From Jatrophihabitans sp. GAS493 (GTDB lineage: Bacteria; Actinomycetota; Actinomycetes; Mycobacteriales; Jatrophihabitantaceae), in assembly GCF_900230215.1 (NCBI RefSeq), contig NZ_LT907982.1:558001-622000 (forward strand): DNA of 64,000 nt, in the 5' to 3' direction. A program made the position numbers and the translations under genes. Numbering within the stretch: the first letter of the stretch is position 1; each line of letters begins with the position of its first letter. Positions 1 to 64,000 of this stretch are shown piece by piece. Below the pieces are notes generated by a model. The model was given only the letters and a program-made list of their open reading frames with translations. It had not been told where the DNA came from and did no database searches.

Positions 1-1
1 G

Positions 2-925
2 GCCAAGTACCACGCCGAGCTGGCTACCGCCGCCCTCATCACACCGGCTCATCTAGCGGCGCTCACCGCCAACCCAACGAGCCCGCTGGCCCAGGTTGCC
101 GCACTCGCCGACATCACCGCCAGTAAGGGCGTCACCGCCACCCAGATCGTCCAGGTGAAGACGGATTCGGCGAAATACAAGGACGAGCTGGCCACTGCGG
201 CGGCGATTCAGCCGGCCAACCTGGCTGCACTGACGGTCGCTCCGACCGACCCGGCGGCCCAGGTGGCGGCCCTGGCCGACCTGACCGGCCCCAAGGGGGT
301 CAATGCGGCGCAGATCGTGCAGCTGAAGACCGACTCGGTGAAGTACGCCCAGGAGATCGAGACGCTCAGCGCGATCAGTCCGGCCACCCTGGCCGCGTTG
401 CAGGCCAACCCGACCGGCCCGGCGGCCGTCGCCGCGGTCGGTCAGATCGCGGTCAGACTGCGCGTCCCCGCAGCGACGGCGGCGGCCCGGTTGGCGGCGG
501 CCAGTGCCGTACCGAAGGCCGACCTGGCCCTGCTCACCACGGCCGGTCCGGTGGTGAAGGATGCCTCGGCGCAGTTGGCCGCACTCGGTGCCGTGCCGGT
601 CTCCTCGCTGGCCCTGCTCAAGACGGCGGGACCGGTCGTGCAGGATGCCGCCGCCCAGCTGACCGCGCTCGGCAAGGTACCGCCGGCGGACTTGGCCTAC
701 CTCAAGGCCAATGCGGCCGACGTGGTCAAGGCCCAGAACGACATCGGCAAGCAGTGGCGCACCTGGTGGTGGATCTGCTTCGCGGCCCAGATTCTCTTCA
801 TCCCGTTTGTTTTCCTGATGATCGGACGCTGGAGCCCGAAGGCCGCCAAGCAGGATGCGGCTGAGTACGACGCCAAGATCGAGGTGGAGCTGCAGGCGCT
901 TCAGGCGGCGGAGGCGTCCAGTTAG
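2..925 (+). CDS. C-terminal part of a repeat-rich membrane protein, probably a long MFS-type transporter (5' end outside window)
   Basis: The frame is already open at the left edge, so this is a partial gene (307 visible residues). The visible part has about two and a half copies of a roughly 53-residue Ala-rich helical repeat (each with KTDSxKYxxEL and QVAALAD), then shorter repeats built on AQLxALGxVP. One hydrophobic segment follows at visible residues 253-277 (starting TWWWICFAAQ and ending MIGRWSP), then a charged tail. A WWW-headed last helix followed by GRWSP after Ala-rich repeats is what I recall from the C-termini of long actinobacterial MFS transporters. That assignment is inferred, because no transporter motif lies inside the window. 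An internal ATG at 155 is in a repeat unit and is not a credible start. Confidence 0.6.
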   Translation, partial: AKYHAELATAALITPAHLAALTANPTSPLAQVAALADITASKGVTATQIVQVKTDSAKYKDELATAAAIQPANLAALTVAPTDPAAQVAALADLTGPKGVNAAQIVQLKTDSVKYAQEIETLSAISPATLAALQANPTGPAAVAAVGQIAVRLRVPAATAAARLAAASAVPKADLALLTTAGPVVKDASAQLAALGAVPVSSLALLKTAGPVVQDAAAQLTALGKVPPADLAYLKANAADVVKAQNDIGKQWRTWWWICFAAQILFIPFVFLMIGRWSPKAAKQDAAEYDAKIEVELQALQAAEASS

Positions 926-1019
926 CCAGACGGCGCAGGCGTCCAGCTAGCCACAGCTCAGCTCGCTCGACGAGTACGACAATGGGAGCCCCCGCACGCT
1001 GCAGGGGCTCCCATTGTCG

Positions 1020-1610
1020 TTACTGCTTGCGCCCCAGCCACCCGGCCAGCCGGGCGTAGGCACCGGCCTCGTCCGGCACCTCGATGACCGTGTCGAACGG
1101 CATCTCAGGATCCTGCCGCGCCTCGGCCGGAACGGCCATCCGACCGATTCCCAACGCCAGTTCGGCCAGCTCCGGCGCCCCTTCACTGGGCTGGCCGGTG
1201 GCCACCGCCAGGTCCCAGCCGTGCGTCAGGATCTCCATGACGTAGCCCCCGAGCGCGATCCGGCCGGGCACCACGCCCCACGGCACCTTGGCCATCGCAT
1301 CGAGCGTCGACTCCGGCGACCACACCGCCACCGTGCGCAGCCGCGCCTGCCGGAACTCGGCCAGCAGCTGCTCGTCGGGGACACCGTAGATCTGCGGCTC
1401 GACATCGTCACAGTCGCCGCCCCGGCCGACGTGCGCGATGCGGTTCATCCCGCCGATCATGTGCCCGACCAGGGTGCGGACGTCGTACTCGTCGCACGGG
1501 GTGGGGAGGCCGAACTGCTCCGGACGGATACCGGCCACCGTCAGCTCCGTCTGGGCGGTCGCCTGGGCGTAGGGAAGTCGGGGATCGAAGGTGGTCAGCT
1601 GTGCGGTCAT
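1020..1610 (-). CDS. TIGR03086-like DinB/maleylpyruvate-isomerase-fold protein
   Basis: A 196-residue protein of the four-helix DinB-like family whose actinobacterial members include mycothiol-dependent enzymes and putative metal-binding proteins. Visible hallmarks are TPCDEYDVRTLVGHM (H50 a likely metal ligand) and the C-terminal pair in MEILTHGWDLA (H130, D133), with a LAGWLGR tail. The length is normal for TIGR03086. It is divergent from the YafY-type regulator at 1735, across a 124-bp gap that contains a palindrome, so it may be that regulator's target. The substrate is unknown; a role in thiol-dependent detoxification would be inference. Confidence 0.8.
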   Translation of the reverse strand: MTAQLTTFDPRLPYAQATAQTELTVAGIRPEQFGLPTPCDEYDVRTLVGHMIGGMNRIAHVGRGGDCDDVEPQIYGVPDEQLLAEFRQARLRTVAVWSPESTLDAMAKVPWGVVPGRIALGGYVMEILTHGWDLAVATGQPSEGAPELAELALGIGRMAVPAEARQDPEMPFDTVIEVPDEAGAYARLAGWLGRKQ

Positions 1611-1690
1611 GGGATTCTCCTGAGATCTCTGAGTGATTGGCTGCTGCGCTCTACATCGCTGTCGGTTCGACGAGATCCATATTGGTTGCC

Positions 1691-1717
1691 AATACTTGAC
1701 ACGTGATGTCAGGTATT
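1691..1717. promoter_or_regulatory. Candidate operator: imperfect inverted repeat between the DinB-fold gene and YafY regulator
   Basis: Arms AATACTTGACA (1691-1701) and TGTCAGGTATT (1707-1717) match at 10 of 11 positions around a 5-base centre. The repeat lies 18 bases before the regulator start and about 80 bases before the divergent gene, the usual place for an autoregulatory site. TTGACA within the left arm could also act as a -35 element. Confidence 0.5.
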
Positions 1718-1734
1718 GATGCCACTATTGAGGC

Positions 1735-2703
1735 ATGAGAGCTGACCGGTTGCTGGCGATCCTGCTCACCCTGCAGGGGCGCGGAATGGTCTCCGCGCGC
1801 GAGCTAGCGCAGCGGCTGGAGGTCTCCACGCGCACCATCTACCGCGACGTCGACGCGCTGAGCGCCGCCGGGGTGCCGGTCTACTGCGAGCAGGGTCGCT
1901 CCGGCGGGGTGCGCCTGCTCGACGGCTACCAGGCGAAGGTTCCGGCGCTCACCCCGGAGGAGTCGATGTCTCTCTTCGTCCTCACCTCGCAGCGCACGCA
2001 CGCCGACCTGGGCCTGGGCGACGCCCTGGCCAGCGCCATGTCCAAGCTGCTGGCAGCCGTGCCACAGAGTCAGCGCAGCGACGCCGAGCGGGCCGGCCTG
2101 CGCATTCTGGCCGACCCGCGCCCCTGGATGAAGCCCGGCGACGAGGTGCCCCAGCTGGCCCTGGTGCAGCGGGTCGTCCTCAACGACCTTCGACTGCACA
2201 TCACCTATAGACATGGGCGGAGCGAACGGGTCAGCCGCTACACCCTTGACCCGTACGGGCTGGTCGCCAAGGCCGGCGTCTGGTACCTGGTGGCCGACTC
2301 GCGGCGGGCGGCCCGGCTGTTCCGGGTGAGCCGGATGCTGGAGGCCACCGAGCTCAACGAGCCGGTACGCCGGCGCAGCACGGTCACCCTGGAGCAGCTC
2401 TGGAGCGATCTCTCGACGGTGGCCGAGCAGCGGCCGACCGAGGTCTCAGCCGTCGTCCGGGTGGTACCGGCGGCACTGGGGCGTATCAGACGGATCACCG
2501 CCTCCTATCTTGTCGCCGAGGATCCGGTCACCGATGTCCCGGGAAAGAAGGGGCAGGTAGACATCACGCTGCAGTTCAACCACATCTGGGCCGCCCGAGG
2601 ACTGCTGCTCGGCTTCGGGGCCGACGTCGAGGTGCTCTCCCCGCCCGAGCTGCGTGAGGAGATGCGGCGCTGCGCCGAAGAGGTTCAGCAGTTGTATAGC
2701 TAG
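1735..2703 (+). CDS. YafY/WYL-domain transcriptional regulator
   Basis: A 322-residue regulator with an N-terminal HTH_11 winged helix (residues 1-60; MRADRLLAILLTLQGRG and LEVSTRTIYRDVDALSAAG are typical) and a C-terminal WYL ligand-sensing region (DPYGLVAKAGVWYLVADSR around residues 172-190, then a WCX-type extension). Family members act as repressors or activators responding to small ligands or nucleic acid. It is divergent from the DinB-fold gene with a palindrome between them. Its stop codon lies in the CTAG copy of the IS element's target duplication, but the uninterrupted sequence would stop at the same TAG, so the insertion does not truncate it. Confidence 0.9.
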   Translation: MRADRLLAILLTLQGRGMVSARELAQRLEVSTRTIYRDVDALSAAGVPVYCEQGRSGGVRLLDGYQAKVPALTPEESMSLFVLTSQRTHADLGLGDALASAMSKLLAAVPQSQRSDAERAGLRILADPRPWMKPGDEVPQLALVQRVVLNDLRLHITYRHGRSERVSRYTLDPYGLVAKAGVWYLVADSRRAARLFRVSRMLEATELNEPVRRRSTVTLEQLWSDLSTVAEQRPTEVSAVVRVVPAALGRIRRITASYLVAEDPVTDVPGKKGQVDITLQFNHIWAARGLLLGFGADVEVLSPPELREEMRRCAEEVQQLYS

Positions 2704-4370
2704 CCCGAATCTTTCGTGATGGTCTGGGCGATGGCGGGTTTTCGGTTCGGTGGTGGGCGTTTGCGTGATTCTGATTCTGGGGTGCGGTGATCTGACCGGG
2801 GTTCGCCTGGGTGGGCGCCGGTTTCCACTGTCCGGTGGGTGCTTTGCTGGTCGTGGGGTCGGCGGGTGGGGTGGTGCTCAGCTGGGTGCTGGGATTCGCC
2901 GTAGTCGTTGCAGACCGTCGGTGATGAGGTGGGCCCAGGGCGCGGTCGCGGCGAGGTGGAGCTGTTGTCGCCGGCCGTGACGGCTGAGTCGGGCCGCGAT
3001 GCTGAAGATCCGCAGCCGTAGCCGTTTCGGTTCCCACCTCCGGGCGTGGTGGGTGGTGAACGCGAGCAGTTGGGTCCAGGCGGTCAGCTCGCAGGCCAGG
3101 GCGACGATGGCGCACCAGATCTGGTTCTGGTTGAAGTCGTGCAACGGGAGGTTGTTCAGGCCGGTGTCTTTGGCGTGGCGGATGCGGTCTTCGCAGCGGG
3201 CCCGGCGGCGGTGGCGTAGTTCGAGGTCAGCGATCTGCCCGGTGCTGGCGTTGGTAGCGAAGGCGGTGATGCGGTGCCCGTCGGTGTCGGTGATCCGCAG
3301 CTGAGCGCCGGGGTGGGGTCGTTCTTTGCGATGATGACCCGCATCCCCGTGGGCCAGGTGCTCAGGTTCATCAGCCCGGAGACGTCGGCGACCCACGCCC
3401 CGTCGCGGACACCGCCGTTGCTGTCGTAGGCCGGTGACCACGCCTGGTCGGGGACTTTCGGCAGTACATCATTGGCGAAACCGGTCTGGAAGGCGAACCC
3501 GACCGAGTACAACAATCCTTGCGCGGTGAGCCAGGACAGCAACTCGTGGGTGCCGCCGGCGGAATCGGCCCGGATCAACACCGCTGGTCGACGGCGGCGC
3601 GCTGGGAGTTGCGCCAGCGCTTGTTCGATGACGATGATGTGGTCGGTCGCGGTGTTGGAGCCGGCGTTGCCCGGACGCAGCAGGAACGACAACGGCTCAC
3701 CGCCACCGTCTTCGCCATGGTCGGCGAAGGCCCATAGCGGGTGATGACCGAAGCCTCTCTTGAACGTCGGCGCCGCTTTCTCTTTCTCCGAATGGGCGGC
3801 GATGAGGGTGGCGTCGACGTCGATGATCAACGGCGCTGTCGCTGTTCGTCCTCGGTTCGGGGCGTGCCGGCCGGCGGCTGACCACGCTGCTGCTCGGGCC
3901 TGGGCGCGGGCGGTGTTGATCGCCGCCAACGCTGCTGGCGCGTCCACGGCGAGCGTGTCGATCAACCTCGACACCGTCGGATCGGAGGCCACCGCACCGA
4001 AGACACCAGGCTCGGCACGGAGCACGGAGATGTCGGCCAGGCAGTCCCCGCCCAGTGCCAGGCTGATCGCGAGGTCGGTGATGATCTTCCCAGGATCATG
4101 CACCGCCATCGGCTTACGCCACGGCGCCACGCCTGCGACAACGACGTCAGCAGCCCCGTACTGCGGACGGTTTCGACCACCACGACACCACCGGCATGAG
4201 ACACCACACCGGTCCCGGCCGTGTCGGCTTGGACGCGCGGATACGACCCGATATTCTTCACCACGAAGGTGCTCCCCGTTCAACGAACTTGGTTACTCGA
4301 CATCTCCAAGTTTCATTGACGTGGAGCACTTTTCAGTTCAACGGCACACCCTCACCGTGAAAGCAGCGGG
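2704..4370 (-). mobile_element. IS1380-family insertion sequence (1667 bp), inactivated
   Basis: The element is bounded by imperfect terminal inverted repeats: left end CCCGAATCTTTCGTGATGG, right end (complement) CCCGCTGCTTTCACGGTGA. The flanks are CTAG at 2700-2703 and CTAG at 4371-4374, consistent with a 4-bp target duplication. The size (about 1.67 kb) and the single transposase match the IS1380 family. The transposase carries two frameshifts, so the copy looks unable to move on its own. It sits beside an RHS remnant, marking a small accessory island. Confidence 0.85.
2878..4264 (-). pseudogene. IS1380-family transposase, two frameshifts
   Basis: The DDE-type transposase can be rebuilt from three frames. 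The N-terminus starts at a GTG at 4264 (VKNIGSYPRVQADTAGTG). The middle runs from WRKPMAVHDPGKIITDLA to MRVIIAKN, and the C-terminus from RPHPGAQLRITDTDGHR to RIPAPS. Frame is lost once near 4130 (one base missing in the codon run for QALAPWRKP) and once near 3330 (one base missing in MRVIIRKERPHPG). Adding one C at each place restores a continuous reading. Catalytic-core pieces such as LIIDVDATLI and LIRADSAGG are present in the middle frame. Two sequencing errors are possible but less likely than decay. Confidence 0.85.
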
Positions 4371-4575
4371 CTAGGTGCCTCTCGACTGCCCAGCTGTTGT
4401 TGCAGCGGAGCTCAGTTGTGCGTGCCAGCAAAGACGTGATCGAGCTCGCAGATGAAGTCCATACCCCGTAAGTGGCCGTTGGGGCGGCTACGGCCTGCGG
4501 GCAGGAGAACGTCTCCGCAACAGGTCCTGACTTCGTCACCGAATCCGACGAATAGGCCAACGTCTTGGCCGTGAT

Positions 4576-4734
4576 CGAAACCAGCAGGTTGCCCTCGGCG
4601 TCGTAGATCCTGGTCTGTACCTGCCCGGTCGCGACGTTCTTCACGCTTGCCAGGTGCCCGGCGGTGTCCCAGGTCAGAGCCTTGCCGGGCGCAGACTGCG
4701 TATCGCCTACTGCGTCGTAGGCGTAGGGGTCGTG
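4576..4734 (-). pseudogene. RHS/YD-repeat protein fragment
   Basis: A stretch of about 53 residues reads like RHS/YD repeats: DPYAYDAVGDTQSAPGKALTW followed by GHLASVKN and RIYDAEGNLLV. It lies in a frame with no plausible N-terminal or C-terminal remainder, between the IS end and the unknown gene at 4781. It is best read as the leftover of a polymorphic-toxin RHS protein. The surrounding 4375-4780 holds no other gene I can support. Confidence 0.6.
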
Positions 4735-4780
4735 ACATGGCTGCGGTAACCTCAAGAACTGGGGTACCGATGGGGCGGAC

Positions 4781-5254
4781 TCACCTGTTGACGGCGAACT
4801 CGTCCACGATTGACTGCGCCAATGCGCGAAGTTCTGGTAGATCCGCCGCAATTTTTCGTGTCCGCGCAAAGTCAGCGGCGGCTTCAACTGACTGCAGGAT
4901 CATTATCGACATCGTCTCGTCTACCGTGTGCGGCTCCATTGGGAGTTCGTTCGGAACACCGGCTGTGACAAGAAGCAAAGACCGCTTCTTGGAGTAGCGC
5001 CCGGTTCGGATGCCGGGCACGTGCGGTGCTCCGTCACGTCCTGGCGTCACTTCGCCCGGAACGATGTACACGACATTTAATCTGAGCACCGACTTGACAT
5101 CTCTGCGGGCAGAGCGAACGAAAGGCGAAATCCGGCTTAGGCCCGCGGACCACGCCCGAGGGAACGGCATCGTCCCTCCGACATGGGCGCCCAATGTGAG
5201 GGCGGCAGCCTCCGCTTCGCGCTCACGTTCTAGCCACTCCTCACGGGTTATCAA
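4781..5254 (-). CDS. Unknown protein beside an RHS remnant
   Basis: A 157-residue soluble protein I do not recognise. Its charged N-terminus (MITREEWLEREREAEAAA) looks helical, the middle has a hydrophobic strand-like stretch (NVVYIVPGEV, RSLLLVTAGVP), and the C-terminus is helical (TVDETMSIMILQSVEAAAD). It overlaps the stop of the 64-residue gene upstream by 4 bases (ATGA), so the two are translationally coupled. The position next to an RHS remnant suggests an orphan immunity or associated gene of a lost toxin; that is inference. Confidence 0.55.
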   Translation of the reverse strand: MITREEWLEREREAEAAALTLGAHVGGTMPFPRAWSAGLSRISPFVRSARRDVKSVLRLNVVYIVPGEVTPGRDGAPHVPGIRTGRYSKKRSLLLVTAGVPNELPMEPHTVDETMSIMILQSVEAAADFARTRKIAADLPELRALAQSIVDEFAVNR

Positions 5255-5445
5255 TCTTCGTAGTCACCTCCACTGCCACCTCCACCACCCACCCCGTCCT
5301 CGTCAAATGGGTCAATGGATCCAGGGGCAGGATTCCAGTTCTCGTTGTTCATCGGACCCGCATCGCGTTGGACGATCCACCGCTCCAGTGCAGCCATTAC
5401 CGCTCTCGGCCCCTTGGTCAACTGGATCATCTGCTTGTCTGCCAT
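5251..5445 (-). CDS. Small acidic unknown protein, coupled to the next gene
   Basis: A 64-residue protein, MADKQMIQLTKGPRAVMAAL at the start, ending in a Gly-rich acidic tail (GVGGGGGSGGDYED). No family is recognised. Its stop overlaps the start of the 157-residue gene by 4 bases, so the pair forms a two-gene unit. It may be one half of an immunity-like or toxin/antitoxin-like pair, but nothing in the sequence proves this. Confidence 0.5.
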   Translation of the reverse strand: MADKQMIQLTKGPRAVMAALERWIVQRDAGPMNNENWNPAPGSIDPFDEDGVGGGGGSGGDYED

Positions 5446-5457
5446 GAATGTCTTAGA

Positions 5458-6375
5458 CTAGTGCGGCAGGTGGGCGTGGCTGACGTAGTGGTCGCTCTCG
5501 ACCTGGGCCTGGCCGAGCGCCAGCTCGACCGTCGCGACCACCATGATGACCGTCGCCACCGCCATCAGCAGCAGCTTCCCGTGACCGACTCTCAGGTGCT
5601 CCTCCAGCAGCAGCACCCCGAGGATCGAGGCGGTGAGCGGCTCGACGACCTGGATGATCGGCATCGACGTCCGCAGCGATCCGGCCTGGAAGGCCACCTG
5701 CTGCAGATAGACCCCGCCCAGCCCGACCACCACCAGCGCATAGGTCTCCCACGAAGTGAAGACCGCCCCCGGGCCGTGCTGGACGAGCTCGACGACCACC
5801 TTGGTCAGCAGCGCGGCGACGCCGGCCAGGAAGCCGACGGCCAGCGCAAGCAGGCTGGAGCGGGTCGCGCCGCTGCGGCGCAGCCCGACGGCCACACAGA
5901 GCGCGACCAGCGGGCCGCCGACCAACAGCAGCAGAATCCACGACCGGGGGTGCGGCTGCTCCAGACCACGGGACGGGTTACCGACCACCACGAAGATGGC
6001 CAGCGCCATCACGAGGGCGCTCCCCCAGATCCAGACGTGGCGACGCAGCTTCACCTTGGCCACCCGCGCCTCCAGCGGCAGCGCGAAGAGGATGGAGGTG
6101 ACCAGCAATGGCTGCACCACCAGCAGCGACCCGAAGCCGAGAGCCACCGCCTGCAGCAGGTAGCCACCGAGGTTGCCGAGCGTGCCGGCCCACCAGAGCG
6201 GGCGCCGCAGCAGCACGCCGATGAGTTGCCCACGGTCGACCTCGTCGTCGGTGACCTTCGAGGCCGCCCGCTGCTGGGCCACCGTGGCCACCGCGAAGGC
6301 CACCGCCGAGAGGAGGGCCAGGATTATCGCGATCGTCGTGTGATGTCCGAGGATCCCGTGATGGTGGTGATGCAC
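5458..6375 (-). CDS. DMT-superfamily (EamA-like) transporter
   Basis: A 305-residue integral membrane protein with about ten predicted helices, typical for DMT transporters. The second-half signature RTSMPIIQVVEPLTASILGV resembles the conserved Pro/Glu segment of EamA domains. The start is a GTG giving an unusual His-rich N-terminus (MHHHHHGILGHH), which with the His-rich C-terminus (SDHYVSHAHLPH) could bind metal. The substrate cannot be told. It is a single gene, 82 bases before the unknown minus-strand pair. Confidence 0.8.
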   Translation of the reverse strand: MHHHHHGILGHHTTIAIILALLSAVAFAVATVAQQRAASKVTDDEVDRGQLIGVLLRRPLWWAGTLGNLGGYLLQAVALGFGSLLVVQPLLVTSILFALPLEARVAKVKLRRHVWIWGSALVMALAIFVVVGNPSRGLEQPHPRSWILLLLVGGPLVALCVAVGLRRSGATRSSLLALAVGFLAGVAALLTKVVVELVQHGPGAVFTSWETYALVVVGLGGVYLQQVAFQAGSLRTSMPIIQVVEPLTASILGVLLLEEHLRVGHGKLLLMAVATVIMVVATVELALGQAQVESDHYVSHAHLPH

Positions 6376-6496
6376 CCGCTGCCCTCCCTCCGGTTGTGCC
6401 CGTCTTTCCTTCAGCCTGCCGTATGTTGCCTCAGCCGGCGTCAGTGCGCCTCACCGCATTCAGCCAGCTCACGGGGAGCACCGCTACTCTGGGCCG

Positions 6497-6919
6497 ATGC
6501 CCAGCACAGACTCCACCCAGCTTCCGGTCAGCCGCGGATCGGCCACGTCCCAGTCCAGCGTCGCTGCGTTTCGCTACGTCGCCATCGCCGAGGCCACCTC
6601 ATGGCTGCTGCTCATCGTCGCGACGATCGTCAAGTACGCCGCCGACGCCCCGATCGGGGTGAAGTTCCTCGGCCCCATCCACGGCATTCTCTTCATCGCC
6701 TACGTGCTGCTGGCCCTGTCGTTGAAGCGCCCGCTCGGCTGGAGCGGGCGCACCCTGCTCATCGTGCTGGGTGACTCGATCCTGCCCGGTGGTGGCTTCC
6801 TGGTCGCCCGGCGCGCCGACCTGCAGACGCCGCCCGCCGCGACCCCTACCACCCCCGCCGCCCCCGCCGCCCCCGCCGCCCCCGCCGCGGCGAACGATCC
6901 TGCCAATAGCGCGCTGTAG
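6497..6919 (+). CDS. DUF3817 membrane protein
   Basis: A 140-residue protein with three predicted membrane helices. The core fits DUF3817: FRYVAIAEATSWLLL, GVKFLGPIHGILFIAYV and WSGRTLLIVLGDSILPGGGF. Its C-terminal tail is a Pro/Ala repeat (PAAPAAPAAPAAA) encoded by a GC-rich repeat. Function is unknown. It is followed by a TetR gene 39 bases downstream, with a perfect inverted repeat spanning the gap. Confidence 0.8.
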   Translation: MPSTDSTQLPVSRGSATSQSSVAAFRYVAIAEATSWLLLIVATIVKYAADAPIGVKFLGPIHGILFIAYVLLALSLKRPLGWSGRTLLIVLGDSILPGGGFLVARRADLQTPPAATPTTPAAPAAPAAPAAANDPANSAL

Positions 6920-6942
6920 CCCTCGATTAGCAGGATCGTTCG
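6891..6942. promoter_or_regulatory. Perfect 13-bp inverted repeat spanning a gene end and the next gene's leader
   Basis: Arms CGAACGATCCTGC (6891-6903) and GCAGGATCGTTCG (6930-6942) are separated by 26 bases. The left arm lies inside the last codons of the DUF3817 gene and the right arm 17 bases before the preferred TetR start. It may be the TetR operator or a transcript stem-loop; no T-run follows, which argues against an intrinsic terminator. Confidence 0.45.
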
Positions 6943-6958
6943 TCTCGAAGGGGTGGCC

Positions 6959-7561
6959 ATGGAGCCAGAGTCAGCGCCGCCGACTCCCGGCCGCGGGCGG
7001 CCCCGAAGCGAGCGAGCCCGGACGGCGATCGTGCAGGCGGCCGGCGAGCTGATGTACGAAGGCGGCATGAAGGCCGCCACCATGGAGGCGATCGCCGCCC
7101 GCGCCGGCGTCAGCAAGGCCACGATCTACAAATGGTGGCCCAGCCGCAACGCAGTCGCCCTCGAGGGGTTCTTCGCCCGCGTCCGAGACGCCAGCGAGAT
7201 TCCGGAGACGGACGACCTCCGGCAGGCCCTCAGCTATGAGGTCGACGCGCTCATCCAGGTCTTCCGCGACACCGAAGGCGGACCGCTGATGCGGGCCATC
7301 ATCGGCCAGGCGGTGGCCGACCCCGATGTCGCGCTGGCCCTTCGTGAACGCTGGCTGGCTCCGCGGCGCGAGGTGGTGGCCGAAATCCTCACCGAGGCCG
7401 TCCGACGGGGCGAGCTGCGCGCCGACACCGACACCGACCTGGCCGCCGATCAGCTCTTCGCCCCGATCTACCACCGGCTCATCTTCGGCCACGAGCCCCT
7501 CGACGCCGGGATGGCGGAGCGCATCGTCAACCAGCTGCTGCACGGTATCGCCGCCGGCTAA
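6959..7561 (+). CDS. TetR/AcrR-family regulator
   Basis: A 200-residue TetR protein: DNA-binding domain at residues 15-65 (RTAIVQAAGELM, and MEAIAARAGVSKATIYKWW as the recognition helix), then a TetR_C-type ligand domain (GPLMRAIIGQAVADPDV). The ATG at 6959 is chosen over the GTG at 6953 because GAAGGGG at 6946-6952 gives normal spacing only to the ATG. It precedes an MFS exporter in the same direction, the classic arrangement for a drug-responsive repressor and its pump. Confidence 0.88.
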   Translation: MEPESAPPTPGRGRPRSERARTAIVQAAGELMYEGGMKAATMEAIAARAGVSKATIYKWWPSRNAVALEGFFARVRDASEIPETDDLRQALSYEVDALIQVFRDTEGGPLMRAIIGQAVADPDVALALRERWLAPRREVVAEILTEAVRRGELRADTDTDLAADQLFAPIYHRLIFGHEPLDAGMAERIVNQLLHGIAAG

Positions 7562-7589
7562 CACGTCCGAGCCGACTTGCCGGTAGGAA

Positions 7590-7612
7590 TTAATGAACGT
7601 AGCGTTTAGTTA
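7590..7612. promoter_or_regulatory. Candidate TetR operator upstream of the MFS gene
   Basis: An AT-rich patch in otherwise GC-rich DNA with a symmetric core AACG-TAG-CGTT (7596-7606), flanked by TTAA-type sequence. It lies between the TetR gene and the MFS gene. The symmetry and location suit a TetR site; the assignment is by position only. Confidence 0.4.
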
Positions 7613-7654
7613 AAGGGGCGAGACGAAGAGATCCGGACGAGAGAGACAGCAGCC

Positions 7655-8908
7655 GTGGCCGTGCAAGACACCGTGCAACATCCAGTGATCGATCCGCTCC
7701 TCGAGCTTGATGCGTCGAAGGCTCGCAGTATGCGTCTGATCACCCTGGTGCTGGCCATCGCCTGTGGGGCCACCGTCGCCAACCTCTACTACTGCCAGCC
7801 GCTGCTCCCCCTGCTCAGCGATACCTTCGGCGTCAGCCAGGGCACGGCAGCCGTCGTCGTCACCCTGACCCAGCTCGGCTACGCCTTCGGGATGCTCTTC
7901 CTGCTCCCACTCGGCGACCTGCTGGAGAACCGCAAGTTCGCCTCCCGCACGCTGCTGGCCACCACGGTGGCCCTGCTCATCGCCGCGTTCGCCAAGGACT
8001 TCGCCCTCTTCGCCGGCATGTCGGTGCTCATCGGAGTCACCTCGGTGGTGGCCCAGATCCTCATTCCCTTCGCCGCCCACCTGGCCCCGGAGGCCGAACG
8101 AGGCCGCTTCGTCGGACGGGTGATGAGCGGCCTGCTGCTCGGGATCCTGTTGGCCCGCACGGTCGCCAGCCTGGTCGCCGCTCAGTGGGGGTGGCGCAGT
8201 GTCTACGTCATCTCGGCGGTGCTGATGCTCGCCACCTCACTGGCCCTGGTGAAGGTGCTACCGACGCACCGCCCGCAGACCAAGGCCAAGTACCCGCAGT
8301 TGCTGCGCTCGCTCGGGATGCTGGTGCGGACCGAGCCGGCACTGCGCCGCCGCGCCGCCTGCCAGGCCCTGATGTTCGGTACCTTCTCCTGTTTCTGGAC
8401 CTCGATCGCCTACGAACTCATCGACGAGCACGGCTTCTCGCAGACCGCCATCGGCCTCTTCGCCCTGGTCGGCGCCGCCGGCGCCCTGGCCGCGCCGATC
8501 GCCGGCCGGTTGGCCGACCACGGCCACAGCGTGATCGGCAGCGGCTCGGCCATCGCGCTCGCCTTCATCGCCATGCTGCTGGCCGGGTTCGGCTCGGCCA
8601 ACATCGTGGTCCTGGCCGCCGCGGCGGTGCTCCTCGACCTCGGCGTGCAGGGGCACCAGGTCTTCAGCCAGCAGGAGATCTACTCGCTGCGCGGTGACGC
8701 CCGGGCCCGCATCAACACGGTCTTCATGACCACGGTCTTCATCGGTGGCGCAATTGCTTCCGGTCTCTCCGGCCTGCTGCACGAGCAGTACGGCTGGCGC
8801 ACCGTCGCCTTCTTCGGGGCCTGCCTACCGCTGGTGGCGCTGAGCATCTGGGGTGTCGCGACACTGCGGCGACGTTCGAGCCGGAGGCTTGTCAGCAGCC
8901 CGCGCTAA
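7655..8908 (+). CDS. MFS transporter (NLYYxQPLL-type exporter)
   Basis: A 417-residue, 12-helix major facilitator. The first helix carries ATVANLYYCQPLLPLLSDTFG, a signature of a group of bacterial MFS exporters, and QLGYAFGMLFLLPLGDLLEN is the loop-2/3 motif A region. It starts at a GTG. The preceding TetR gene probably controls it. Export of a toxic small molecule is the family expectation; the substrate is unknown. Confidence 0.85.
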   Translation: MAVQDTVQHPVIDPLLELDASKARSMRLITLVLAIACGATVANLYYCQPLLPLLSDTFGVSQGTAAVVVTLTQLGYAFGMLFLLPLGDLLENRKFASRTLLATTVALLIAAFAKDFALFAGMSVLIGVTSVVAQILIPFAAHLAPEAERGRFVGRVMSGLLLGILLARTVASLVAAQWGWRSVYVISAVLMLATSLALVKVLPTHRPQTKAKYPQLLRSLGMLVRTEPALRRRAACQALMFGTFSCFWTSIAYELIDEHGFSQTAIGLFALVGAAGALAAPIAGRLADHGHSVIGSGSAIALAFIAMLLAGFGSANIVVLAAAAVLLDLGVQGHQVFSQQEIYSLRGDARARINTVFMTTVFIGGAIASGLSGLLHEQYGWRTVAFFGACLPLVALSIWGVATLRRRSSRRLVSSPR

Positions 8909-8917
8909 CGTCGGCGC

Positions 8918-9490
8918 ATGCCTGACATCGCCCTCTTCCACTCGGTGCTCGGAGTGCGCCAGGGTGTGCTCGACGCGGCGCTGCGATTGACCCGGTTGGG
9001 GCATCGCGTCGTGGTGGTCGATCAGTACGAGGGTCGCGAGTTCGACGACTACGACGAGGCCGGCGAATTCGCCGAGTCGATCGGCTATCCGGCGCTGATG
9101 CAGCGGGCCCTCACGCACACGGCCGAGATCCCGGACGGTTTCGTCGCCGCCGGCTTCTCCAACGGCGGCGGCATGGCCGAATTCGTCGCCACCCGGCGCC
9201 GCGTCGCCGGGGTGCTCATGCTCTCCGGCGCCCTCCCGCTGGAGATGCTCGGCGTCGGCGAGTGGCCGGCCGGCGTCCCGGCCCAGATTCACTACGCCGT
9301 CGACGACCCGTTCCGACGGCAGGCGGGCATCGACAGCGTGGTCGCCTCGATCAGAGCCGCCGGCGGAGACCTGGACGTCTACGACTACCCCGGCCGCGGC
9401 CACCTCTTCACCGACAAGTCCCTCGAGGCGGAGTATGACGCGCGGTCGGCGGCGCTGCTCTGGGAGCGAGTATCCGACTTCTTAAGCTGA
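8918..9490 (+). CDS. Dienelactone-hydrolase-family protein
   Basis: A 190-residue alpha/beta hydrolase of the dienelactone hydrolase type. A likely triad is visible: nucleophile S81 in GFSNGGG (many true DLHs have Cys here), D129 or D130 in YAVDDPFR, and H162 in GRGHLF. It starts 9 bases after the MFS stop and may be cotranscribed. Its 3' end overlaps the convergent acetyltransferase by 9 bases. The substrate is unknown. Confidence 0.82.
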   Translation: MPDIALFHSVLGVRQGVLDAALRLTRLGHRVVVVDQYEGREFDDYDEAGEFAESIGYPALMQRALTHTAEIPDGFVAAGFSNGGGMAEFVATRRRVAGVLMLSGALPLEMLGVGEWPAGVPAQIHYAVDDPFRRQAGIDSVVASIRAAGGDLDVYDYPGRGHLFTDKSLEAEYDARSAALLWERVSDFLS

Positions 9491-10075
9491 GCCGGGGCCG
9501 GTGACGGGCAGCCAGCTCCGCGGTTCGGGCGGCTCGGTCGGCGGTTGCGCACCGGCGAAGAGGGGGCGCTGCCACCAGCCGACATCCCACCACTGACCGA
9601 ACTTGAACCCGACACCCTGATAGACGCCGACCGGCGTGAAGCCCATCGCTTCGTGCAGCCCGACACTGGCCGCGTTCGGCAGCGCGATGCCGGCGTAGAG
9701 GCGCAGGTAACCCAGCCCGCGCAGCTCGTCGAAGAGTCGTTCGTAGAGCCCTCGCCCGATGCCCTGCCCAGCCACCGACGGCTCCAGGTACACCGAGACG
9801 TCAGCCATCCACCGGTAGGCCGATCGGGCTCGGTGGGGCGATCCGTAGGCGTAACCGACGACCCGCCCGTTCCGTTGGGCGACCAGCCACGGCAGCACCG
9901 GAGCCTCGTCGATCGGGTCCGGCGTCCGGTGCCGCATCCGGCGCTGGATCTCGCCGGCATCCGGCGGCACCTCCTCGAAGGAGATCGCCGTCTCGGCCAC
10001 GTAGGGGGCGTAGATCTCGGCGATCCGGGGCGCGTCCGCCGCGGTTGCCGCCCGCAGCGTCACCTCGCCGCTCAC
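9482..10075 (-). CDS. GNAT N-acetyltransferase, phosphinothricin-acetyltransferase-like
   Basis: A 197-residue GNAT protein. It resembles the Pat/Bar/YncA group: TAADAPRIAEIYAPYV at the start, TAISFEEVPP, the acetyl-CoA loop VAGQGIGRGLYERLF, and NAASVGLHEAMGF. These enzymes acetylate phosphinothricin, methionine derivatives or related amino groups. The start is a GTG overlapping the stop of the upstream SnoaL-like gene by 4 bases, so the two are coupled. Confidence 0.85.
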   Translation of the reverse strand: MSGEVTLRAATAADAPRIAEIYAPYVAETAISFEEVPPDAGEIQRRMRHRTPDPIDEAPVLPWLVAQRNGRVVGYAYGSPHRARSAYRWMADVSVYLEPSVAGQGIGRGLYERLFDELRGLGYLRLYAGIALPNAASVGLHEAMGFTPVGVYQGVGFKFGQWWDVGWWQRPLFAGAQPPTEPPEPRSWLPVTGPGSA

Positions 10076-10404
10076 ACCCGACCCCCGAAGAACACCTCGG
10101 TCTCGACGAGCTTCCCGTCCCGGACCTGGCTGTACTCGACGTTGCGATAGCGGGTGCCGTCGGCCAGCTGATACTCGTAGAGCACCATCGCCGCGGCTGG
10201 CCCGACATCGGTCAGCTGCAGGATCTCCTGCGAGACGAAGCGCGCCGCCGTCGGGAAGCAGCGCTCTAGGAAGGCGGTGCGGTCGATGTGGTCGTCCTGC
10301 GGGCTGGTGAAGCGGAAGCCGTCGGCGAGCAGGCTCTGCATTCGCTCCAGATCCTGAGCGCGGTAGGCGGCCAGGGCGGCGCCGACGATGTCGCGGGCTG
10401 ACAT
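10072..10404 (-). CDS. SnoaL/NTF2-like small protein
   Basis: A 110-residue NTF2-fold protein (MSARDIVGAALAAYRAQDLE, FRFTSPQDDHIDRTAFLERC, RYRNVEYSQVRDGKLVETEV). Such proteins are ligand-binding or isomerase-like, often of unknown substrate. The ATG at 10404 is preferred because upstream in-frame sequence is only the antisense of proC. Coupled to the GNAT gene by a 4-base overlap; divergent from proC. Confidence 0.8.
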   Translation of the reverse strand: MSARDIVGAALAAYRAQDLERMQSLLADGFRFTSPQDDHIDRTAFLERCFPTAARFVSQEILQLTDVGPAAAMVLYEYQLADGTRYRNVEYSQVRDGKLVETEVFFGGRV

Positions 10405-10497
10405 ACCTCCATCATGACAAGATCTGAAGCACAGGCGCACGGCCCACGCCGAGACTCCTCGGCGCAGCCGGGCCTGCCGAGATTCCTTGGAGGAGCA

Positions 10498-11271
10498 ATG
10501 ACGGTCGGCTTCGTCGGCGCGGGAAACATGGCCCGGGCGATGAGCCTCGGTTGGGGCGATCCCATCCTCTGCACTGACGCCGGCTCCGGACGCGCCGCGG
10601 CGCTGGCCGCTGAGGTCGGCGGCAGCGCGGTGGCCACCAACGCCGAGCTGGCCGCCGGCAGCGACCTGATCGTCCTCGCGCACAAGCCGGCCCTCCTCGG
10701 CCGGGTCGCCGACGAGGTGACGGCCGGGCTCACCAGCCGGACCAGCCGCACCAGGGCGATCGTCTCCGTGCTGGCCGGCGCCACCCTGGCCGACCTGCAG
10801 TCGGCCTACCCGCACGTACCGGTGCTGCGGATCGAACCGAACACGCTGGTGCAGCTGCGGCGTGGGGTGCTGCTGATGGCCACTCCGCGCCCGGAGACGG
10901 ATCGCGCGCTGGTCGCCGAGATCGTCGAGCTCTTCGAGCGGCTCGGGACGGTGGTCACGGTCCGGGAGGAGCAGTTCTCGGCCGCCTCCTCGGTCTCGGG
11001 CGTCGGACCGGCCTACTGGGCCTTGCTGGTCGAGGCGCAGATGGACGCCGCGGTGCGCCACGGACTGACCCCCGAAGTGGCCGGGCGGTTGATCACCGCG
11101 ACGATGGCCGGCACCGCCGAACTCCTGCGCCAGGATGACTTCGATACCCTCGCCGCCCGGCGGGCCGTAACCTCACCGGGCGGCGTGACGGCCCGCGGGT
11201 TGGCCGCACTGGAGCGGGCCGGGATCCGCAGCGCCTTCAACGACGCGATGGACGCGACGGTCGACGACTGA
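10498..11271 (+). CDS. proC: Pyrroline-5-carboxylate reductase
   Basis: A 257-residue enzyme for the last step of proline biosynthesis (pyrroline-5-carboxylate to proline with NAD(P)H). The N-terminal Rossmann motif is GFVGAGNMA (residues 4-12). The C-terminal dimerisation domain carries SVSGVGPAYWALLVEAQ and RRAVTSPGGVTARGLAALE, the family signature. The start at 10498 has a strong Shine-Dalgarno (GGAGGA, 10489-10494). The DUF309 gene begins 1 base after the stop. Confidence 0.9.
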   Translation: MTVGFVGAGNMARAMSLGWGDPILCTDAGSGRAAALAAEVGGSAVATNAELAAGSDLIVLAHKPALLGRVADEVTAGLTSRTSRTRAIVSVLAGATLADLQSAYPHVPVLRIEPNTLVQLRRGVLLMATPRPETDRALVAEIVELFERLGTVVTVREEQFSAASSVSGVGPAYWALLVEAQMDAAVRHGLTPEVAGRLITATMAGTAELLRQDDFDTLAARRAVTSPGGVTARGLAALERAGIRSAFNDAMDATVDD

Positions 11272-11272
11272 C

Positions 11273-11857
11273 GTGGCGACCCCAACCGATCCACCGTCCG
11301 CCGATCCACCGCCCGCCGAGCCGCCGGAGGATCGCCCCCGTGACGCCGACGGACGGGCTCGCAGCAACCGGCCCCGTGATGGGCTGGGGCGGCCGCTGCC
11401 CTACGGCGCGACCGGGGTCGAGCGCCAACCCGAGGGAGTCGTCCGAACCCCGGAGCAGACGCTGGCCGAGGCTCGGCGACTACTGGAGGGCGGCAAACCA
11501 TTCCACGCGCACGAGGTCTTCGAAGATGCCTGGAAGGGCGCCGGCGAGCCCGAACGCGAGCTCTGGCGCGGCCTGGCCCAGCTGGCCGTCGGCCTCACCC
11601 ACGCCGCGCGGGGGAACCCGGCCAGCGCGGCAACCCTGCTTCGGCGCGGAGCGGTCACGATCACCCCGTACCGGGTAAGTAACCCCTTCGGGATCGACGT
11701 CGGGCTGCTGGTGGAGTGGGCCGATTCGTCGGCCGACGAATGCGACGATGCCGCGAACGGGGGAGGCTCCGAGGCGACCCCAGCCCCCCTCCGGATGCCG
11801 TCAGGCTGGTCGGGTCAGCGCGCGTCAATGACCGATCTGCGCAGAACGGGCGAATAA
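11273..11857 (+). CDS. DUF309 protein
   Basis: A 194-residue protein with a DUF309 helical core in the middle (FHAHEVFEDAWKG, ELWRGLAQLAVGLTHA, GNPASAATLLRRG). The N-terminus is Pro/Asp-rich and the C-terminus is poorly ordered; both are longer than the core domain. It starts with GTG right after proC and is probably cotranscribed. Function is unknown. Confidence 0.8.
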   Translation: MATPTDPPSADPPPAEPPEDRPRDADGRARSNRPRDGLGRPLPYGATGVERQPEGVVRTPEQTLAEARRLLEGGKPFHAHEVFEDAWKGAGEPERELWRGLAQLAVGLTHAARGNPASAATLLRRGAVTITPYRVSNPFGIDVGLLVEWADSSADECDDAANGGGSEATPAPLRMPSGWSGQRASMTDLRRTGE

Positions 11858-11895
11858 GGTTTCTCTGGAAACTAATTTGCCAACTCAGCGCGCCG

Positions 11896-11914
11896 TATCC
11901 AAAACCACTGGATA
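11896..11914. promoter_or_regulatory. Small palindrome before a TetR gene
   Basis: TATCCA (11896-11901) and TGGATA (11909-11914) form a 6-bp inverted repeat with a 7-base centre, ending 10 bases before the TetR ATG. The position fits an autoregulatory operator. The short arms make it weak. Confidence 0.35.
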
Positions 11915-11924
11915 TGCTGACCTC

Positions 11925-12569
11925 ATGGTCCCCCGCCGCACACAGGAGCAACGCAGCAGTGAGATGCGCACGCGTCTGCTCGAAGCCACCATTGACTGTC
12001 TCGTCGACTACGGGTATGCCGGAACGACGGTGAACCGGGTCGCCGAGCGCGCCGGCGTCACCCGCGGTGCTCAGGTCCACCACTACCCGGCCAAGGTCGA
12101 CCTGGTGGTCGCTGCGGTCCAGTACCTGGCAACCAAGCGCATCGAAGCCGCCCGCATCGACGCGAAGACGCTGGTCACCTCGACGAACAAGCTCTCCGAC
12201 GCCCTCGATCTGCTCTGGAAGATGAACCAGGGGCGCCTCTTCGAGGCCAGTGTCGAGCTCTGGGTCGCCGCGCGCACCGACTCCGACCTGCGCTCGCACG
12301 CGCATGAGGTCGAGGGTCTGGTCGCAGCCGCCGCGCTGGAGATCGGCACCATGATCATGCCCGAGCGCACCAAGGATCCCCGCTTCATCGCGCAGATCTA
12401 CAGCGCTCGCGACACGATCCGCGGCTTGATCATCTGGAGCTGGGGCATGAGCGAGCCGCAGCGCGAGGCTCGTTGGATGCATGCCAAGCGGCTCATGCTC
12501 GACGCCTGGCCGGTGCCCGCCGACGAGGAGATCCGTCAGTTCGCCGGCGCCCAGCGGGTCGCCCGCTAG
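11925..12569 (+). CDS. TetR/AcrR-family regulator
   Basis: A 214-residue TetR protein (RTQEQRSSEMRTRLLEATID, VAERAGVTRGAQVHHYPAK as recognition helix) with a C-terminal domain of the TetR_C type common in actinobacteria. The ATG at 11925 is preferred over a TTG at 11877 because homologous TetR proteins begin close to RRTQEQR. The neighbouring genes face it from the other strand, so its target is not obvious. The 3' end overlaps the convergent response regulator by 4 bases. Confidence 0.85.
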   Translation: MVPRRTQEQRSSEMRTRLLEATIDCLVDYGYAGTTVNRVAERAGVTRGAQVHHYPAKVDLVVAAVQYLATKRIEAARIDAKTLVTSTNKLSDALDLLWKMNQGRLFEASVELWVAARTDSDLRSHAHEVEGLVAAAALEIGTMIMPERTKDPRFIAQIYSARDTIRGLIIWSWGMSEPQREARWMHAKRLMLDAWPVPADEEIRQFAGAQRVAR

Positions 12570-13210
12570 TTGTTCGGCGGGTCGCCCAACACCTCGGCAC
12601 CGAAGACCGCCGCCTGGGTGCGCCGCTGCATACCCAACTTCGCCAACAGCCCGGAGACGTAGTTCTTCACCGTCTTCTCGGCCAGGAACAGCCGGTCACC
12701 GATCTGCCGGTTGGTGAGCCCGTCGGTGATCAGCGCGAGGATCTCCCGCTCCCGGTCGCTCAGACCGGCCAGCCGAGGATCGGTGGCGGCCCCGTCGCGC
12801 AGCCGGGCCAACACCCGCTCACTCACCTCCGGATCGATCAGCGACTTGCCGGCGGCCACCTCCCGCACCGTGTGCACCAGGTTCGAGCCCCGAACCTCCT
12901 TCAGCACGTAGGCGGCGGCTCCGGCCAGCACCGCGGAGAAGATCGCGTCGTCGTCGTCGTAGGAGGTGAGGATGAGGCAATGCGTCTCCGGCACGCTGGA
13001 GCGGATCTCCCGGCAGACGTCGATCCCGCTTCCATCGGGGAGCCGGGCATCGAGGATCGCGACGTCCGGGCGCAGCGCCTTGACGCGCAGCAGTGCCTGT
13101 TCGGCCGTGCCGGCATCCCCGACGATCTCGATTCCGGGTTCGTAGCTCAGCATCTCAGCGATGCCCCGGCGCACGATCTCATGGTCGTCGAGCAGAAAAA
13201 CTCGTATCAC
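12566..13210 (-). CDS. DevR/DosR-like (NarL/LuxR-type) response regulator
   Basis: A 214-residue two-domain regulator. Receiver: acidic pair D8/D9, phospho-acceptor D54 (VAILDARLPDG), T82 and K104. Output: LuxR/GerE helix-turn-helix near residues 148-205 (LSDREREILALI and LAEKTVKNYVSGLLAKLGM), very like mycobacterial DosR. It is the last gene of the operon with the two GAF kinases, 31 bases after kinase 1. DosR-type regulators bind GGGAC-N4-GTCCC palindromes, and such sites occur at 17178 and 21357. The GTG start follows AGGAGAG. Confidence 0.9.
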   Translation of the reverse strand: MIRVFLLDDHEIVRRGIAEMLSYEPGIEIVGDAGTAEQALLRVKALRPDVAILDARLPDGSGIDVCREIRSSVPETHCLILTSYDDDDAIFSAVLAGAAAYVLKEVRGSNLVHTVREVAAGKSLIDPEVSERVLARLRDGAATDPRLAGLSDREREILALITDGLTNRQIGDRLFLAEKTVKNYVSGLLAKLGMQRRTQAAVFGAEVLGDPPNN

Positions 13211-13241
13211 CGGGCACCATCTCTCCTGAAGTCCATCGATA

Positions 13242-14924
13242 TCATCGCGGGTCGATCGGGACGGTCCAGGTCAGGATCCGTCCCTCAGAGGGCAGATCGG
13301 CACCGACGGCGAAGTCGAATGCACCGCTGCGGGAGAGGGCCAGGGCACGCACCTTGGTCAGGCCGGCCCGAATCGGCGAGCGGGCCTCGATGTCGCCGTT
13401 GTCGTGCACGGTGACGGTGACCAGGCCCGGCGTGAGAGTAACCGCCACATTCACCTCGGTGACTCCTCCCCGGCGCACCACATCGGCGAATGCCTCGTGG
13501 AGCACCGTGGCGATGTCCTCGAGCAGCTGGTCACCCAACTGCTTGCCCATCGTTCCATTGATACGCAGCGACGGCGTGAAGCCGAGCAGATCCGTTGCGC
13601 CATCGACGATCTGCTTCAGCCGGCTGCTGAGCGCGTCCTCGCCGACGGCCAACGAGCCCCGCAGCCGCAGGATGCTCGAGCGCAGCTCGCGGATGATGGC
13701 GTCGATCTCGCCGACCTCGCCGATCAGCCGCTCCCCCACCTCGCCAGCGCCGAGGGAGCGCGCGATGCTCTCCAGGCTCAGCCCCGTCGCGAAGAGGCGC
13801 TGGATGACGTGGTCGTGCAGGTCCCGGGCAATGCGGTCGCGGTCCTCCAGCAGCATCATGCGCTGCTGGTGCAGACGGGCTTCGGCCAGATCCAGGGCCA
13901 GCGCGGCCTGGCTGGCGAAGGCGGCGGCGAGCTCGAGATCGACCGGGGTGAAGGGCGGTCGGTCCCGGGCGCGCACCAGCGAGAGAATTCCCCGCACCTG
14001 ACCAGACCCCGACAACGGCAGCACCAGCGTCGGCCCGACCGGCAGCAACTGATCATCGCGGACCGGCACGCGCAGGTGATCGACCACCGCGAAGTCGTCG
14101 AGCAGAATGGGTTCTCCGCTCTTCACAACGCGCCCGCTCAGTGACCCGTCGATGGGGAAGACCCAGCCGACCAGGCCCTCCGCCGCGCGCCCGGCGCTGA
14201 CCCGCACCTCCAGGCTGTTGCCGTCGGCCCGACCCACCGCGAGCATGCCAGCGTCGGCGTCGGCGATGTCGCGGGCCCGGCTGGTGATGAGCGCGAGATG
14301 TTCGTCGGTCGAGCCGGAGAGCAGCTGGCGGAAGATTTCGGTGGAGGCCTGCAGCCAGTGCTGACGGTGACGAGATTCGTCAAAGAGCTCGGCGTTGTCG
14401 ATGGCCACCGCGGCGGTACGGGCCAGCGCCTCGATCAGCTCGTTCTCGCGCTCGCCGAGTAGTCGCGGAGCCGGAAGCGACAGGTAGATCGTCCCGAAGA
14501 GGCGCTCGCCGCTCATCACCGGCGTGCTGCTGTACCCGCCCGGAGCCGTCGTGGAAGTGGCCAACGCTTTCACGGAGGCGAGCTCGGCACTGTCGACATT
14601 GAAGCCGACCGCTTCCGCGACGTCACCGAAGGGACTGCGGCGGACCAGCACGCAGCCGTCGGCGCCGGAGACCTCGCAGGCCGCCTCCGCGATGCGGCGC
14701 AGCACGATCGGCATGAGCAGGTCGCCGATGATGAGCTGGTTGGAGCGCAGCAGTTCGGCCAGGCGCTGGTTCGCGGCCAGGCCCGCGGCCACCCCGACCT
14801 GCAACTGACTCAGCAGCCGGTCGCTCTCTCGAGCCACCGGATCGTCCGGCCACACCCCGATCGGCGGGTCAGCCGACCGGGGCATCGCGGCGATGCCGGC
14901 GGGGTCGGATACATCGGGCTTCAT
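13242..14924 (-). CDS. GAF-domain histidine kinase with degenerate ATPase domain (DevS-like)
   Basis: A 560-residue protein with two GAF domains (about residues 55-180 and 195-345), a HisKA_3 helix pair with the phospho-acceptor His (H370 in RIARDLHDHVIQRLF) and a C-terminal HATPase-like domain. The ATPase domain is eroded: the N-box Asn is Asp (EAFADVVRRGG), the G1 box reads HDNGDIEA instead of DxGxG, and the second Gly box is absent. It may therefore be a phosphatase, a scaffold or a partner of kinase 2. The ATG at 14924 overlaps the kinase 2 stop by 4 bases; a GTG at 14954 is the alternative. Confidence 0.85.
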   Translation of the reverse strand: MKPDVSDPAGIAAMPRSADPPIGVWPDDPVARESDRLLSQLQVGVAAGLAANQRLAELLRSNQLIIGDLLMPIVLRRIAEAACEVSGADGCVLVRRSPFGDVAEAVGFNVDSAELASVKALATSTTAPGGYSSTPVMSGERLFGTIYLSLPAPRLLGERENELIEALARTAAVAIDNAELFDESRHRQHWLQASTEIFRQLLSGSTDEHLALITSRARDIADADAGMLAVGRADGNSLEVRVSAGRAAEGLVGWVFPIDGSLSGRVVKSGEPILLDDFAVVDHLRVPVRDDQLLPVGPTLVLPLSGSGQVRGILSLVRARDRPPFTPVDLELAAAFASQAALALDLAEARLHQQRMMLLEDRDRIARDLHDHVIQRLFATGLSLESIARSLGAGEVGERLIGEVGEIDAIIRELRSSILRLRGSLAVGEDALSSRLKQIVDGATDLLGFTPSLRINGTMGKQLGDQLLEDIATVLHEAFADVVRRGGVTEVNVAVTLTPGLVTVTVHDNGDIEARSPIRAGLTKVRALALSRSGAFDFAVGADLPSEGRILTWTVPIDPR

Positions 14925-16783
14925 CGCGGTTGGCCGTTCAGCGGGACCCGCCACCGCAGTGTGGTCCCCCGCAGCAGAGCGCCGGGGCCACCGTCACCGA
15001 ATGCTGCGGCGAAACCGGAGGTCGAGCTAATCGCCCTCGACTGCGTCGTCGGCGCGACCGCAGGGGTCGGCGCGACCGCAGACGTCCCGGTCACCGGGGA
15101 CGTCCCGGCGCCACCCGAGGTGGCATGGAACTCACCACCCCATCGCTGGGCGCGCTGACCAAGATTCTCCAAGCCGCTGCTGCGGGCCCGCCCGCTCAGG
15201 CCGACCCCGTCGTCGCGCACCGTCAGCGAAACGAGCTCGGCCCCCACCTCGACTTCGATGTCGACCCGGGTCGCCCGGGCGTGCCGCACCACGTTGGCCA
15301 GCGCCTCGCGCAGCACGGCGGCCAGATCGTCGGCGATCTGCGGCGGTATGGCGTCAGAGGTGCTGTGAAAGCGCAGCGTGGGCGCGAATCCCAACGCCTC
15401 CTCGGCTTCGCCGGCGATGGCCAGCAGGCTGGGAATCACGATCCCCTCGGCCGATCCCGATGCCTCCTCACCGGCGGCGCGCAGCTGGAAGATGCTCGAA
15501 CGGATCTCCCGGATGGTGTCATCGATGTCGCCGACGCGGGCCAGCAGCCGGCTCGCCGCATCGCCGGCACCGACGTCGGCGGCGATCCGTTCCAGCACCA
15601 GGCCGGTGGCGAAGAGGCGGGCGATCACGTGGTCGTGCAGGTCACGGGCGATGCGGTCCCGGTCCTCGAGCAGCAGGACCCGCTCGAGGTCTTTGCGGGC
15701 ATCGCTGAGTTCCAGGGAGAGCGCCGCGTGGCTGGCGAAGCTGGTCGCCATCTGCAGGTCAGCGTCGGTGAAGGGGCTCCTCCCGGCCCGGCGGCAGATG
15801 GTCAGCACACCGCGTGCGCCACGGGCGTCGACCAGCGGCAGCATCATCATCTGGCCGTACTCGTCGAGCAGGGACTCCGCCCGGGCCCGATGCAGCAGTT
15901 GGGTCGGTTCGGCGATGCGGATCGGCCGGGAGTGCAGCATCACCAGGCCGTGCGTCGAACCGACGATCGGTACGCCAGGGTCGGTGAGTCGGTTCCCGGC
16001 CCGGTCCACCCCGACCGCGCCCTCGAGGCGCACGCCGTGCTCGTCCGGGAGCATCACCATCACGGCGTCGGCATCGGCCACCTCCAGGGTGCGCTGGACG
16101 ATGAGCTCCAGAGGCTGGGTGGTGGTGTTGCGGAGCAGCTCGGAGGTGATCTCGGCCGAGGCCTGCAGCCACTGCTGGCGCGCCCGTGACTCCTCGAAGA
16201 GGCGGGCATTGTCGATCGCGACGCCGGCGGTCTCAGCAAGCGCAGTGAGCAGCTCCTCGTCCTGCCGGAAGAAACCACCGCCGTTGGGCGCCAGGACATA
16301 GACATTCGCAAAGTTCTCGCCGCGGACGCGGATTGAGACACCGAGTGCACCGACTCCCTCGGCTGGGGCGTCGGCACCGGCCACCGTCACCGGCAGGTGG
16401 CCGAAGTCGCAGAGCTGCATCCGCAGACTCTCCTCGCTCGGTGGGCAGAGCAGGCCGTCCGCGTGCACGCTGCGCACGAGCTCGCTCGCGTCGTCCTCGT
16501 CGGAGATTCCGACCAACACGAACTCACGGATCCGTTCTCCCGGGCCAAGCAGCGCCAGGACACCGACGTCGGAGCGGCTCAGCCGGCAGGCCACCTCGAC
16601 CACTCGGCGCAGCACCACCGGTAGCCGCAGATCTCCGATGACGTGCTGAGTCACCCTGAGCAGATCCTGCAGTCGTTCCCCGGCCGAGTGGACGTCGTCG
16701 GCCAGTTCCCGAAGTGAGGTGAGCTGCCGATCCAGCTCTCGCCAGGCCAGGGGCAACTCCGTGGCGACAGTGACGGAAACCAT
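14921..16783 (-). CDS. GAF-domain sensor histidine kinase (DevS/DosS-like)
   Basis: A 620-residue sensor kinase, first gene of the operon. An N-terminal helix is followed by GAF domain 1 (about 35-195) and GAF domain 2 (about 205-360). The HisKA_3 acceptor is H383 in RIARDLHDHVIARLF. The HATPase domain has an intact N-box (REALANVVRHA) and G1 box (RDDGVGL). An Ala/Pro/Thr-rich insert of roughly 45 residues interrupts its C-terminal end (TSPVTGTSAVAPTPAVAPTT). No histidine stands where I would expect the DosS GAF haem ligand, so a gas-sensing haem is not supported. Its partner is the DevR-like regulator. Confidence 0.88.
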   Translation of the reverse strand: MVSVTVATELPLAWRELDRQLTSLRELADDVHSAGERLQDLLRVTQHVIGDLRLPVVLRRVVEVACRLSRSDVGVLALLGPGERIREFVLVGISDEDDASELVRSVHADGLLCPPSEESLRMQLCDFGHLPVTVAGADAPAEGVGALGVSIRVRGENFANVYVLAPNGGGFFRQDEELLTALAETAGVAIDNARLFEESRARQQWLQASAEITSELLRNTTTQPLELIVQRTLEVADADAVMVMLPDEHGVRLEGAVGVDRAGNRLTDPGVPIVGSTHGLVMLHSRPIRIAEPTQLLHRARAESLLDEYGQMMMLPLVDARGARGVLTICRRAGRSPFTDADLQMATSFASHAALSLELSDARKDLERVLLLEDRDRIARDLHDHVIARLFATGLVLERIAADVGAGDAASRLLARVGDIDDTIREIRSSIFQLRAAGEEASGSAEGIVIPSLLAIAGEAEEALGFAPTLRFHSTSDAIPPQIADDLAAVLREALANVVRHARATRVDIEVEVGAELVSLTVRDDGVGLSGRARSSGLENLGQRAQRWGGEFHATSGGAGTSPVTGTSAVAPTPAVAPTTQSRAISSTSGFAAAFGDGGPGALLRGTTLRWRVPLNGQPR

Positions 16784-16958
16784 AGTGTGCCCATCATGAG
16801 TCAGATCTGGCCGGGTAGCCAGCCCTGTAGCGCACGCTCGGTTACAGATAACTAGCCGGTATGCCCGGTATGTCGATAAGTGGGGGGTATGCGGGTCGTT
16901 TGCGGGGTATTCGAAGGCTCAGAAGGGAAGTAGATACATCCAGATCGGAACGTGGTTT

Positions 16959-16988
16959 AGCCGGTGCGCCACGCTCGGCGCACCGGCT
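16959..16988. other. Perfect 12-bp stem-loop
   Basis: AGCCGGTGCGCC and its exact complement flank a 6-base loop (ACGCTC). It lies in the long leader between the DosR-like box and kinase 2. Neither strand has a T-run after the stem, so it is not a typical intrinsic terminator. It could be an RNA leader structure or a protein-binding site. Confidence 0.6.
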
Positions 16989-17177
16989 CCAGACAAGCAA
17001 CCGCTCATCCTTCAACCTCGACCATGCGCCAGCCCCCAGCCACCGACATGATCCCAGGTCGGCTGCACAATCTTGCTCAACGCAGTCCCCCGACCGCGAC
17101 GGTCCAGTGACCGCACTTGAGCGCCATCGGCGCCAACCGTAGGCCCAATTCTGCACTACCGGAGGCGCCAAAAGGCA

Positions 17178-17191
17178 GGGACTAAGGTCCC
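17178..17191. promoter_or_regulatory. DevR/DosR-box-like palindrome
   Basis: GGGACTAAGGTCCC matches the mycobacterial DosR core (GGGACTWWWGTCCC) except at one central base and has perfect GGGAC/GTCCC arms. It lies 395 bases upstream of the kinase 2 start and downstream of adk. If the DevR-like regulator of this window uses this motif, the site could give autoregulation through a long leader. Confidence 0.55.
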
Positions 17192-17266
17192 AGATATTGC
17201 CGTCTAAACCGGCAAAACGCCCTACCGCCTGGTACTAACGGTTTCCGGAATTCGAAAATCGGGACA

Positions 17267-17878
17267 TTATGGGATTTTGTTCGCCGCGGCCCGGCGTGCG
17301 GCCGCGGCCTCCAGCACCCCGCTGATCGCCGCCGTGATCTCGTCGGTGATCACCTCCGGGCTGGCCTGAGCATCGAATCGGACGAGCAGGCCACGCTGCT
17401 CGTAGTACTCGATGAGCGGGCGGGTCTGCAGCTCGAAGACGCGCAGCCGGTTCTCGATCACCTCAAGCGTGTCGTCGGCCCGCCCCTGAATCTCCGCCCG
17501 CCGCAGCAGCCGCTGGATCAGCACGTCCGAGGGCGCATCGAGGTAGACGACCACATCGGCCGCGGCGTCGGACTCCTCGGCCAATCGCTTCGCCTCGATC
17601 GCCTGATCGACCGAGCGCGGGAATCCATCTAGCAGATACCCACCGCGGTGGGCCGCCGCGATCGTCACCGGGAGCATCAGATCCACCACCATCGCGTCGG
17701 GGACCAGCGCGCCCCGCTGCAGGTACTCCTTGGCTCGATTCCCCAGTTCGGTACCGGCCGCCACCTCGGCCCGCAGGATGTCACCGGCCGCCAGATGCTC
17801 GATCCCCAGACGCTTGGAGAGACGCTCGCCCTGCGTCCCTTTGCCCGATCCGGGCGGTCCGATGAGAAGAACGTTCAT
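17267..17878 (-). CDS. adk: Adenylate kinase (short form)
   Basis: A 203-residue nucleoside monophosphate kinase: P-loop GPPGSGKGT (residues 7-15), AMP-binding region HLAAGDILRAEV, GGYLLDGFPRSVDQA, and the short LID segment RAEIQGRADDTLEVIENRL without zinc cysteines. It converts ATP plus AMP to two ADP. It stands alone rather than in the ribosomal-protein operon with secY, so it may be an additional adk copy; the rest of the genome is not visible. Confidence 0.85.
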   Translation of the reverse strand: MNVLLIGPPGSGKGTQGERLSKRLGIEHLAAGDILRAEVAAGTELGNRAKEYLQRGALVPDAMVVDLMLPVTIAAAHRGGYLLDGFPRSVDQAIEAKRLAEESDAAADVVVYLDAPSDVLIQRLLRRAEIQGRADDTLEVIENRLRVFELQTRPLIEYYEQRGLLVRFDAQASPEVITDEITAAISGVLEAAAARRAAANKIP

Positions 17879-17964
17879 ACCTCACCCTAGCCAAGGCAGC
17901 CAGGGCAGCTCCAGTACGCGCTGGAGATGCGCAATAGGCCGTCGGACGCCTGCGCGGCCGCCGA

Positions 17965-18753
17965 TCAACCCAAGTCGAGCATCAGCTGGCGGGACTGGGC
18001 CACCAATGTGCCCTGACTGTCCCATATCTCGAAGTCCTCTTCGTGAAACCCTCCGGCCAGATAGCGAGTGCTGGCCCGTGCCGAGAGCCAGCCGGGGGCG
18101 GGCACGGCCCGGACATAGGTCGTCAGTTCTACGGTCGTCGACTGCCAGACACCGATCTCGAAGGCGGGCGGGGTCGCGGCGTCGACCAGCGTCGGCAACG
18201 CCAGCGTGTCGGCCGTACTGCCATCGGCGAAGCGCATCCAGAATTCGTGGCGCGCATCGTTGGTCGGAGTTCCGCCGACCCAGCCCGGCAGCGCCGGGTA
18301 CCGGCATTCGAGCCGGTGGGCGATCGTCAGCGCCGGAATCTTGTCCGTGTGCAGGCGCTCGCACTCCAGCGGGGGCGGTAGCTGCGGGGCGTCCAGCTGC
18401 TGCACGGAGCGCGCGTCCGCGCTGGCCCTCAGGTCGGCGAAGGTGGCGACGACGCGGAGCACCTCCTTGCCCTCGGTGATCACCCGGGCCTCGCCGACGG
18501 CCAGGCGGCGTCCACTGCGGATCACCTCGACGTGCACCTCGGCCGGGCCGGGTCGGGCCTGGCGCAGGTAACTGGCACTGGTCGCCACCGGGTCGGTGAA
18601 CGGTAGTGCGGCGGCGAGGGCCCGGTTCGCGACCCCGAGTAGATAGCCGCCGTTGACGTTGCCCATCGGCAGGCACCACCGATCGGTGATCGTCGCGCCG
18701 TAGCGACCCGGCTCGAGGAGATGGACCGCGGTATCGGTCGCGAATTCGTTCAC
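17965..18753 (-). CDS. Acyl-CoA thioesterase (double hot-dog, TesB-like)
   Basis: A 262-residue thioesterase-superfamily protein with two hot-dog halves. The first has NGGYLLGVANRALAAA and SASYLRQARPGPAEVHVEV; the second has FEIGVWQSTTVELTTYVRA and WLSARASTRYLAGGFHEEDF. This is the 4HBT_3-type thioesterase pattern seen in actinobacteria. Single gene; the acyl substrate is unknown. Confidence 0.82.
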   Translation of the reverse strand: MNEFATDTAVHLLEPGRYGATITDRWCLPMGNVNGGYLLGVANRALAAALPFTDPVATSASYLRQARPGPAEVHVEVIRSGRRLAVGEARVITEGKEVLRVVATFADLRASADARSVQQLDAPQLPPPLECERLHTDKIPALTIAHRLECRYPALPGWVGGTPTNDARHEFWMRFADGSTADTLALPTLVDAATPPAFEIGVWQSTTVELTTYVRAVPAPGWLSARASTRYLAGGFHEEDFEIWDSQGTLVAQSRQLMLDLG

Positions 18754-18836
18754 GAGCGAGACCTTACTTCGCGCTACCGGTGCGATGTACGCGACTTGTC
18801 AGCCGCGCGTACCGGCCGGTGGGGGAGAATGTCGCC

Positions 18837-19139
18837 ATGGACATGACTGGGTGGATCACGGGCCAGGTATTTCTGCAGACCGTCGATGAGATCGAGGTAC
18901 AGCAGGCCAGCGCGTGGCTCACTGCGCGCGGGATCGCGTTTCAGGTCTTGACCCTCAGCGAACGCATGGTGCTCGATCCCCAGAAACCGGAGGACGGCGT
19001 CACCAGCGACCGGTTCAGCATCGCCATCCAGTTGGCCGGCTTCCCCCAGGTGCTGTCGCCGGTACTGAACGATCTGGTGAGCCGGGCCCACGGCGGCGGC
19101 TGGTCGCTCGAGGACGAGCAGGCGCTCAGCGACGAGTAG
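18837..19139 (+). CDS. Small unknown protein
   Basis: A 100-residue protein (MDMTGWITGQVFLQTVDEIE) without a family I recognise. The ATG at 18837 is preferred because GGGGGAG precedes it at good spacing. It has no signal or membrane segment. Codon use resembles its neighbours. A hairpin lies just downstream. Confidence 0.6.
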   Translation: MDMTGWITGQVFLQTVDEIEVQQASAWLTARGIAFQVLTLSERMVLDPQKPEDGVTSDRFSIAIQLAGFPQVLSPVLNDLVSRAHGGGWSLEDEQALSDE

Positions 19140-19141
19140 AC

Positions 19142-19168
19142 CTCCGCGGTAGCGCGCCGGTCGCGGAG
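19142..19168 (+). terminator. Stem-loop after the small unknown gene
   Basis: CTCCGCG (19142-19148) pairs with CGCGGAG (19162-19168), 3 bases after the stop codon at 19139. It lacks a T-run, so it would be at most a non-canonical terminator. Confidence 0.3.
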
Positions 19169-19232
19169 TGTCGTATAGACCGCATAGGTTCAGCACAGAC
19201 GACGCACAGACTTCAGGTCGATCCTGGTTGCC

Positions 19233-20846
<1,614 letters not shown>

Positions 20847-21356
20847 CGCTCACCGAGCCTGCCGGGCCAGTGGCAGCGCGCATACAGGCGGAAGCCGGAA
20901 TGCGCATTGCGTCGGTGGGGCGCAATGAGTAAGGGCGCTGCATTCACCAGGTCCGCACTCAATAGACAATCTGGTAAGGCCCTTGATCGTCGTTCTGACC
21001 GCTTTCGGCAGAGCAGGTAGAGCGATATCAACCTGTGCGCTGCGAAATCCGCGGCCACCGGCCGGCCAGCGCATTTCCGGCGGCCCCCAACACGCAGTCC
21101 AGAGGGCGATTCGGACGGTCGAAACCGGGGGCTGAGCAGCACTCAGGAGCGGCCCAGCCGGAGGCTCGGACCCCGAAACCCGACAAAGCCGAACACCAGA
21201 CTCACACCGAGGCCGCCACAGTCGGGTACCTCACCCGGCCCGAAACGCTGTTTTGGGTACGGAGAGTGACAATCCAACTCTGTTTGCTAACCCATCGGAG
21301 TTACCCGTGAGTAAATACCGAACAGATTGAAAAAGAGTGCCATTCTGCCTTGACGA
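20847..21356. other. Gene-free stretch downstream of the htrA-like gene
   Basis: About 510 bases without a credible reading frame. The open frames present have no family features and read through compositionally odd sequence. I see no repeat or strong hairpin here. The DosR-like box and the small-RNA candidate begin at its right end. Confidence 0.5.
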
Positions 21357-21370
21357 AGGACTTTGGTCCC
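21357..21370 (+). promoter_or_regulatory. DevR/DosR-box-like site before the candidate small RNA
   Basis: AGGACTTTGGTCCC differs from the ideal GGGACTTTGGTCCC by one base. It lies roughly 20-40 bases before the first structured part of the RNA candidate, the distance expected when DosR binds over or near a -35 region. No convincing -10 was found. Confidence 0.5.
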
Positions 21371-21384
21371 TCCATGATTTGAGT

Positions 21385-21583
21385 TGTAAGAGAGAAAGCC
21401 CCCGGAAAAGCCGGACTACGTAGCCGCTGGAACCCCAGCCTTGCGGCTAAATAAGCCGAAACTGCCAGAGGTTTAATGAGCCGCTGCGGACCCCCGACCG
21501 CAGAGACTCAATTCTCACTTGCAGTAGGCCTCACTCGGAACCCCCGTCCGCGTGAGGCCTACATTTATTTATAGGCCTTTTTC
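21385..21583 (+). ncRNA. Candidate structured small RNA with C-rich hairpin loops (6C-like)
   Basis: A gene-free stretch rich in stem-loops. They are CCGG/CCGG at 21402-21414, AGCCGC/GCGGCT at 21422-21448, CTGCGG/CCGCAG at 21484-21503 with loop ACCCCCGA, and an 11-bp stem at 21524-21562 whose inner hairpin has loop ACCCCCG. An intrinsic terminator closes it. Two hairpins with C-run loops recall the actinobacterial 6C RNA, whose loops usually have six or more C (here five). The 5' end is a guess from the upstream DosR-like box. No small reading frame with a ribosome site was seen. Confidence 0.55.
21555..21582 (+). terminator. Intrinsic terminator of the small-RNA candidate
   Basis: AGGCCTA (21555-21561) pairs with TAGGCCT (21572-21578) around an AT-rich loop and is followed directly by a T-run to 21582. 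Its left arm also pairs with 21524-21534, so two alternative stems compete. Confidence 0.75.
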
Positions 21584-21796
21584 GTAAACGATGAGCCGAG
21601 ACGATGTTGATTCGGACATGCGACCCGAACATCGCCCGCTACGGATTTCGTTGCGGAGCTCCGCGTGAACGGCGAATGCCGCCAGCATCAGGGGCGCGTC
21701 GAGGGGCGAAACGCCCTTGAAGCCCTGGGATGATGAGAAACGTCGACCCCGGGCTAGCGGCCACCGCTACGGGCCGGCTACGGGCTGGTCGGCTGA

Positions 21797-22144
21797 CTAC
21801 TCTGCGGCGGAGGTGCGCTCGGCCTCGTCGGCCGGCGCGTTCACCTGACGGTCGTCGGTGGGCTGGTCGGTCGCGCTCGGCGCCGCCTCGACCTCTGCGT
21901 CGTCAACTGCGTTCTCGACCGCATTCTCGGCCGCATTCTCGGCCGCATTCTCGGCCGCGTTGTCGGCTGCGTTCTCGGATGCGGTGGCCTTCGACTTGAT
22001 CCGCACCTTGCCCGACTCAAGATCGATCCGCTTTCCGCCAGATGCGTCGCCGATGATCGGACGGGTCGCCTGTAGACGCTTCTTCTCCTCGTCCATGTGC
22101 CTTTTGGACGGGTTGAAGAGCACATCCAAGCCCCACTGAGTCAT
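21797..22144 (-). CDS. DUF6191-like small protein with Glu-Asn-Ala repeats
   Basis: A 115-residue protein. The N-terminus (GLDVLFNPSKRHMDEEKKRL, then GKRIDLESGKVRIK) resembles DUF6191. The centre is a short tandem repeat of ENAA/ENAV units encoded by a 12-base DNA repeat (about 21908-21980), and the C-terminus is acidic and disordered. Function is unknown. The repeat may vary in copy number between strains. Confidence 0.65.
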   Translation of the reverse strand: MTQWGLDVLFNPSKRHMDEEKKRLQATRPIIGDASGGKRIDLESGKVRIKSKATASENAADNAAENAAENAAENAVENAVDDAEVEAAPSATDQPTDDRQVNAPADEAERTSAAE

Positions 22145-22649
22145 GCCATCAAGGCTACGTCCTACCGCTAGATTTGCCCATCTGTTCCTCAGGAATCAGC
22201 CTCGGGCGTAATGAGACGGTCATCTGCCGCTACGGCTAAACCCCCGATCGGCGCGGCCCGCTCGGGCCCGCGGATGCTCTGCACACACGAGAGCGCCGAG
22301 GGAAGCGGCGCACCGACGGTTTCGCTCCAGTCGGTGCGACGCTCACAGGAACCCTCGGCGCTCCGTGCCGGCCGTCCAGTCAAAGCAGTGCCTGGCCGCC
22401 CACTTGCGAACTGCGCTTTTTGCCAACGCACGAGGTGCCGCCGTTGGCTGTTACGGGGCTTGCAACCCCATGATGTACGCCGATTTGGTCACCCGTCAAG
22501 GATTCCGAGGCGTCAGTCGGCAATTAGTTCAGCCAACGTACTAGCACCCGGCGAAGAGAGCGCCGCTCCACCCCGGAGAGGTTCGTTCATCGGGGTTACA
22601 CTTCCCATCAAGAGACTCGCAATACCGCGGGTATGCGCGGCACGAAAGA
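22145..22649. other. Gene-free 505-bp region with a nested stem-loop
   Basis: No reading frame with family features on either strand. It contains the two-tier hairpin at 22291-22363 and a small GGGG/CCCC stem at 22455-22469. It probably also carries the promoter of the TetR operon at 22650. Confidence 0.5.
22291..22363. other. Nested inverted repeat (12-bp outer, 9-bp inner stem)
   Basis: Outer arms GAGCGCCGAGGG (22291-22302) and CCCTCGGCGCTC (22352-22363) are exact complements. Inside them CGCACCGAC (22309-22317) and GTCGGTGCG (22330-22338) are again exact complements. The 73-base unit would fold as one long interrupted stem. It could be a structured RNA, a small mobile repeat or a protein site. 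Confidence 0.6.
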
Positions 22650-23303
22650 ATGCCAATGACCAATCTTGCGCCCAATCCATCGGCAGCTGGCCCAGATCGG
22701 ATATCGCGTCGACAGGTCGACAAGTTCGCGGAGCGGCGGGCCCAACTGGCCGGCTCAGCGCTGCTGACCCTCTCCGAACTCGGGTACACCCGAACCAGCC
22801 TGCGCGAGATCGCGCAGAACTCCGAGTTCTCGCATGGGGTCCTGCACTACTACTTCAAGGACAAGCTCGATCTCATCACCGAGGGCGTCCGGCAGTACAA
22901 AGCAGTCTGCGTGCTGCGCTACGACGACGTCGTCGAGCAGTCCCGAACGGCTGACGAGCTACTGGCCGGCTTCGGGGCGACGATGGCCGAGACGCTGCGC
23001 TGTGACGCGCCGACCCACCGCCTCTGGTATGACCTGCGGACGCAGAGCTTCTTCGAGCCCGGCCTGCGCGAGGACATCGTCGCCATCGACGCCGGCCTGG
23101 AGCGGATGATCTGGCGGGTCGTCGCGCGCTTCGGACAGCTCGCGGGCACGCCGATCACGGTCTCCTCGGCCGTCGCGTACGGCCTCTTCGACGGCATCTT
23201 CCAGCAGGCTCTGCTGAAGTACTCCTTCGGCGAGGAGGACGCACCTGAACAGCTGCAGCAGACGGTCCAGGAACTGTTGAAGGGTCTGCTGACTCGTCCG
23301 TGA
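22650..23303 (+). CDS. TetR/AcrR-family regulator
   Basis: A 217-residue TetR protein: FAERRAQLAGSALLTLSELG and REIAQNSEFSHGVLHYYFKD form the DNA-binding domain (residues 25-75), followed by a TetR_C-type domain. It is first in a three-gene operon with a 2-hydroxyacid dehydrogenase (4-base overlap) and a methyltransferase. An alternative ATG lies 6 bases downstream. Confidence 0.85.
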   Translation: MPMTNLAPNPSAAGPDRISRRQVDKFAERRAQLAGSALLTLSELGYTRTSLREIAQNSEFSHGVLHYYFKDKLDLITEGVRQYKAVCVLRYDDVVEQSRTADELLAGFGATMAETLRCDAPTHRLWYDLRTQSFFEPGLREDIVAIDAGLERMIWRVVARFGQLAGTPITVSSAVAYGLFDGIFQQALLKYSFGEEDAPEQLQQTVQELLKGLLTRP

Positions 23304-24238
23304 CGGTGATCAGTCTGCCCGACGAGGATGCTCGCGGGCACCTCGGCCCGCTGCCGAGCGGCATCCAATCCGTGGTGTGGAGCGGCGTGGGTGACCCACC
23401 ACCCGGTGCTGCGGAGGCCGCGTTCGTGGTCGCCCCCTACCCGGGCGCCGGCCTGGACACTGCGCGTTTCATCACCGCCGTCCCGAATGTCCGGGTGCTG
23501 CAGATCTTCTCGGCCGGCTTCGACAACTGGCGGGGGCAACTGCCGGCCTCGGCGACGCTCTGCAACGGGCGGGGCATCCACACCAGTTCGACCGCCGAAC
23601 TGGCCGTCGCCCTGACCCTGGCCGCGGTTCGCGAGCTTCCGCACTATGTGCGAGCGCAGACCCAGGGGGTCTGGGACCCGTTGGATTCGCAGGAACTGGC
23701 CGGCAAGCGAGCGCTCATAGTCGGCTACGGCGAGATCGGCCACGCGGTGGAGCAGCGGCTGGCCGCGTTCGAGGTCGAGGTGACCCGGGTCAGCCGGCGC
23801 GCCGCCGCTGGGGTGCACCCGATCGAGGAGCTCCCCGCCCTGCTCCCCCGAGCTGAGGTCGTGATCGTGACCGTGCCCCTGACCGATGCCACTTCCGGGC
23901 TGATCGACAAGCGATTCCTCGAATCGATGCGCGACGGTGCGCTGCTGGTGAACGTCGCCCGTGGCCCGGTGGTCGACACCGACGCTCTGGTCGCCGAACT
24001 GAGCAGCGGGCGCATCAGCGCGGCGCTGGACGTCGTCGACCCCGAGCCCCTACCGCCTGAGCACCCACTGTGGGGCATGCCGAATGTGCTCATCACGCCG
24101 CACGTCGGCGGCGGCACCGCCCATTGGAGCGAGCGGGCCTACCGCCTCGCCCGCGAGCAACTGCGCCGCTTTCTGGCGGACGAGCCGCTGCTGAACGTGG
24201 TCGACGCCTCCGGCGTAGCCGGCGGGGCGATCCGATGA
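23300..24238 (+). CDS. D-isomer-specific 2-hydroxyacid dehydrogenase
   Basis: A 312-residue NAD-dependent dehydrogenase. The Rossmann motif VGYGEIGHAVEQRL is at residues 141-154, and the catalytic Arg221 (NVARGPVVD), Glu249 (VDPEPLP) and His268 (ITPHVGG) are all present. The N-terminal half is short but complete for the family. The substrate (a 2-keto acid or phosphoglycerate-like acid) is not readable. A GTG start overlaps the TetR stop by 4 bases. Confidence 0.88.
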   Translation: MTVISLPDEDARGHLGPLPSGIQSVVWSGVGDPPPGAAEAAFVVAPYPGAGLDTARFITAVPNVRVLQIFSAGFDNWRGQLPASATLCNGRGIHTSSTAELAVALTLAAVRELPHYVRAQTQGVWDPLDSQELAGKRALIVGYGEIGHAVEQRLAAFEVEVTRVSRRAAAGVHPIEELPALLPRAEVVIVTVPLTDATSGLIDKRFLESMRDGALLVNVARGPVVDTDALVAELSSGRISAALDVVDPEPLPPEHPLWGMPNVLITPHVGGGTAHWSERAYRLAREQLRRFLADEPLLNVVDASGVAGGAIR

Positions 24239-25371
24239 CCACCTTCTCCCTCGACGCGCTGCGACGGGCGCCGGACATCGAGGCGCCAAACCTCTTTGCG
24301 GTCGACGCCACCGACCGGTTGCTCCTGGATACCGCGGCCACCGCGATCACCGCCCTCGCCCCTGGCCAGCTGGCCATTGTGGAGGATCGCTACGGCGCGC
24401 TGACGCTGGGCGCGGCTGCGCTGAGCGGAGCGTCCGGGATCCGCGTCCACCAGGATCCGTTGATCGCCGAACAGGCACTGGCCCGTAATGCGTCGGCGTC
24501 CGGTCTCTCGAACCGCTACCGAAACCTGCCACTGGGCGAGGAGTTGCTCAGCGACGCAAAGGTCGTCCTGCTGCAGGCTCCGAAGAGTCTTGCCGCGCTC
24601 CGCGAGATCGTCGAGCTCACCGCCCGCTACGCCGATCCATCGGTGACCCTGTACGTCGGGGGGCGGGTGAAGCACTTGACCCTGACGATGAATCAGGTGC
24701 TGGCAGAGCATTTCCGCCAGGTTCAGGCCAGCCTGGCCCGGCAGAAGTCCCGATTGCTCATCGCCTCGCATCCGATCGCCAGTGGCCGGCTCGAGGCTCC
24801 CTTCAGCTATCCGGAGCGAGTATTTCAACCCGAGATCGACCTCTGGGTCTGTGCCTCCGGGGCCGCCTTCGCGGGCACCAAGCTCGACCAGGGCACCCGT
24901 TTCCTGCTGCAATTCATTGACCATATGCTCCCCACGGCCGGCACCGCGGTCGACCTCGGCTGCGGCACCGGCATTCTCGCCGCGATGCTGGCGGTCGCCC
25001 GTCCTGATCTGGCCGTGATCGCGACTGACCAGTCCGCGGCCGCTGTCAGCTCGGCCGAGGCGACGGTCGAGGCGAACGGGCTGAGCGACCGGATCAGGGT
25101 GACCCGCGACGACGCGATGTCGGAGCTGGCCGATGGCGGCACCGACCTCATCGTCTGCAATCCGCCCTTCCACATCGGCACATCCGTGCAACCACGGGTG
25201 GCTGAGCACCTCTTCGCCGGGGCCGGTCGGGTGCTGCGTTCGGGCGGCGAACTCTGGACGGTCTACAACTCGCACCTGGACTACCGCCCGCTGCTACGGC
25301 GGCACGTCGGGCCCACTCGGCTAGTCGAGCGGAACCCGAAGTTCAGCGTGACCTGCTCGCTCCGCGACTGA
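24235..25371 (+). CDS. RsmC/RlmG-like rRNA guanine-N2 methyltransferase
   Basis: A 378-residue class I SAM methyltransferase with two domains. The N-terminal degenerate domain (1-200) and C-terminal catalytic domain, with VDLGCGTGI (239-247) and catalytic NPPFH (309-313), are the layout of RsmC/RlmG enzymes that methylate the exocyclic amine of an rRNA guanine. Which rRNA site is not decidable. The ATG at 24235 overlaps the dehydrogenase stop by 4 bases; in-frame sequence upstream of it is antisense or shadow. Confidence 0.82.
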   Translation: MTTFSLDALRRAPDIEAPNLFAVDATDRLLLDTAATAITALAPGQLAIVEDRYGALTLGAAALSGASGIRVHQDPLIAEQALARNASASGLSNRYRNLPLGEELLSDAKVVLLQAPKSLAALREIVELTARYADPSVTLYVGGRVKHLTLTMNQVLAEHFRQVQASLARQKSRLLIASHPIASGRLEAPFSYPERVFQPEIDLWVCASGAAFAGTKLDQGTRFLLQFIDHMLPTAGTAVDLGCGTGILAAMLAVARPDLAVIATDQSAAAVSSAEATVEANGLSDRIRVTRDDAMSELADGGTDLIVCNPPFHIGTSVQPRVAEHLFAGAGRVLRSGGELWTVYNSHLDYRPLLRRHVGPTRLVERNPKFSVTCSLRD

Positions 25372-25381
25372 CCGGCGGCGG

Positions 25382-25978
25382 TCAGGAACTCTGCGCCGCC
25401 GTCGGCACCGGCGTGCTGAAGCCCTTGCTGCAGTTGACGGCGAAGGTGCCGGAGGAGACCTTGCTGCCGGTCGTCTCAACCCGCTTGCCGGCGGAGTCGA
25501 TCGTGGTGTGCACAAACGTCCCAGTCCCGGTGTACTCGTTGCCGCTGGCGTTGACCGAGATCCTGCCGACGGCCTTCCCGGCCTCGTCGCGCATGTCATT
25601 GATCGCCTGGCTGATCACCCGGGATCCGTCGCTCATCGTCTGGACGAGTACGGCCGACTGAGGCGAGCCGACCATCGTGACGGTCAGCGCGTACGGACCG
25701 GCGGAACCTGAGGCGTGCACCGACGATTCGCGCTGCTCGCACTGCACCTCAAAGGTGCGCTCGCTCCCGTCGAGGGTGATGGTGGCCGTACCGGCGCCGG
25801 GCTGAGTCGCCGATGCCTGCGCCGCACTGCTCTTCTTCTCCGAGGTGCAGCCAGTCAGCAGGCAACCGAGGAGAATCGCGACCGACGCGAGCAGCGCGGC
25901 ATGCCTGATCGAGCCGCGCGCCGTCAACTGATTCCCCCTCCGACCATCGTTGCGACGAGCATATGGCGGGAAGATCAC
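25382..25978 (-). CDS. Secreted lipoprotein, LpqH-like pattern
   Basis: A 198-residue protein with a lipoprotein signal: hydrophobic stretch AALLASVAILLGC and lipobox LLTGC. The mature part starts TSEKKSSAAQ and has a beta-rich region with two cysteines (EVQCEQRE and FAVNCSKG). A TGTGTF segment near the end resembles actinobacterial LpqH/19-kDa-antigen-like lipoproteins; that similarity is from pattern only. The first 17 residues look non-native, and a TTG near 25927 is a likelier start. Confidence 0.7.
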   Translation of the reverse strand: MIFPPYARRNDGRRGNQLTARGSIRHAALLASVAILLGCLLTGCTSEKKSSAAQASATQPGAGTATITLDGSERTFEVQCEQRESSVHASGSAGPYALTVTMVGSPQSAVLVQTMSDGSRVISQAINDMRDEAGKAVGRISVNASGNEYTGTGTFVHTTIDSAGKRVETTGSKVSSGTFAVNCSKGFSTPVPTAAQSS

Positions 25979-26036
25979 AAATCAAGCAGCAGACGGCGTA
26001 GCCAACCGAATTGCGTCCGGCGGTCTATACAAGGGT

Positions 26037-26227
26037 GTGCACTCATTCGCGGTGAGGCTCACCTCCGGCGGCGAGGCCGAGGACATCGTGCAGGAGACGC
26101 TGCTCGCCGCGTGGCGCCTGCGCGAGCGTGTTTCGAACCGGAGAAAGGGTCCCCGCGCACTTGGCTGCTGACCCTGACCGCTGACCAGGTGCGCCGGCAT
26201 CGGCGGTACCTGCGACGCCGCTGCTGA
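26037..26227 (+). pseudogene. ECF sigma-factor region-2 remnant, frameshifted
   Basis: The first frame reads FAVRLTSGGEAEDIVQETLL then AAWRLRER, the region-2 motif of sigma-70/ECF factors. Near 26128 the sense continues in another frame as GSPRTWLLTLTADQVRRHRR, equivalent to the usual RAWLFTVARNLxxDxxRR. No region 4 follows. It is a decayed gene. The rest of 25979-26311 holds no gene. Confidence 0.6.
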
Positions 26228-26311
26228 ACGTCTTCGACCGAGGGGTCGTGTCCTGGTCGATCAGTGACGACCGTCCGGTGACTCTCGGGACGAGGTTGCG
26301 CGCCTGCCCGG

Positions 26312-26695
26312 TCAAGCCAGGCCGAAGGCGACCGTCTCGTCGTCGGTGAGTAGCCGGGACCGGATCAGGAAACGCACTCCCTCCGGCGCCTCGACCGAGA
26401 AACCACTGCCACGGCCCTTCACGACGTCGACGGTGAGGTGCGTGTGCTTCCAGTACTCGAACTGATTCACCGACATCCAGAACGGGATCGGCGCGGGGAG
26501 CCCGGCGATCTCCAGGTCGGCCAGATGGACGTCGGCCTCGCTGGTGATGAAGTCCCCGTTCGGGTAGCACATCGGTGAGGAGCCGTCGCAGCAGCCGCCG
26601 GATTGGTGGAACATCAGCGGGCCATGACGGACGGTGAGGCGGCGCAGCCACTGCGCCGCCTCCTCCGTCACCGCCACCCGACTGAGATCACTCAT
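26312..26695 (-). CDS. DUF779 protein, aldehyde-dehydrogenase partner
   Basis: A 127-residue protein with the DUF779 core FHQSGGCCDGSSPMC (C35, C36, C43), YPNGDF, and a C-terminal strand region (FSVEAPEGVRFLIRSR). DUF779 genes routinely sit next to AcoD/ExaC-type aldehyde dehydrogenases, as here, 38 bases downstream of one. The cysteines suggest metal binding; the function is unproven. Confidence 0.85.
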   Translation of the reverse strand: MSDLSRVAVTEEAAQWLRRLTVRHGPLMFHQSGGCCDGSSPMCYPNGDFITSEADVHLADLEIAGLPAPIPFWMSVNQFEYWKHTHLTVDVVKGRGSGFSVEAPEGVRFLIRSRLLTDDETVAFGLA

Positions 26696-26733
26696 GATTG
26701 AAATCTGTCGAGAGCAACGAGAATCATCGGTGT

Positions 26734-28269
26734 TTAAAAGAACCCGAGGGCGTTCGGCGAGTACGAGACGAGCAGGTTCTTCGTCTGCTGGTAATGATCG
26801 AGCATCATCTTGTGGTTCTCCCGACCGATGCCCGACGCCTTGTACCCACCGAACGCGGCGCCGGCCGGATACACGTGGTAGCAGTTGGTCCAGACCCGAC
26901 CGGCCTGAATTCCGCGCCCCATCCGGAAGGCCCGAGCACCGTCTCGACTCCAGACTCCGGCACCGAGGCCGTAGAGGGTGTCGTTGGCCGTCTTCATCGC
27001 GTCGGCCTCGTCGTCGAAGCGCGTCACCGAGACGACCGGCCCGAAGATCTCCTCCTGGAAGATCCGCATCGAGTTGTTCCCCTCGAAGATCGTCGGCTGC
27101 ACGTAGTACCCCTCGGCCAGCTCGCCTGACATCTCAGCGCGCGCGCCGCCGGTGAGCACTTTCGCCCCCTCCTGCTTGCCGATGTCGAGGTAGGAGAGGA
27201 TCTTCTCCAGCTGGTCGTTGGAGGCCTGGGCGCCGAGCATTGTGTCGGTATCCAGCGGGTTTCCCTGGATGATCTTCTTGGTGCGGGCCACGGCGTCGCC
27301 CATGAACTGGTCGTAGATCGAGGACTGGACGAGGGCCCGGGACGGGCAGGTGCAGACCTCGCCCTGGTTCAGCGCGAAGAGTGTGAAGCCCTCCAACGCC
27401 TTGTCGTAGAAGGCATCCTGCTCGTTGGCGACGTCGGCGAAGAAGACGTTCGGGCTCTTGCCGCCGAGTTCAAGGGTGACCGGGATGATGTTCTGGCTGG
27501 CGTACTGCATGATGAGCCGGCCGGTGGTGGTCTCTCCGGTGAAGGCGATCTTGGCGATCCGCGGCGATGATGCGAGCGGCTTGCCCGCCTCGACCCCGAA
27601 TCCGTTGACGATGTTCAGGACGCCGGCCGGAAGCAGGTCGGCGATCAATTCCATCACCTTGAGGATCGACCACGGCGTCTGCTCGGCCGGCTTGAGGACG
27701 ACACAGTTGCCGGCCGCGAGGGCCGGGGCGAGCTTCCAGGTGGCCATCAGGATCGGGAAGTTCCACGGAATGATCTGCCCGACCACGCCGAGCGGCTCGT
27801 GGAAGTGGTAGGCCACCGTCTCCTCGTCGAGCTGCGAGAGGCTCCCCTCCTGGGCCCGGATGCAGCCGGCGAAGTAGCGGAAGTGATCGACGGCGAGCGG
27901 GAGGTCGGCAGCCAGCGACTCACGGACCGGCTTGCCGTTGTCCCAGGTCTCGGCGACCGCGAGCATCTCCAGGTTGGCCTCGATCCGGTCGGCGATTTGA
28001 TTGAGGATGTGGGCCCGCTCGGCCGGCGTGGTTCGTCCCCAGGCTCCGGCGGCTCCGTGGGCGGCGTCGAGCGCCAGGTCGATATCCCCCGCCGTGCCGC
28101 GGGCGATCTCGGTGAAGGGCTTGCCGGTGACCGGCGAGATGTTTTCGAAGTACTCCCCGTTGACCGGCGGGACCCAGTCTCCGCCGATGTAGTTGCCGTA
28201 GCGACTCTCGACGGTGACGACACTGTCAGGCTGGCCGGGTGCTGCGTAAATTGCCATTGCTGGATTCAC
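26734..28269 (-). CDS. NAD-dependent aldehyde dehydrogenase (AcoD/ExaC-like)
   Basis: A 511-residue aldehyde dehydrogenase: [20 protein letters not shown] cofactor-site region (169-188), E268 in LELGGKSPN, catalytic C306 in NQGEVCTC, and the oligomerisation tail. The length and the CTC motif match the acetaldehyde/chloroacetaldehyde group that oxidises aldehydes from alcohol catabolism. The GTG start has GAGAGG close upstream; the ATG at 28257 is an alternative. The DUF779 gene follows and a GAF regulator precedes it. Confidence 0.9.
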
Positions 28270-28367
28270 TGACCTCTCGTTGACGGCCGCGCTCAGGCGG
28301 GCGTGGAGTCGATGCCGCCGGGAGCAAAGTGGCTCCGGGTGGCTATGACCGAAAGGTAGAACCGGTG

Positions 28368-28388
28368 ACGCTGCAACTACGCTGCAAC
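28368..28388. promoter_or_regulatory. Direct repeat upstream of the aldehyde dehydrogenase
   Basis: ACGCTGCAAC occurs at 28368-28377 and again at 28379-28388 (11-bp period), about 100 bases before the dehydrogenase start in the gap after its regulator. One helical turn spacing fits side-by-side binding of a regulator. Which protein binds is not known. Confidence 0.4.
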
Positions 28389-28491
28389 GATGTGACCCGG
28401 GTAACTGGCACTCTGCCGGGCTCTCCGGTTCGTCCCGGGAAACGTCGCTCAGGCCGGCTCGATCGACGTTCAGCGGGACAAGGATGGACGC

Positions 28492-29892
28492 CTAGACCGG
28501 GGCGGCCAGCTCGCACTCCAGGCGCTCGGCCTCGGCCAACGCGATCGGGCGCAGCGGCGAGTTGGGAGGCAGCGATTCGGCCTGCCGCTGCCACATCTGT
28601 AGATCGTCGGCCCCCCAGCGGCTGCGTGTCCAGGCCACCATCAACTCGGGCTGGCCGGCACTGAGTATCGACGCCCGTAGCTGCCGCTCCAGCGACTCGC
28701 GTAGCTCCACGATGCCCGGCGCGTCGGACTGCGGGAGCAGCGGACCGTCGTAGAGCGCCAGTGCTTCACGCACCCGGCCCGCGCTGAGGTGGGCCTTGAC
28801 CGTTCGCCAGTCGGCACCCGCCTCGGCCAGCAGCCGGTACGGACGGGACTGGAGAACCTCGCGGCCGAGCAGTGCTCGCAGCCGGGTCATCTCGGCCCGC
28901 ATCGTCGAGGAGTGAGTCTGGCTGGCGTAGACCTGCACCGCGAGCTGATCACCGGTCATCCCCTCGGGGTGCTCGGCCAGCAACACCAGGATCTCCGAGT
29001 GGCGCGGACTGAGTTGAGCACTCGCCCCGTCCACGCTGACATCGGCCTCCAGGCGCCCGAGAGCCCGAAGTTGGACTCTGCTGCGGTGGGCGTTCGACGC
29101 GGGGGCGGATGGCGTCGGGCTCGCCGGGCCTGCCGGGCTTGCCGGGCTTGTCGGGCTTGTCGGGCTCCAGCCGAAGGAGACGCTCTGCCGCGCCGCCTCA
29201 GCCTGGGTCCGGGAGGCCTCTACAGCCGCGATTCGGGCCAACTCCGCCTCGGCCATCCGGGCCGCAGCCCGCACCATGCCCAGCGTCTGGGGCGAGGCGA
29301 TGGGCTCACCGCCGGTGACGTCGACGATTCCGAGGATCGCCCCGGTCTGCGGATCATGGATCGGCGCGGCGGCACAACTCCAGGGCTGTACCAGCCGGTT
29401 GAAATGCTCGCCGGCATGGATCTGAACCGCCGCGTCCAGGCGCAGCGCGGTGCCGGGGGCGTTGGTTCCGGCGTGCACCTCGTCCCAGATGGCCCCTTCG
29501 GCGAAGTGAATCCGCTCCGCTTCGCGCAGCATCGCCGGTCGGCCGCAGACCCAGAGCAGCTGCCCCTGCGCGTCGCCGACCGCCATCACCGCTTCGCAGT
29601 CCTCGGCGGCCCGTCCGAGCACGTCGTAGAGCAGCGGGAAGACCAGCGAGAGCTGGTGGGTGGAGCGGTAGGTCTCCAGATCGTCGCGTCCGAGGCCGAC
29701 CGGAGCCAGGTTCGTCTCAGCATCGACGCCGGCCGCCGCCGACCGCAGCCACGACTGCGCGACGACTGATCGCATCCAGCGCGGAACGGCGCCGGTCTCC
29801 AGGAACGCCGAATGCGCTCGTCGCAGCCCATCCAGGGTGCGATCGGTGTGAGACACAACACTAGTGAAGCGCGCGGGGCGCCGGAATGCCAC
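28492..29892 (-). CDS. GAF-domain regulator with C-terminal winged helix (aldehyde-dehydrogenase regulator)
   Basis: A 466-residue protein. The N-terminal half resembles the AcoR sensor part (VPRWMRSVVAQSWLRSAAAG; GAF about 80-220 with WSCAAAPIHDPQTGAILG). It lacks the AAA+ domain and Fis helix of true AcoR. A Ser/Pro linker of about 25 residues, encoded by a DNA repeat near 29120-29170, leads to an OmpR/SARP-like winged helix (LSPRHSEILVLLAEHPEG; TMRAEMTRLRALLG). It sits just upstream of the dehydrogenase and likely controls it. The start could be up to 12 codons downstream. Confidence 0.8.
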   Translation of the reverse strand: MAFRRPARFTSVVSHTDRTLDGLRRAHSAFLETGAVPRWMRSVVAQSWLRSAAAGVDAETNLAPVGLGRDDLETYRSTHQLSLVFPLLYDVLGRAAEDCEAVMAVGDAQGQLLWVCGRPAMLREAERIHFAEGAIWDEVHAGTNAPGTALRLDAAVQIHAGEHFNRLVQPWSCAAAPIHDPQTGAILGIVDVTGGEPIASPQTLGMVRAAARMAEAELARIAAVEASRTQAEAARQSVSFGWSPTSPTSPASPAGPASPTPSAPASNAHRSRVQLRALGRLEADVSVDGASAQLSPRHSEILVLLAEHPEGMTGDQLAVQVYASQTHSSTMRAEMTRLRALLGREVLQSRPYRLLAEAGADWRTVKAHLSAGRVREALALYDGPLLPQSDAPGIVELRESLERQLRASILSAGQPELMVAWTRSRWGADDLQMWQRQAESLPPNSPLRPIALAEAERLECELAAPV

Positions 29893-29971
29893 TGGCCGGG
29901 CGAATCCACATGGGCCAGCTAACGAAATCCAACGCGGATGCGACTTCCGCTTCGCCCAGTCGTCCTCTAAG

Positions 29972-29989
29972 TTAGGTGAGCCTTACCAA
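29972..29989. promoter_or_regulatory. IdeR/DtxR-type iron box
   Basis: TTAGGTGAGCCTTACCAA matches 15 of 19 positions of the consensus iron box (TTAGGTTAGSCTAACCTAA). It is 27 bases before the PepSY protein start, so iron-replete repression of the operon is expected. Confidence 0.75.
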
Positions 29990-29991
29990 CG

Positions 29992-30005
29992 TTAGGCATA
30001 CCTAA
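29992..30005. promoter_or_regulatory. Second iron-box-like palindrome
   Basis: TTAGGCATACCTAA has perfect TTAGG/CCTAA arms and lies 3 bases after the first box. Tandem boxes are common at strongly regulated iron promoters. Confidence 0.55.
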
Positions 30006-30015
30006 GCAGGGGACG

Positions 30016-31422
30016 ATGACGCTGAATCAGGAAACCACTCAGACGCCAGTAGTTGTTGAGCCGACGGCGGCTGGTGCCGCGAAGCGACCGGCGCGCCGCA
30101 GGACGCCGCTGCGCAAGCGGAAGCCGGTGAAGAAGACCATCACCTTCCTGCACCGCTGGACGTCGCTGGTGCTGGGACTGCTACTGCTCACCATCACCAC
30201 CAGCGGCGCGGCCGTCGTCTACACACCCGAGTGGCTGAAGCTGACGAACGCCGAGGTCTTCCAGGTAACCCGCTCCGATCACCCGATTTCAATTCCGCAG
30301 GCGATCGACATCGTCGACACCGCCCACCCGGAATTCGCGGCGGCCGGTGCCAACGTCTACTCGGGTCTGTACGAGATCACCTCCGCCGACGACGACGCCC
30401 ACCCGGGCTTCTGGGGCGTCGACCCGGGCAGCGGCCGGATCACCGGCTACACCAACCCGAACAGCGGGTTCATGGCCTTCATGAACCAGATCCACGAGTG
30501 CTTCTTCACCTGCGACGACTACCCGGGCTACGTCCCGTTCCTGGAGAAGCCAGCGCCGACGCTCGGGATGCACTGGATGAAGGACGTCACCTGGGCCGGA
30601 TTCATCCTGGGCGCGACCGGAATCTTCCTGCTCTTTCTGGCCCTGTCGGGCGTCTGGCTCTGGTGGCCCGGCCTGAAGAAGTGGACGCACGGCTTCCGGG
30701 TGCGCTGGAAGAAGGGCCGCTACGCCCGCGACTACGACCTGCACCAGGTGATCGGCATGGCCGCCGTGCCGTTCCTGCTGATCTGGGGCCTCACCGGCGC
30801 CGGATTCGAGTTCCACTGGGTGAGCACCGCCTGGTACGCCACCACCGGCGGCCAGCAGCCCCCGGACTATGAGTCGTTCACCTCCAATGAGGTCAAGGAT
30901 CCGAAGACCCCGGACATCGGTATGGCGGCCGCGATCACCTCAGCCCGGACGCTGGCCGGCGACGCCAAGCTGGTCTACGCGTCATCCCCGGCGGCCGACG
31001 ACCCGACGGCGACCTACAACTTCTACTTCGCCAAGGGATTCGACCAGTACCAGCATGGTGCCTACCCCGGTGAGTACGGCGTCGATGTCGACCGGCATGA
31101 CGCCAGCCGGGTACACGCCGACGACCTCGGCCACGCGGCAACGCTCTCCAACCAGCTCTACGACAACTGGGGTGCGCCGATGTTCCACTACGGCCAATCC
31201 GTCAACGGCTGGTGGCGGATCCCGTGGTTCCTCTTCGGGCTGACGCCGATTCTGCTCGCCGTCACCGGAGTCTCGACGTGGCTGGCCAAGCGCGGGGTGA
31301 AGAAGCGGCGCCTGCAGGCCCGCAAGGCGCGGGAGTCGGCGCTGACGCAGTCGGCCGGTGAACCGACACCGCTCGACGAGCAGCACTCCCTGGCCGACGC
31401 CGGCCGGCCGGCCGGTGATTGA
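30016..31422 (+). CDS. PepSY-associated transmembrane protein (iron-regulated)
   Basis: A 468-residue protein with four main membrane helices (near 43-67, 195-220, 240-262 and 395-415) and PepSY domains in the outer loops. Features: FLHRWTSLVLGLLLLTITTSG, HWMKDVTWAGFILGATG, the Trp-rich GVWLWWPGLKKW, and DYDLHQVIGMAAVP with conserved histidines. Family members cluster with siderophore or haem uptake and ferric reduction. It is preceded by AGGGGA and two iron boxes, so iron-starvation expression is inferred. Confidence 0.85.
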   Translation: MTLNQETTQTPVVVEPTAAGAAKRPARRRTPLRKRKPVKKTITFLHRWTSLVLGLLLLTITTSGAAVVYTPEWLKLTNAEVFQVTRSDHPISIPQAIDIVDTAHPEFAAAGANVYSGLYEITSADDDAHPGFWGVDPGSGRITGYTNPNSGFMAFMNQIHECFFTCDDYPGYVPFLEKPAPTLGMHWMKDVTWAGFILGATGIFLLFLALSGVWLWWPGLKKWTHGFRVRWKKGRYARDYDLHQVIGMAAVPFLLIWGLTGAGFEFHWVSTAWYATTGGQQPPDYESFTSNEVKDPKTPDIGMAAAITSARTLAGDAKLVYASSPAADDPTATYNFYFAKGFDQYQHGAYPGEYGVDVDRHDASRVHADDLGHAATLSNQLYDNWGAPMFHYGQSVNGWWRIPWFLFGLTPILLAVTGVSTWLAKRGVKKRRLQARKARESALTQSAGEPTPLDEQHSLADAGRPAGD

Positions 31423-31780
31423 GTCCCTCAACCTGGCGACGATTCTCTACGCAGTGGGTCTGGCGCTCTGGTGCCTGATCTGCGCCGTCGGCAACCGGCC
31501 ACGACCGCCGGCCTTCGTGGCGGCGCTGATCGTGCTGGAGGTCGGGGTCGTGTTGCAGGCACTCCTCGACGTCGCCGCGCTGCTGCGCGGCGACCACGGC
31601 GATGACGTGGCGACGAACGTCGGGTACCTCATCACCAGCGTGCTGATCCTGCCGGTGACGGCCCTCGCCGTGCGGATGGACCGCGGTCGCTGGGGGAGCG
31701 CCGCCCTCGCCGTCGGCTGTCTGCTGCTGGCCGTCGTCTCCGCGCGGCTGCTGCAGACGCTGGGGGCGACCGATGGGTGA
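31415..31780 (+). CDS. Small integral membrane protein
   Basis: A 121-residue protein with four predicted helices (ATILYAVGLALWCLICAVG, FVAALIVLEVGVVLQALL and two more). No family is recognised. The GTG start overlaps the PepSY stop by 8 bases, so it belongs to the iron-controlled operon. Confidence 0.7.
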   Translation: MIESLNLATILYAVGLALWCLICAVGNRPRPPAFVAALIVLEVGVVLQALLDVAALLRGDHGDDVATNVGYLITSVLILPVTALAVRMDRGRWGSAALAVGCLLLAVVSARLLQTLGATDG

Positions 31781-32213
31781 GGTCACGACCACGCGCGCGG
31801 TCGGCCCCGGGCGGGTGCTCGCGGTGGCCTACGGCTTCTTCACGCTGGCCGCCGGCGCCCGCAGCGGGGTGCAGCTCGCCACTCACTTCGACGAGGCGCC
31901 GCTGGCCTACCTGCTCTCCGCTGCGGCCGCCCTGATCTACCTCACCGCGACGATTCTCATCCTGCGGGTCGAGGCCGATCCGACTCCGCAACGGGTCGCG
32001 CTGGCCCGTCGACTCTGTTTCGTCGAGCTGGGCGGGGTTCTCCTGGTCGGGCTGACCAGCGTGATACTCCCGGCGTCTTTCCCGGACGCGACGGTCTGGT
32101 CCCTCTTCGGCTCCGGCTACGCGTTCGTACCGGCCGCGCTGCCGGTGCTGGCCCTACTCTGGCTGCACCGCGCAGAGCATCCCGCAGCGGAGTCGGCCGC
32201 CGGCCCTGAATAG
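31773..32213 (+). CDS. Integral membrane protein
   Basis: A 146-residue protein with four predicted helices (VLAVAYGFFTLAAGARSGVQ, AYLLSAAAALIYLTATILI and two more). Function is unknown. It overlaps the preceding gene by 8 bases and is third in the iron-box operon. The two small membrane proteins may form a complex with the PepSY protein; this is inference. Confidence 0.72.
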   Translation: MGEVTTTRAVGPGRVLAVAYGFFTLAAGARSGVQLATHFDEAPLAYLLSAAAALIYLTATILILRVEADPTPQRVALARRLCFVELGGVLLVGLTSVILPASFPDATVWSLFGSGYAFVPAALPVLALLWLHRAEHPAAESAAGPE

Positions 32214-32243
32214 GTCCCCGGCTGTGAGTAGTCCCGAGTGGGT

Positions 32244-32705
32244 TTAGCTGTAACGAGTCTGCAGCCCGCGCAGGGTCGATTCGATGCCGGCCGCATTCTG
32301 TTTGGGAAAGCCCAGCAGTTCGTAGACCTTGGTGCGCGACGACCCGGCCGCGCCGTAATCGAAGGTCTCGGTGACCAGGGTCTGCTCCGGACTCAGGGGT
32401 GTGAATTCCCAGCGCCACCGGTGCCCGAGCGGGTGCCGCCACTCGACGACGCGCCCCTCGTCGAAGTCGGTCACCCGGCTGGTGATCCGGTAGCCGAGGC
32501 CGTACATCTTCATCTTCACCGAGAACTTCTCCCCCTTGGCCAGCCGAGACGGGCCGGAGACCGTGTCGTGCACCGTGCCCGAACCGTCGAGCTCGGCGTG
32601 CCGGTGCGGGTCGGCCACCATCTCGAAGAGCTCGCCCACAGGGGCGGCGATGGTGGCGCTGCGGCTGACCCGGTGGGCGCCGGTGTTCACGCTGGAGATC
32701 GTCAT
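32244..32705 (-). CDS. SRPBCC/polyketide-cyclase-like protein
   Basis: A 153-residue START-like protein (RSATIAAPVGELFEMVADPH, FDEGRVVEWRHPLGHRWRWE, TLVTETFDYGAAG). These bind hydrophobic ligands in a deep pocket. Single gene with no informative partner. It is divergent from the LigD-type gene. Confidence 0.82.
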   Translation of the reverse strand: MTISSVNTGAHRVSRSATIAAPVGELFEMVADPHRHAELDGSGTVHDTVSGPSRLAKGEKFSVKMKMYGLGYRITSRVTDFDEGRVVEWRHPLGHRWRWEFTPLSPEQTLVTETFDYGAAGSSRTKVYELLGFPKQNAAGIESTLRGLQTRYS

Positions 32706-32780
32706 GACCAGACGCTACCCAGCCGGCGGCCAAGCCAACCGAGAAGAGAGCACGGTCATGCTCGGGCTAGCGTCGAGCAC

Positions 32781-33152
32781 GTGACGTCAGCCGAACAGCC
32801 AGCCCGCCGGGCCTTCGTGCTGCACGATCACCGCAAGCCCAGGCCGCACTTCGACCTCCGTCTGGAGGAGAACGGGGTGCTGACCTCGTGGGCGGTTCCC
32901 CGCGGGCTGCCGACCAGCAGCCGCGAGAACCGGCTGGCGATCGCGGTTCCCGACCACGCCCTGGAGCACCTGACCTACACCGACGCCGACAAGTCGATCG
33001 CCGACACCGGCTGGTGGGAGGAAGTCGACCGAACCGAACGGCGCCTGCTCTTCACCCTGCACGGGCAGACCGGCTCACACCGGTACGCGCTGATCCGCAC
33101 CGATGCCGGCTGGCTGCTGCACCTGACCAAGGATCAGCCCGAAGCCCGTTGA
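32781..33152 (+). CDS. Stand-alone LigD-type 3'-phosphoesterase domain protein
   Basis: A 123-residue protein equal to the phosphoesterase (PE) domain of bacterial LigD. It has HFDLRLEENGVLTSWAVPRG with H23, D25 and R27, then the later WWEEVDR and LLHLTKD elements. In full LigD this domain trims 3' ends during non-homologous end joining. Here it is a single domain with no ligase or polymerase domain next to it. The GTG at 32781 is chosen because upstream in-frame sequence is antisense of the SRPBCC gene. Confidence 0.75.
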   Translation: MTSAEQPARRAFVLHDHRKPRPHFDLRLEENGVLTSWAVPRGLPTSSRENRLAIAVPDHALEHLTYTDADKSIADTGWWEEVDRTERRLLFTLHGQTGSHRYALIRTDAGWLLHLTKDQPEAR

Positions 33153-33198
33153 CGCTTCATCGACCCGAATCCGCGAAGCACACGCCAAGCCGGCCGGG

Positions 33199-33801
33199 CT
33201 AACTCGGTTTACGCAGGACGGTCACCGCGAACGAGCTGTCCGGCTGCCAGGGACGCAGGTCCCAGGTCGCGAAGCGATGCTCGAGGCGAAGGCCCACGGC
33301 GGCGACATCGCCGTCGAAATCGACCAGCGGGTAGCCACGCTCCACCCCGAAACCGGTGACGGCGAAACCGTCCGGACGTAGATGTCGAGTGATCGACGCG
33401 AGCACCCGTCGTTCCGTCCCCGGGGCGACGAAGGGCAGGACGTTCCCCGCGACCACCGCCGCGTCGAACAGCTGCGGTTCACCGAGCGCAGCCAGGTCGA
33501 GGTCGGCCAGATCGGCCACCAGCCACGTTGACCCGGGGTGATCCACCACGGCCGCCTCGATGAGCTCGGCGTCGGCGTCCACTCCCACTACCTCGTGTCC
33601 GCGCGTTGCCAGTTCCGCGCCGACCCGGCCGGGACCACAGCCGGCGTCGAGCACCCGGGAACCGGGGACGAGCATCGCGTCCAGCATCCGAGCCTCGCCG
33701 GCCAGGTCCGCCCCATCGGCCGCCATCTTGCGGAATCGCTCGATGTACCAGCGGGAGTGATTGGCATCGTGTTCAGTAACCCAGCGGGTCGGCTCGCTCA
33801 C
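33199..33801 (-). CDS. Class I SAM-dependent methyltransferase
   Basis: A 200-residue methyltransferase: motif I VLDAGCGPGRVGAELA, then GVDADAELIEAA and FDAAVVAGNVLPFV. The GTG at 33801 (VSEPTRWVTEHDANHSRWY) is preferred; the longer frame adds an unrelated Arg/Pro-rich head. The substrate is unknown. Confidence 0.8.
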   Translation of the reverse strand: MSEPTRWVTEHDANHSRWYIERFRKMAADGADLAGEARMLDAMLVPGSRVLDAGCGPGRVGAELATRGHEVVGVDADAELIEAAVVDHPGSTWLVADLADLDLAALGEPQLFDAAVVAGNVLPFVAPGTERRVLASITRHLRPDGFAVTGFGVERGYPLVDFDGDVAAVGLRLEHRFATWDLRPWQPDSSFAVTVLRKPS

Positions 33802-33935
33802 GCCCTCAGGGTAGCCGCGAGGCCGGGGTGATTCGCGTCGCTGCTTATTGGAAACCGTCACCCCCTCTGCCACGATCAGACGATTCGTCGCGCCGGTGCG
33901 TCACCTCACCAGCGTCTGCCGAGCCGGGGAGCCCG

Positions 33936-34661
33936 ATGAGCGACCGACCGCCCAAAGCCGCAATGCTGATCGCCCAGCGAATCGTGCAGGACGTCGTGCG
34001 TTCCGGCATGCGCCCCGGTGACCTGCTGCCACCGGAACGGGCCATGCTCGCCGAGTACGACGCCGGTCGCGGGACGCTGCGCGAGGCGCTGCGACTGCTC
34101 GAATTCCAGGGGGTGATCTCGCTGAAGCCGGGCCCGGGGGGTGGCCCGGTCGTGCAGAGCCCGCCGGCGGAGCACCTGGGGAGCACACTGACCTTGCTGA
34201 TGCAGCTCAACCAGGCGCCGTACCGGGTGATCGTCGAGGTTAGAGCCGCACTGGAGCCGATGATCAGCCGGCTGGCGGCCGAACGAATCGCGGCACCGGC
34301 CCTGACCGAGCTCGGCACCACCATCGAGGCGATGCGCAGCGACCTTGATGATCGGGACGCGTTCCTGGAGTCCAACCGCCGCTTCCACGATGTCATCGCC
34401 CGGGCCTCGGGGAATGTCCTCTTCGCCTACATCGTCGAATCGCTCCTCGGCATCCTCGACGGCACAGCGATCGGCATCGACTACCCGCGCAAACGCCGGG
34501 TCGCAATCCTGAAGGCGCATGAGCTCATCCTCGACGCCCTGCGCCGGGCAGACCCGGAGGCGGCCGAGGCCGGAATGCGGGCCCACATCGAGGCCTACAA
34601 CCACTACGCGCAGCAGCACTTCCCGGAGGTGCTCGAAGAGACGATCACCTGGGCCGGTTGA
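33936..34661 (+). CDS. FadR-subfamily GntR regulator
   Basis: A 241-residue regulator: winged helix at residues 10-75 (RIVQDVVRSGMRPGDLLPPE, GRGTLREALRLLEFQGVIS) and an FCD ligand domain with NRRFHDVIARASGN and HELILDALRRAD. GGGGAG precedes the ATG at 33936, and in-frame sequence above it is not protein-like. Its ligand, usually a small acid or metal-bound metabolite, is unknown. Confidence 0.85.
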   Translation: MSDRPPKAAMLIAQRIVQDVVRSGMRPGDLLPPERAMLAEYDAGRGTLREALRLLEFQGVISLKPGPGGGPVVQSPPAEHLGSTLTLLMQLNQAPYRVIVEVRAALEPMISRLAAERIAAPALTELGTTIEAMRSDLDDRDAFLESNRRFHDVIARASGNVLFAYIVESLLGILDGTAIGIDYPRKRRVAILKAHELILDALRRADPEAAEAGMRAHIEAYNHYAQQHFPEVLEETITWAG

Positions 34662-34758
34662 GCACATCGCTGCTGACCGGCGGCGGCTAGCGGTAGCATT
34701 CGGCCGGTGGCCGGTGGTGATCAGCGCCGCTGACTGCAAGTCGAGCGAGGGATGAATA

Positions 34759-35388
34759 GTGCCTGATACGCCCTGGGATGTCATCCACGCGGAGCGACGC
34801 CTGCTGGCCACCGACCTCGCGAAGCTGCCGCCGGCGCAGTGGGAGGTCCGGTCGCTGTGCACCGACTGGAGCGTGTACCAGGCCTTCGGCCACATCACCT
34901 CCACCGCGAAGATGAGCCCGCGCCGCTTCGTCGCCGGGTTCGTCAGGTCCGGCTTCAACTTCGAGCGCTTCTCGGCCAAGGGGATCCAGGCCGAGACGGC
35001 CGACGGACCAGCCGCCACACTCGCCGAATTTCAGACGCATCTCGACGACGAGACCTCCCCGCCGGGGCCGATCGAGGCGATGGTTGGCGAAATCATCGTG
35101 CACGGAGAGGACATTCGCCGGCCGCTCGGCATCGCGCACTCCTACCCGCAGGAGGCGGTGCTGCGGGTGGCCCAGTTCTACGTCGGCTCGAACGCGCTCG
35201 TCGGCAGCAAGCGGCGGATCGCCGGGGTGAAGCTCGTCGCGACCGATGAGGACTGGACTCACGGCACCGGCCCGCGGGTGACCGGTCCGCTGCTGTCACT
35301 GGTGCTCGCAATGACCGGTCGCAGCGCCGCCCTGGTCGATCTGGACGGCGACGGCGTACCGCTGCTGGACGAGCGCAGCAAGGCCTGA
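34759..35388 (+). CDS. Maleylpyruvate-isomerase-family mycothiol-dependent protein
   Basis: A 209-residue DinB-fold protein of the TIGR03083 type: AERRLLATDLAKLPPAQWEV, SLCTDWSVYQAFGHITST, and EIIVHGEDIRRPLG with the conserved His/Asp. The family uses mycothiol, the thiol of actinobacteria. It starts with GTG 97 bases after the FadR gene and may be its target. The reaction is unknown. Confidence 0.82.
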   Translation: MPDTPWDVIHAERRLLATDLAKLPPAQWEVRSLCTDWSVYQAFGHITSTAKMSPRRFVAGFVRSGFNFERFSAKGIQAETADGPAATLAEFQTHLDDETSPPGPIEAMVGEIIVHGEDIRRPLGIAHSYPQEAVLRVAQFYVGSNALVGSKRRIAGVKLVATDEDWTHGTGPRVTGPLLSLVLAMTGRSAALVDLDGDGVPLLDERSKA

Positions 35389-35397
35389 CCGTACAGC

Positions 35398-36930
35398 TCA
35401 GCTGTGCGCCGAGGGCTCGCTCGCCGGTGGCGCGTCGGCTGCAGCGTCAATGTTCGCGTCAATGTTCGCGTCGATGACCTCGACGGTGCGGCGCGGCATG
35501 AAGGCCACCGCGATGGTCATGGCGACGGCGAGCAGCACCACACCCTGAAAGACATGGTGGGTGGCCAGCGTGAGCAGCCCGGACGACCCGCTGCCCGGAG
35601 CGGCGCCGGCAACCGGAGCGGAGACGATCGCAGAGCCCAGCGTCGCGTTGGCCACGGCTCCGAAGGCCGCGACCGCGAGGGCACTCCCCAAGGAGCGGCA
35701 GAAGAGATTGTTGCCGGTGACGACGCCCCGCTGGCTCCAGCCGACCGATGACTGCGCGGCGATAAGCGTCGGTGACGCGGTGAGCCCCATCCCCAATCCG
35801 ATGAGGAAGCAGGTGAGCCCGACCTGCAGCACGCTGGAGGTGTCGTCGAGCAAGAGCAGCAGCAGACAGCCGGCGACCACACCCGAGGCGCCGATCAGCG
35901 CCGTCTGCCGGAAGCCGATTCGCAGGTAGAGCCGCCCGGACTGGGACGCGGCCAGCGGCCAACCGAGGGTGAGGGTGGCCAGCGCGAAGCCGGCGACCAC
36001 GGGGCCGGTTCCGAGTACGTCCTGTACATAGGTCGGAAGAAAGGAGGTGAGACCGAGCACGATGCCGCCGACCGCCGCCGACACCAGGCTGCTGGTGAGC
36101 AGCAGGCGGCGGCTGAAGACCCAGAGCGGCAGCACCGGTTCAGGCACTCGCCGCTCCACGAGGACGAAGCAGACGATCAATATCGCGCCGACGCCGAGTA
36201 TCGAGATGCCCGGCGCCGAGATCCAGGCCCACGCCTGCCCGCCTTCGAGGACACCGAGGATGAGCAGGGTGCAGCCGCTGGTGAGGAACACGGCGCCGAG
36301 GTAGTCGATGTGCGGACGTCCCCGAACGACTTTCTCCTTGAAATTACGCACCAACATCGTCGCCGCCAGCAGGCAGAGTGGGATGTTGATGAAGAAGATC
36401 CAGCGCCAGGAGACGTATTCGGAGAAGACACCGCCGAGAGCCGGCCCGATGACCGCCGAGATGCCCCAGACGCTGGCGATATACCCCTGAACCTTGGCCC
36501 GCTCCTGCAGCGAGTAGAGGTCACCGACGATGGTGATGCTCATCGGCTGCACCGCACCCGCACCGAGCCCCTGCACGACACGGAACGCGATGAGCACCTT
36601 CATGTCCCAGGCGATCCCGCACATGATCGACCCGAGCAGGAAGAGTGCGATGCCGAAGAGGATGAGCGGTCTGCGGCCGAAGAGGTCGGCCAGCTTGCTG
36701 TACACCGGCACGGTCACGGCCTGGGCCAGCAGGTAGATCGAGAAGAGCCAGGGAAACTCGGTGAAGCCGCCGATGCTACGCACGATCGACGGAACGGCGG
36801 TGGCGATGATGGTCGAGTCGATGGCGACCAGCGAGGTGGCGAGCATCAGTGCGATGAGGATCGGCCCCCGCTCGGACCGGAAACCCACCGCGGAACTCGT
36901 CACCCCACCGATGTTGCCAGTTGCGCCCAC
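35398..36930 (-). CDS. MDR-type MFS transporter (14 helices, EmrB/QacA-like)
   Basis: A 510-residue drug:H+ antiporter. It has LVAIDSTIIATAVPSIVRSI (motif D1-like), SKLADLFGRRPLILFG (motif A) and SVWGISAVIGPALGGVFSEY (motif C of exporters). The C-terminal tail contains a DNA-level 12-base repeat giving DANIDANID. Substrate unknown. No adjacent regulator is obvious. Confidence 0.85.
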   Translation of the reverse strand: MGATGNIGGVTSSAVGFRSERGPILIALMLATSLVAIDSTIIATAVPSIVRSIGGFTEFPWLFSIYLLAQAVTVPVYSKLADLFGRRPLILFGIALFLLGSIMCGIAWDMKVLIAFRVVQGLGAGAVQPMSITIVGDLYSLQERAKVQGYIASVWGISAVIGPALGGVFSEYVSWRWIFFINIPLCLLAATMLVRNFKEKVVRGRPHIDYLGAVFLTSGCTLLILGVLEGGQAWAWISAPGISILGVGAILIVCFVLVERRVPEPVLPLWVFSRRLLLTSSLVSAAVGGIVLGLTSFLPTYVQDVLGTGPVVAGFALATLTLGWPLAASQSGRLYLRIGFRQTALIGASGVVAGCLLLLLLDDTSSVLQVGLTCFLIGLGMGLTASPTLIAAQSSVGWSQRGVVTGNNLFCRSLGSALAVAAFGAVANATLGSAIVSAPVAGAAPGSGSSGLLTLATHHVFQGVVLLAVAMTIAVAFMPRRTVEVIDANIDANIDAAADAPPASEPSAHS

Positions 36931-36960
36931 TGGACGGCCAACCGGTCGCGGCTGAGCCGA

Positions 36961-37344
36961 TTAGCCAACCCGGGCGAACTCCGTCAACGAGAGGGTGTTC
37001 CCATCCGGATCGGCGAACCAGGCGACCCGGTCGCCCCCTGGCGTGGTCCAGACCCCGTCCTCGTCCTGAGCCATCCCGTCATAGCGCTTGAAGGTCACGC
37101 CTTTGGCCCGCAGCCCGGCAAGGGTGGCCGCGATATCCGCGACTCGCCAGCCCAGGACGGTGTACGGGACGTCGATGTGCTCCTCGACCGCGGTGATCCG
37201 CAGCATCGTTCCGTTGGCGTCGAAGACGCACGCGAACTGGTTCTGCTCGACCAGCCGCAGACCGAACACGTCCGCGTAGAAGGCGGCGGCCCGGTCGAGA
37301 TTGGTGGAGGCCGCGAAGGCGATGACCTCAGACGTACTGAGCAT
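36961..37344 (-). CDS. VOC-family (glyoxalase/bleomycin-resistance-like) protein
   Basis: A 127-residue VOC protein: TNLDRAAAFYADVFGLRLVE, RITAVEEHI, then VAWFADPDGNTLSLTEF. The start at 37344 is the first protein-like ATG. It overlaps the 3' end of the DUF3291 gene by 17 bases, so the two form a unit. Metal-dependent thiol chemistry or drug binding is typical for the family. Confidence 0.82.
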   Translation of the reverse strand: MLSTSEVIAFAASTNLDRAAAFYADVFGLRLVEQNQFACVFDANGTMLRITAVEEHIDVPYTVLGWRVADIAATLAGLRAKGVTFKRYDGMAQDEDGVWTTPGGDRVAWFADPDGNTLSLTEFARVG

Positions 37345-37813
37345 CTTCCACCTCCAGCGGTTGGGCGAAGCGCTCCCGCATGGTGAAGGCGTACGTGGTT
37401 GGGCCGTGCGCACGCAGGTGCCGGACCCGCTCCTCGGCCTCGTCGGTGCTGGGGCGGTGCCCGGCCCGCACCCACCAGAGCGCGGCATAGGCGCGGTCCA
37501 TCTTCTCGAACCACTCCCGCCGTCGCCTCAACACCGCGCGATGTTCATCGCTGTAGACGTAGGCCTCGAGGTGTTCGACGTCGGTCCAGACCGACATGTT
37601 CACGATGACCCCGGCGCTGCCCTCAGCGTCCCAGCCGAAGGCCTGGATGCCGGTGGCATCGCCCTCCTCGGTCTGCAGGCGCCAGCGAAAACCGTCGGCC
37701 CCATCGGCCAGGGCATTGACCGGGTCGAGCGCGGCCACGAAGTCAGCCAGCTGGGCGCTGTCGAGCGGGGCGAGCAGGCGGCCGATGTTCACCTGAGCAA
37801 GTTCGTATGCCAT
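37328..37813 (-). CDS. DUF3291 protein
   Basis: A 161-residue protein of the DUF3291 (dimeric ferredoxin-like barrel) type: ELAQVNIGRLLAPLDSAQLA, FVAALDPVNALADGADGFRW, VNMSVWTDVEHLEAYVYSD. The start at 37813 is chosen because the longer frame adds non-homologous sequence antisense to the next gene. Function unknown. Confidence 0.82.
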   Translation of the reverse strand: MAYELAQVNIGRLLAPLDSAQLADFVAALDPVNALADGADGFRWRLQTEEGDATGIQAFGWDAEGSAGVIVNMSVWTDVEHLEAYVYSDEHRAVLRRRREWFEKMDRAYAALWWVRAGHRPSTDEAEERVRHLRAHGPTTYAFTMRERFAQPLEVEDAQYV

Positions 37814-37862
37814 ACCAGCAGTATGCCGTGGCTCTCCGGTCGGGCGACGTACAGTCGCAGGC

Positions 37863-38558
37863 ATGCTGATCGACGACGTGGTCAGGCTCCGACTGGCCAC
37901 CTTCATCCGCCCCGCCTCCGAGTCCGCCACCGGCCGCAGCGAGGTCGAGGGCGTCTACGCGTACCTGATCCGGCACGATGATGGCCTCCTGCTGCTCGAC
38001 ACCGGAATGGGGCGCGGTGACGACGAGACTGAGCAGTGGTACCGCCCGCAGCGCAGTCCGCTCACCGCGGCTCTGGCCGCCTGGGGCGCCACGCCGGCCG
38101 ACATCCGCATCGTCGTCAACTGCCATCTGCACTTCGATCACTGCGGAGAAAACCCTTTGTTTCTCGGCACACCGATCATCGCTCAGCGCGGTGAACTGGC
38201 GGTGGCCCGACAGCCTGACTACACCTTCGATCACCTGGTGGACTTCACCGGCGCCCGCTACGAACTACTGGACGGGGAGGCTGAGATCTCGCCGGGAGTG
38301 CACGTCATCCCGACCCCAGGGCATGTGAACGGCCATCAATCATTGGTGATTCAATGCTCGGACGGGTCGCTGGTGCTGGCCGGGCAGTCGCATGACCGCG
38401 CCTCCGCCTTCAGTGCTGACGCGCTGGCGCAGAACGCACGCCAACTCGGCCACGATGATCCGCTGCCGCTCGCACCGCCCTGGATGCAACGACTGATGGC
38501 CTTCGATCCGCGGCGCGTCTACTTCGCCCACGATGCCGCCGTCTGGGAACCGTATTAA
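37863..38558 (+). CDS. Metallo-beta-lactamase-fold hydrolase (lactonase-like)
   Basis: A 231-residue MBL-fold protein. The zinc motif is NCHLHFDHCG (H88, H90, D92, H93), with H154 (TPGHVNGH) and H223 (FAHD). The bridging-Asp loop reads LAGQSHDRA instead of the usual AGD, so D178 or H177 may substitute. The layout recalls N-acyl-homoserine-lactone lactonases (AiiA-like), but the substrate is uncertain. Confidence 0.82.
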   Translation: MLIDDVVRLRLATFIRPASESATGRSEVEGVYAYLIRHDDGLLLLDTGMGRGDDETEQWYRPQRSPLTAALAAWGATPADIRIVVNCHLHFDHCGENPLFLGTPIIAQRGELAVARQPDYTFDHLVDFTGARYELLDGEAEISPGVHVIPTPGHVNGHQSLVIQCSDGSLVLAGQSHDRASAFSADALAQNARQLGHDDPLPLAPPWMQRLMAFDPRRVYFAHDAAVWEPY

Positions 38559-38714
38559 CTCTAGATGAACGGGCGGGAATACGACACGCTCGACTGGCCA
38601 CCGCCCTTGCTCTCCGAGTGCTGCTCCCACTAGGTTTTGTTCAGCCCTTTCTCTAATCTGCCGCTCAGCTTCTCTGCCACTCAGCTCACGCCCCGTCACA
38701 GACCCGAGGTGCCC

Positions 38715-39515
38715 ATGACAACGCCATCCCGCCCAGTCCTCTTCGTCCACGGACTCTGGCTGCACGCCAGCTCCTGGCAGGCCTGGATCGACCGCTTCAC
38801 CGAAGCCGGCTACTCACCCGTCGCGGCGTCCTGGCCGGGCGACGCCGACACCGTGGCCGGCTCCCGGGAGCACCCGGAGGCGATCGCCGGACACGGTATC
38901 GACGATGTGGTCGAGCATCTGGAGTCGATCATCGCCGGGATGCCCGAATCCCCCATTCTTATAGGCCATTCCTTCGGCGGCACCATCGTGGAGAAGCTGC
39001 TGAGCAAGGGCGTGGGCGCCGCCGCGATCGCCATCGATGCCGCCCCGATCAAGGGGGTGCTGCCGCTGCCCATCTCGGCGCTGCGAACCGCCTTCGTCGC
39101 CTTGAAGAACCCGGCCAACAGCAGTCGCGCCGTGTCGCTGAGCGTCGAACAGTTCCGCTACTCCTTCGGCAACGCAATCTCGGAGGAGGAGTCGAACGCG
39201 CTCTTCGAGAAGTGGACCATCCCGGCCCCGGGCAAGCCGCTGTTCCAGGCCGCCTCGGCCAACTTCTCGCCGCACTCCGAGGCGAAGGTCGACACCGAGA
39301 ACTCCGACCGGGGGCCGCTGCTGCTCATCATGGGCGGGCAGGACCACACCGTCCCGGAGGCGATCACCAAGTCGACCTTGAAGCAGTACAAGCACTCGAC
39401 CGCGGTGACCGACCTGCTGGAGTTCGAGGATCGGGGCCATTCGCTCACAATCGACTCCGGCTGGCTCGACGTGGCCAACGCGTCGCTGGATTGGCTTAAG
39501 AAGCAGGGCCTCTAG
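38715..39515 (+). CDS. Alpha/beta hydrolase
   Basis: A 266-residue hydrolase: oxyanion HG in FVHGLWLHASSW, nucleophile S86 in IGHSFGGT, D210 in MGGQDHTVP, H242 in DRGHSLT. GAGGTG precedes the ATG at 38715. It resembles small esterase/lipase or haloperoxidase-like hydrolases; the substrate is unknown. Confidence 0.85.
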   Translation: MTTPSRPVLFVHGLWLHASSWQAWIDRFTEAGYSPVAASWPGDADTVAGSREHPEAIAGHGIDDVVEHLESIIAGMPESPILIGHSFGGTIVEKLLSKGVGAAAIAIDAAPIKGVLPLPISALRTAFVALKNPANSSRAVSLSVEQFRYSFGNAISEEESNALFEKWTIPAPGKPLFQAASANFSPHSEAKVDTENSDRGPLLLIMGGQDHTVPEAITKSTLKQYKHSTAVTDLLEFEDRGHSLTIDSGWLDVANASLDWLKKQGL

Positions 39516-39526
39516 CGCTCAGCTTC

Positions 39527-39588
39527 ACGGCGCCGGCCGCGCCGGCTCTACGGCGCCGGCCGCGCCGGCTCTACGGCGCCGGCCGCGC
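39527..39588. repeat. Tandem 23-bp GC-rich repeat (about 2.7 copies)
   Basis: Two full copies (39527-39549, 39550-39572) and one partial copy of a unit beginning ACGGCGCCGGCCGCGCC. It lies between the convergent hydrolase and AsnC-type genes and encodes the last residues (IARPAP) of the latter. Unit number may vary. Confidence 0.85.
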
Positions 39589-40644
39589 TATGCCCCTCCG
39601 CGTCATTAGTGAGCCGGCCTGCTTCACCCGGCGCAGCACTGGTGACGTCTCGATCTGACGCACCGCCGCCATCGCGCCCACTCGGGTCGTCACGTACCGG
39701 TAGAGGTCGGTGGCGTTTCGACAGATGACGACGAGGACGAGGTTTGCGCTCCCGGTGACGGCGGCGCAGAAGGCGATCTCGTCGTGCGTCACGAACTCGC
39801 GGCCCACCGCCTCCAGATCGCTCGGAGCGACGGTGACCCAGATGTGGGTCATCGAGGCGAACCCGAGCCTCTCTATGTCCAGGTCGACGTCGAAGTAGAG
39901 CGCACCGGCTCGCTCGAGACGTTCGATCCGCCGACCTACCCGGGTCGGGGACCAACGCGTGGCGGCGGCCAGGGACCGCAGGCTGGCCCGTCCGTCGCGT
40001 CCCAGCGCGGCGATCAATCGCTCGTCTTCCGCGGTAATCAGTTCCGCGCCGATCGGTTCAGCGCCAATAAGCCCGGCGCCCGGTTCGGGGTCAAGCAGAT
40101 CCCGACCGGTCTCATCGAAGGGACTATCCGCGGCTCGCAGCCGGGCCTTCGCGTCCGGGCTCAACCCCGGTCCGTAGCCGCCCCATTCGGCACCTGCGTC
40201 GAATTGATGCAGTATCGCGTGAGCGCTGAGCCGCTGCACCTGGGCCGTCTGCGGTAGCCGCTGCAGCAGCAGCTCGGGGCCGTCCTGGCCGCGGGCGGTG
40301 TGACTATGGCAGACGATCTCCGACCCTCCGGCCGAGAGGCTGATCCAACTGATGTCAGGTCGGCGGGCCAACGCCTCAGCCAGCGCCCCGGCGGCATCCG
40401 GCCGGCACTGAATCCGCAGCATCCAGCGGTCCAGGCCGGCGGCGTCGGCCCGGGCGAGGCCGATTACGCGTAGCACCCCAGCCGACTCCAGCCGGCGGTA
40501 ACGGCGGGCGACGGTCTGCTCCGAGACACCCACCACCTCGGCGATGAGCGCGAACGGCGCCCGGCAGGCTACTTGAATCGCGTGGATGATGAGACGATCC
40601 AACTCGTCAACGTTGATGGATTCACCGCTTCGAGGCGCCACCAT
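39571..40644 (-). CDS. Double Lrp/AsnC-family regulator
   Basis: A 357-residue regulator built from two Lrp/AsnC modules. Module 1: HTH (DELDRLIIHAIQVACRAPFA, SEQTVARRYRRLESAGVL) and ligand domain. Module 2: HTH (DERLIAALGRDGRASLRSLA, SPTRVGRRIERLERAG) and RAM-like domain (THIWVTVAPSDLEAVGREF). Single-module proteins of the family are about 150 residues, so this is a tandem fusion seen in actinobacteria. It is divergent from the MFS gene at 40754 and probably controls it. The start at 40644 is the best of several. Confidence 0.82.
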   Translation of the reverse strand: MVAPRSGESINVDELDRLIIHAIQVACRAPFALIAEVVGVSEQTVARRYRRLESAGVLRVIGLARADAAGLDRWMLRIQCRPDAAGALAEALARRPDISWISLSAGGSEIVCHSHTARGQDGPELLLQRLPQTAQVQRLSAHAILHQFDAGAEWGGYGPGLSPDAKARLRAADSPFDETGRDLLDPEPGAGLIGAEPIGAELITAEDERLIAALGRDGRASLRSLAAATRWSPTRVGRRIERLERAGALYFDVDLDIERLGFASMTHIWVTVAPSDLEAVGREFVTHDEIAFCAAVTGSANLVLVVICRNATDLYRYVTTRVGAMAAVRQIETSPVLRRVKQAGSLMTRRGIARPAP

Positions 40645-40753
40645 TGGAGGAATGCTACGCGGCACTGACCCTGGGTGGATCTGCGTCGAGCGTCTCGGCC
40701 AGACTCGGTAGGACGCGCCCACTGCGCGTCGCACCACGCGAAAGGCTCATCTC

Positions 40754-42301
40754 ATGCGTAAGTGGCTTCCCCTGGTCGCTATCTGCCTCGGCACCTTCAT
40801 GCTTCTCATCGACGTGACCATCGTCAACGTCGCCCTCCCCGACATGGCGGTCGATCTCTCCACCTCCTTCTCCTCACTGCAGTGGGTCATCGATATCTAC
40901 GCGCTGGTGCTGGCCGCACTACTCCTCGGCGCCGGGTCGATCTCCGACATCATCGGCCGCCGGCTGGTCTACATCGCCGGACTGCTGCTGTTCGCGCTCG
41001 CCTCACTGGCCAGCGGGCTGGCTCCGAATGCGACGTTCCTGATCGTGGCCCGTGGTGTGCAGGGGGTCGGCGCGGCCGCGATGTTCGCGACCACCGTGGC
41101 GCTGATCAACGCCTCGTACACCGGTAAGGATCGCGGCGTCGCCTACGGCGTCTGGGGCGCGGTGAGCGGTGCCGCCGCGGCAACCGGCCCGATCGTCGGT
41201 GGCCTGCTGACTGACACGCTCTCCTGGCGGTGGATCTTCTTCGTCAACCTGCCCGTCTCGGTCGCCGCCATCGCCCTTTCGCTGATGGTGCTGGATGGTT
41301 CGCGCGGGGAGCATCGGGCACGTATCGACCTGCCGGGTATGTTCGCCTTCACCGCCTCGGCGTCCCTGATTACCTACGGATTCATCCGCGCCGGCTCCGA
41401 CGGCTGGCTGACCGGCACCACCCTCGGACTGATCGGTGGCGGTGTACTGGCCCTGGTGCTCTTCATCATCGTCGAGCTCCGGACTCCGCAGCCGCTGCTG
41501 GATCTCGGCCTCTTCTCCGACCGTCGTTTCGTCGGGGTGATGATCGCCGCGCTCTTCCTCTCGCTCACCGCCTTCTCCTACCTGGCGTACTCCTCGATCT
41601 GGCTGCAGTCGGTGATCGGCCTCTCGCCGATCCAGGCCGGCCTGGTCTTCCTGCCGCTGAGCCTGGCCGCCTTCACCGTCTCGGCCAGCATCGGACGCGT
41701 GCTGCACAGTGCCAATCCGCGCTGGTTGATCGGTTTCGGGCTGCTGCTGATCGGCTTCGGCGGCCTGGCGCAGGCGTTCTTGAAGGCCGATTCAAGTTGG
41801 CCGTCGCTGCTGTTCGGCTTGCTGCTGGTCGGTATCGGCGTCGGGCTGGTGAATCCGACGATGGCCTCGGCGGTGATGTCGGCCGTGCCGATGCAGCGGG
41901 GCGGCATGGCGGCCGGTGCGATGAATACGGCGCGTCAGCTCGGCTTCGCCTTCGGCATCGCACTACTCGGAACCATCTTCCAGTCGCGGATCGCCCACGA
42001 GTTCAGCGGCCACGCCATCCCGGGTGGTGGCGACATTGCGGCCGCGGTGAGCGGTGGACAGGCGCAGGCGGTGATGGGTGCCGCTCCGGCTGCCCGGCGC
42101 GACGAGCTGAGCCAGCTGGTGCACCAGGCCTTCGCCTCCGGGCTCAACACGATCTTCATCGTCGCCGGGGTACTCGCCCTGGCGGCGGGGGCGGCGGTAC
42201 TGGTGCTACTGCGGCCCGCCGCACAGCCCGCGTCCGACTCCGCTTTTGGCACACCTGCAGGGATAGTCCCTGCAGGTGTGCCAAAAGCGTCAGGGGGTTA
42301 G
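40754..42301 (+). CDS. DHA2-type MFS transporter (EmrB/QacA-like)
   Basis: A 515-residue, 14-helix drug exporter: LLIDVTIVNVALPDMAVDLS (motif D1), GSISDIIGRRLVYIAG (motif A), VWGAVSGAAAATGPIVGGLL (motif C). It is divergent from the double AsnC regulator. The last 20 codons coincide with a perfect 23-bp palindrome, so the C-terminus (FGTPAGIVPAGVPKASGG) may be a later addition. It overlaps the convergent GNAT gene by 4 bases. Confidence 0.87.
   Translation: MRKWLPLVAICLGTFMLLIDVTIVNVALPDMAVDLSTSFSSLQWVIDIYALVLAALLLGAGSISDIIGRRLVYIAGLLLFALASLASGLAPNATFLIVARGVQGVGAAAMFATTVALINASYTGKDRGVAYGVWGAVSGAAAATGPIVGGLLTDTLSWRWIFFVNLPVSVAAIALSLMVLDGSRGEHRARIDLPGMFAFTASASLITYGFIRAGSDGWLTGTTLGLIGGGVLALVLFIIVELRTPQPLLDLGLFSDRRFVGVMIAALFLSLTAFSYLAYSSIWLQSVIGLSPIQAGLVFLPLSLAAFTVSASIGRVLHSANPRWLIGFGLLLIGFGGLAQAFLKADSSWPSLLFGLLLVGIGVGLVNPTMASAVMSAVPMQRGGMAAGAMNTARQLGFAFGIALLGTIFQSRIAHEFSGHAIPGGGDIAAAVSGGQAQAVMGAAPAARRDELSQLVHQAFASGLNTIFIVAGVLALAAGAAVLVLLRPAAQPASDSAFGTPAGIVPAGVPKASGG
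42241..42289. repeat. Perfect 23-bp inverted repeat with 3-base loop inside a gene end
   Basis: Arms 42241-42263 and 42267-42289 are exact complements (left arm begins CGCTTTTGGCACACCTG). It lies within the last codons of the MFS gene and just before the convergent GNAT stop. No T-run follows on either strand beyond the arms. It could stop both convergent transcripts, or be a small inserted repeat. Confidence 0.8.
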
Positions 42302-42816
42302 AGGGGCAGTTGCCAGTCGTTGCAGCGCATCCGCTGACCCGGCGGGTACTCGAAGTCGCACTCCCCCACCAGGTTTAATCCGCCCCGGCGGCAGATCGCG
42401 TTCGAGGCCGGGTGGTCCACCGACGGGTATGCGTGCAGGCTGTGGCGCGACCCGCCGCCCCCCGCCGTCGCTGCCGCGGCCCGAACCTCGTCGATCAGCG
42501 CCCGTAGCGCGGCCACCGCGACGCCGCGCCCCTGGAACTCAGGCAGCACGCCCCAGCCGGCTTCGTAGACGTCCTCGCCGAGCCAACTCCGCGGCCAGAA
42601 GCCGATGACCCCGGCTGTGGCGGCCTCGTCGACGAGCTGGATGGTGTACATCTGCGAGGTGGACTCGACCCAGCCGGCAAGATAGCGCCGGTGCCGGTCA
42701 CGCACCTTCTCGTCGGTCTCCGGGCCGCCGAGATGATCTGTCATCTCCGGCGTATTGGCCGCCTCCAGCACCCAGAGGTCGTCGGGCTGCCAGCGACGCA
42801 GGGCAACCGCGGTCAC
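42298..42816 (-). CDS. GNAT-family acetyltransferase
   Basis: A 172-residue GNAT protein: AVALRRWQPDDLWVLEAANT, GWGVLPEFQGRGVAVAALRA (acetyl-CoA loop), and VDHPASNAICRRGGLNLVGE. It overlaps the upstream GrpB-like gene by 4 bases. The acceptor is unknown. Confidence 0.82.
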   Translation of the reverse strand: MTAVALRRWQPDDLWVLEAANTPEMTDHLGGPETDEKVRDRHRRYLAGWVESTSQMYTIQLVDEAATAGVIGFWPRSWLGEDVYEAGWGVLPEFQGRGVAVAALRALIDEVRAAAATAGGGGSRHSLHAYPSVDHPASNAICRRGGLNLVGECDFEYPPGQRMRCNDWQLPL

Positions 42817-43364
42817 ATCTGCAGCGTGTCGAAGTTCGTCTGCAGGGCGATGCCGACCCCGGCCAGCACTTCGCTGACGAACTCACGCTTCCCCTCTGTG
42901 TACGCCACGGGATCGTCGGGGTAGATCTGGGCCAGGCCCAGCTTGAGGTCGCTGTAGCGCTGGGCCAGCATCGGATCGGCGCGCAGTGCGTCGCGGAAGG
43001 CCAGCCGCTCCTGCCAGATGTCACTACCTGGCTGGGTCAGGTGCAGGTGATGGGTGTGGGCGGCGTCGTCGAGGAAGTTCTGACCGGCCCGGGCACGGTA
43101 GAAGTAGAGGGCGGAGGGTCGATGCTCGGTGTAGACATACCCGAGATCGGCCAGCGGTTCGATCGCCGAGCGGGCCAGGTCCAGATGATGGACGCCGCCG
43201 ATCATGTCGAGGATCGGTTTCGCCGGCAGACCCGGCACCGCGGTGGAGCCGATGTGCTCGACCGGCCCGGTCAGCCGGGAGACGAGCACGCCCTCCAATC
43301 GTCGTCGCTCCCACTCGAACTGCGCAGACCAACCCGGCTCGTGTGGAACGACTTCGACCGTCAC
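42813..43364 (-). CDS. GrpB-family (UPF0157) protein
   Basis: A 183-residue nucleotidyltransferase-like fold protein of the GrpB/UPF0157 family. VEHIGSTAVPGLPAKPILDM is the family signature, followed by HHLHL and LAFRDALRADP. Many members are fused to or near GNAT and CoaE-type genes, as here. Function unproven. Confidence 0.87.
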   Translation of the reverse strand: MTVEVVPHEPGWSAQFEWERRRLEGVLVSRLTGPVEHIGSTAVPGLPAKPILDMIGGVHHLDLARSAIEPLADLGYVYTEHRPSALYFYRARAGQNFLDDAAHTHHLHLTQPGSDIWQERLAFRDALRADPMLAQRYSDLKLGLAQIYPDDPVAYTEGKREFVSEVLAGVGIALQTNFDTLQM

Positions 43365-43367
43365 CCT

Positions 43368-43709
43368 CTAGCTCACATCCGCTCGTGATCGTGGGAAGAA
43401 CGTGTTGCTGAACGACATCGCGCCACCGGGCACCATCCAGGGCAGGATCTCGACCCGGAACCGTCCGGCCTGAACCGCCGGGTCGGCCTCGGCCAGCCGG
43501 CGGGCCTCGTCGGGGTCCACCGTGAGGATCGTCAATCCCCGGAAGGTGCCGTGCCGCAGCGGCCCACCGGCTACCGCCGCACCCGAGACATGCATCGACG
43601 CCAGATGCGCCATGTGGGCATCCTGCAACTCGCCCGCCGCCTGCTCGTCAAGCTCTGGTGCATCGTCGCGGAGAACGAGCAGCGCGACGCTGAACCGATC
43701 GAACTCCAT
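43368..43709 (-). CDS. YciI-like protein
   Basis: A 113-residue YCII-type ferredoxin-like protein: VALLVLRDDAPELDEQAAGE, HMAHLASMHVSGAAVAGGPL, DPAVQAGRFRVEILPW. The conserved His and Asp of the family pocket are present (H40-like and D87-like positions). It is 3 bases before the GrpB start, in the same unit. Confidence 0.8.
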   Translation of the reverse strand: MEFDRFSVALLVLRDDAPELDEQAAGELQDAHMAHLASMHVSGAAVAGGPLRHGTFRGLTILTVDPDEARRLAEADPAVQAGRFRVEILPWMVPGGAMSFSNTFFPRSRADVS

Positions 43710-43817
43710 TGCGAGAGTCTAGGTCGCTGGCGGCACTGGGGGCCAGAGCCTGAGGCGGGTAGTTGCGCATCTCCAGTCGCCGCCGGCCGCCGCCGACATT
43801 GAGCGGCCGGTCATCGG

Positions 43818-44336
43818 GTGCGGTACGTTTTGCGCGTGCTCCGGCGTATGGGACCTCCGCTGCGGGTCGCGCTCGTCGCCGTGCTGACGCTCTCGGTCGC
43901 CGGATGTGGGTGGTTCGGCGGTGACAAGGCATCGGGCAGCACCGTCGCCGTCTACGACATCAAGCCGGGCCAGTGCTTCACCGCTCCGGGCGCGGTAAAG
44001 ACCGAGCTCGCCTCGCTCAATCGGGTGAGCTGCAGCGACCCGCATACCCATGAGGCCTACGCGATCGTCCAGTACTCGACGAGCACCGCAGGCTCGGCCA
44101 GTGCCACCACTTCGGTCTACCCGACGTCGGACGCGCTGACGAACTTCGCCCAGGGCAGCTGCGCCCAGAAATTTCAGGACTACGTCGGGATCAACTACCT
44201 CGATTCGAGCCTGTACTTCACCTTCCTGGTCCCGTCGGCCCGAGGGTGGGAGCAGGACAACGACCGGAGCATCATCTGCTTCATCACCACGACCGGGCAG
44301 ACCCTCACCACCTCGGTGCAGGGCTCGAAGAAATAG
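43818..44336 (+). CDS. Septum-formation-like lipoprotein
   Basis: A 172-residue lipoprotein: signal region VALVAVLTLSVAGC with lipobox VAGC, then a domain with DIKPGQCFTAP, VSCSDPHTHEAYAI and SIICFITTTGQTL, the pattern of the actinobacterial Septum_form family. Cysteines likely pair. Starts at 43836 and 43848 are alternatives. It ends 7 bases before the PAAR-like gene but is probably not part of the injection machine. Confidence 0.75.
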   Translation: MRYVLRVLRRMGPPLRVALVAVLTLSVAGCGWFGGDKASGSTVAVYDIKPGQCFTAPGAVKTELASLNRVSCSDPHTHEAYAIVQYSTSTAGSASATTSVYPTSDALTNFAQGSCAQKFQDYVGINYLDSSLYFTFLVPSARGWEQDNDRSIICFITTTGQTLTTSVQGSKK

Positions 44337-44343
44337 GGGCTTC

Positions 44344-44733
44344 ATGGCGCAGGCTGTCGGTAGTACGGCGATGCTGAAGTGCACCTTCGGCCTGGCCCCG
44401 TCGACCCTCAACGTGCTGCCGGCGGCCCGCGTGACCGTCGAGGGGAAACCTGCCGCGGCCATCGTGGACGACGCCCCGATGCTCAACATCCCGCCCTTCG
44501 GGATGTGCAACAGCCTGGCCAACCCGGTGGTCGCGGCCGCCACCGCGGCCGCCCTCGGCGTCCTCACCCCGATGCCCTGCCTGCCTGTCATCCCGGCCCC
44601 CTGGATCCCGCTCGCGCCGACCGTGCTGATCGGTGGCAAGCCGGCTCTGGTCTCCGGCTCGATGTGCACCTGCGCCTACGGCGGCGTCATAGATATCGGC
44701 TTCCCTGCAAGCATTCGCACCACTATCGGGTAA
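44344..44733 (+). CDS. PAAR-like (DUF4280) spike-tip protein
   Basis: A 129-residue protein of the DUF4280/PAAR-like type. Cysteines at 13, 55, 79, 108 and 110, and repeated hydrophobic turns (MLNIPPFGMCNSLANP, VLIGGKPALVSGSMCTCAYG), fit the sharp cone that caps a VgrG/gp5 spike and binds a metal. It lies at the head of the injection-system genes on the same strand, 182 bases before the sheath gene. AGGGGC precedes the ATG. Confidence 0.85.
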   Translation: MAQAVGSTAMLKCTFGLAPSTLNVLPAARVTVEGKPAAAIVDDAPMLNIPPFGMCNSLANPVVAAATAAALGVLTPMPCLPVIPAPWIPLAPTVLIGGKPALVSGSMCTCAYGGVIDIGFPASIRTTIG

Positions 44734-44915
44734 TTATGTCCGAAATAGTGGGTTTCTACCCCATGAATCTGCTGATTCTGTCGACAACTTTGACACTTAC
44801 TTCACCATCGCGACCCTTTTTGGTTTACGGTTCTCGGCGGATCACTGTCTGTCACCACACGGTTTAAGTCGCGCAGTTCACCCTCCAAAACCTCCCTCGA
44901 AGGAGCGGCAAATCT
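44734..44915 (+). promoter_or_regulatory. Leader/promoter region of the sheath operon
   Basis: A relatively AT-rich gap before the sheath gene. It contains TTGACA (44790-44795), a possible -35 element, but I find no good -10 at 16-19 bases. AAGGAG at 44900-44905 is a strong ribosome site for the sheath. The gap suggests separate expression of the sheath and tube genes. Confidence 0.45.
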
Positions 44916-46490
44916 ATGCCCACGTACACGGCGCCCGGTGTCTATGTAGAAGAAGTTCCCTCGTCCCAGAAGGTGTTGTCAGCGGCTCCGACCGCCGTCG
45001 CCGCCTTCGTCGGGTTCACCGAGAAGGCGCCGTCGGACGACCCCCGCGACCCGCTGGGCCTGGCCCCACGACTGGTCACCAGCTGGTCGCAGTTCGAGGC
45101 GCTTTACGGGAGTTTTGCTGAGGGTTGTGTGCTTCCCCTCTCGGTCTACGGCTACTTCGCCAACGGCGGCAGCCTGGCCTACATCGTCCGGGTTCCGAAC
45201 ACCGAGCCCTCCGGCGAACCGGCGCGACTGGCCCTGCCGGCCGCTGACCGCGCCCTCGGCACGCCACTGCTTATCGAGAGTCTCGAGCCGGACGCCGACA
45301 TCGCGATCGACATCGCCACCGTCGACGGCGGCGAGGACGCAGCCGATGGCCCGTCGCCCTTCACCCTGACCGTGCTCCTGGACGGGCTCCCGGTCGAGAC
45401 GTTCGAGAGCGTCGACTTCAACACCGGCGACCGCAACGTGAAGACGGTCGTGAACAAGACCTCGACCAAGGTCAAGGTGGATGTGGCCCTGGAGAAGCAC
45501 GTCGACCTGGCCAGCCAGCTCGAGGTCCTGAAGCCCGGCCGATACGTGCTGGAGAAGGCGGCCGCGGTACCGGTCCCCGTAACCGGCCGCAAGTTCGCCG
45601 GCTCCGAGTCAGCCCGCGTCGGTATCAACGGCCTCGCCGTGGCCGACGACGTCACGATGGTGGTGATCCCCGACCTGGTGACCGCCGCTACCAAGGCCGA
45701 CGGCAGCATCGACCTCAACCTCTGGAAGGCCGTACAGACGTCATTGATCTCGCACTGCGAGCAGAACGGCAACCGGATGGCCGTGCTGGATGCCCCACCC
45801 GGCATGAACACGCAGCAGATCAAGGAATGGCGCAGCGACGTGGCCATGTACGACTCGGCCTTCGCCGCGCTGTACTACCCCTGGATCAAGGTGGAGAACC
45901 CGATCGGGGTCAACGGCAACTCGGAGATCTTCGTGCCTCCGTCGGGGCATGTGGCCGGCGTCTGGGCCCGCACCGATGAGACGCGTGGCGTCTGGAAGGC
46001 CCCGGCCAATGACACGATCCGCGGCGTGCTCGACATCGAGCGCGACATTACGCAGAACGAGCAGGGTCTGCTGAACCCGATCGGCATCAACTGCATCCGC
46101 CCGTTCGGCACTCGCGGCATCCGCATCTGGGGCGCCCGCACCCTGGCCTCGGACTCCGACTGGCGCTACATCAACGTGCGTCGCCTCTTCAACATGGTCG
46201 AGTCGACGATCCTCGAGGGGACCCAGTGGGCCGTCTTCGAGCCGAACGATGTTGCTCTGTGGGAGGGCGTCAAGCGCACCCTCGACGGATTCCTGCGCGG
46301 CCTCTGGTCAGCCGGCGCGCTCTTCGGCACGACGGCGGCTCAGGCCTACTACGTCAAGTGTGACGCCGAGACCAACCCGCCAGAGTCGATCGACGAGGGC
46401 AAGCTCGTGGTCGAGGTCGGCATCGCACCGGTGAAGCCGGCCGAGTTCGTGATCTTCCGGATCAGCCAGCAGAAGCAGATCGCCAGCTAA
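44916..46490 (+). CDS. Contractile tail sheath protein
   Basis: A 524-residue sheath subunit. The N-terminus PTYTAPGVYVEEVPSSQKVL is the standard phage/eCIS sheath start, whose extended arm links neighbouring subunits. The central domain (about 100-250) is the variable outer part. The C-terminal domain (about 330-524) holds NPIGINCIRPFGTRGIRIWG and GIAPVKPAEFVIFRISQ. Sheath contraction drives the tube into a target. It is the first structural gene after the leader gap, followed by tube genes. Confidence 0.93.
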   Translation: MPTYTAPGVYVEEVPSSQKVLSAAPTAVAAFVGFTEKAPSDDPRDPLGLAPRLVTSWSQFEALYGSFAEGCVLPLSVYGYFANGGSLAYIVRVPNTEPSGEPARLALPAADRALGTPLLIESLEPDADIAIDIATVDGGEDAADGPSPFTLTVLLDGLPVETFESVDFNTGDRNVKTVVNKTSTKVKVDVALEKHVDLASQLEVLKPGRYVLEKAAAVPVPVTGRKFAGSESARVGINGLAVADDVTMVVIPDLVTAATKADGSIDLNLWKAVQTSLISHCEQNGNRMAVLDAPPGMNTQQIKEWRSDVAMYDSAFAALYYPWIKVENPIGVNGNSEIFVPPSGHVAGVWARTDETRGVWKAPANDTIRGVLDIERDITQNEQGLLNPIGINCIRPFGTRGIRIWGARTLASDSDWRYINVRRLFNMVESTILEGTQWAVFEPNDVALWEGVKRTLDGFLRGLWSAGALFGTTAAQAYYVKCDAETNPPESIDEGKLVVEVGIAPVKPAEFVIFRISQQKQIAS

Positions 46491-46533
46491 CCCCTCGCAT
46501 TTCCCTCGTCATTCTTAGAACTTGGAGTAGGCA

Positions 46534-47010
46534 ATGCCCAACGACCTGATCAATACCGACCCGATCGTCGCCCAGAACTTCTTCCTCGCGATCGACGGCG
46601 AGCAGCTGCTGCTGTCTGGCGTCTCGGGCCTCGACCTGGAACTGGACGTCGTGACGATCCAGCAGAACGGCCCGAGCGGCAAGAAGCAAGCCATCAAGAC
46701 CCTCGGCAACTCGCTCAAGGTGCCGGATATCAGCATGACCCGGATGGCCCCGATGGACGCGATGAACGACCCGATCTGGAAGTGGTTCCACGCGGTCCGC
46801 GACGAAGGCTTCTCCGGGACCAAGCGCGAAGGTTCCCGTAAGAACGGATCGATCGTGCTCTATGACACCGCCTTCACCGAGATCGGCCGCTTCAACTTCT
46901 TCAACGGCTGGCCGAGCAAGATCTCGACCGATGGCTTGAGCACCGACTCGAACGATCCGGTCAAGGAGACCGTCACCCTGATCATCGAGAGGCTGGAGCG
47001 GATCAAGTAG
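46534..47010 (+). CDS. Inner tube protein (gp19-like), probable major tube
   Basis: A 158-residue tail-tube protein: NFFLAIDGEQLLLSGVSGLD, IQQNGPSGKKQAIKTLG, ISMTRMAPMD, FNFFNGWPSKI and VTLIIERLERI match the T4 gp19-like fold of phage and eCIS tubes. It stacks as hexamers inside the sheath. GGAG lies 8 bases before the ATG. The position directly after the sheath suggests the major tube subunit. Confidence 0.9.
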   Translation: MPNDLINTDPIVAQNFFLAIDGEQLLLSGVSGLDLELDVVTIQQNGPSGKKQAIKTLGNSLKVPDISMTRMAPMDAMNDPIWKWFHAVRDEGFSGTKREGSRKNGSIVLYDTAFTEIGRFNFFNGWPSKISTDGLSTDSNDPVKETVTLIIERLERIK

Positions 47011-47063
47011 TTCCAGTTCCGACTTATCTCTCGTGATTGACCCGCTCTGATTGGACGACCGCA

Positions 47064-47585
47064 GTGACCGAGCCGACGCTCCGGACCCGTTACGACTTCA
47101 CCCTGCCGAGGGGCTACGTCGACCACAACGGACGGCTGCAGAAGACCGGCACGATGCGGCTGGCGACGGCCCGCGACGAGCTCGAACCACTGCGCGACCC
47201 CTCGGTCTCCGGCCCGGACGACCCGCGACTGACCATCGTGGTGCTGGCCCGGGTAGTGGAGAAGCTCGGTGATCTCGAGCTCGTCACCACGCACGAGATC
47301 GAGGGGCTCTTCGCGGTCGACCTGGCCTTCTTGCAGGACTTCTACGGGGTTATCAACTTCGGTACCCAGGAGGAGTTCGAGGCTCTGCTGTCGGCCCAGC
47401 AGGGGACCGCGCTGCTGGGCTCCGCCCGTTCAGCTCCACCCGCCGCCCCCACCACGGCTGCGGCCGGCGGCGGGGGCGCGGCCGGCGACGGGGGTGTGAC
47501 CGACGAGGACGGCGCTGCGCTGCCCGAGACGACTGGCCGCTCGCTGCGATCTGCGGTCGAGGAGCTTCCTCGCCGGGCTCTGTGA
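47064..47585 (+). CDS. Phage-tail-assembly-type protein of eCIS loci
   Basis: A 173-residue protein. FTLPRGYVDHNGRLQKTGTM, RLATARDELEPLRDP, LARVVEKLG and IEGLFAVDLAFLQDFYGVIN are the pattern of the small tail-assembly protein found after the tube gene in actinobacterial and other eCIS clusters. It probably acts as a chaperone for tube or tail assembly. The C-terminal 55 residues are Gly/Ala-rich and disordered. The GTG at 47064 is preferred to a TTG at 47037. Confidence 0.78.
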   Translation: MTEPTLRTRYDFTLPRGYVDHNGRLQKTGTMRLATARDELEPLRDPSVSGPDDPRLTIVVLARVVEKLGDLELVTTHEIEGLFAVDLAFLQDFYGVINFGTQEEFEALLSAQQGTALLGSARSAPPAAPTTAAAGGGGAAGDGGVTDEDGAALPETTGRSLRSAVEELPRRAL

Positions 47586-47600
47586 GATCGGGCAGCCGCG

Positions 47601-47777
47601 ATGATGCGCTACCCGACGGACGCCCTCTGGCAGGAGATCGCCTTCCTGGCCTACCACCTGCACTGGCCGATGAATGACCTCCTCGACCTGGAGCACATGG
47701 ACCGGGTCCGGATGGTGCGGGCCGTCGTCGCCTTCAATGAGCGGGCCTGGCAGTCGGTGCGTGAGTATGCGCAGTAG
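47601..47777 (+). CDS. DUF6760-like small eCIS protein (58 residues)
   Basis: A 58-residue protein, MMRYPTDALWQEIAFLAYHL at the start, then HWPMNDLLDLEHMDRVRMVR. The pattern (EEIAFLAYHxHW, LxLEHxxRxxW/MV) is that of the small DUF6760 protein found between tail-assembly and second tube genes in eCIS loci. The start codon is one of two adjacent ATGs. It begins 16 bases after the previous stop. Its function is unknown. Confidence 0.75.
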   Translation: MMRYPTDALWQEIAFLAYHLHWPMNDLLDLEHMDRVRMVRAVVAFNERAWQSVREYAQ

Positions 47778-47819
47778 GCCGACAACTGAAGGCCGTTCAC
47801 GGAAAGGGGTGCGCTGACG

Positions 47820-48302
47820 ATGGCCTCGATAGATCCGCTCGGCGGCGAACCACCCACCGCGTCACGCTTCCTCTTCGAGGTGGACGGGGTCGAGATCGGC
47901 GTCTTCCGCGAGGTGACCGGCCTACAGGTGACCGTGGCTGTTCAGGAGTTCACCGAAGGTGGGCAGAACGGGTACGTCCACAAGTTGCCGGGGCGGATGA
48001 GCTGGCCGCACCTGGTCTTCCGACGCGGCGTGACCGCGAGCGACGCCCTCTTCAACTGGCTGGAGAAGTCCTCGGGCGAAGGCTTCGCCGGCAACCAGAG
48101 CAAGCTGGTCAAGGCCACCGGCGCGGTCACCGCGATCGACGCCAGTGGGGCCCGTCTGCGCGCCTGGAACTTCGCCGACGTCTTCCCGGTGCGCTGGAAG
48201 GGACCGGACTTCGAATCCGGCAGCAACGCCCCGCTGGAAGAGGAACTCGAAGTCGCCCACCATGGCTTCACGTCCCAGACTCAGCCCGCGGGCTCCGGAT
48301 GA
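47820..48302 (+). CDS. Second tube protein (gp19-like; tube initiator candidate)
   Basis: A 160-residue tube-fold protein: ASRFLFEVDGVEIGVFREVT, EFTEGGQNGYVHKLPGRMSW, PHLVFRRGVTASDALFNWLE, NAPLEEELEVAHHGF. eCIS clusters commonly carry two to three tube-like genes; the divergent one usually joins tube and baseplate. AAAGGGG precedes the ATG. Its stop overlaps the start of the large Pro-rich gene by 4 bases. Confidence 0.88.
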   Translation: MASIDPLGGEPPTASRFLFEVDGVEIGVFREVTGLQVTVAVQEFTEGGQNGYVHKLPGRMSWPHLVFRRGVTASDALFNWLEKSSGEGFAGNQSKLVKATGAVTAIDASGARLRAWNFADVFPVRWKGPDFESGSNAPLEEELEVAHHGFTSQTQPAGSG

Positions 48303-51300
48303 GCGAGCTGGATACCGAGGCGTCGCCGGACGCTGAGTCAGGCGGTATGGGATCAGCCAGCGGGGCCGAGGAGCCTGCATCGTTCGGCGAGAGGCTGACG
48401 CAGCGGCTGCGTCGACCCGGTCCGCCGATCGGGCGGCTGCGGGCATCCGGAATCGGCAGTGTCGCCCTGGCGTCGACCCGCTTCGCCACGGCGACCGGCC
48501 GCCCGGTTCCGCTGCGCCGTTTGCTGGCCGGTCCGGGCGAACTGCCGGTGCGGCGCTTCGCGGATGCCGGTGTTCGTCCGCCGCGCTGGTGGACCCCGAC
48601 CGAGGCCGCGGACCCCGAGCGCGACGCACGCACCGATGCCGAGACTCCGGCGACGGCCGGACGGCTCCTCCCGAGCGAGCTGCCCAGCCGCGCGCTGCCG
48701 CGGGCCGCCCGACAGGTCCCCAACGAGCAGACCTGGACACCGGGCGGCATCGCCGAGAACCTTGTGGCCACTGTGGCCAAGGTTCGCCGCCTCGAAGAGG
48801 TGTCGGCCGCCGGTCCGATGGGGACCGGCGCTCGCGCACGGCTCATGGCGCCGAAACCGTCACCACCACCGCAGCCACCGCCGTCACCGCCGTCACCGCG
48901 GTCCTCCGCCACGCCGCCGCCATCCCCACCGCCGTCACCGCCATCCCCACCGCCGTCACCGCGGTCCTCCGCCACGCCGACACCGCCCACACCGAGCCAG
49001 CCGAGGCAGTCGTCCTCACCACCGCCGCCCGGCCCGGCGCCCGCAGCTCACTCCACCGCCGCGGCCCCGACCTCCGCCCCGACCTCAGGTTCAGCTGAAC
49101 CGCGTTCGGCGCCAGCGATCGGTTCAGCTGAACCGATCACCGTGGTCCGGTCAGCGTTGTCACCCAGTACAGCACCGCCACCCGGTTCGTCACCGCCGAG
49201 TTCGCCAGCCGCGTCATCGCCAGCCTCGCCGTTGCCAGCCTCGCGGTCGGGCGGTTCCGCTTCGCCGCCTCCGACCGCGTCATCCGTCACGACCGCCGCG
49301 TCGCCGAGCGGCACCGCGACAGCCCAGCCACCGATCGCCCGATTGGCCGTGCCCTCCTCACCGTCGGCATCCTCATCGGCAATCGCCTCACCGTCGGGGT
49401 CCGCATCGTCGGCGATACCGGCGTCCGGGCCATATGCCTTCCAACGCACGGCGACCCTGGGACGCTTCGCCTCGGTGCGGCGCTCGGCCGCGACCTCGGC
49501 GGGCGAGGCGCCACACTCCGCAACGGGGAATGGCGGCTCTGGCGTGGCGGTGGCCGCCCGGCCGTCTGCCTACCTCTCCGCGAGCGCCTCCGGATCGGCG
49601 ATCAGTCAGCACGAGCTGCGCCGGAGCTGGGCACCGCAGCCTGGCTCCCCTAGTTTTGCCGGACGTTCAAGCGCCGGAGACGCCAGCCAGCCGCGAGCGA
49701 GCGACCCGGCGCGGACGCTGCGTCGCGCGCCCGGTGGGCTGCCGGAGGCTCTCACCGCCGCGACCATCAGTTCCGCCGTCGGCGTCGCCCCGACCCCGCG
49801 GATCGCCCCGACCCCGACCCCGGATTCGGTTGATGGCACGGCGCCCAACCCGGCCGCGGCCCGACCCACACTCCGATCGCTCCCGGCCGGCTCCGGGCTC
49901 GACCCCGGCGCACCGGCCCGCGCGGCCATTGCCTCCGATGCCGTAACAGCTCAGAGTCAGGCGGCTCAGAGTCAGGCCGCTCAGAGTCAGGCGCAGCCGC
50001 CGGGCCCGGCCGCCACGGCCGTGACCGCGCAGCCTCAGCCGAACCCGCTGCCGACGGTCATCGGTCGCTACTCGCTGCCCGGCACGTTCGTCCGGCGCGG
50101 CACTGGCTCGGCCAACTCGACCGGGTTCATGGTCGATCGCAGCATCCGCCGCTCCGTTGCGATTGGCGGGCCGATATCCCCGGCAACCTCAATCGCCGGC
50201 CAGCCGGTCTCGCCCGGAGGCCGCGCCGTCGGCAGCTCTGGTGGGAGCCCCGTCGTCGGCACCGGCCCGAACCCGGCGACGCCGACGGCCGTGCCACCGG
50301 CAGGTTCGCTCGCGCGCCCACCGTCGTCGGCACCGGCGACCGATCCACCCTCCGCGGCCACACCGACGTCGGCACCAACGCTGACCGCAGAGCCGGCCCC
50401 GACGGCAGCGGAGCGTTCGGCCACCGGCGACGGCCCGGACGGCCGGCGCCCAACCGCTCAGCGGCGGGGTTCACCCCTAGCCCCCGCCTCCGCCCCCGCC
50501 TCCGCCTCCGCCTCCGCGAGGCTGCTGCCCCAGTCGCGCACGCTGGTCACCGGCAGCGCCGCACCGGTGCCCTTCACCCCGGGGCTGGCGATCCACCGCC
50601 TACCGCTGTCGGCCATCGTTCCCCCGCACCCGAACGCCCCGGCTCCGGCCGGGCGACCCACTCCGCCAACTCGGCCGCAGAGCGGAGCCGACGGGGCATC
50701 CAGCGACCCCGTCCCATCGGGCACCCGTGCGCAGCCGACCACGGCGCCCACCGCTCCGGACCGGGCGATACCTGCGGGGAGCGTGGCGATCCGTCGCTCG
50801 CGAACGCCAACGCCAACGCCGCCGCCGCCGGCGGCCGGCCAGACAGCGACATCGACATCGACAGCGAGCGGGGAGCTGATGGTCGGCGGGCGACCGCGGC
50901 TGGAGTCCGCCTTCGCTGCTCCCGACGTCATCCGTCCGAGCGCGCTGCCGAACGCCACGCCCGCCGGGATCGGCCGGGCGCCAGTTCCACTGACCACCCC
51001 GAGGACGACGGGGGCCCGAACGACAGAAGTCGAACCGACCGCCAGCAGCGCAACAACAGCCAGTCCGCGCCCGGCGAGCGCGACCATCACCCGACGATCG
51101 GCCGTCTCCACCAGCCGCGTCCCGTCCGCCCTCCCGGCCACTTCACCGAGCCCACTGCGGCGGATCGCCGCAGCCGGGAACCCCAGCGCCGCCGGCTACA
51201 CGATGGCCCCACCCCGCATCAGCGTCCGCCCACCATTACCGCCCGCCGCCAGCGCCGCGCCGCCCATTCCCGATTCAGCGCGCCGCCCGGAGAGCGCATC

Positions 51301-51733
51301 CGCGCCGGCCGCCGGTCCAGCGACCAGCGGTTCAGCGACCGCCGGCGCCGGCCACCGGGACGCCGGCCGGCCGTCGCTGCTGGAGTCCACCGCCAGCCTC
51401 TTCCAGGGCGGCGGAGCCTCCGGGGCCGATGCCCTCACTTCTTTCCTGCGCCGCTCCACCGGGTCAGCAGCGACGCCCCCAGCCCGACCGGCATCCCCCA
51501 TCGCTCGAAGCAGCGGGCCGGCTCAGCCCAGATCAGGAGGCGGTCCAATGGAGAGCGCAGAACCGATCCGTCGATTCCGGGACGGCTCGTTCGGACAGTC
51601 GGTGATACCCGAGAGCCGCCTCACCTCGGAGGACCTGGACGACCTGGCCGACCTGGTCGTCGACCGCATCGAGCGCCGGGTCATCGCCGAACTCGAGCGG
51701 CGGGGCCAGTACCGAATCCCGGGGGCCTACTGA
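48299..51733 (+). CDS. Very large Pro/Ala/Ser-rich eCIS-operon protein with short conserved C-terminus
   Basis: A 1144-residue protein embedded in the operon by 4-base and 1-base overlaps. Residues 1-180 are basic and partly ordered (RLTQRLRRPGPPIGRLRASG, RWWTPTEA, EQTWTPGGIAENLVATVAKV). Residues 180-1080 are low-complexity Pro/Ala/Ser/Thr, probably disordered, with DNA-level repeats. The last 60 residues are compact: FRDGSFGQSVIPESRLTSED, LADLVVDRIERRVIAELERR. I recall this helical tail in shorter proteins at this operon position elsewhere. Possible roles are a baseplate-linked tether, length control, or a carrier for cargo; none is shown by sequence. Confidence 0.75.
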   Translation: MSELDTEASPDAESGGMGSASGAEEPASFGERLTQRLRRPGPPIGRLRASGIGSVALASTRFATATGRPVPLRRLLAGPGELPVRRFADAGVRPPRWWTPTEAADPERDARTDAETPATAGRLLPSELPSRALPRAARQVPNEQTWTPGGIAENLVATVAKVRRLEEVSAAGPMGTGARARLMAPKPSPPPQPPPSPPSPRSSATPPPSPPPSPPSPPPSPRSSATPTPPTPSQPRQSSSPPPPGPAPAAHSTAAAPTSAPTSGSAEPRSAPAIGSAEPITVVRSALSPSTAPPPGSSPPSSPAASSPASPLPASRSGGSASPPPTASSVTTAASPSGTATAQPPIARLAVPSSPSASSSAIASPSGSASSAIPASGPYAFQRTATLGRFASVRRSAATSAGEAPHSATGNGGSGVAVAARPSAYLSASASGSAISQHELRRSWAPQPGSPSFAGRSSAGDASQPRASDPARTLRRAPGGLPEALTAATISSAVGVAPTPRIAPTPTPDSVDGTAPNPAAARPTLRSLPAGSGLDPGAPARAAIASDAVTAQSQAAQSQAAQSQAQPPGPAATAVTAQPQPNPLPTVIGRYSLPGTFVRRGTGSANSTGFMVDRSIRRSVAIGGPISPATSIAGQPVSPGGRAVGSSGGSPVVGTGPNPATPTAVPPAGSLARPPSSAPATDPPSAATPTSAPTLTAEPAPTAAERSATGDGPDGRRPTAQRRGSPLAPASAPASASASARLLPQSRTLVTGSAAPVPFTPGLAIHRLPLSAIVPPHPNAPAPAGRPTPPTRPQSGADGASSDPVPSGTRAQPTTAPTAPDRAIPAGSVAIRRSRTPTPTPPPPAAGQTATSTSTASGELMVGGRPRLESAFAAPDVIRPSALPNATPAGIGRAPVPLTTPRTTGARTTEVEPTASSATTASPRPASATITRRSAVSTSRVPSALPATSPSPLRRIAAAGNPSAAGYTMAPPRISVRPPLPPAASAAPPIPDSARRPESASAPAAGPATSGSATAGAGHRDAGRPSLLESTASLFQGGGASGADALTSFLRRSTGSAATPPARPASPIARSSGPAQPRSGGGPMESAEPIRRFRDGSFGQSVIPESRLTSEDLDDLADLVVDRIERRVIAELERRGQYRIPGAY
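48871..48979 (+). repeat. Repeats inside the Pro-rich gene
   Basis: A 32-base segment at 48885-48916 (beginning CACCGCCGTCACCGCGGTCC) recurs exactly at 48948-48979, with CCACCGCCGTCACCG motifs between. It encodes PPSPPSPRSSATPPP-like sequence. The repeat indicates growth by local duplication. Confidence 0.8.
49949..49993 (+). repeat. Three tandem 15-bp units in the Pro-rich gene
   Basis: GCTCAGAGTCAGGCG occurs three times in a row (one with a final C), giving AQSQAAQSQAAQSQA. Such units change copy number easily by slippage. Confidence 0.85.
51535..51550 (+). promoter_or_regulatory. Internal ribosome-binding site and in-frame ATG within the Pro-rich gene
   Basis: AGGAGG (51535-51540), a perfect Shine-Dalgarno, is 7 bases before ATG (51548-51550). 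The ATG is in frame with the 1144-residue protein. Translation from it would give a 61-residue product, exactly the conserved C-terminal part (51548-51733). The spacing is ideal. Confidence 0.6.
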
Positions 51734-52392
51734 TGGGTGCCTTGGAGAAGGCATTCCTGGAGATCGAGGGGGGTGAACGGGTGCCCTGCCTCTTCAACCC
51801 CGACTCCATCTCGGTCGGACGGCGCAACAACTGGGTCGGCAACCCGATGCCCGGAAAGGGTGTGCCGAAGCTGCGCTACTCCGGCGCCGACTCCGGATGG
51901 ATGCGGCTGCAGCTCATGTTCGACACGACCGACGTCGGCACCCCGGTCACCAAGTACACCGGCAAGATCCTCGGCCTGATGGACGTCGACCCGTCCATCG
52001 CCGGCACCGATGAGACCTCCAACAACGCCCGACCGCCCACCGTCACCTTCCACTGGGGTGACCTGCACTCCTTCGCCTGCGTGGTGATCGACCTCGGGCT
52101 CACCTTCACCTACTTCTCCTCGACCGGCGTCCCGCTGCGGGCTGAGATGAGCCTGGAACTACGGCAGTACGAACCCTCCAAAGCGTTCGGCCCGCAGAAC
52201 CCGACGTCCGGGACGCCGAAGCCGCACCGGGTGCATCGCATTCAACCCGGCGAGACGCTGGACCGGATCTCCGCGCGCTACTACGGCGACTCGACGCGCT
52301 GGCGGGCGCTGGCCGAGGTGAACGGCATCGAGGACCCGCTCACGCTGCGGCCGGGGTCGTTGTTGTCGGTGCCACGGATGGAGGGAAAGTGA
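51733..52392 (+). CDS. eCIS baseplate/tube LysM protein (CIS_tube domain, Afp7-like)
   Basis: A 219-residue protein. The N-terminal domain (1-155; ALEKAFLEIEGGERVPCLFN, PDSISVGRRNNW, TFHWGDLHSFACVV) matches the contractile-injection-system tube N-terminal family. A C-terminal LysM (about 165-215; HRVHRIQPGETLDRISARYY, WRALAEVNGIEDPLTLRPG) follows. Its counterpart in Afp/PVC and T4 (gp53-like) links the tube or spike hub to the wedges. It starts on the last base of the previous stop. Confidence 0.88.
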   Translation: MGALEKAFLEIEGGERVPCLFNPDSISVGRRNNWVGNPMPGKGVPKLRYSGADSGWMRLQLMFDTTDVGTPVTKYTGKILGLMDVDPSIAGTDETSNNARPPTVTFHWGDLHSFACVVIDLGLTFTYFSSTGVPLRAEMSLELRQYEPSKAFGPQNPTSGTPKPHRVHRIQPGETLDRISARYYGDSTRWRALAEVNGIEDPLTLRPGSLLSVPRMEGK

Positions 52393-54149
52393 CCGAGGTC
52401 CTCTCGCCGTATCTCACGGCCAACGGAGCGGAGTTGCCGACCAGCTGGTTGGCCGCACTCACCGCTATCCGGATCGAACGGGGGATCGGCGAGGTCGGGC
52501 GCGCAACGCTGACCTTCATCGACGAGAACTACGAACTGGCGACCCAGCGGCTCTTCAGCCTGGGTTCGACGGTCACCCTCGCCGCCGGCGACCGGACGGA
52601 GCTGATGCGCGGCGTCGTCACCGGAACCGGCATCGAGAGCGGCAGCTCCGGGGTGCCCCACCTGAGCGTTGTCGTCCATGAGGCGACCTTCCGGATGACC
52701 CGCAACAGCCAGAGCCGCAGCTTCGCGCAGGTGAAGTACTCCGACATCGTCAGCAAGCTGGCCAGCGAGCACGGGCTACAGGCCGACGTCGCCAGCAGTC
52801 CGGGGCTCGTGCCTTATCTGCTGCAGAGCGGCAGCGACTTCGACTTCCTCAACGCGGTGGTCGAGCGGGCCGGATTCGTCTGGTGGATGCACGAGGGCAC
52901 CCTCTTGGCCAAGCCTCGCGGCACCTCGTCCGGCTCACTCGTCACCACGACGATGGGAGAGGACCTGCTCGAGTACTCGGTGAGCGCCACCGCGCTGCGC
53001 CCGAACAAGGTCGTGGTCGGTGGGTGGGACGCGCGAAACCAGCAGGACCTGGTCGGCAGCGAGGCCGAGACCGCGACCACCTTCGTCCCGGACGCGACGA
53101 TCTTCGACGGCTACAAGTCGTCGAAGTCCCTGGGAGACGCCGTCTTCACCACAGCCGGTCCGACCCCGGCCGACGGGACCGAAGCCACCCTGCAGGCCCG
53201 TTCGATCATGAACGAACTCGCGGCCAGCGCCCTGGTCGCACGCGGCACCTGCCACGGCTCGGCCCTGCTGCGGCCGTCGGTCACCATCACGCTGGCCAAC
53301 GCCGGACCGGCCTCCGGGTCCTACCTCCTCACCCGGATCGAGCATCGCTACGACAGCCGCGGGTTCGAGACGCGGTTCACCGCCGGGGGCTACCAGCCGG
53401 CGACGCTGCTCGACACCCTCGGCGGCGGTCGGCGCAGTGACGGCGGCGGCCTCTCCTTCGCCCACCTGACCGTCGGGATCGTGACCGACGTCAACGACCC
53501 GGACAAGATGGGGTCGGTGAAGATCCGGTTCAACAGCATGGGCGCCGGAGTCGACGTGGGGAGCTCCTGGGCCCGGCTGATGACCGTCGGTGCCGGGGCC
53601 AACCGTGGCGTGGTCTTCCAGCCGGAGATCAATGACGAGGTGCTGGTCGCCTTCGAGGACGGCGACACCCGCCGTCCGGTGGTGCTCGGCGGTCTCTTCA
53701 GCGCCAAGAAGCCGCTGCCGAACTGGGCGGTGGAGGGTTCGGCCGTCTCGGCGCGGCGGATCACCTCACGAGACGGGCATTTCATCGAGTTCTCCGACGG
53801 AAGCGACCCGGCCACCAAGCACCTGAAGATGGAGCTGAAGTCCGGGCACCTGATCCGGCTCGGCGATGACAAGTTCGACATCGCCGTCAGCGCCGGCAAG
53901 CCGGTGGCGATCAAGGCCGGGGAGAGCACCTTCGTGATCGACGCCCAGGGGGATGTCACGATCACCGCCAACAACATCAATCTGAAGGCGAAGCAGAAGG
54001 TGAACATCGAGGGGCTCGAGGTGAACGTGAAGGCCCAGGTCAAGGCGTCGGTACAGGGCGTGCAGGTCGAGGTGAAGGGCAGCGGAACGGCTGAAGTCAG
54101 CGCCAGCGGCCCACTCACCCTCAAGGGCGCGATGGTGGCGATCAACTGA
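52389..54149 (+). CDS. VgrG-like spike protein
   Basis: A 586-residue spike. Residues 1-345 are the phage late-control-D/gp27-like hub (ERGIGEVGRATLTFIDENYE; LLQSGSDFDFLNAVVERAGF). Residues 357-437 are the gp5 OB-fold (VGIVTDVNDPDKMGSVKIRF; FQPEINDEVLVAFEDGDTRR). From about 520 a beta-helix of alternating V/T/I repeats (GDVTITANNINLKAKQKVNI) forms the trimeric needle ending in PLTLKGAMVAIN. It bears the PAAR-like tip. No extra effector domain is attached. The GTG start overlaps the previous stop by 4 bases. Confidence 0.92.
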   Translation: MTEVLSPYLTANGAELPTSWLAALTAIRIERGIGEVGRATLTFIDENYELATQRLFSLGSTVTLAAGDRTELMRGVVTGTGIESGSSGVPHLSVVVHEATFRMTRNSQSRSFAQVKYSDIVSKLASEHGLQADVASSPGLVPYLLQSGSDFDFLNAVVERAGFVWWMHEGTLLAKPRGTSSGSLVTTTMGEDLLEYSVSATALRPNKVVVGGWDARNQQDLVGSEAETATTFVPDATIFDGYKSSKSLGDAVFTTAGPTPADGTEATLQARSIMNELAASALVARGTCHGSALLRPSVTITLANAGPASGSYLLTRIEHRYDSRGFETRFTAGGYQPATLLDTLGGGRRSDGGGLSFAHLTVGIVTDVNDPDKMGSVKIRFNSMGAGVDVGSSWARLMTVGAGANRGVVFQPEINDEVLVAFEDGDTRRPVVLGGLFSAKKPLPNWAVEGSAVSARRITSRDGHFIEFSDGSDPATKHLKMELKSGHLIRLGDDKFDIAVSAGKPVAIKAGESTFVIDAQGDVTITANNINLKAKQKVNIEGLEVNVKAQVKASVQGVQVEVKGSGTAEVSASGPLTLKGAMVAIN

Positions 54150-54592
54150 TGACCGAGATGGTCCCGCGCCCGACTGGCCCCCTCAGCCAATACGACGCCA
54201 CCTTCGTCGGCCGGGGATTCAGCTGGCCGATGGAGGTCGATCAGACCGGCTCGATCAAGCTGACCGACACCGCCGAGGACATCGACCGATCGATCCAGAT
54301 CGTGCTCCTCACCGCGCCCGGGGAGCGGCTGATGCGCCCGCAGTTCGGCTGCCGCATCTGGGATCTGCTCTTTGAACCGATCACCGCGAATCTGCTCGGC
54401 CTCATCGCCGAGGCCGTCCGGGACGCGCTGGCCCAGTGGGAGCCGCGGATCGAGGTCGAGGAGGTCGAGCCGTCGGCCGACGACGACGAGGCAGGCCTGG
54501 TGCGGATCAAGATCGCCTACCGGGTGCGGGCGACCAACGACCGCCGCAACCTGGTCTACCCCTTCTACGTCATCCCGCACGATGCCGAGTAG
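54149..54592 (+). CDS. gp25-like baseplate wedge protein
   Basis: A 147-residue GPW/gp25 protein: SIKLTDTAEDIDRSIQIVLL, TAPGERLMRPQFGCRIWDLL, FEPITANLLGLIAEAVRDAL with the conserved WEPRIEVEEVE. It nucleates sheath polymerisation on the baseplate. It shares one base with the VgrG stop (TGATG). Confidence 0.92.
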   Translation: MTEMVPRPTGPLSQYDATFVGRGFSWPMEVDQTGSIKLTDTAEDIDRSIQIVLLTAPGERLMRPQFGCRIWDLLFEPITANLLGLIAEAVRDALAQWEPRIEVEEVEPSADDDEAGLVRIKIAYRVRATNDRRNLVYPFYVIPHDAE

Positions 54593-54599
54593 CCGCCCC

Positions 54600-54653
54600 A
54601 TGCCGAGTTACGTCCCGAACATCGACAAGCTGAACCAGAAGCGAGACCACTGA
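54600..54653 (+). CDS. Possible 17-residue ORF between gp25 and the wedge protein
   Basis: ATG at 54600 opens MPSYVPNIDKLNQKRDH and stops at 54653 in a TGATG overlapping the next start. It may be a leader peptide for translational coupling or a real small part; no ribosome site is obvious. The call rests on the overlap only. Confidence 0.3.
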   Translation: MPSYVPNIDKLNQKRDH

Positions 54654-56602
54654 TGCCGCTACCCGCCCCCAATCTCGACGACCGCCGGTTCCAGGACATC
54701 GTCGACGAGGCCAAGCGTCTCATCCCGCGCTACTGCCCCGAGTGGACCAACCACAACGTCTCCGACCCCGGCGTCGCGCTCATCGAGCTCTTCGCCTGGA
54801 TGAGCGAGATGGTGCTGTTCCGGGTGAACCAGGTTCCGGAGCGCCTCTACGTGCACTTCCTGAACCTGGTCGGCGTCGAGCCGTTCCCGCCGTCGGTCTC
54901 CCGCGTGGACCTGACGTTCTGGCTGACCGCGGTGCTGGACACCGCGGTGGTGGTACCGGCCAACTCGGAGGTGACCACGGCCGGCTCCGTCGGTACCGAG
55001 GAGCCGGTGGTCTTCACCACCGCGCAGGAACTGGTCATCGCACCGCCGGAACTGCAGTACGCCAAGACTGTGACGATGGGCGACGAGCGGGTCTCCGACG
55101 TCTGGGACGACCTTCGTTTCGACCCGCTGGGCGTGCGCTGCTTCGCCTCACCGACACTGACGCCGGGCGACGGCTTCTACCTCGGCTTCGCGCGCAGTCT
55201 GGCCGGCACCATGATCCGGCTGCGGCTGGAGGCCGAGGCAGACGGGATCGGCGTCGACCCGCGCAACCCCCCGCTGCTCTGGGAGATCTGGAACGGCGAG
55301 GCCTGGATCACCGCACTGGTTCACGAGGACGGGACGGGGGGCCTCAACCGGGCCGGTGACATCGTGCTCATCGTGCCGAGCGAGCACGAGCTCCTCACCG
55401 TCGGAAACACCCCGGCCTACTGGTTGCGGGCCCGGCTGCTCTCCCCCCGCCCGGGGCAGCCCACCTACCAGGCCTCCCCCCGGGTCCGCTCGGTCCTCGC
55501 GGCCACCCTCGGCGGCACCGTCGCCGCCGAGCACGCCGAGGTGGTCGGCTCGGAGGTGATCGGACGCAGCGACGGCAGCCCGGCCCAGGTCTTCCGGGTC
55601 GCCCGCACACCGGTGCTGCCGCGGCGCCCCGGTGAGCACGTGCAGGTCATCGACACCGACGGCACGGCCGACTGGCAGGAGGTGCCGGACTTCTCCAGCT
55701 CCACCCCGCGCGACCGTCACTACGTCTGGGACAGCGGCAGCGGCGTCATCCGGTTCGGGCCACGGGTGCGCTACCCCGACGGCTCGGTGCGCCAGCACGG
55801 CGCAGTGCCCCGCGACGGCGGCCGCGTCGTCGTCACCGGCTATCGCCACGGAGGTGGCGCGCGGGGCAACGTCGGCGCCCGGACACTCACCGTGCCGAGG
55901 TCGGCATTGCCTTATATTCGTGGGGTAATCAACCTCAGCGCGGCCAGTGGCGGGGTCGACGCGGAGAGCATCGCCGAGGCGAAGATCCGCGGCCCGCTGA
56001 CGCTGCGGACCGGGCAGCGGGCCGTCACCGCCGGAGACTTCGAGCGCCTCACCCTGGAGTCCTCGACCGAGGTGGCGCGGGCTCGCTGCCTACCGGCCAG
56101 CGACGGCAACGGTTCGGTGCGCGTGCTGGTCGTGCCTCAGGTGCGGCGTGGCGGCGAGCTGCACCAACTCGACGACTTCGCCATCGCCGCCCCACTGATG
56201 CGCAGCATCAGCGAGCATCTCGACGCGCACCGACTGGTCGGGACCTCGATCCAGGTAGCCACCCCGTACTACCAGGGCGTCTCGGTGGTAGCACTGGTGC
56301 ACACCACACCCGGCCGCCCGGCGGCGCTGGTGCGGCAGCGGGCTCAGGACGCGATCACCCGCTACGTCGATCCCCTCACCGGGGGCCCGGACGGCACCGG
56401 GTGGCCTTTCGACGCCGACATCAACTCGGCCGTGGTGACGCAGCTGCTGGAGTCGGTTGATGGGGTGGAACGGGTCGAGGAGGCGCTGCTGTTCGAGTAC
56501 GACCTGCGTACCGGCCGCCGTCTCGGCTCCGGCAAGGACGTCATCCGCCTCGACCAGCACTCGCTCTTCCTCTCCGCCGCCCACCAGATCGTGGTCCGAT
56601 GA
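54653..56602 (+). CDS. Baseplate wedge protein (gpJ/Afp11-like)
   Basis: A 649-residue protein of the putative baseplate assembly family (TIGR02243-like). RRFQDIVDEAKRLIPRYCPE and NHNVSDPGVALIELFAWMSE are the N-terminal signature; the middle is beta-rich; LRTGQRAVTAGDFERLTLES and VATPYYQGVSVVALVHTTPG lie in the gpJ-like C-terminal part. It forms the wedges around the spike with gp25 and the next protein. It begins within the TGATG of the small ORF. Confidence 0.9.
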   Translation: MPLPAPNLDDRRFQDIVDEAKRLIPRYCPEWTNHNVSDPGVALIELFAWMSEMVLFRVNQVPERLYVHFLNLVGVEPFPPSVSRVDLTFWLTAVLDTAVVVPANSEVTTAGSVGTEEPVVFTTAQELVIAPPELQYAKTVTMGDERVSDVWDDLRFDPLGVRCFASPTLTPGDGFYLGFARSLAGTMIRLRLEAEADGIGVDPRNPPLLWEIWNGEAWITALVHEDGTGGLNRAGDIVLIVPSEHELLTVGNTPAYWLRARLLSPRPGQPTYQASPRVRSVLAATLGGTVAAEHAEVVGSEVIGRSDGSPAQVFRVARTPVLPRRPGEHVQVIDTDGTADWQEVPDFSSSTPRDRHYVWDSGSGVIRFGPRVRYPDGSVRQHGAVPRDGGRVVVTGYRHGGGARGNVGARTLTVPRSALPYIRGVINLSAASGGVDAESIAEAKIRGPLTLRTGQRAVTAGDFERLTLESSTEVARARCLPASDGNGSVRVLVVPQVRRGGELHQLDDFAIAAPLMRSISEHLDAHRLVGTSIQVATPYYQGVSVVALVHTTPGRPAALVRQRAQDAITRYVDPLTGGPDGTGWPFDADINSAVVTQLLESVDGVERVEEALLFEYDLRTGRRLGSGKDVIRLDQHSLFLSAAHQIVVR

Positions 56603-57321
56603 GCCAGCCCGTCGTCTCCGTTCCCTCCGCCTCCGGCAAGGCCGTCGACGGGCGCCCGGGCATCCGGTTGTCTCGGCGCAGCCCGCAGTGGATGCTCAAC
56701 CAGCTGCCGGTCGGGATGCTGGGCAGTGACTTCTTCGTCCGCTTCGTCTCGCTCTTCCAGGACCTCGGCACCGGGCTGCTCGAAGACGCCGACAACATCG
56801 ACTACCTGGCCGACGTGTCGGTGGCACCGGATGCGATGGTGCGCTGGCTCGGGTCCTGGATCGGGATGAACTCCCTCGACCCTTCACTGCCGGATGACCT
56901 GCAGCGACGCATCGTCGACGGCTCGGCGCAGACGCTGGCCTGGCGGGGCACGGTCACCGGTCTGCGTCGCTTCCTGGAACTCACCACCGGCGGGCCGGCC
57001 GAGGTGGTGGACGGCGGCGGCGTCTGGCGCGAAGGGGATGCACCGACCGACACGGCCTGGGTGCGCATGTCGGTCGACTCGACCGGCTGGCTGCTGGAGG
57101 CCGACTTCGTAGAGCTTGTACGGGACGAGATCCCGGCGCACGTCCGGGCCGAACTCTGGGTTCAGGATCGACGCGTCTGGAGTTCCGGCGGCGAGGTGGC
57201 CTCGCAGCTGGAGGCGGCCAGCGCAACCAGCTCTTCGCGGGCCCTGCCGATCGCCCCGACACCGGATGAGGAGCAGACTGGACCCGATGGCCAGTCGGCC
57301 CGACCGCAGGAGAATCCGTGA
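56599..57321 (+). CDS. gpI-like baseplate/tail protein (Afp12-like)
   Basis: A 240-residue protein of the phage-tail I type (TIGR02242-like). LNQLPVGMLGSDFFVRFVSL, FQDLGTGLLEDADNIDYLAD, VSVAPDAMVRWLGSWIGMNS and AQTLAWRGTVTGLRRFLELT are the family pattern. It completes the wedge heterotrimer. The C-terminal 40 residues are disordered. It overlaps the previous gene by 4 bases and the next by 4 bases. Confidence 0.88.
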   Translation: MSQPVVSVPSASGKAVDGRPGIRLSRRSPQWMLNQLPVGMLGSDFFVRFVSLFQDLGTGLLEDADNIDYLADVSVAPDAMVRWLGSWIGMNSLDPSLPDDLQRRIVDGSAQTLAWRGTVTGLRRFLELTTGGPAEVVDGGGVWREGDAPTDTAWVRMSVDSTGWLLEADFVELVRDEIPAHVRAELWVQDRRVWSSGGEVASQLEAASATSSSRALPIAPTPDEEQTGPDGQSARPQENP

Positions 57322-57962
57322 CCGATCCCAGCCGGGCCCCCCAGCACCAGTGGATCCAGCCAGCCGAGGGCCCCGCAGTCTCGGGCGAGCCCGCGGTGAC
57401 GGTAGCTGAACTGGTCAGCTCCGACTCGGAACTGACCATGACGATCCCCGTGGTCGAGGGGTACCGAGCCAGTGACCAGCCGCCGTCCCGGGTCGTCGCC
57501 GTGGCCCAGTCGGCCGCCCAGTTCCTGACCTGCCCGGAGTGCGGGACGAAGGCGATGGTGACGGTGAGCCGCCGGGAGTCCGGCGACTTCTGCCGCAAGT
57601 GCGACTACCCGCTCTTCTGGGTCCCGTCGCGGGTCGAGCTGGATCGCTCCGACACATCAGAGGCGTCGCTGCGCCGGCTGCCGGGGACGGTCGGACGGGC
57701 CACCGTCGCGTCGCTGGCCTGCCCGCACTGCGCCGAGCCGAACGCCGTGAACGCGGTGACCTGCATTCGCTGCGGACGGCTGATGCGGGTCGAGGTGATA
57801 CCCCTGCCGCCCCCGGAGCCGGTGTATGTCGCCCCCGAGCCGTTGCCGGAGCCGGAACCTGAGCCGAGGGGGCTTCCGTGGTGGGCGTGGGCGTTGATCT
57901 TCCTCGGATTGACCCTGGTCTCGACCGGTGTCGCGATCGCGATCCTTTACGCGGTCGACTGA
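57318..57962 (+). CDS. Double zinc-ribbon protein with C-terminal membrane helix, last gene of eCIS operon
   Basis: A 214-residue protein with an N-terminal disordered part (1-65) and two zinc ribbons: C72/C75 with C92/C95 (CPECG, CRKC) and C135/C138 with C149/C152 (CPHC, CIRC). A Pro/Glu-rich spacer and one tail-anchor helix (about 188-211; WWAWALIFLGLTLVSTGVA) follow. The overlap with the gpI-like gene shows cotranslation. A soluble injection particle does not need a membrane protein, so this may tie it to the membrane. Streptomyces CIS work describes a membrane partner (CisA) at a comparable functional point; homology is not claimed. Confidence 0.8.
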   Translation: MTDPSRAPQHQWIQPAEGPAVSGEPAVTVAELVSSDSELTMTIPVVEGYRASDQPPSRVVAVAQSAAQFLTCPECGTKAMVTVSRRESGDFCRKCDYPLFWVPSRVELDRSDTSEASLRRLPGTVGRATVASLACPHCAEPNAVNAVTCIRCGRLMRVEVIPLPPPEPVYVAPEPLPEPEPEPRGLPWWAWALIFLGLTLVSTGVAIAILYAVD

Positions 57963-57999
57963 GCTAAGGAGATTAGCTAGCTCCACGCCTCGACGGCGG

Positions 58000-60900
58000 T
58001 CAGCTCGGGGCGGCCAGGGTATACGCGGTCGTCGCAGTGCCGGTCACGGTTACGGTGCCGGTGGCGGTGAGCGCCCCCGCCGTCGCCGTCACCGTCCAGG
58101 TCCCCGGCGGGAGGCCGGAGAAGGCGATCGGCCCGTTGTTGGCCGCGTCGATCGGCGTCGGGTACTTCGGGGAGCCCTGCCCGTCGGAGAAGGCGATGGT
58201 GACGCTCTGATGGGCGGCGCTGGTTGCCCCGGTGAGGGTCAGCGAGATGCCCCCGGAGACTTCACTGAGGGCCACCGTAGCTGCGGTCGCCGCCGTTCTC
58301 GAGGTGGTGAGGGCAGCGGTCGAGGCGGCCGGCCAGGTCGTGGTGTCGGCCGGGGTGGCGGTCACGGTGTAGGCCGCGTGCTTAACCCAGACCGCGGTGG
58401 CGCCACCGGCTCCGACGGAGAAGCTCCCAAAGGCCGGCACCGCGCTGCCCCCGGCCCCGGCGCTGATACTCAACGCGACCGTGGTGATGGCGGCGTCCGG
58501 GGCGACGGCGGTCGCGTTCACCCGGAGCTCGAGTTGCTCCTCGTCCAGCGTGTAGCGGGCGTCCACCTCGCTCGTACCCGAGCCCGGGACGGTGACCGAG
58601 GTGTCGGCGCAGCTGAGCTGGGCGACAGTCGGCGGGGCGCTGGTCAGCGAAATCGTGCCGTAGTGGTTAATCGCATTAGCCAACGTCACCGCCCAGCAGC
58701 CGTACGGGACGGTGTTGAAGGTCGAGGCGTAGACGTTCGGGGTCGCGGTCGCGGCCAATCCACTGCCGGTGAGAGTTGCGTTGGCCGGATTGTCGCCGGT
58801 GTCGGCCGCGGTCAGGGTCGGCACCCACCCGGTGAGGTCGTCACCGGCCGCGGCGACGACCGAGATGACCACCTGCTGGCCGACCCGGCTAAGAGTTGTA
58901 GCTAAAGGCAGGATCGGGGGGTTGCTGTGGTTCACCGAGACGCTCTGCTGGCTCAACAGGTAGCCGTACCGGGTCATCTGCACGGTGAAGGTGCCGTCCG
59001 GCACCGTACCGAAGGTGAACTTCCCACCTCCGGCGCTCGGGTGGGTGAGGGTGGCGCCGTCGGTGCCCTTGGCCGGCGTGAAAGTGCCGTTCGAGACCGT
59101 CCCGATCGCCACTGTGACACCGTCGAGCGGGGTGGCCGTCGCGTCCCCGTTCTGCAGTCCGCTCACCACTCCGGTGACGAAGTTGCTGTTCAAGGTGGCG
59201 GCCAGGGTGAAGGTCTGGGGCGAGGCGCCGACGTTGACGGTGACCTGGGTCGACGACGTCGCCGCACCGCCGCCGCTCACCTGCAGCGAGTAGGGACCGG
59301 GCAGCACCGCGGCGAAGTCGTACTCCGGCGCGCTCGCGGGCCCGGCCGCCGTGCCGGTCAGGGTCGTCCCGTTCGCGGTTAGCGTCACCGACAAGCCGGC
59401 GAGGGCATCACCGGACGGGCCGGTCACCGTGACGTGGTAGCTCACCGGGGTCGGGAGCAGTTTCACGTCAGCCGCCGTGTCGGCCGTCGGGGAGGCGGGG
59501 ACGGCCACCACCACGCCCGGGAGCGCATGCGCGGGGGCCCCGCTGGGGACGTCGGGGAGGGCGTAGCCGAAGGCGGTCGCGGTGAGCAGCCAGGTGCCGC
59601 TGCTCAGACCCTGGAGCTGCGCGGTGCCGGTGATGCTGTAGGCGCCGAGGTTTCCGGTGGTCACCGAGAACGGGGTGCCCGAGACCGAGGTGCAGTAGGT
59701 GTCCGCGCCGTCGACTGCGGTGGCGGCGCACTTGGTGGCGGTTACGGTGGCACCGTTGAGCGGCTGGGTCAGCGTGGTCGAGGTCCCCACCGCACCGGAG
59801 AGGGTGCCGGTGATCGCGCCGAGTCTGGTGAGGCTCGCAGTGCAATCGGCCGGTGCGCCGACCGGAATCGTGATGCTGGTGGCGGCGCTGCTGCCGGCCG
59901 GGCAGCTGAGTGAGCCGGTGCCGTTACCGAAGGACTCGAAGAGGTAGCCCGGGGCCTGGATCGTCACGGCGTAGTGCGAGTCGCCGGCGGTGAGACCGGT
60001 GAAGGTCACCGTGTTGGTGCTGGAATCGGTCGTCTTGGTCTGTGGGTTCGCGCCGTTGTCGGTGAGGGTGAAGCTGGCCCCGGTGACCGCAACCGCCCCG
60101 GCCGCGGCCCGGATGACCAGTGACCCGAACTCGGCCATGGTGAAGCCGGCCGGAACCGCGCAGGCCGTCCCGACCGCGCAGCTGAAGCTGATGGTGGCGC
60201 TGCTGAAGCCGGCCAGGTTGGCGATGAGGGTGTAACCACCGGGGCGGATCTTGTTGACCGCGGTGTACTCGCTGTCGGTCCAGGTCAACGCCCCGCTCGC
60301 CGCGACACTGACGCTGATGGCTCCGCTGCCGGCCGGCTGCTGGGTGACCTGGACCCGGGTCGCGGCCAGCGAGGGGGCCGGGACGGTGGTAACCCCGACG
60401 ATCCCGCTGAAGTCGTCCGGCAGCGGCTGCAGCGGGAAGGCGTTGGTGACGCCGGCGTTCACCAGCTTGCTGGGGACGGCGGAGCTCTGGTAGCCGGGGG
60501 CGGAGATCTGGGCCGAGATCTGGCTGTAGATCGGCGAGTAGATCCGCCGCGCCGAGGTGGCCACGCCGGCGCAGGCGCCGCTGGTGGCCGGCAGTGTGGA
60601 GGTGGTGGTGAGGGCGAAGCAGCCGTTGCCGTCGGTGGTGATGGTGACCGGTGAGCCGACGATCGGCGAGCCGCCGTTGTAGCCGACCACGCCGGTGAGG
60701 GTGACGGTCGATCCGCCCACTCCGTTGCCGTCCGTGTCGGTGATCTGCCCGACGACGGCGGCCAGCGGATCGGGCAGGAGCGTTGCCGTCACCTCCTGGT
60801 CGTAGCCCAGGTTGGTGACCGTCCCCGAGATGGCTTTGCCGGAGACGGTGGCGGCGAAGTGGTAGCTGCCCGGTGCCAACCCGGTCAGCCTCAGCTGCCC

Positions 60901-63810
60901 GTTCGAGTTCGGGGCCGTCGTCGCCGGCGGGGGGTTGCCCGGACCGGTGATGGTCACGACGGTGCCGTCCGGCGCGGCGGTGAGGGTGGTGCCCGTCGCG
61001 TCCGGGCCGAGCAGGGTGAGATCGACCCGTCCGAGGCGGTGCAGCGCGGTGCTGAACGGCTTCACCTCGCCCAACCCGAAGGTCAGTTTGAGCGGTCCGA
61101 CCCCGACATACTCCGAACCGCTCGGGGTCAGGATGTAGATGTCGTAGGTTCCGTGGGCCGGCAATCGGAGGTCGTACTGGCTGGTGGCCGCATCGACCGG
61201 CGTGCTCACCAGGCCGCTGCCGCAGCCGGTCGGGGCGGCCGCGCCCGAGGTCACCGCGACCACGCAGAGACCGGTGGCCGCGCCGACGAAGGTCGTCACC
61301 GTTCCGGTGAGATGCGGCGCCGGGTAGAGGGTCACCGTCGGCACGGTGACCGTCGGAGTCGGTGTCGTCGGCGCCCCCAGCGGAACTTGGACGCCCACGA
61401 CCGCGTCCTCATACCCCTCCGCGCTCACCTTCATCTTGTGCAGGCCGGCCGCCAGCCCGCAGGCCGGGACGGACGTGCCGGGCGGAACCAGGTAACCGGT
61501 CACCGGGGCCACTGTGCCGACGGCGGTGCTGAGCGTGCCATCACCGGCCACCACGCAGGTTGTGGTCTTGCCGGACTCGCCGAGCAGGGTGAGTGTGATC
61601 GCGCAGGGGGTCACCGCGTTGCCGTGCGCGTCGGTGCAGTTGATCGGGCCGCTGGTGCGCGAATCCTGCACGCCCTGGACCTGGATCAGCGCGGTGCTGG
61701 GCAGGCCGCCGTTGGGTGCGGCGACCAGCGTCAGGTTGACCTTCGTCTGCCCGGCCGCGTTCACCGCCGGCACCGCCGCGAACTGCTGCGTATAGCCGAA
61801 GAGCGTCGCCGTCAGCACGTAGTCCTCGCCCGGCTCCACGCCGTCGAAGAGGAAGCTGCCGTCGGAGTTGGCCAGGATTTTGTAGGTGTGCTCGGAGTTG
61901 CTCAGCACCAGGCCGGCGCTGTCGGCCTTTCCGGGAGCGGGCACGGTGAGCACGCCGGAGACCGAACCGGTGGATCTGCGCAGTGTGGTGTTGAGGGTGG
62001 CCTGGGACTGCCCGGCGGTCAGCGTCACCTTGCCGGTCTGCGGCTGGTAGCCGTCGGCGGAGATGGTGACGCTGTAGCTGCCCGGCGCCGGGAGGGCCGG
62101 GAGGGTGTAGTTACCGATCGGACCGTCGGTGATGGTGGTAGCGGTGCGGGTGCTGGTGCCGTCGGTGATGGTGACGGTGGCCCCGCCGAGGCCGCCCGAG
62201 GCCCCCTGGACGTTGCCGACCAGGGACGCCACGCCGACCCGCAGGGTGAGCGAGGCAGTGGCGGCGCCGCCGGCGGTCAGCACCACCACCCTCGATTCGG
62301 TGCCCAGCCCACTGCGGGTCGCGGTCACCAGGTAGGTACTCGGTGTCGAGAGGCCGCTGATGCTCCAGTCGCCAACCCCGGATCCGGTTGAGGTAGTGCT
62401 GGTGGTCAGCGTGTTGGTGCCGTCGGTGATGGTGATCTGGGCCCCACCGACGCCGCCACCGGGACCGGCGATCCGGCCGCTGAGGCTGCCCAGCCCGGAG
62501 GCCAGTGTCACCTTCAGCGGCTGGGTGGCCACCGACTCGGCGGAGTTCACCACATAGCGCTGCGTCTGGTAGCCCGGCTTGGCGAACGTGAGCAGGTAGT
62601 ACCCGGGGGCGTTCACCCCGGCAAACGACCACGCGCCGTCAGCGCCGGTGACCATGGAGCGGGTCTGGGCCGGCGGTGGATCGACCAGCAGCGCCGACTG
62701 TGGCACCAGCCCGTGCACGTTCAGGGACTGGGTGGTGAGCCCGACCGGGGTGGCCGACTCGGCCTCCTCATCGACCAGGGAGGTCGGCCGGATGGCGACG
62801 TCGACTCCAGCTGGGGCGTTGCCGAGGACGCTGCCATTGAGCTGGACCTCGTTGGCCGACGCGGGGGACGCGCCGCCCGCTGAACCGGCCGAGCCGCTGG
62901 CCGCAGCGCCGCCGGAACCACCAGAACCACCGGCACCACCGGAACCACCGGAACCGGAACCACTCGAACCGGAACCACCGGACGGCGACGCGGTGCCGGC
63001 CGAGGCGGAGGCGGCCGGCGGTCCGGCGATCTCCTGGTTCTTGGTGTTCTGGGCAAGCCGGGGGATCGCTATCAAGGCGAGCGCGATCCAGGCGGCGACC
63101 AGCGCCGCCAGCAGGGCCACCTTCGTTCCGCCCGGACCGAGAATCGCCTTCTCGGTAAGGGATCCCTCGGCGTAGCGGGCGGCCCCGGCGCTGCGGGCGG
63201 TGACCGTATACGCGTGCCGGGCCCGCTGCCCGAACAGCCGCGGACGGGCCACCCGCAACTGACCCTTGACCCGGGTCACCGTCCCCGGCTCCAGCACCAG
63301 ACGCGAATGGGACAGGTGCACGTGGGCGCGGCTCGAGGACTGAACGCCGAGTGCGACCTCGAGCGGGGTCGAGCCGGTGTTGGTGAGCAGTACCGAGACG
63401 CGGCGCTGCAGCCGGGCCTGGGCATCGACCGGCTGCAGGTCGACCTTGAGCTGCCCGGGCGCGTCGACGACCAGCATTACCTCGGCCATGGCGGTCGGCG
63501 AGGTGACCTGCTGGGTGAGCGGGTCGATGGCCTGCACCGCGATCACCAGCGGGTACCGGGCCGGAACCGTCCCGGCCGACGGGCTGACCACCAACTGCAG
63601 GGCGGCGTCCTGGCCTGGCATCAGCGGTGCGCTGCGCCGGGGCAGCGGCAGCCACTCGGCGTCGACCCCGAGCGCGGTGACGGTAAGGATGCGCGGCTCA
63701 GCCTCGTGATTGGTGACCCGGACCTCGAGGGCGATCGGCATCCCGGCGCTGGTCCGCGAGATCGGCAGGACGGCGATTCCGGGCGGCGACCCCGGTCGGC
63801 GCTCGCTCAT
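58000..63810 (-). CDS. Giant membrane-anchored carboxypeptidase-regulatory-like repeat protein
   Basis: A 1936-residue protein. Residues 1-225 form two immunoglobulin-like or CARDB-like domains (VRVTNHEAEPRILTVTALGV; LLTNTGSTPLEVALGVQSSS). A single membrane helix lies at about 230-251 (KVALLAALVAAWIALALIAI), then a Ser/Gly linker. About a dozen or more prealbumin-like repeats follow (GVxGATVTITDGT, LPAPGSYSVTISADGYQ, GLAPGSYHFAATVSG). No N-terminal signal is seen, so the repeats are probably outside the membrane. It is convergent to the injection operon; its ATG overlaps the upstream gene's stop by 4 bases. Confidence 0.82.
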   Translation of the reverse strand: MSERRPGSPPGIAVLPISRTSAGMPIALEVRVTNHEAEPRILTVTALGVDAEWLPLPRRSAPLMPGQDAALQLVVSPSAGTVPARYPLVIAVQAIDPLTQQVTSPTAMAEVMLVVDAPGQLKVDLQPVDAQARLQRRVSVLLTNTGSTPLEVALGVQSSSRAHVHLSHSRLVLEPGTVTRVKGQLRVARPRLFGQRARHAYTVTARSAGAARYAEGSLTEKAILGPGGTKVALLAALVAAWIALALIAIPRLAQNTKNQEIAGPPAASASAGTASPSGGSGSSGSGSGGSGGAGGSGGSGGAAASGSAGSAGGASPASANEVQLNGSVLGNAPAGVDVAIRPTSLVDEEAESATPVGLTTQSLNVHGLVPQSALLVDPPPAQTRSMVTGADGAWSFAGVNAPGYYLLTFAKPGYQTQRYVVNSAESVATQPLKVTLASGLGSLSGRIAGPGGGVGGAQITITDGTNTLTTSTTSTGSGVGDWSISGLSTPSTYLVTATRSGLGTESRVVVLTAGGAATASLTLRVGVASLVGNVQGASGGLGGATVTITDGTSTRTATTITDGPIGNYTLPALPAPGSYSVTISADGYQPQTGKVTLTAGQSQATLNTTLRRSTGSVSGVLTVPAPGKADSAGLVLSNSEHTYKILANSDGSFLFDGVEPGEDYVLTATLFGYTQQFAAVPAVNAAGQTKVNLTLVAAPNGGLPSTALIQVQGVQDSRTSGPINCTDAHGNAVTPCAITLTLLGESGKTTTCVVAGDGTLSTAVGTVAPVTGYLVPPGTSVPACGLAAGLHKMKVSAEGYEDAVVGVQVPLGAPTTPTPTVTVPTVTLYPAPHLTGTVTTFVGAATGLCVVAVTSGAAAPTGCGSGLVSTPVDAATSQYDLRLPAHGTYDIYILTPSGSEYVGVGPLKLTFGLGEVKPFSTALHRLGRVDLTLLGPDATGTTLTAAPDGTVVTITGPGNPPPATTAPNSNGQLRLTGLAPGSYHFAATVSGKAISGTVTNLGYDQEVTATLLPDPLAAVVGQITDTDGNGVGGSTVTLTGVVGYNGGSPIVGSPVTITTDGNGCFALTTTSTLPATSGACAGVATSARRIYSPIYSQISAQISAPGYQSSAVPSKLVNAGVTNAFPLQPLPDDFSGIVGVTTVPAPSLAATRVQVTQQPAGSGAISVSVAASGALTWTDSEYTAVNKIRPGGYTLIANLAGFSSATISFSCAVGTACAVPAGFTMAEFGSLVIRAAAGAVAVTGASFTLTDNGANPQTKTTDSSTNTVTFTGLTAGDSHYAVTIQAPGYLFESFGNGTGSLSCPAGSSAATSITIPVGAPADCTASLTRLGAITGTLSGAVGTSTTLTQPLNGATVTATKCAATAVDGADTYCTSVSGTPFSVTTGNLGAYSITGTAQLQGLSSGTWLLTATAFGYALPDVPSGAPAHALPGVVVAVPASPTADTAADVKLLPTPVSYHVTVTGPSGDALAGLSVTLTANGTTLTGTAAGPASAPEYDFAAVLPGPYSLQVSGGGAATSSTQVTVNVGASPQTFTLAATLNSNFVTGVVSGLQNGDATATPLDGVTVAIGTVSNGTFTPAKGTDGATLTHPSAGGGKFTFGTVPDGTFTVQMTRYGYLLSQQSVSVNHSNPPILPLATTLSRVGQQVVISVVAAAGDDLTGWVPTLTAADTGDNPANATLTGSGLAATATPNVYASTFNTVPYGCWAVTLANAINHYGTISLTSAPPTVAQLSCADTSVTVPGSGTSEVDARYTLDEEQLELRVNATAVAPDAAITTVALSISAGAGGSAVPAFGSFSVGAGGATAVWVKHAAYTVTATPADTTTWPAASTAALTTSRTAATAATVALSEVSGGISLTLTGATSAAHQSVTIAFSDGQGSPKYPTPIDAANNGPIAFSGLPPGTWTVTATAGALTATGTVTVTGTATTAYTLAAPS
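62908..62980 (-). repeat. Ser/Gly-linker coding repeat
   Basis: A run of GGAACCACC-type units encoding SGGSGGAGGSGG-like linker just after the membrane helix of the giant protein. Low-complexity DNA of this type is prone to length change. Confidence 0.75.
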
Positions 63811-64000
63811 GAGAGATCCGCCTGCAGGGTCACGCCGGTGAGCTGCTGGCTGGGGGTGAGGGCGGCGGTGGTCGAGGTGGCGGGCGGGCTGCTCGGAGTT
63901 GAGCGCGCCTCGACGATGTAGTTGCCGGCGGCGAGCGCACCGAAGCTGAATTTGCCGGCCGAGTCGGTGGTCGCGGTGGCCTGCACGACGGTCGGGTACT
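63807..64000 (-). CDS. C-terminal end of a carboxypeptidase-regulatory-like protein (5' part outside window)
   Basis: A partial gene entering from the right edge; 63 residues plus stop are visible. ATTDSAGKFSFGALAAGNYI is a classic carboxypeptidase-regulatory-like strand pattern. It ends LTGVTLQADLS with a TGA overlapping the ATG of the giant gene by 4 bases, so both are cotranscribed. In other eCIS loci such domains lie near the DUF4255 protein; whether that is so here cannot be seen. Confidence 0.75.
   Translation of the reverse strand, partial: YPTVVQATATTDSAGKFSFGALAAGNYIVEARSTPSSPPATSTTAALTPSQQLTGVTLQADLS

Follow-up and report, generated by a model that had tools for sequence, protein, structure and literature searches.

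The window, a stretch of 64,000 nucleotides from Jatrophihabitans sp. GAS493, holds a contractile-injection-system (CIS) operon whose final gene encodes a predicted tail-anchored double zinc-finger protein (hereafter ZR), which raises the question of whether this protein links the injection machine to the cytoplasmic membrane. The first-pass annotation had pointed to a membrane partner with such a role in Streptomyces, and this agrees with the account in PMC12237407, according to which contraction in S. coelicolor needs CisA (SCO4242), a protein with one helix, a cytoplasmic N-terminus and an extracytoplasmic domain. Here we favour, with somewhat better than even confidence, the reading that ZR serves a cytoplasmic CIS as a membrane adaptor, a minimal counterpart of CisA whose zinc fingers would bind the baseplate. 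A search of titles and abstracts in the open-licence literature found no paper on the ZR family.

Table 1. Genes of the CIS operon, its convergent neighbour and the segments of the ZR protein, with positions counted along the window.
Feature	Position	Strand	Evidence or remark
DUF4280 / PAAR-like spike tip	44344..44733	+	
Sheath, Cis2	44916..46490	+	
Tube protein, Cis1a-like	46534..47010	+	
Small operon protein	47037..47585	+	weak match to phage tail assembly chaperone
Second tube protein, Cis1b-like	47820..48302	+	
Ala/Pro/Ser-rich operon protein, 1144 aa	48299..51733	+	no match in Pfam or NCBIfam
CIS_tube + LysM, Cis7	51733..52392	+	
VgrG-like spike, Cis8	52389..54149	+	
gp25-like wedge, Cis9	54149..54592	+	
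Baseplate_J wedge, Cis11	54653..56602	+	TIGR02243 E 3e-126
Tail_P2_I (gpI-like) baseplate wedge, Cis12	56599..57321	+	Pfam PF09684 E 7.4e-8, TIGR02242 E 4.8e-15
ZR protein (predicted tail-anchored double zinc-finger protein), 214 aa, GTG start	57318..57962	+	ORF and conservation
ZR variable N-terminal stretch, residues 1-64	57318..57509	+	
ZR predicted zinc finger 1, residues 70-101, TCPECG...DFCRKCDYPLFW	57525..57620	+	two strands in model
ZR linker motif LRRLPGTVGR, residues 118-127	57669..57698	+	conserved; low model confidence
ZR predicted zinc finger 2, residues 133-156, CPHCAEPN...CIRCG	57714..57785	+	conservation, model
ZR Pro/Glu-rich spacer, residues 160-186	57795..57875	+	
ZR predicted C-terminal transmembrane helix, residues 188-213	57879..57956	+	hydropathy; model
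CarboxypepD_reg-repeat protein, 1936 aa, convergent with the operon	58000..63810	-	recurrent companion of the system

The upstream neighbours of the ZR gene are CIS genes by Pfam and PHROGs (Table 1), and its placement as the last gene of the operon, proposed in the first-pass annotation, is confirmed by the next gene, that of the companion protein, which lies downstream on the opposite strand. The wedge ORF stops with a TGA and overlaps the ZR start by four nucleotides, and the overlap is exactly four nucleotides in 32 of the 58 relatives (out of 80) for which both ends could be placed, a count that favours this outcome because the start nearest to the stop was picked. The same annotation had ZR translated together with the gpI-like wedge; the overlap stands, and co-translation is therefore plausible. 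The Ala/Pro/Ser-rich product encoded between the tube and Cis7 genes could be a tape-measure-like or a disordered lumen protein. In a motif scan of the window, no ORF of at least 100 aa carried the stricter Walker A motif; no ORF of at least 300 aa carried a Walker A motif in seven of eight further loci (L018, L021, L023-L027 and L029), L025 having one at its edge, and the AAA+ ATPase known from other CIS clusters may be missing or encoded elsewhere.

The ZR protein carries CxxC pairs at residues 72, 92, 135 and 149, a stretch (residues 157-187) that is 58% proline and glutamate, and a top 19-residue hydropathy window at residues 192-210 (2.43), four residues short of the C-terminus, so that the four cysteine pairs, the Pro/Glu spacer and the single C-terminal helix described earlier are all present in the ORF. 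Four or more CxxC pairs arose in 0 of 20,000 shuffles of the protein, and a C-terminal hydropathy window above 2.0 in 111 of 20,000. No Pfam zinc-ribbon model reaches its curated cut-off on ZR, the DZR match (E 3.5e-5) scoring 24.3 bits where 27.3 are required. Metal binding is better supported by the recurrence of the eight cysteines, which are kept by all 13 copies in related genomes (copies that were not selected by pattern) and whose pattern fits 78 of 80 further relatives; we thus predict from the sequences that ZR binds metal through two zinc fingers. Membrane insertion by the C-terminal helix is likewise a prediction, based on hydropathy and the structure model. A helix was called in 73 of 80 relatives, followed by a tail of 0-11 residues, and in 70 of 75 ZR ORFs compared with 0 of 288 control ORFs from the same loci (gp25, 76; Cis11, 78; Cis12, 60; Cis7, 74). 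Six of the seven relatives without a called helix were read by eye, L118 not being among them: a weaker hydrophobic stretch lies at the end of ZR in L108, L117, L123, L152 and L153, and L146 runs out of frame past finger 1. An insertion interrupts finger 2 in L140.

The number of residues preceding the first cysteine pair varies from 5 to 438 among the relatives when the longest ORF is taken, and the shortest proteins, of 139-149 aa, begin nearly at finger 1, so that the long N-terminal part of ZR is dispensable. The core was compared in a 71-row alignment (the window, 66 of the 80 scan loci and four relatives, with near copies omitted), from which L140 and L146 were excluded for deviating from the eight-cysteine pattern. 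Selection therefore accounts in part for the invariant cysteines, though not for the other invariant residues. Besides the cysteines, P10, F28, D33, P35, L36, F37 and W38 are invariant in the finger 1 core, including its end motif Dx-PLFW, as are R57, P59, G60 and G63 of the linker (RxPGxxG) and a glutamate and an arginine in finger 2. AlphaFold models of the core improved from a mean pLDDT of 74 with 13 rows to a pLDDT of 87 (pTM 0.37) with 71 rows, and the 71-row model comprises two small fingers, each of two strands, a poorly defined linker and a single long helix (residues 125-150 of the core, block pLDDT 95-98). Given the pTM of 0.37, use of the model was restricted to the helix and the local folds of the fingers. 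The linker block reached a pLDDT of 40-52 with 13 rows and 62-65 with 71 rows, and a linker that is conserved and modelled as folding poorly by itself is what would be expected of a docking motif. A Foldseek search with the ZR model yielded no match with an E-value of 0.001 or lower, and the best hit of a PDB sequence search was no better than E 0.0048. A promoter and terminator scan near the end of the gene gave one weak terminator-like site, located inside the gene.

Among 61 related genomes, ZR is found in 13, the window genome included, with every copy directly behind cis12; three weak protein matches (G000:C1:646414, G009:C359 and G033:C17) were judged low-complexity or chance and excluded from the counts. 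A Cis11 of at least 68% identity occurs in 15 of the 61, and in the two of these from which ZR is absent (G022 and G013) it sits at a contig end. The scan of species genomes matched 85 ZR relatives, 80 of which were kept, all Actinomycetota by title; the 80 loci are named records, many of them metagenome bins and some cultured strains. Whether ZR accompanies eCIS operons in other genomes had been set beforehand as a check, and CIS genes adjoin it at all 80 loci, in 79 of which cis11 and cis12 precede it in the same orientation. At L106, a metagenome contig, ZR is present and no gp25, cis11 or cis12 match was found between the spike and the ZR gene, which may reflect an assembly error or a decayed system. 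Class-wide and phylum-wide samples contain ZR in 11 of 394 and 8 of 396 genomes, respectively, each time within 1 kb of a Cis11 (11/11 and 8/8); these samples and the related genomes overlap, the window genome being among the shared ones, so that the counts are not additive. In 72,556 plasmid and 50,697 phage records, tblastn with the window ZR protein gave no match at E 0.001.

In a quick tree of 129 distinct Cis11 sequences from 143 loci, 81 ZR rows and one cut row form one clade (SH-aLRT 99), next to a clade of 30 CisA rows, 11 rows without adaptor and three cut rows, with three more long-branch rows without adaptor; loss of ZR is invisible in most of its ZR rows, because ZR itself had fetched them. 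A more careful, midpoint-rooted tree of 67 rows (48 of the quick-tree rows, places from the phylum sample and the window) has a clade of 38 rows with and two without ZR (support 100/99) versus 21 CisA rows and six without. No ZR gene was found within the 2.5 and 6 kb fetched for the two exceptions, G734 (basal) and G519 (nested), so the gene can be absent from members of the clade or located elsewhere. Adaptor type was set by hand for eight ZR loci whose starts lie far upstream, whose helices are weak or whose flanks are short, and for L035, which is one-fingered and CisA-like. At least four genomes carry both Cis11 lineages, namely G006 and G652 with a ZR and a CisA type, G025 with a ZR type and an adaptor-less system, and G013 with one Cis11 of each lineage, cut at contig ends. 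ZR marks an actinobacterial CIS clade that is wide outside Streptomyces, whose systems may act inside the cell and not as released particles.

As a reduced CisA-like adaptor, ZR would be fixed in the cytoplasmic membrane by its C-terminal helix with both zinc fingers on the cytoplasmic side, and the fingers together with the RxPG linker would bind to the baseplate wedge (Cis11/Cis12) on its outer face. In this way ZR would bring the loaded particle to the membrane or hold it there, baseplate-first, and baseplate contact at the membrane would then release sheath contraction. Because ZR lacks an outside domain, any trigger would have to act from within the cytoplasm, and the amount of the protein, the state of the membrane and the zinc or redox state of the cysteines are candidates. 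With its 80 loci, the family would represent a natural minimal version of such an adaptor, and it predicts that baseplate binding resides in the fingers and anchoring in the helix, with the outside domain only tuning the signal.

The main rival reading is that ZR is a standing part of the baseplate, with the particle assembled at the membrane, in the manner of type VI secretion or of the thylakoid-anchored CIS, and firing outward through the envelope without self-killing. Both readings predict a membrane location and contact with the wedge, and they differ in whether ZR belongs to the resting particle. Membership would fit the presence of ZR in every ZR-clade system of the class sample (11 of 11) and in most of those in the phylum sample (8 of 10), compared with the 30 CisA, 11 adaptor-less and three cut rows of the neighbouring clade, as well as the frequent four-nucleotide overlap, like that of a subunit made in step with the wedge, and the lack of a sensor domain; for the Streptomyces protein, one study detected SCO4242 by mass spectrometry in each of its three particle purifications (PMC10020575), and CisA peptides are reported from crude preparations of stressed cells (PMC12237407). 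However, the latter source describes Streptomyces particles as free in the cytoplasm and an extended-particle cryo-EM structure without CisA, and the constancy of ZR in the quick tree is to be read with the way in which most of its rows were fetched. We regard a standing baseplate part as unlikely.

Less room is left for readings in which ZR does not dock the particle at all. It could be cargo, a helix-bearing effector that the particle carries and delivers in the manner of the one-helix Sco4256-4258 proteins, and one-helix CIS effectors are indeed described in Streptomyces (PMC10066040), but ZR lies behind the wedge genes with a highly conserved core, no toxin-like domain was found in it with Pfam, PHROGs or NCBIfam, and a better candidate, the companion protein, adjoins it, so that we consider this improbable. 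Zinc fingers are common in regulators, and sub-threshold matches to the Brz zinc ribbon and to the phage transcription regulator family phrog_603 (E 0.077) might suggest a membrane-bound sensor of expression or assembly; the constant linkage to baseplate genes and the lack of a DNA-binding domain above threshold in the same three collections speak against it and make it highly improbable. The small size, the single helix and the position at the end of a phage-like operon would also suit an accessory of release or lysis that frees the particles, yet ZR matches no family of holins or lysis proteins in Pfam, PHROGs or NCBIfam, and the conserved fingers and linker suggest a binding role, which makes this the least probable of the readings weighed here.

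Known systems offer several points of comparison. Finger 2 of ZR has the spacing C-x2-C-x3-N-x6-C-x2-C, which we take to resemble the NZF consensus of RanBP2/NZF-type fingers. Weak Pfam matches to DZR for ZR and to Zn_ribbon_RanBP for one relative, and short Foldseek overlays of NZF fingers on ZR at E 1 or worse, stand beside the lack of a Pfam match above curated cut-offs and of a significant fold match, and scores of this kind are not sufficient to assign such small fingers. The gene position is shared with the eCIS tail fibres (Afp13/Pvc13, eBAP1-5), which sit directly behind Tail_P2_I or baseplate genes in about 90% of fibre-bearing loci in the survey of PMC12923769, whose stated scope does not extend to fibre-less loci. 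In contrast to these fibres, ZR has a putative membrane helix, only 214 aa and no fibre or lectin domain that we could find; as the Pfam, PHROGs and NCBIfam scans gave neither a baseplate anchor domain nor a receptor-binding shaft, a tail fibre reading was set low. The thylakoid CIS anchor and the T6SS membrane complex, which link a baseplate to a membrane as described in PMC12237407, are likened to ZR by role only.

The companion protein invites a comparison of its own. In it, an N-terminal part of about 230 residues is followed by a single hydrophobic helix near residue 231 and then by many CarboxypepD_reg-like repeats. Of the 74 ZR loci that have 300 bases or more of downstream DNA, 47 show a match there to some part of the protein, a few of them to the repeat region alone, and the N-terminal domain with the helix was found in 38 of 80 loci. 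A profile of this domain and helix also matches beside CisA-clade systems (L035, E 2e-33; L040, E 1e-30; L186 and L185), and an S. clavuligerus plasmid carries, some 17 kb away from CisA, a gene matched by the companion-like protein of L035. By description, this layout resembles that published for the Sco4256-type CIS effectors, which have a conserved N-terminal domain, a helix and, in many, a variable domain (PMC10066040, PMC10020575), and the companion is a candidate for a giant Sco4256-like effector or partner, whereas ZR departs from that description with its helix at the very end and zinc fingers before it.

The closest comparison is with CisA, which PMC10066040 reports as absent in CIS-negative Streptomyces. 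For SCO4242, PMC10020575 describes a cysteine-rich, possibly zinc-binding stretch before the helix and suggests it as the site of baseplate attachment; binding of CisA to the baseplate could not be demonstrated, as PMC12237407 explains, because its expression is toxic in E. coli. In the class sample we fetched 38 Cis11 places, omitting ZR carriers, places already covered, the weakest partial ones and three that sit at the end of a contig (two in G386 and one in G097), and a CisA-type gene lies directly behind cis12 in 24 of them. Several second-lineage loci of the related genomes likewise have a longer protein with fingers, helix and C-terminal domain behind the wedge genes, and on two named Streptomyces plasmids a CisA-type gene follows cis11 and cis12, in one case annotated as "zinc ribbon domain-containing protein". 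A second finger nearer the N-terminus was found in CisA-like proteins, 28 of 34 having two fingers by pattern. These proteins vary, some in L181-L188 and other CisA-clade loci being one-fingered, and three loci counted among the adaptor-less rows of the CisA clade (L182, L183 and L188) do encode a protein with one finger and one helix, at about 5 kb downstream of Cis11. In L041 (G053), both the CisA-like gene and Cis11 look broken by stops or frame changes. Where scanned (L033, L035, L037, L040 and L041), the CisA-like C-terminal domain matches NADase-discoidin / F5/8 type C models, compared with the solute- or sugar-binding similarity given in the literature consulted.

In sequence the kinship is weak but suggestive. 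A pairwise profile comparison of the ZR core with CisA finger 2 plus helix (17 of 24 CisA rows) gave a probability of 97.7 over 75 columns. Of the 24 class-sample genomes with only weak ZR-profile matches, five have the match inside a CisA-type gene behind Cis11, where it covers finger 2 and the helix in G334, G293, G151 and G242 and lies on finger 1 in G414. Conversely, the CisA finger-2-plus-helix profile recovers ZR in 13 of 13 genomes (E 6e-10 to 3), spanning finger and helix in eight and ranking it best in the genome in three; in the window genome ZR comes third (E 0.093), after two better-scoring places. Finger 1 of ZR matches CisA finger 2 at 95% and CisA finger 1, some rows of which are badly cut, at 68%, a preference that is as expected if zinc fingers match fingers generally. 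The motif FCxxCxxxLxW is present in 77 of 80 ZR and 25 of 34 CisA-like proteins, against 15 of 63 background ORFs with adaptor copies still in and 1 of 43 after stricter removal (the CisA-like frame of L041), the remainder being mostly chance ORFs; the background being so poor, the motif is not taken as proof of a shared finger 1.

The likeness to the Streptomyces membrane partner drawn in the first-pass annotation thus holds for gene position and for fingers followed by a helix, and does not hold for the extracytoplasmic domain, which ZR lacks; in sequence it is no more than suggestive. Shared are the gene directly behind cis11/cis12, the order of finger 1 (often FCxxCxxxLxW), finger 2 (CxxCxxxN...CxxC) and one helix, and the cysteine-rich, presumably zinc-binding stretch just upstream of that helix. 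CisA alone continues into a conserved extracytoplasmic domain of about 150-160 residues, whereas the ZR chain stops after the helix; the fingers of CisA are about 50-500 residues apart, compared with 39 residues and an RxPG linker in ZR, and its basic juxtamembrane stretch has no counterpart seen in ZR. Taken together, ZR and CisA quite probably share descent, and convergent use of zinc fingers is a possible source of the same layout. More tentatively, and with somewhat less than even confidence, we propose that the ZR-type systems, found outside Streptomyces in Cellulomonas, Nocardioides, Nakamurella, Jiangella and Acidimicrobiia, could form a branch of cytoplasmic, membrane-docked CIS armed and fired by a two-finger tail-anchored adaptor without extracytoplasmic sensor, in which case CisA would be this core with an extracytoplasmic domain added later, and self-directed CIS would not be confined to the multicellular Streptomyces.
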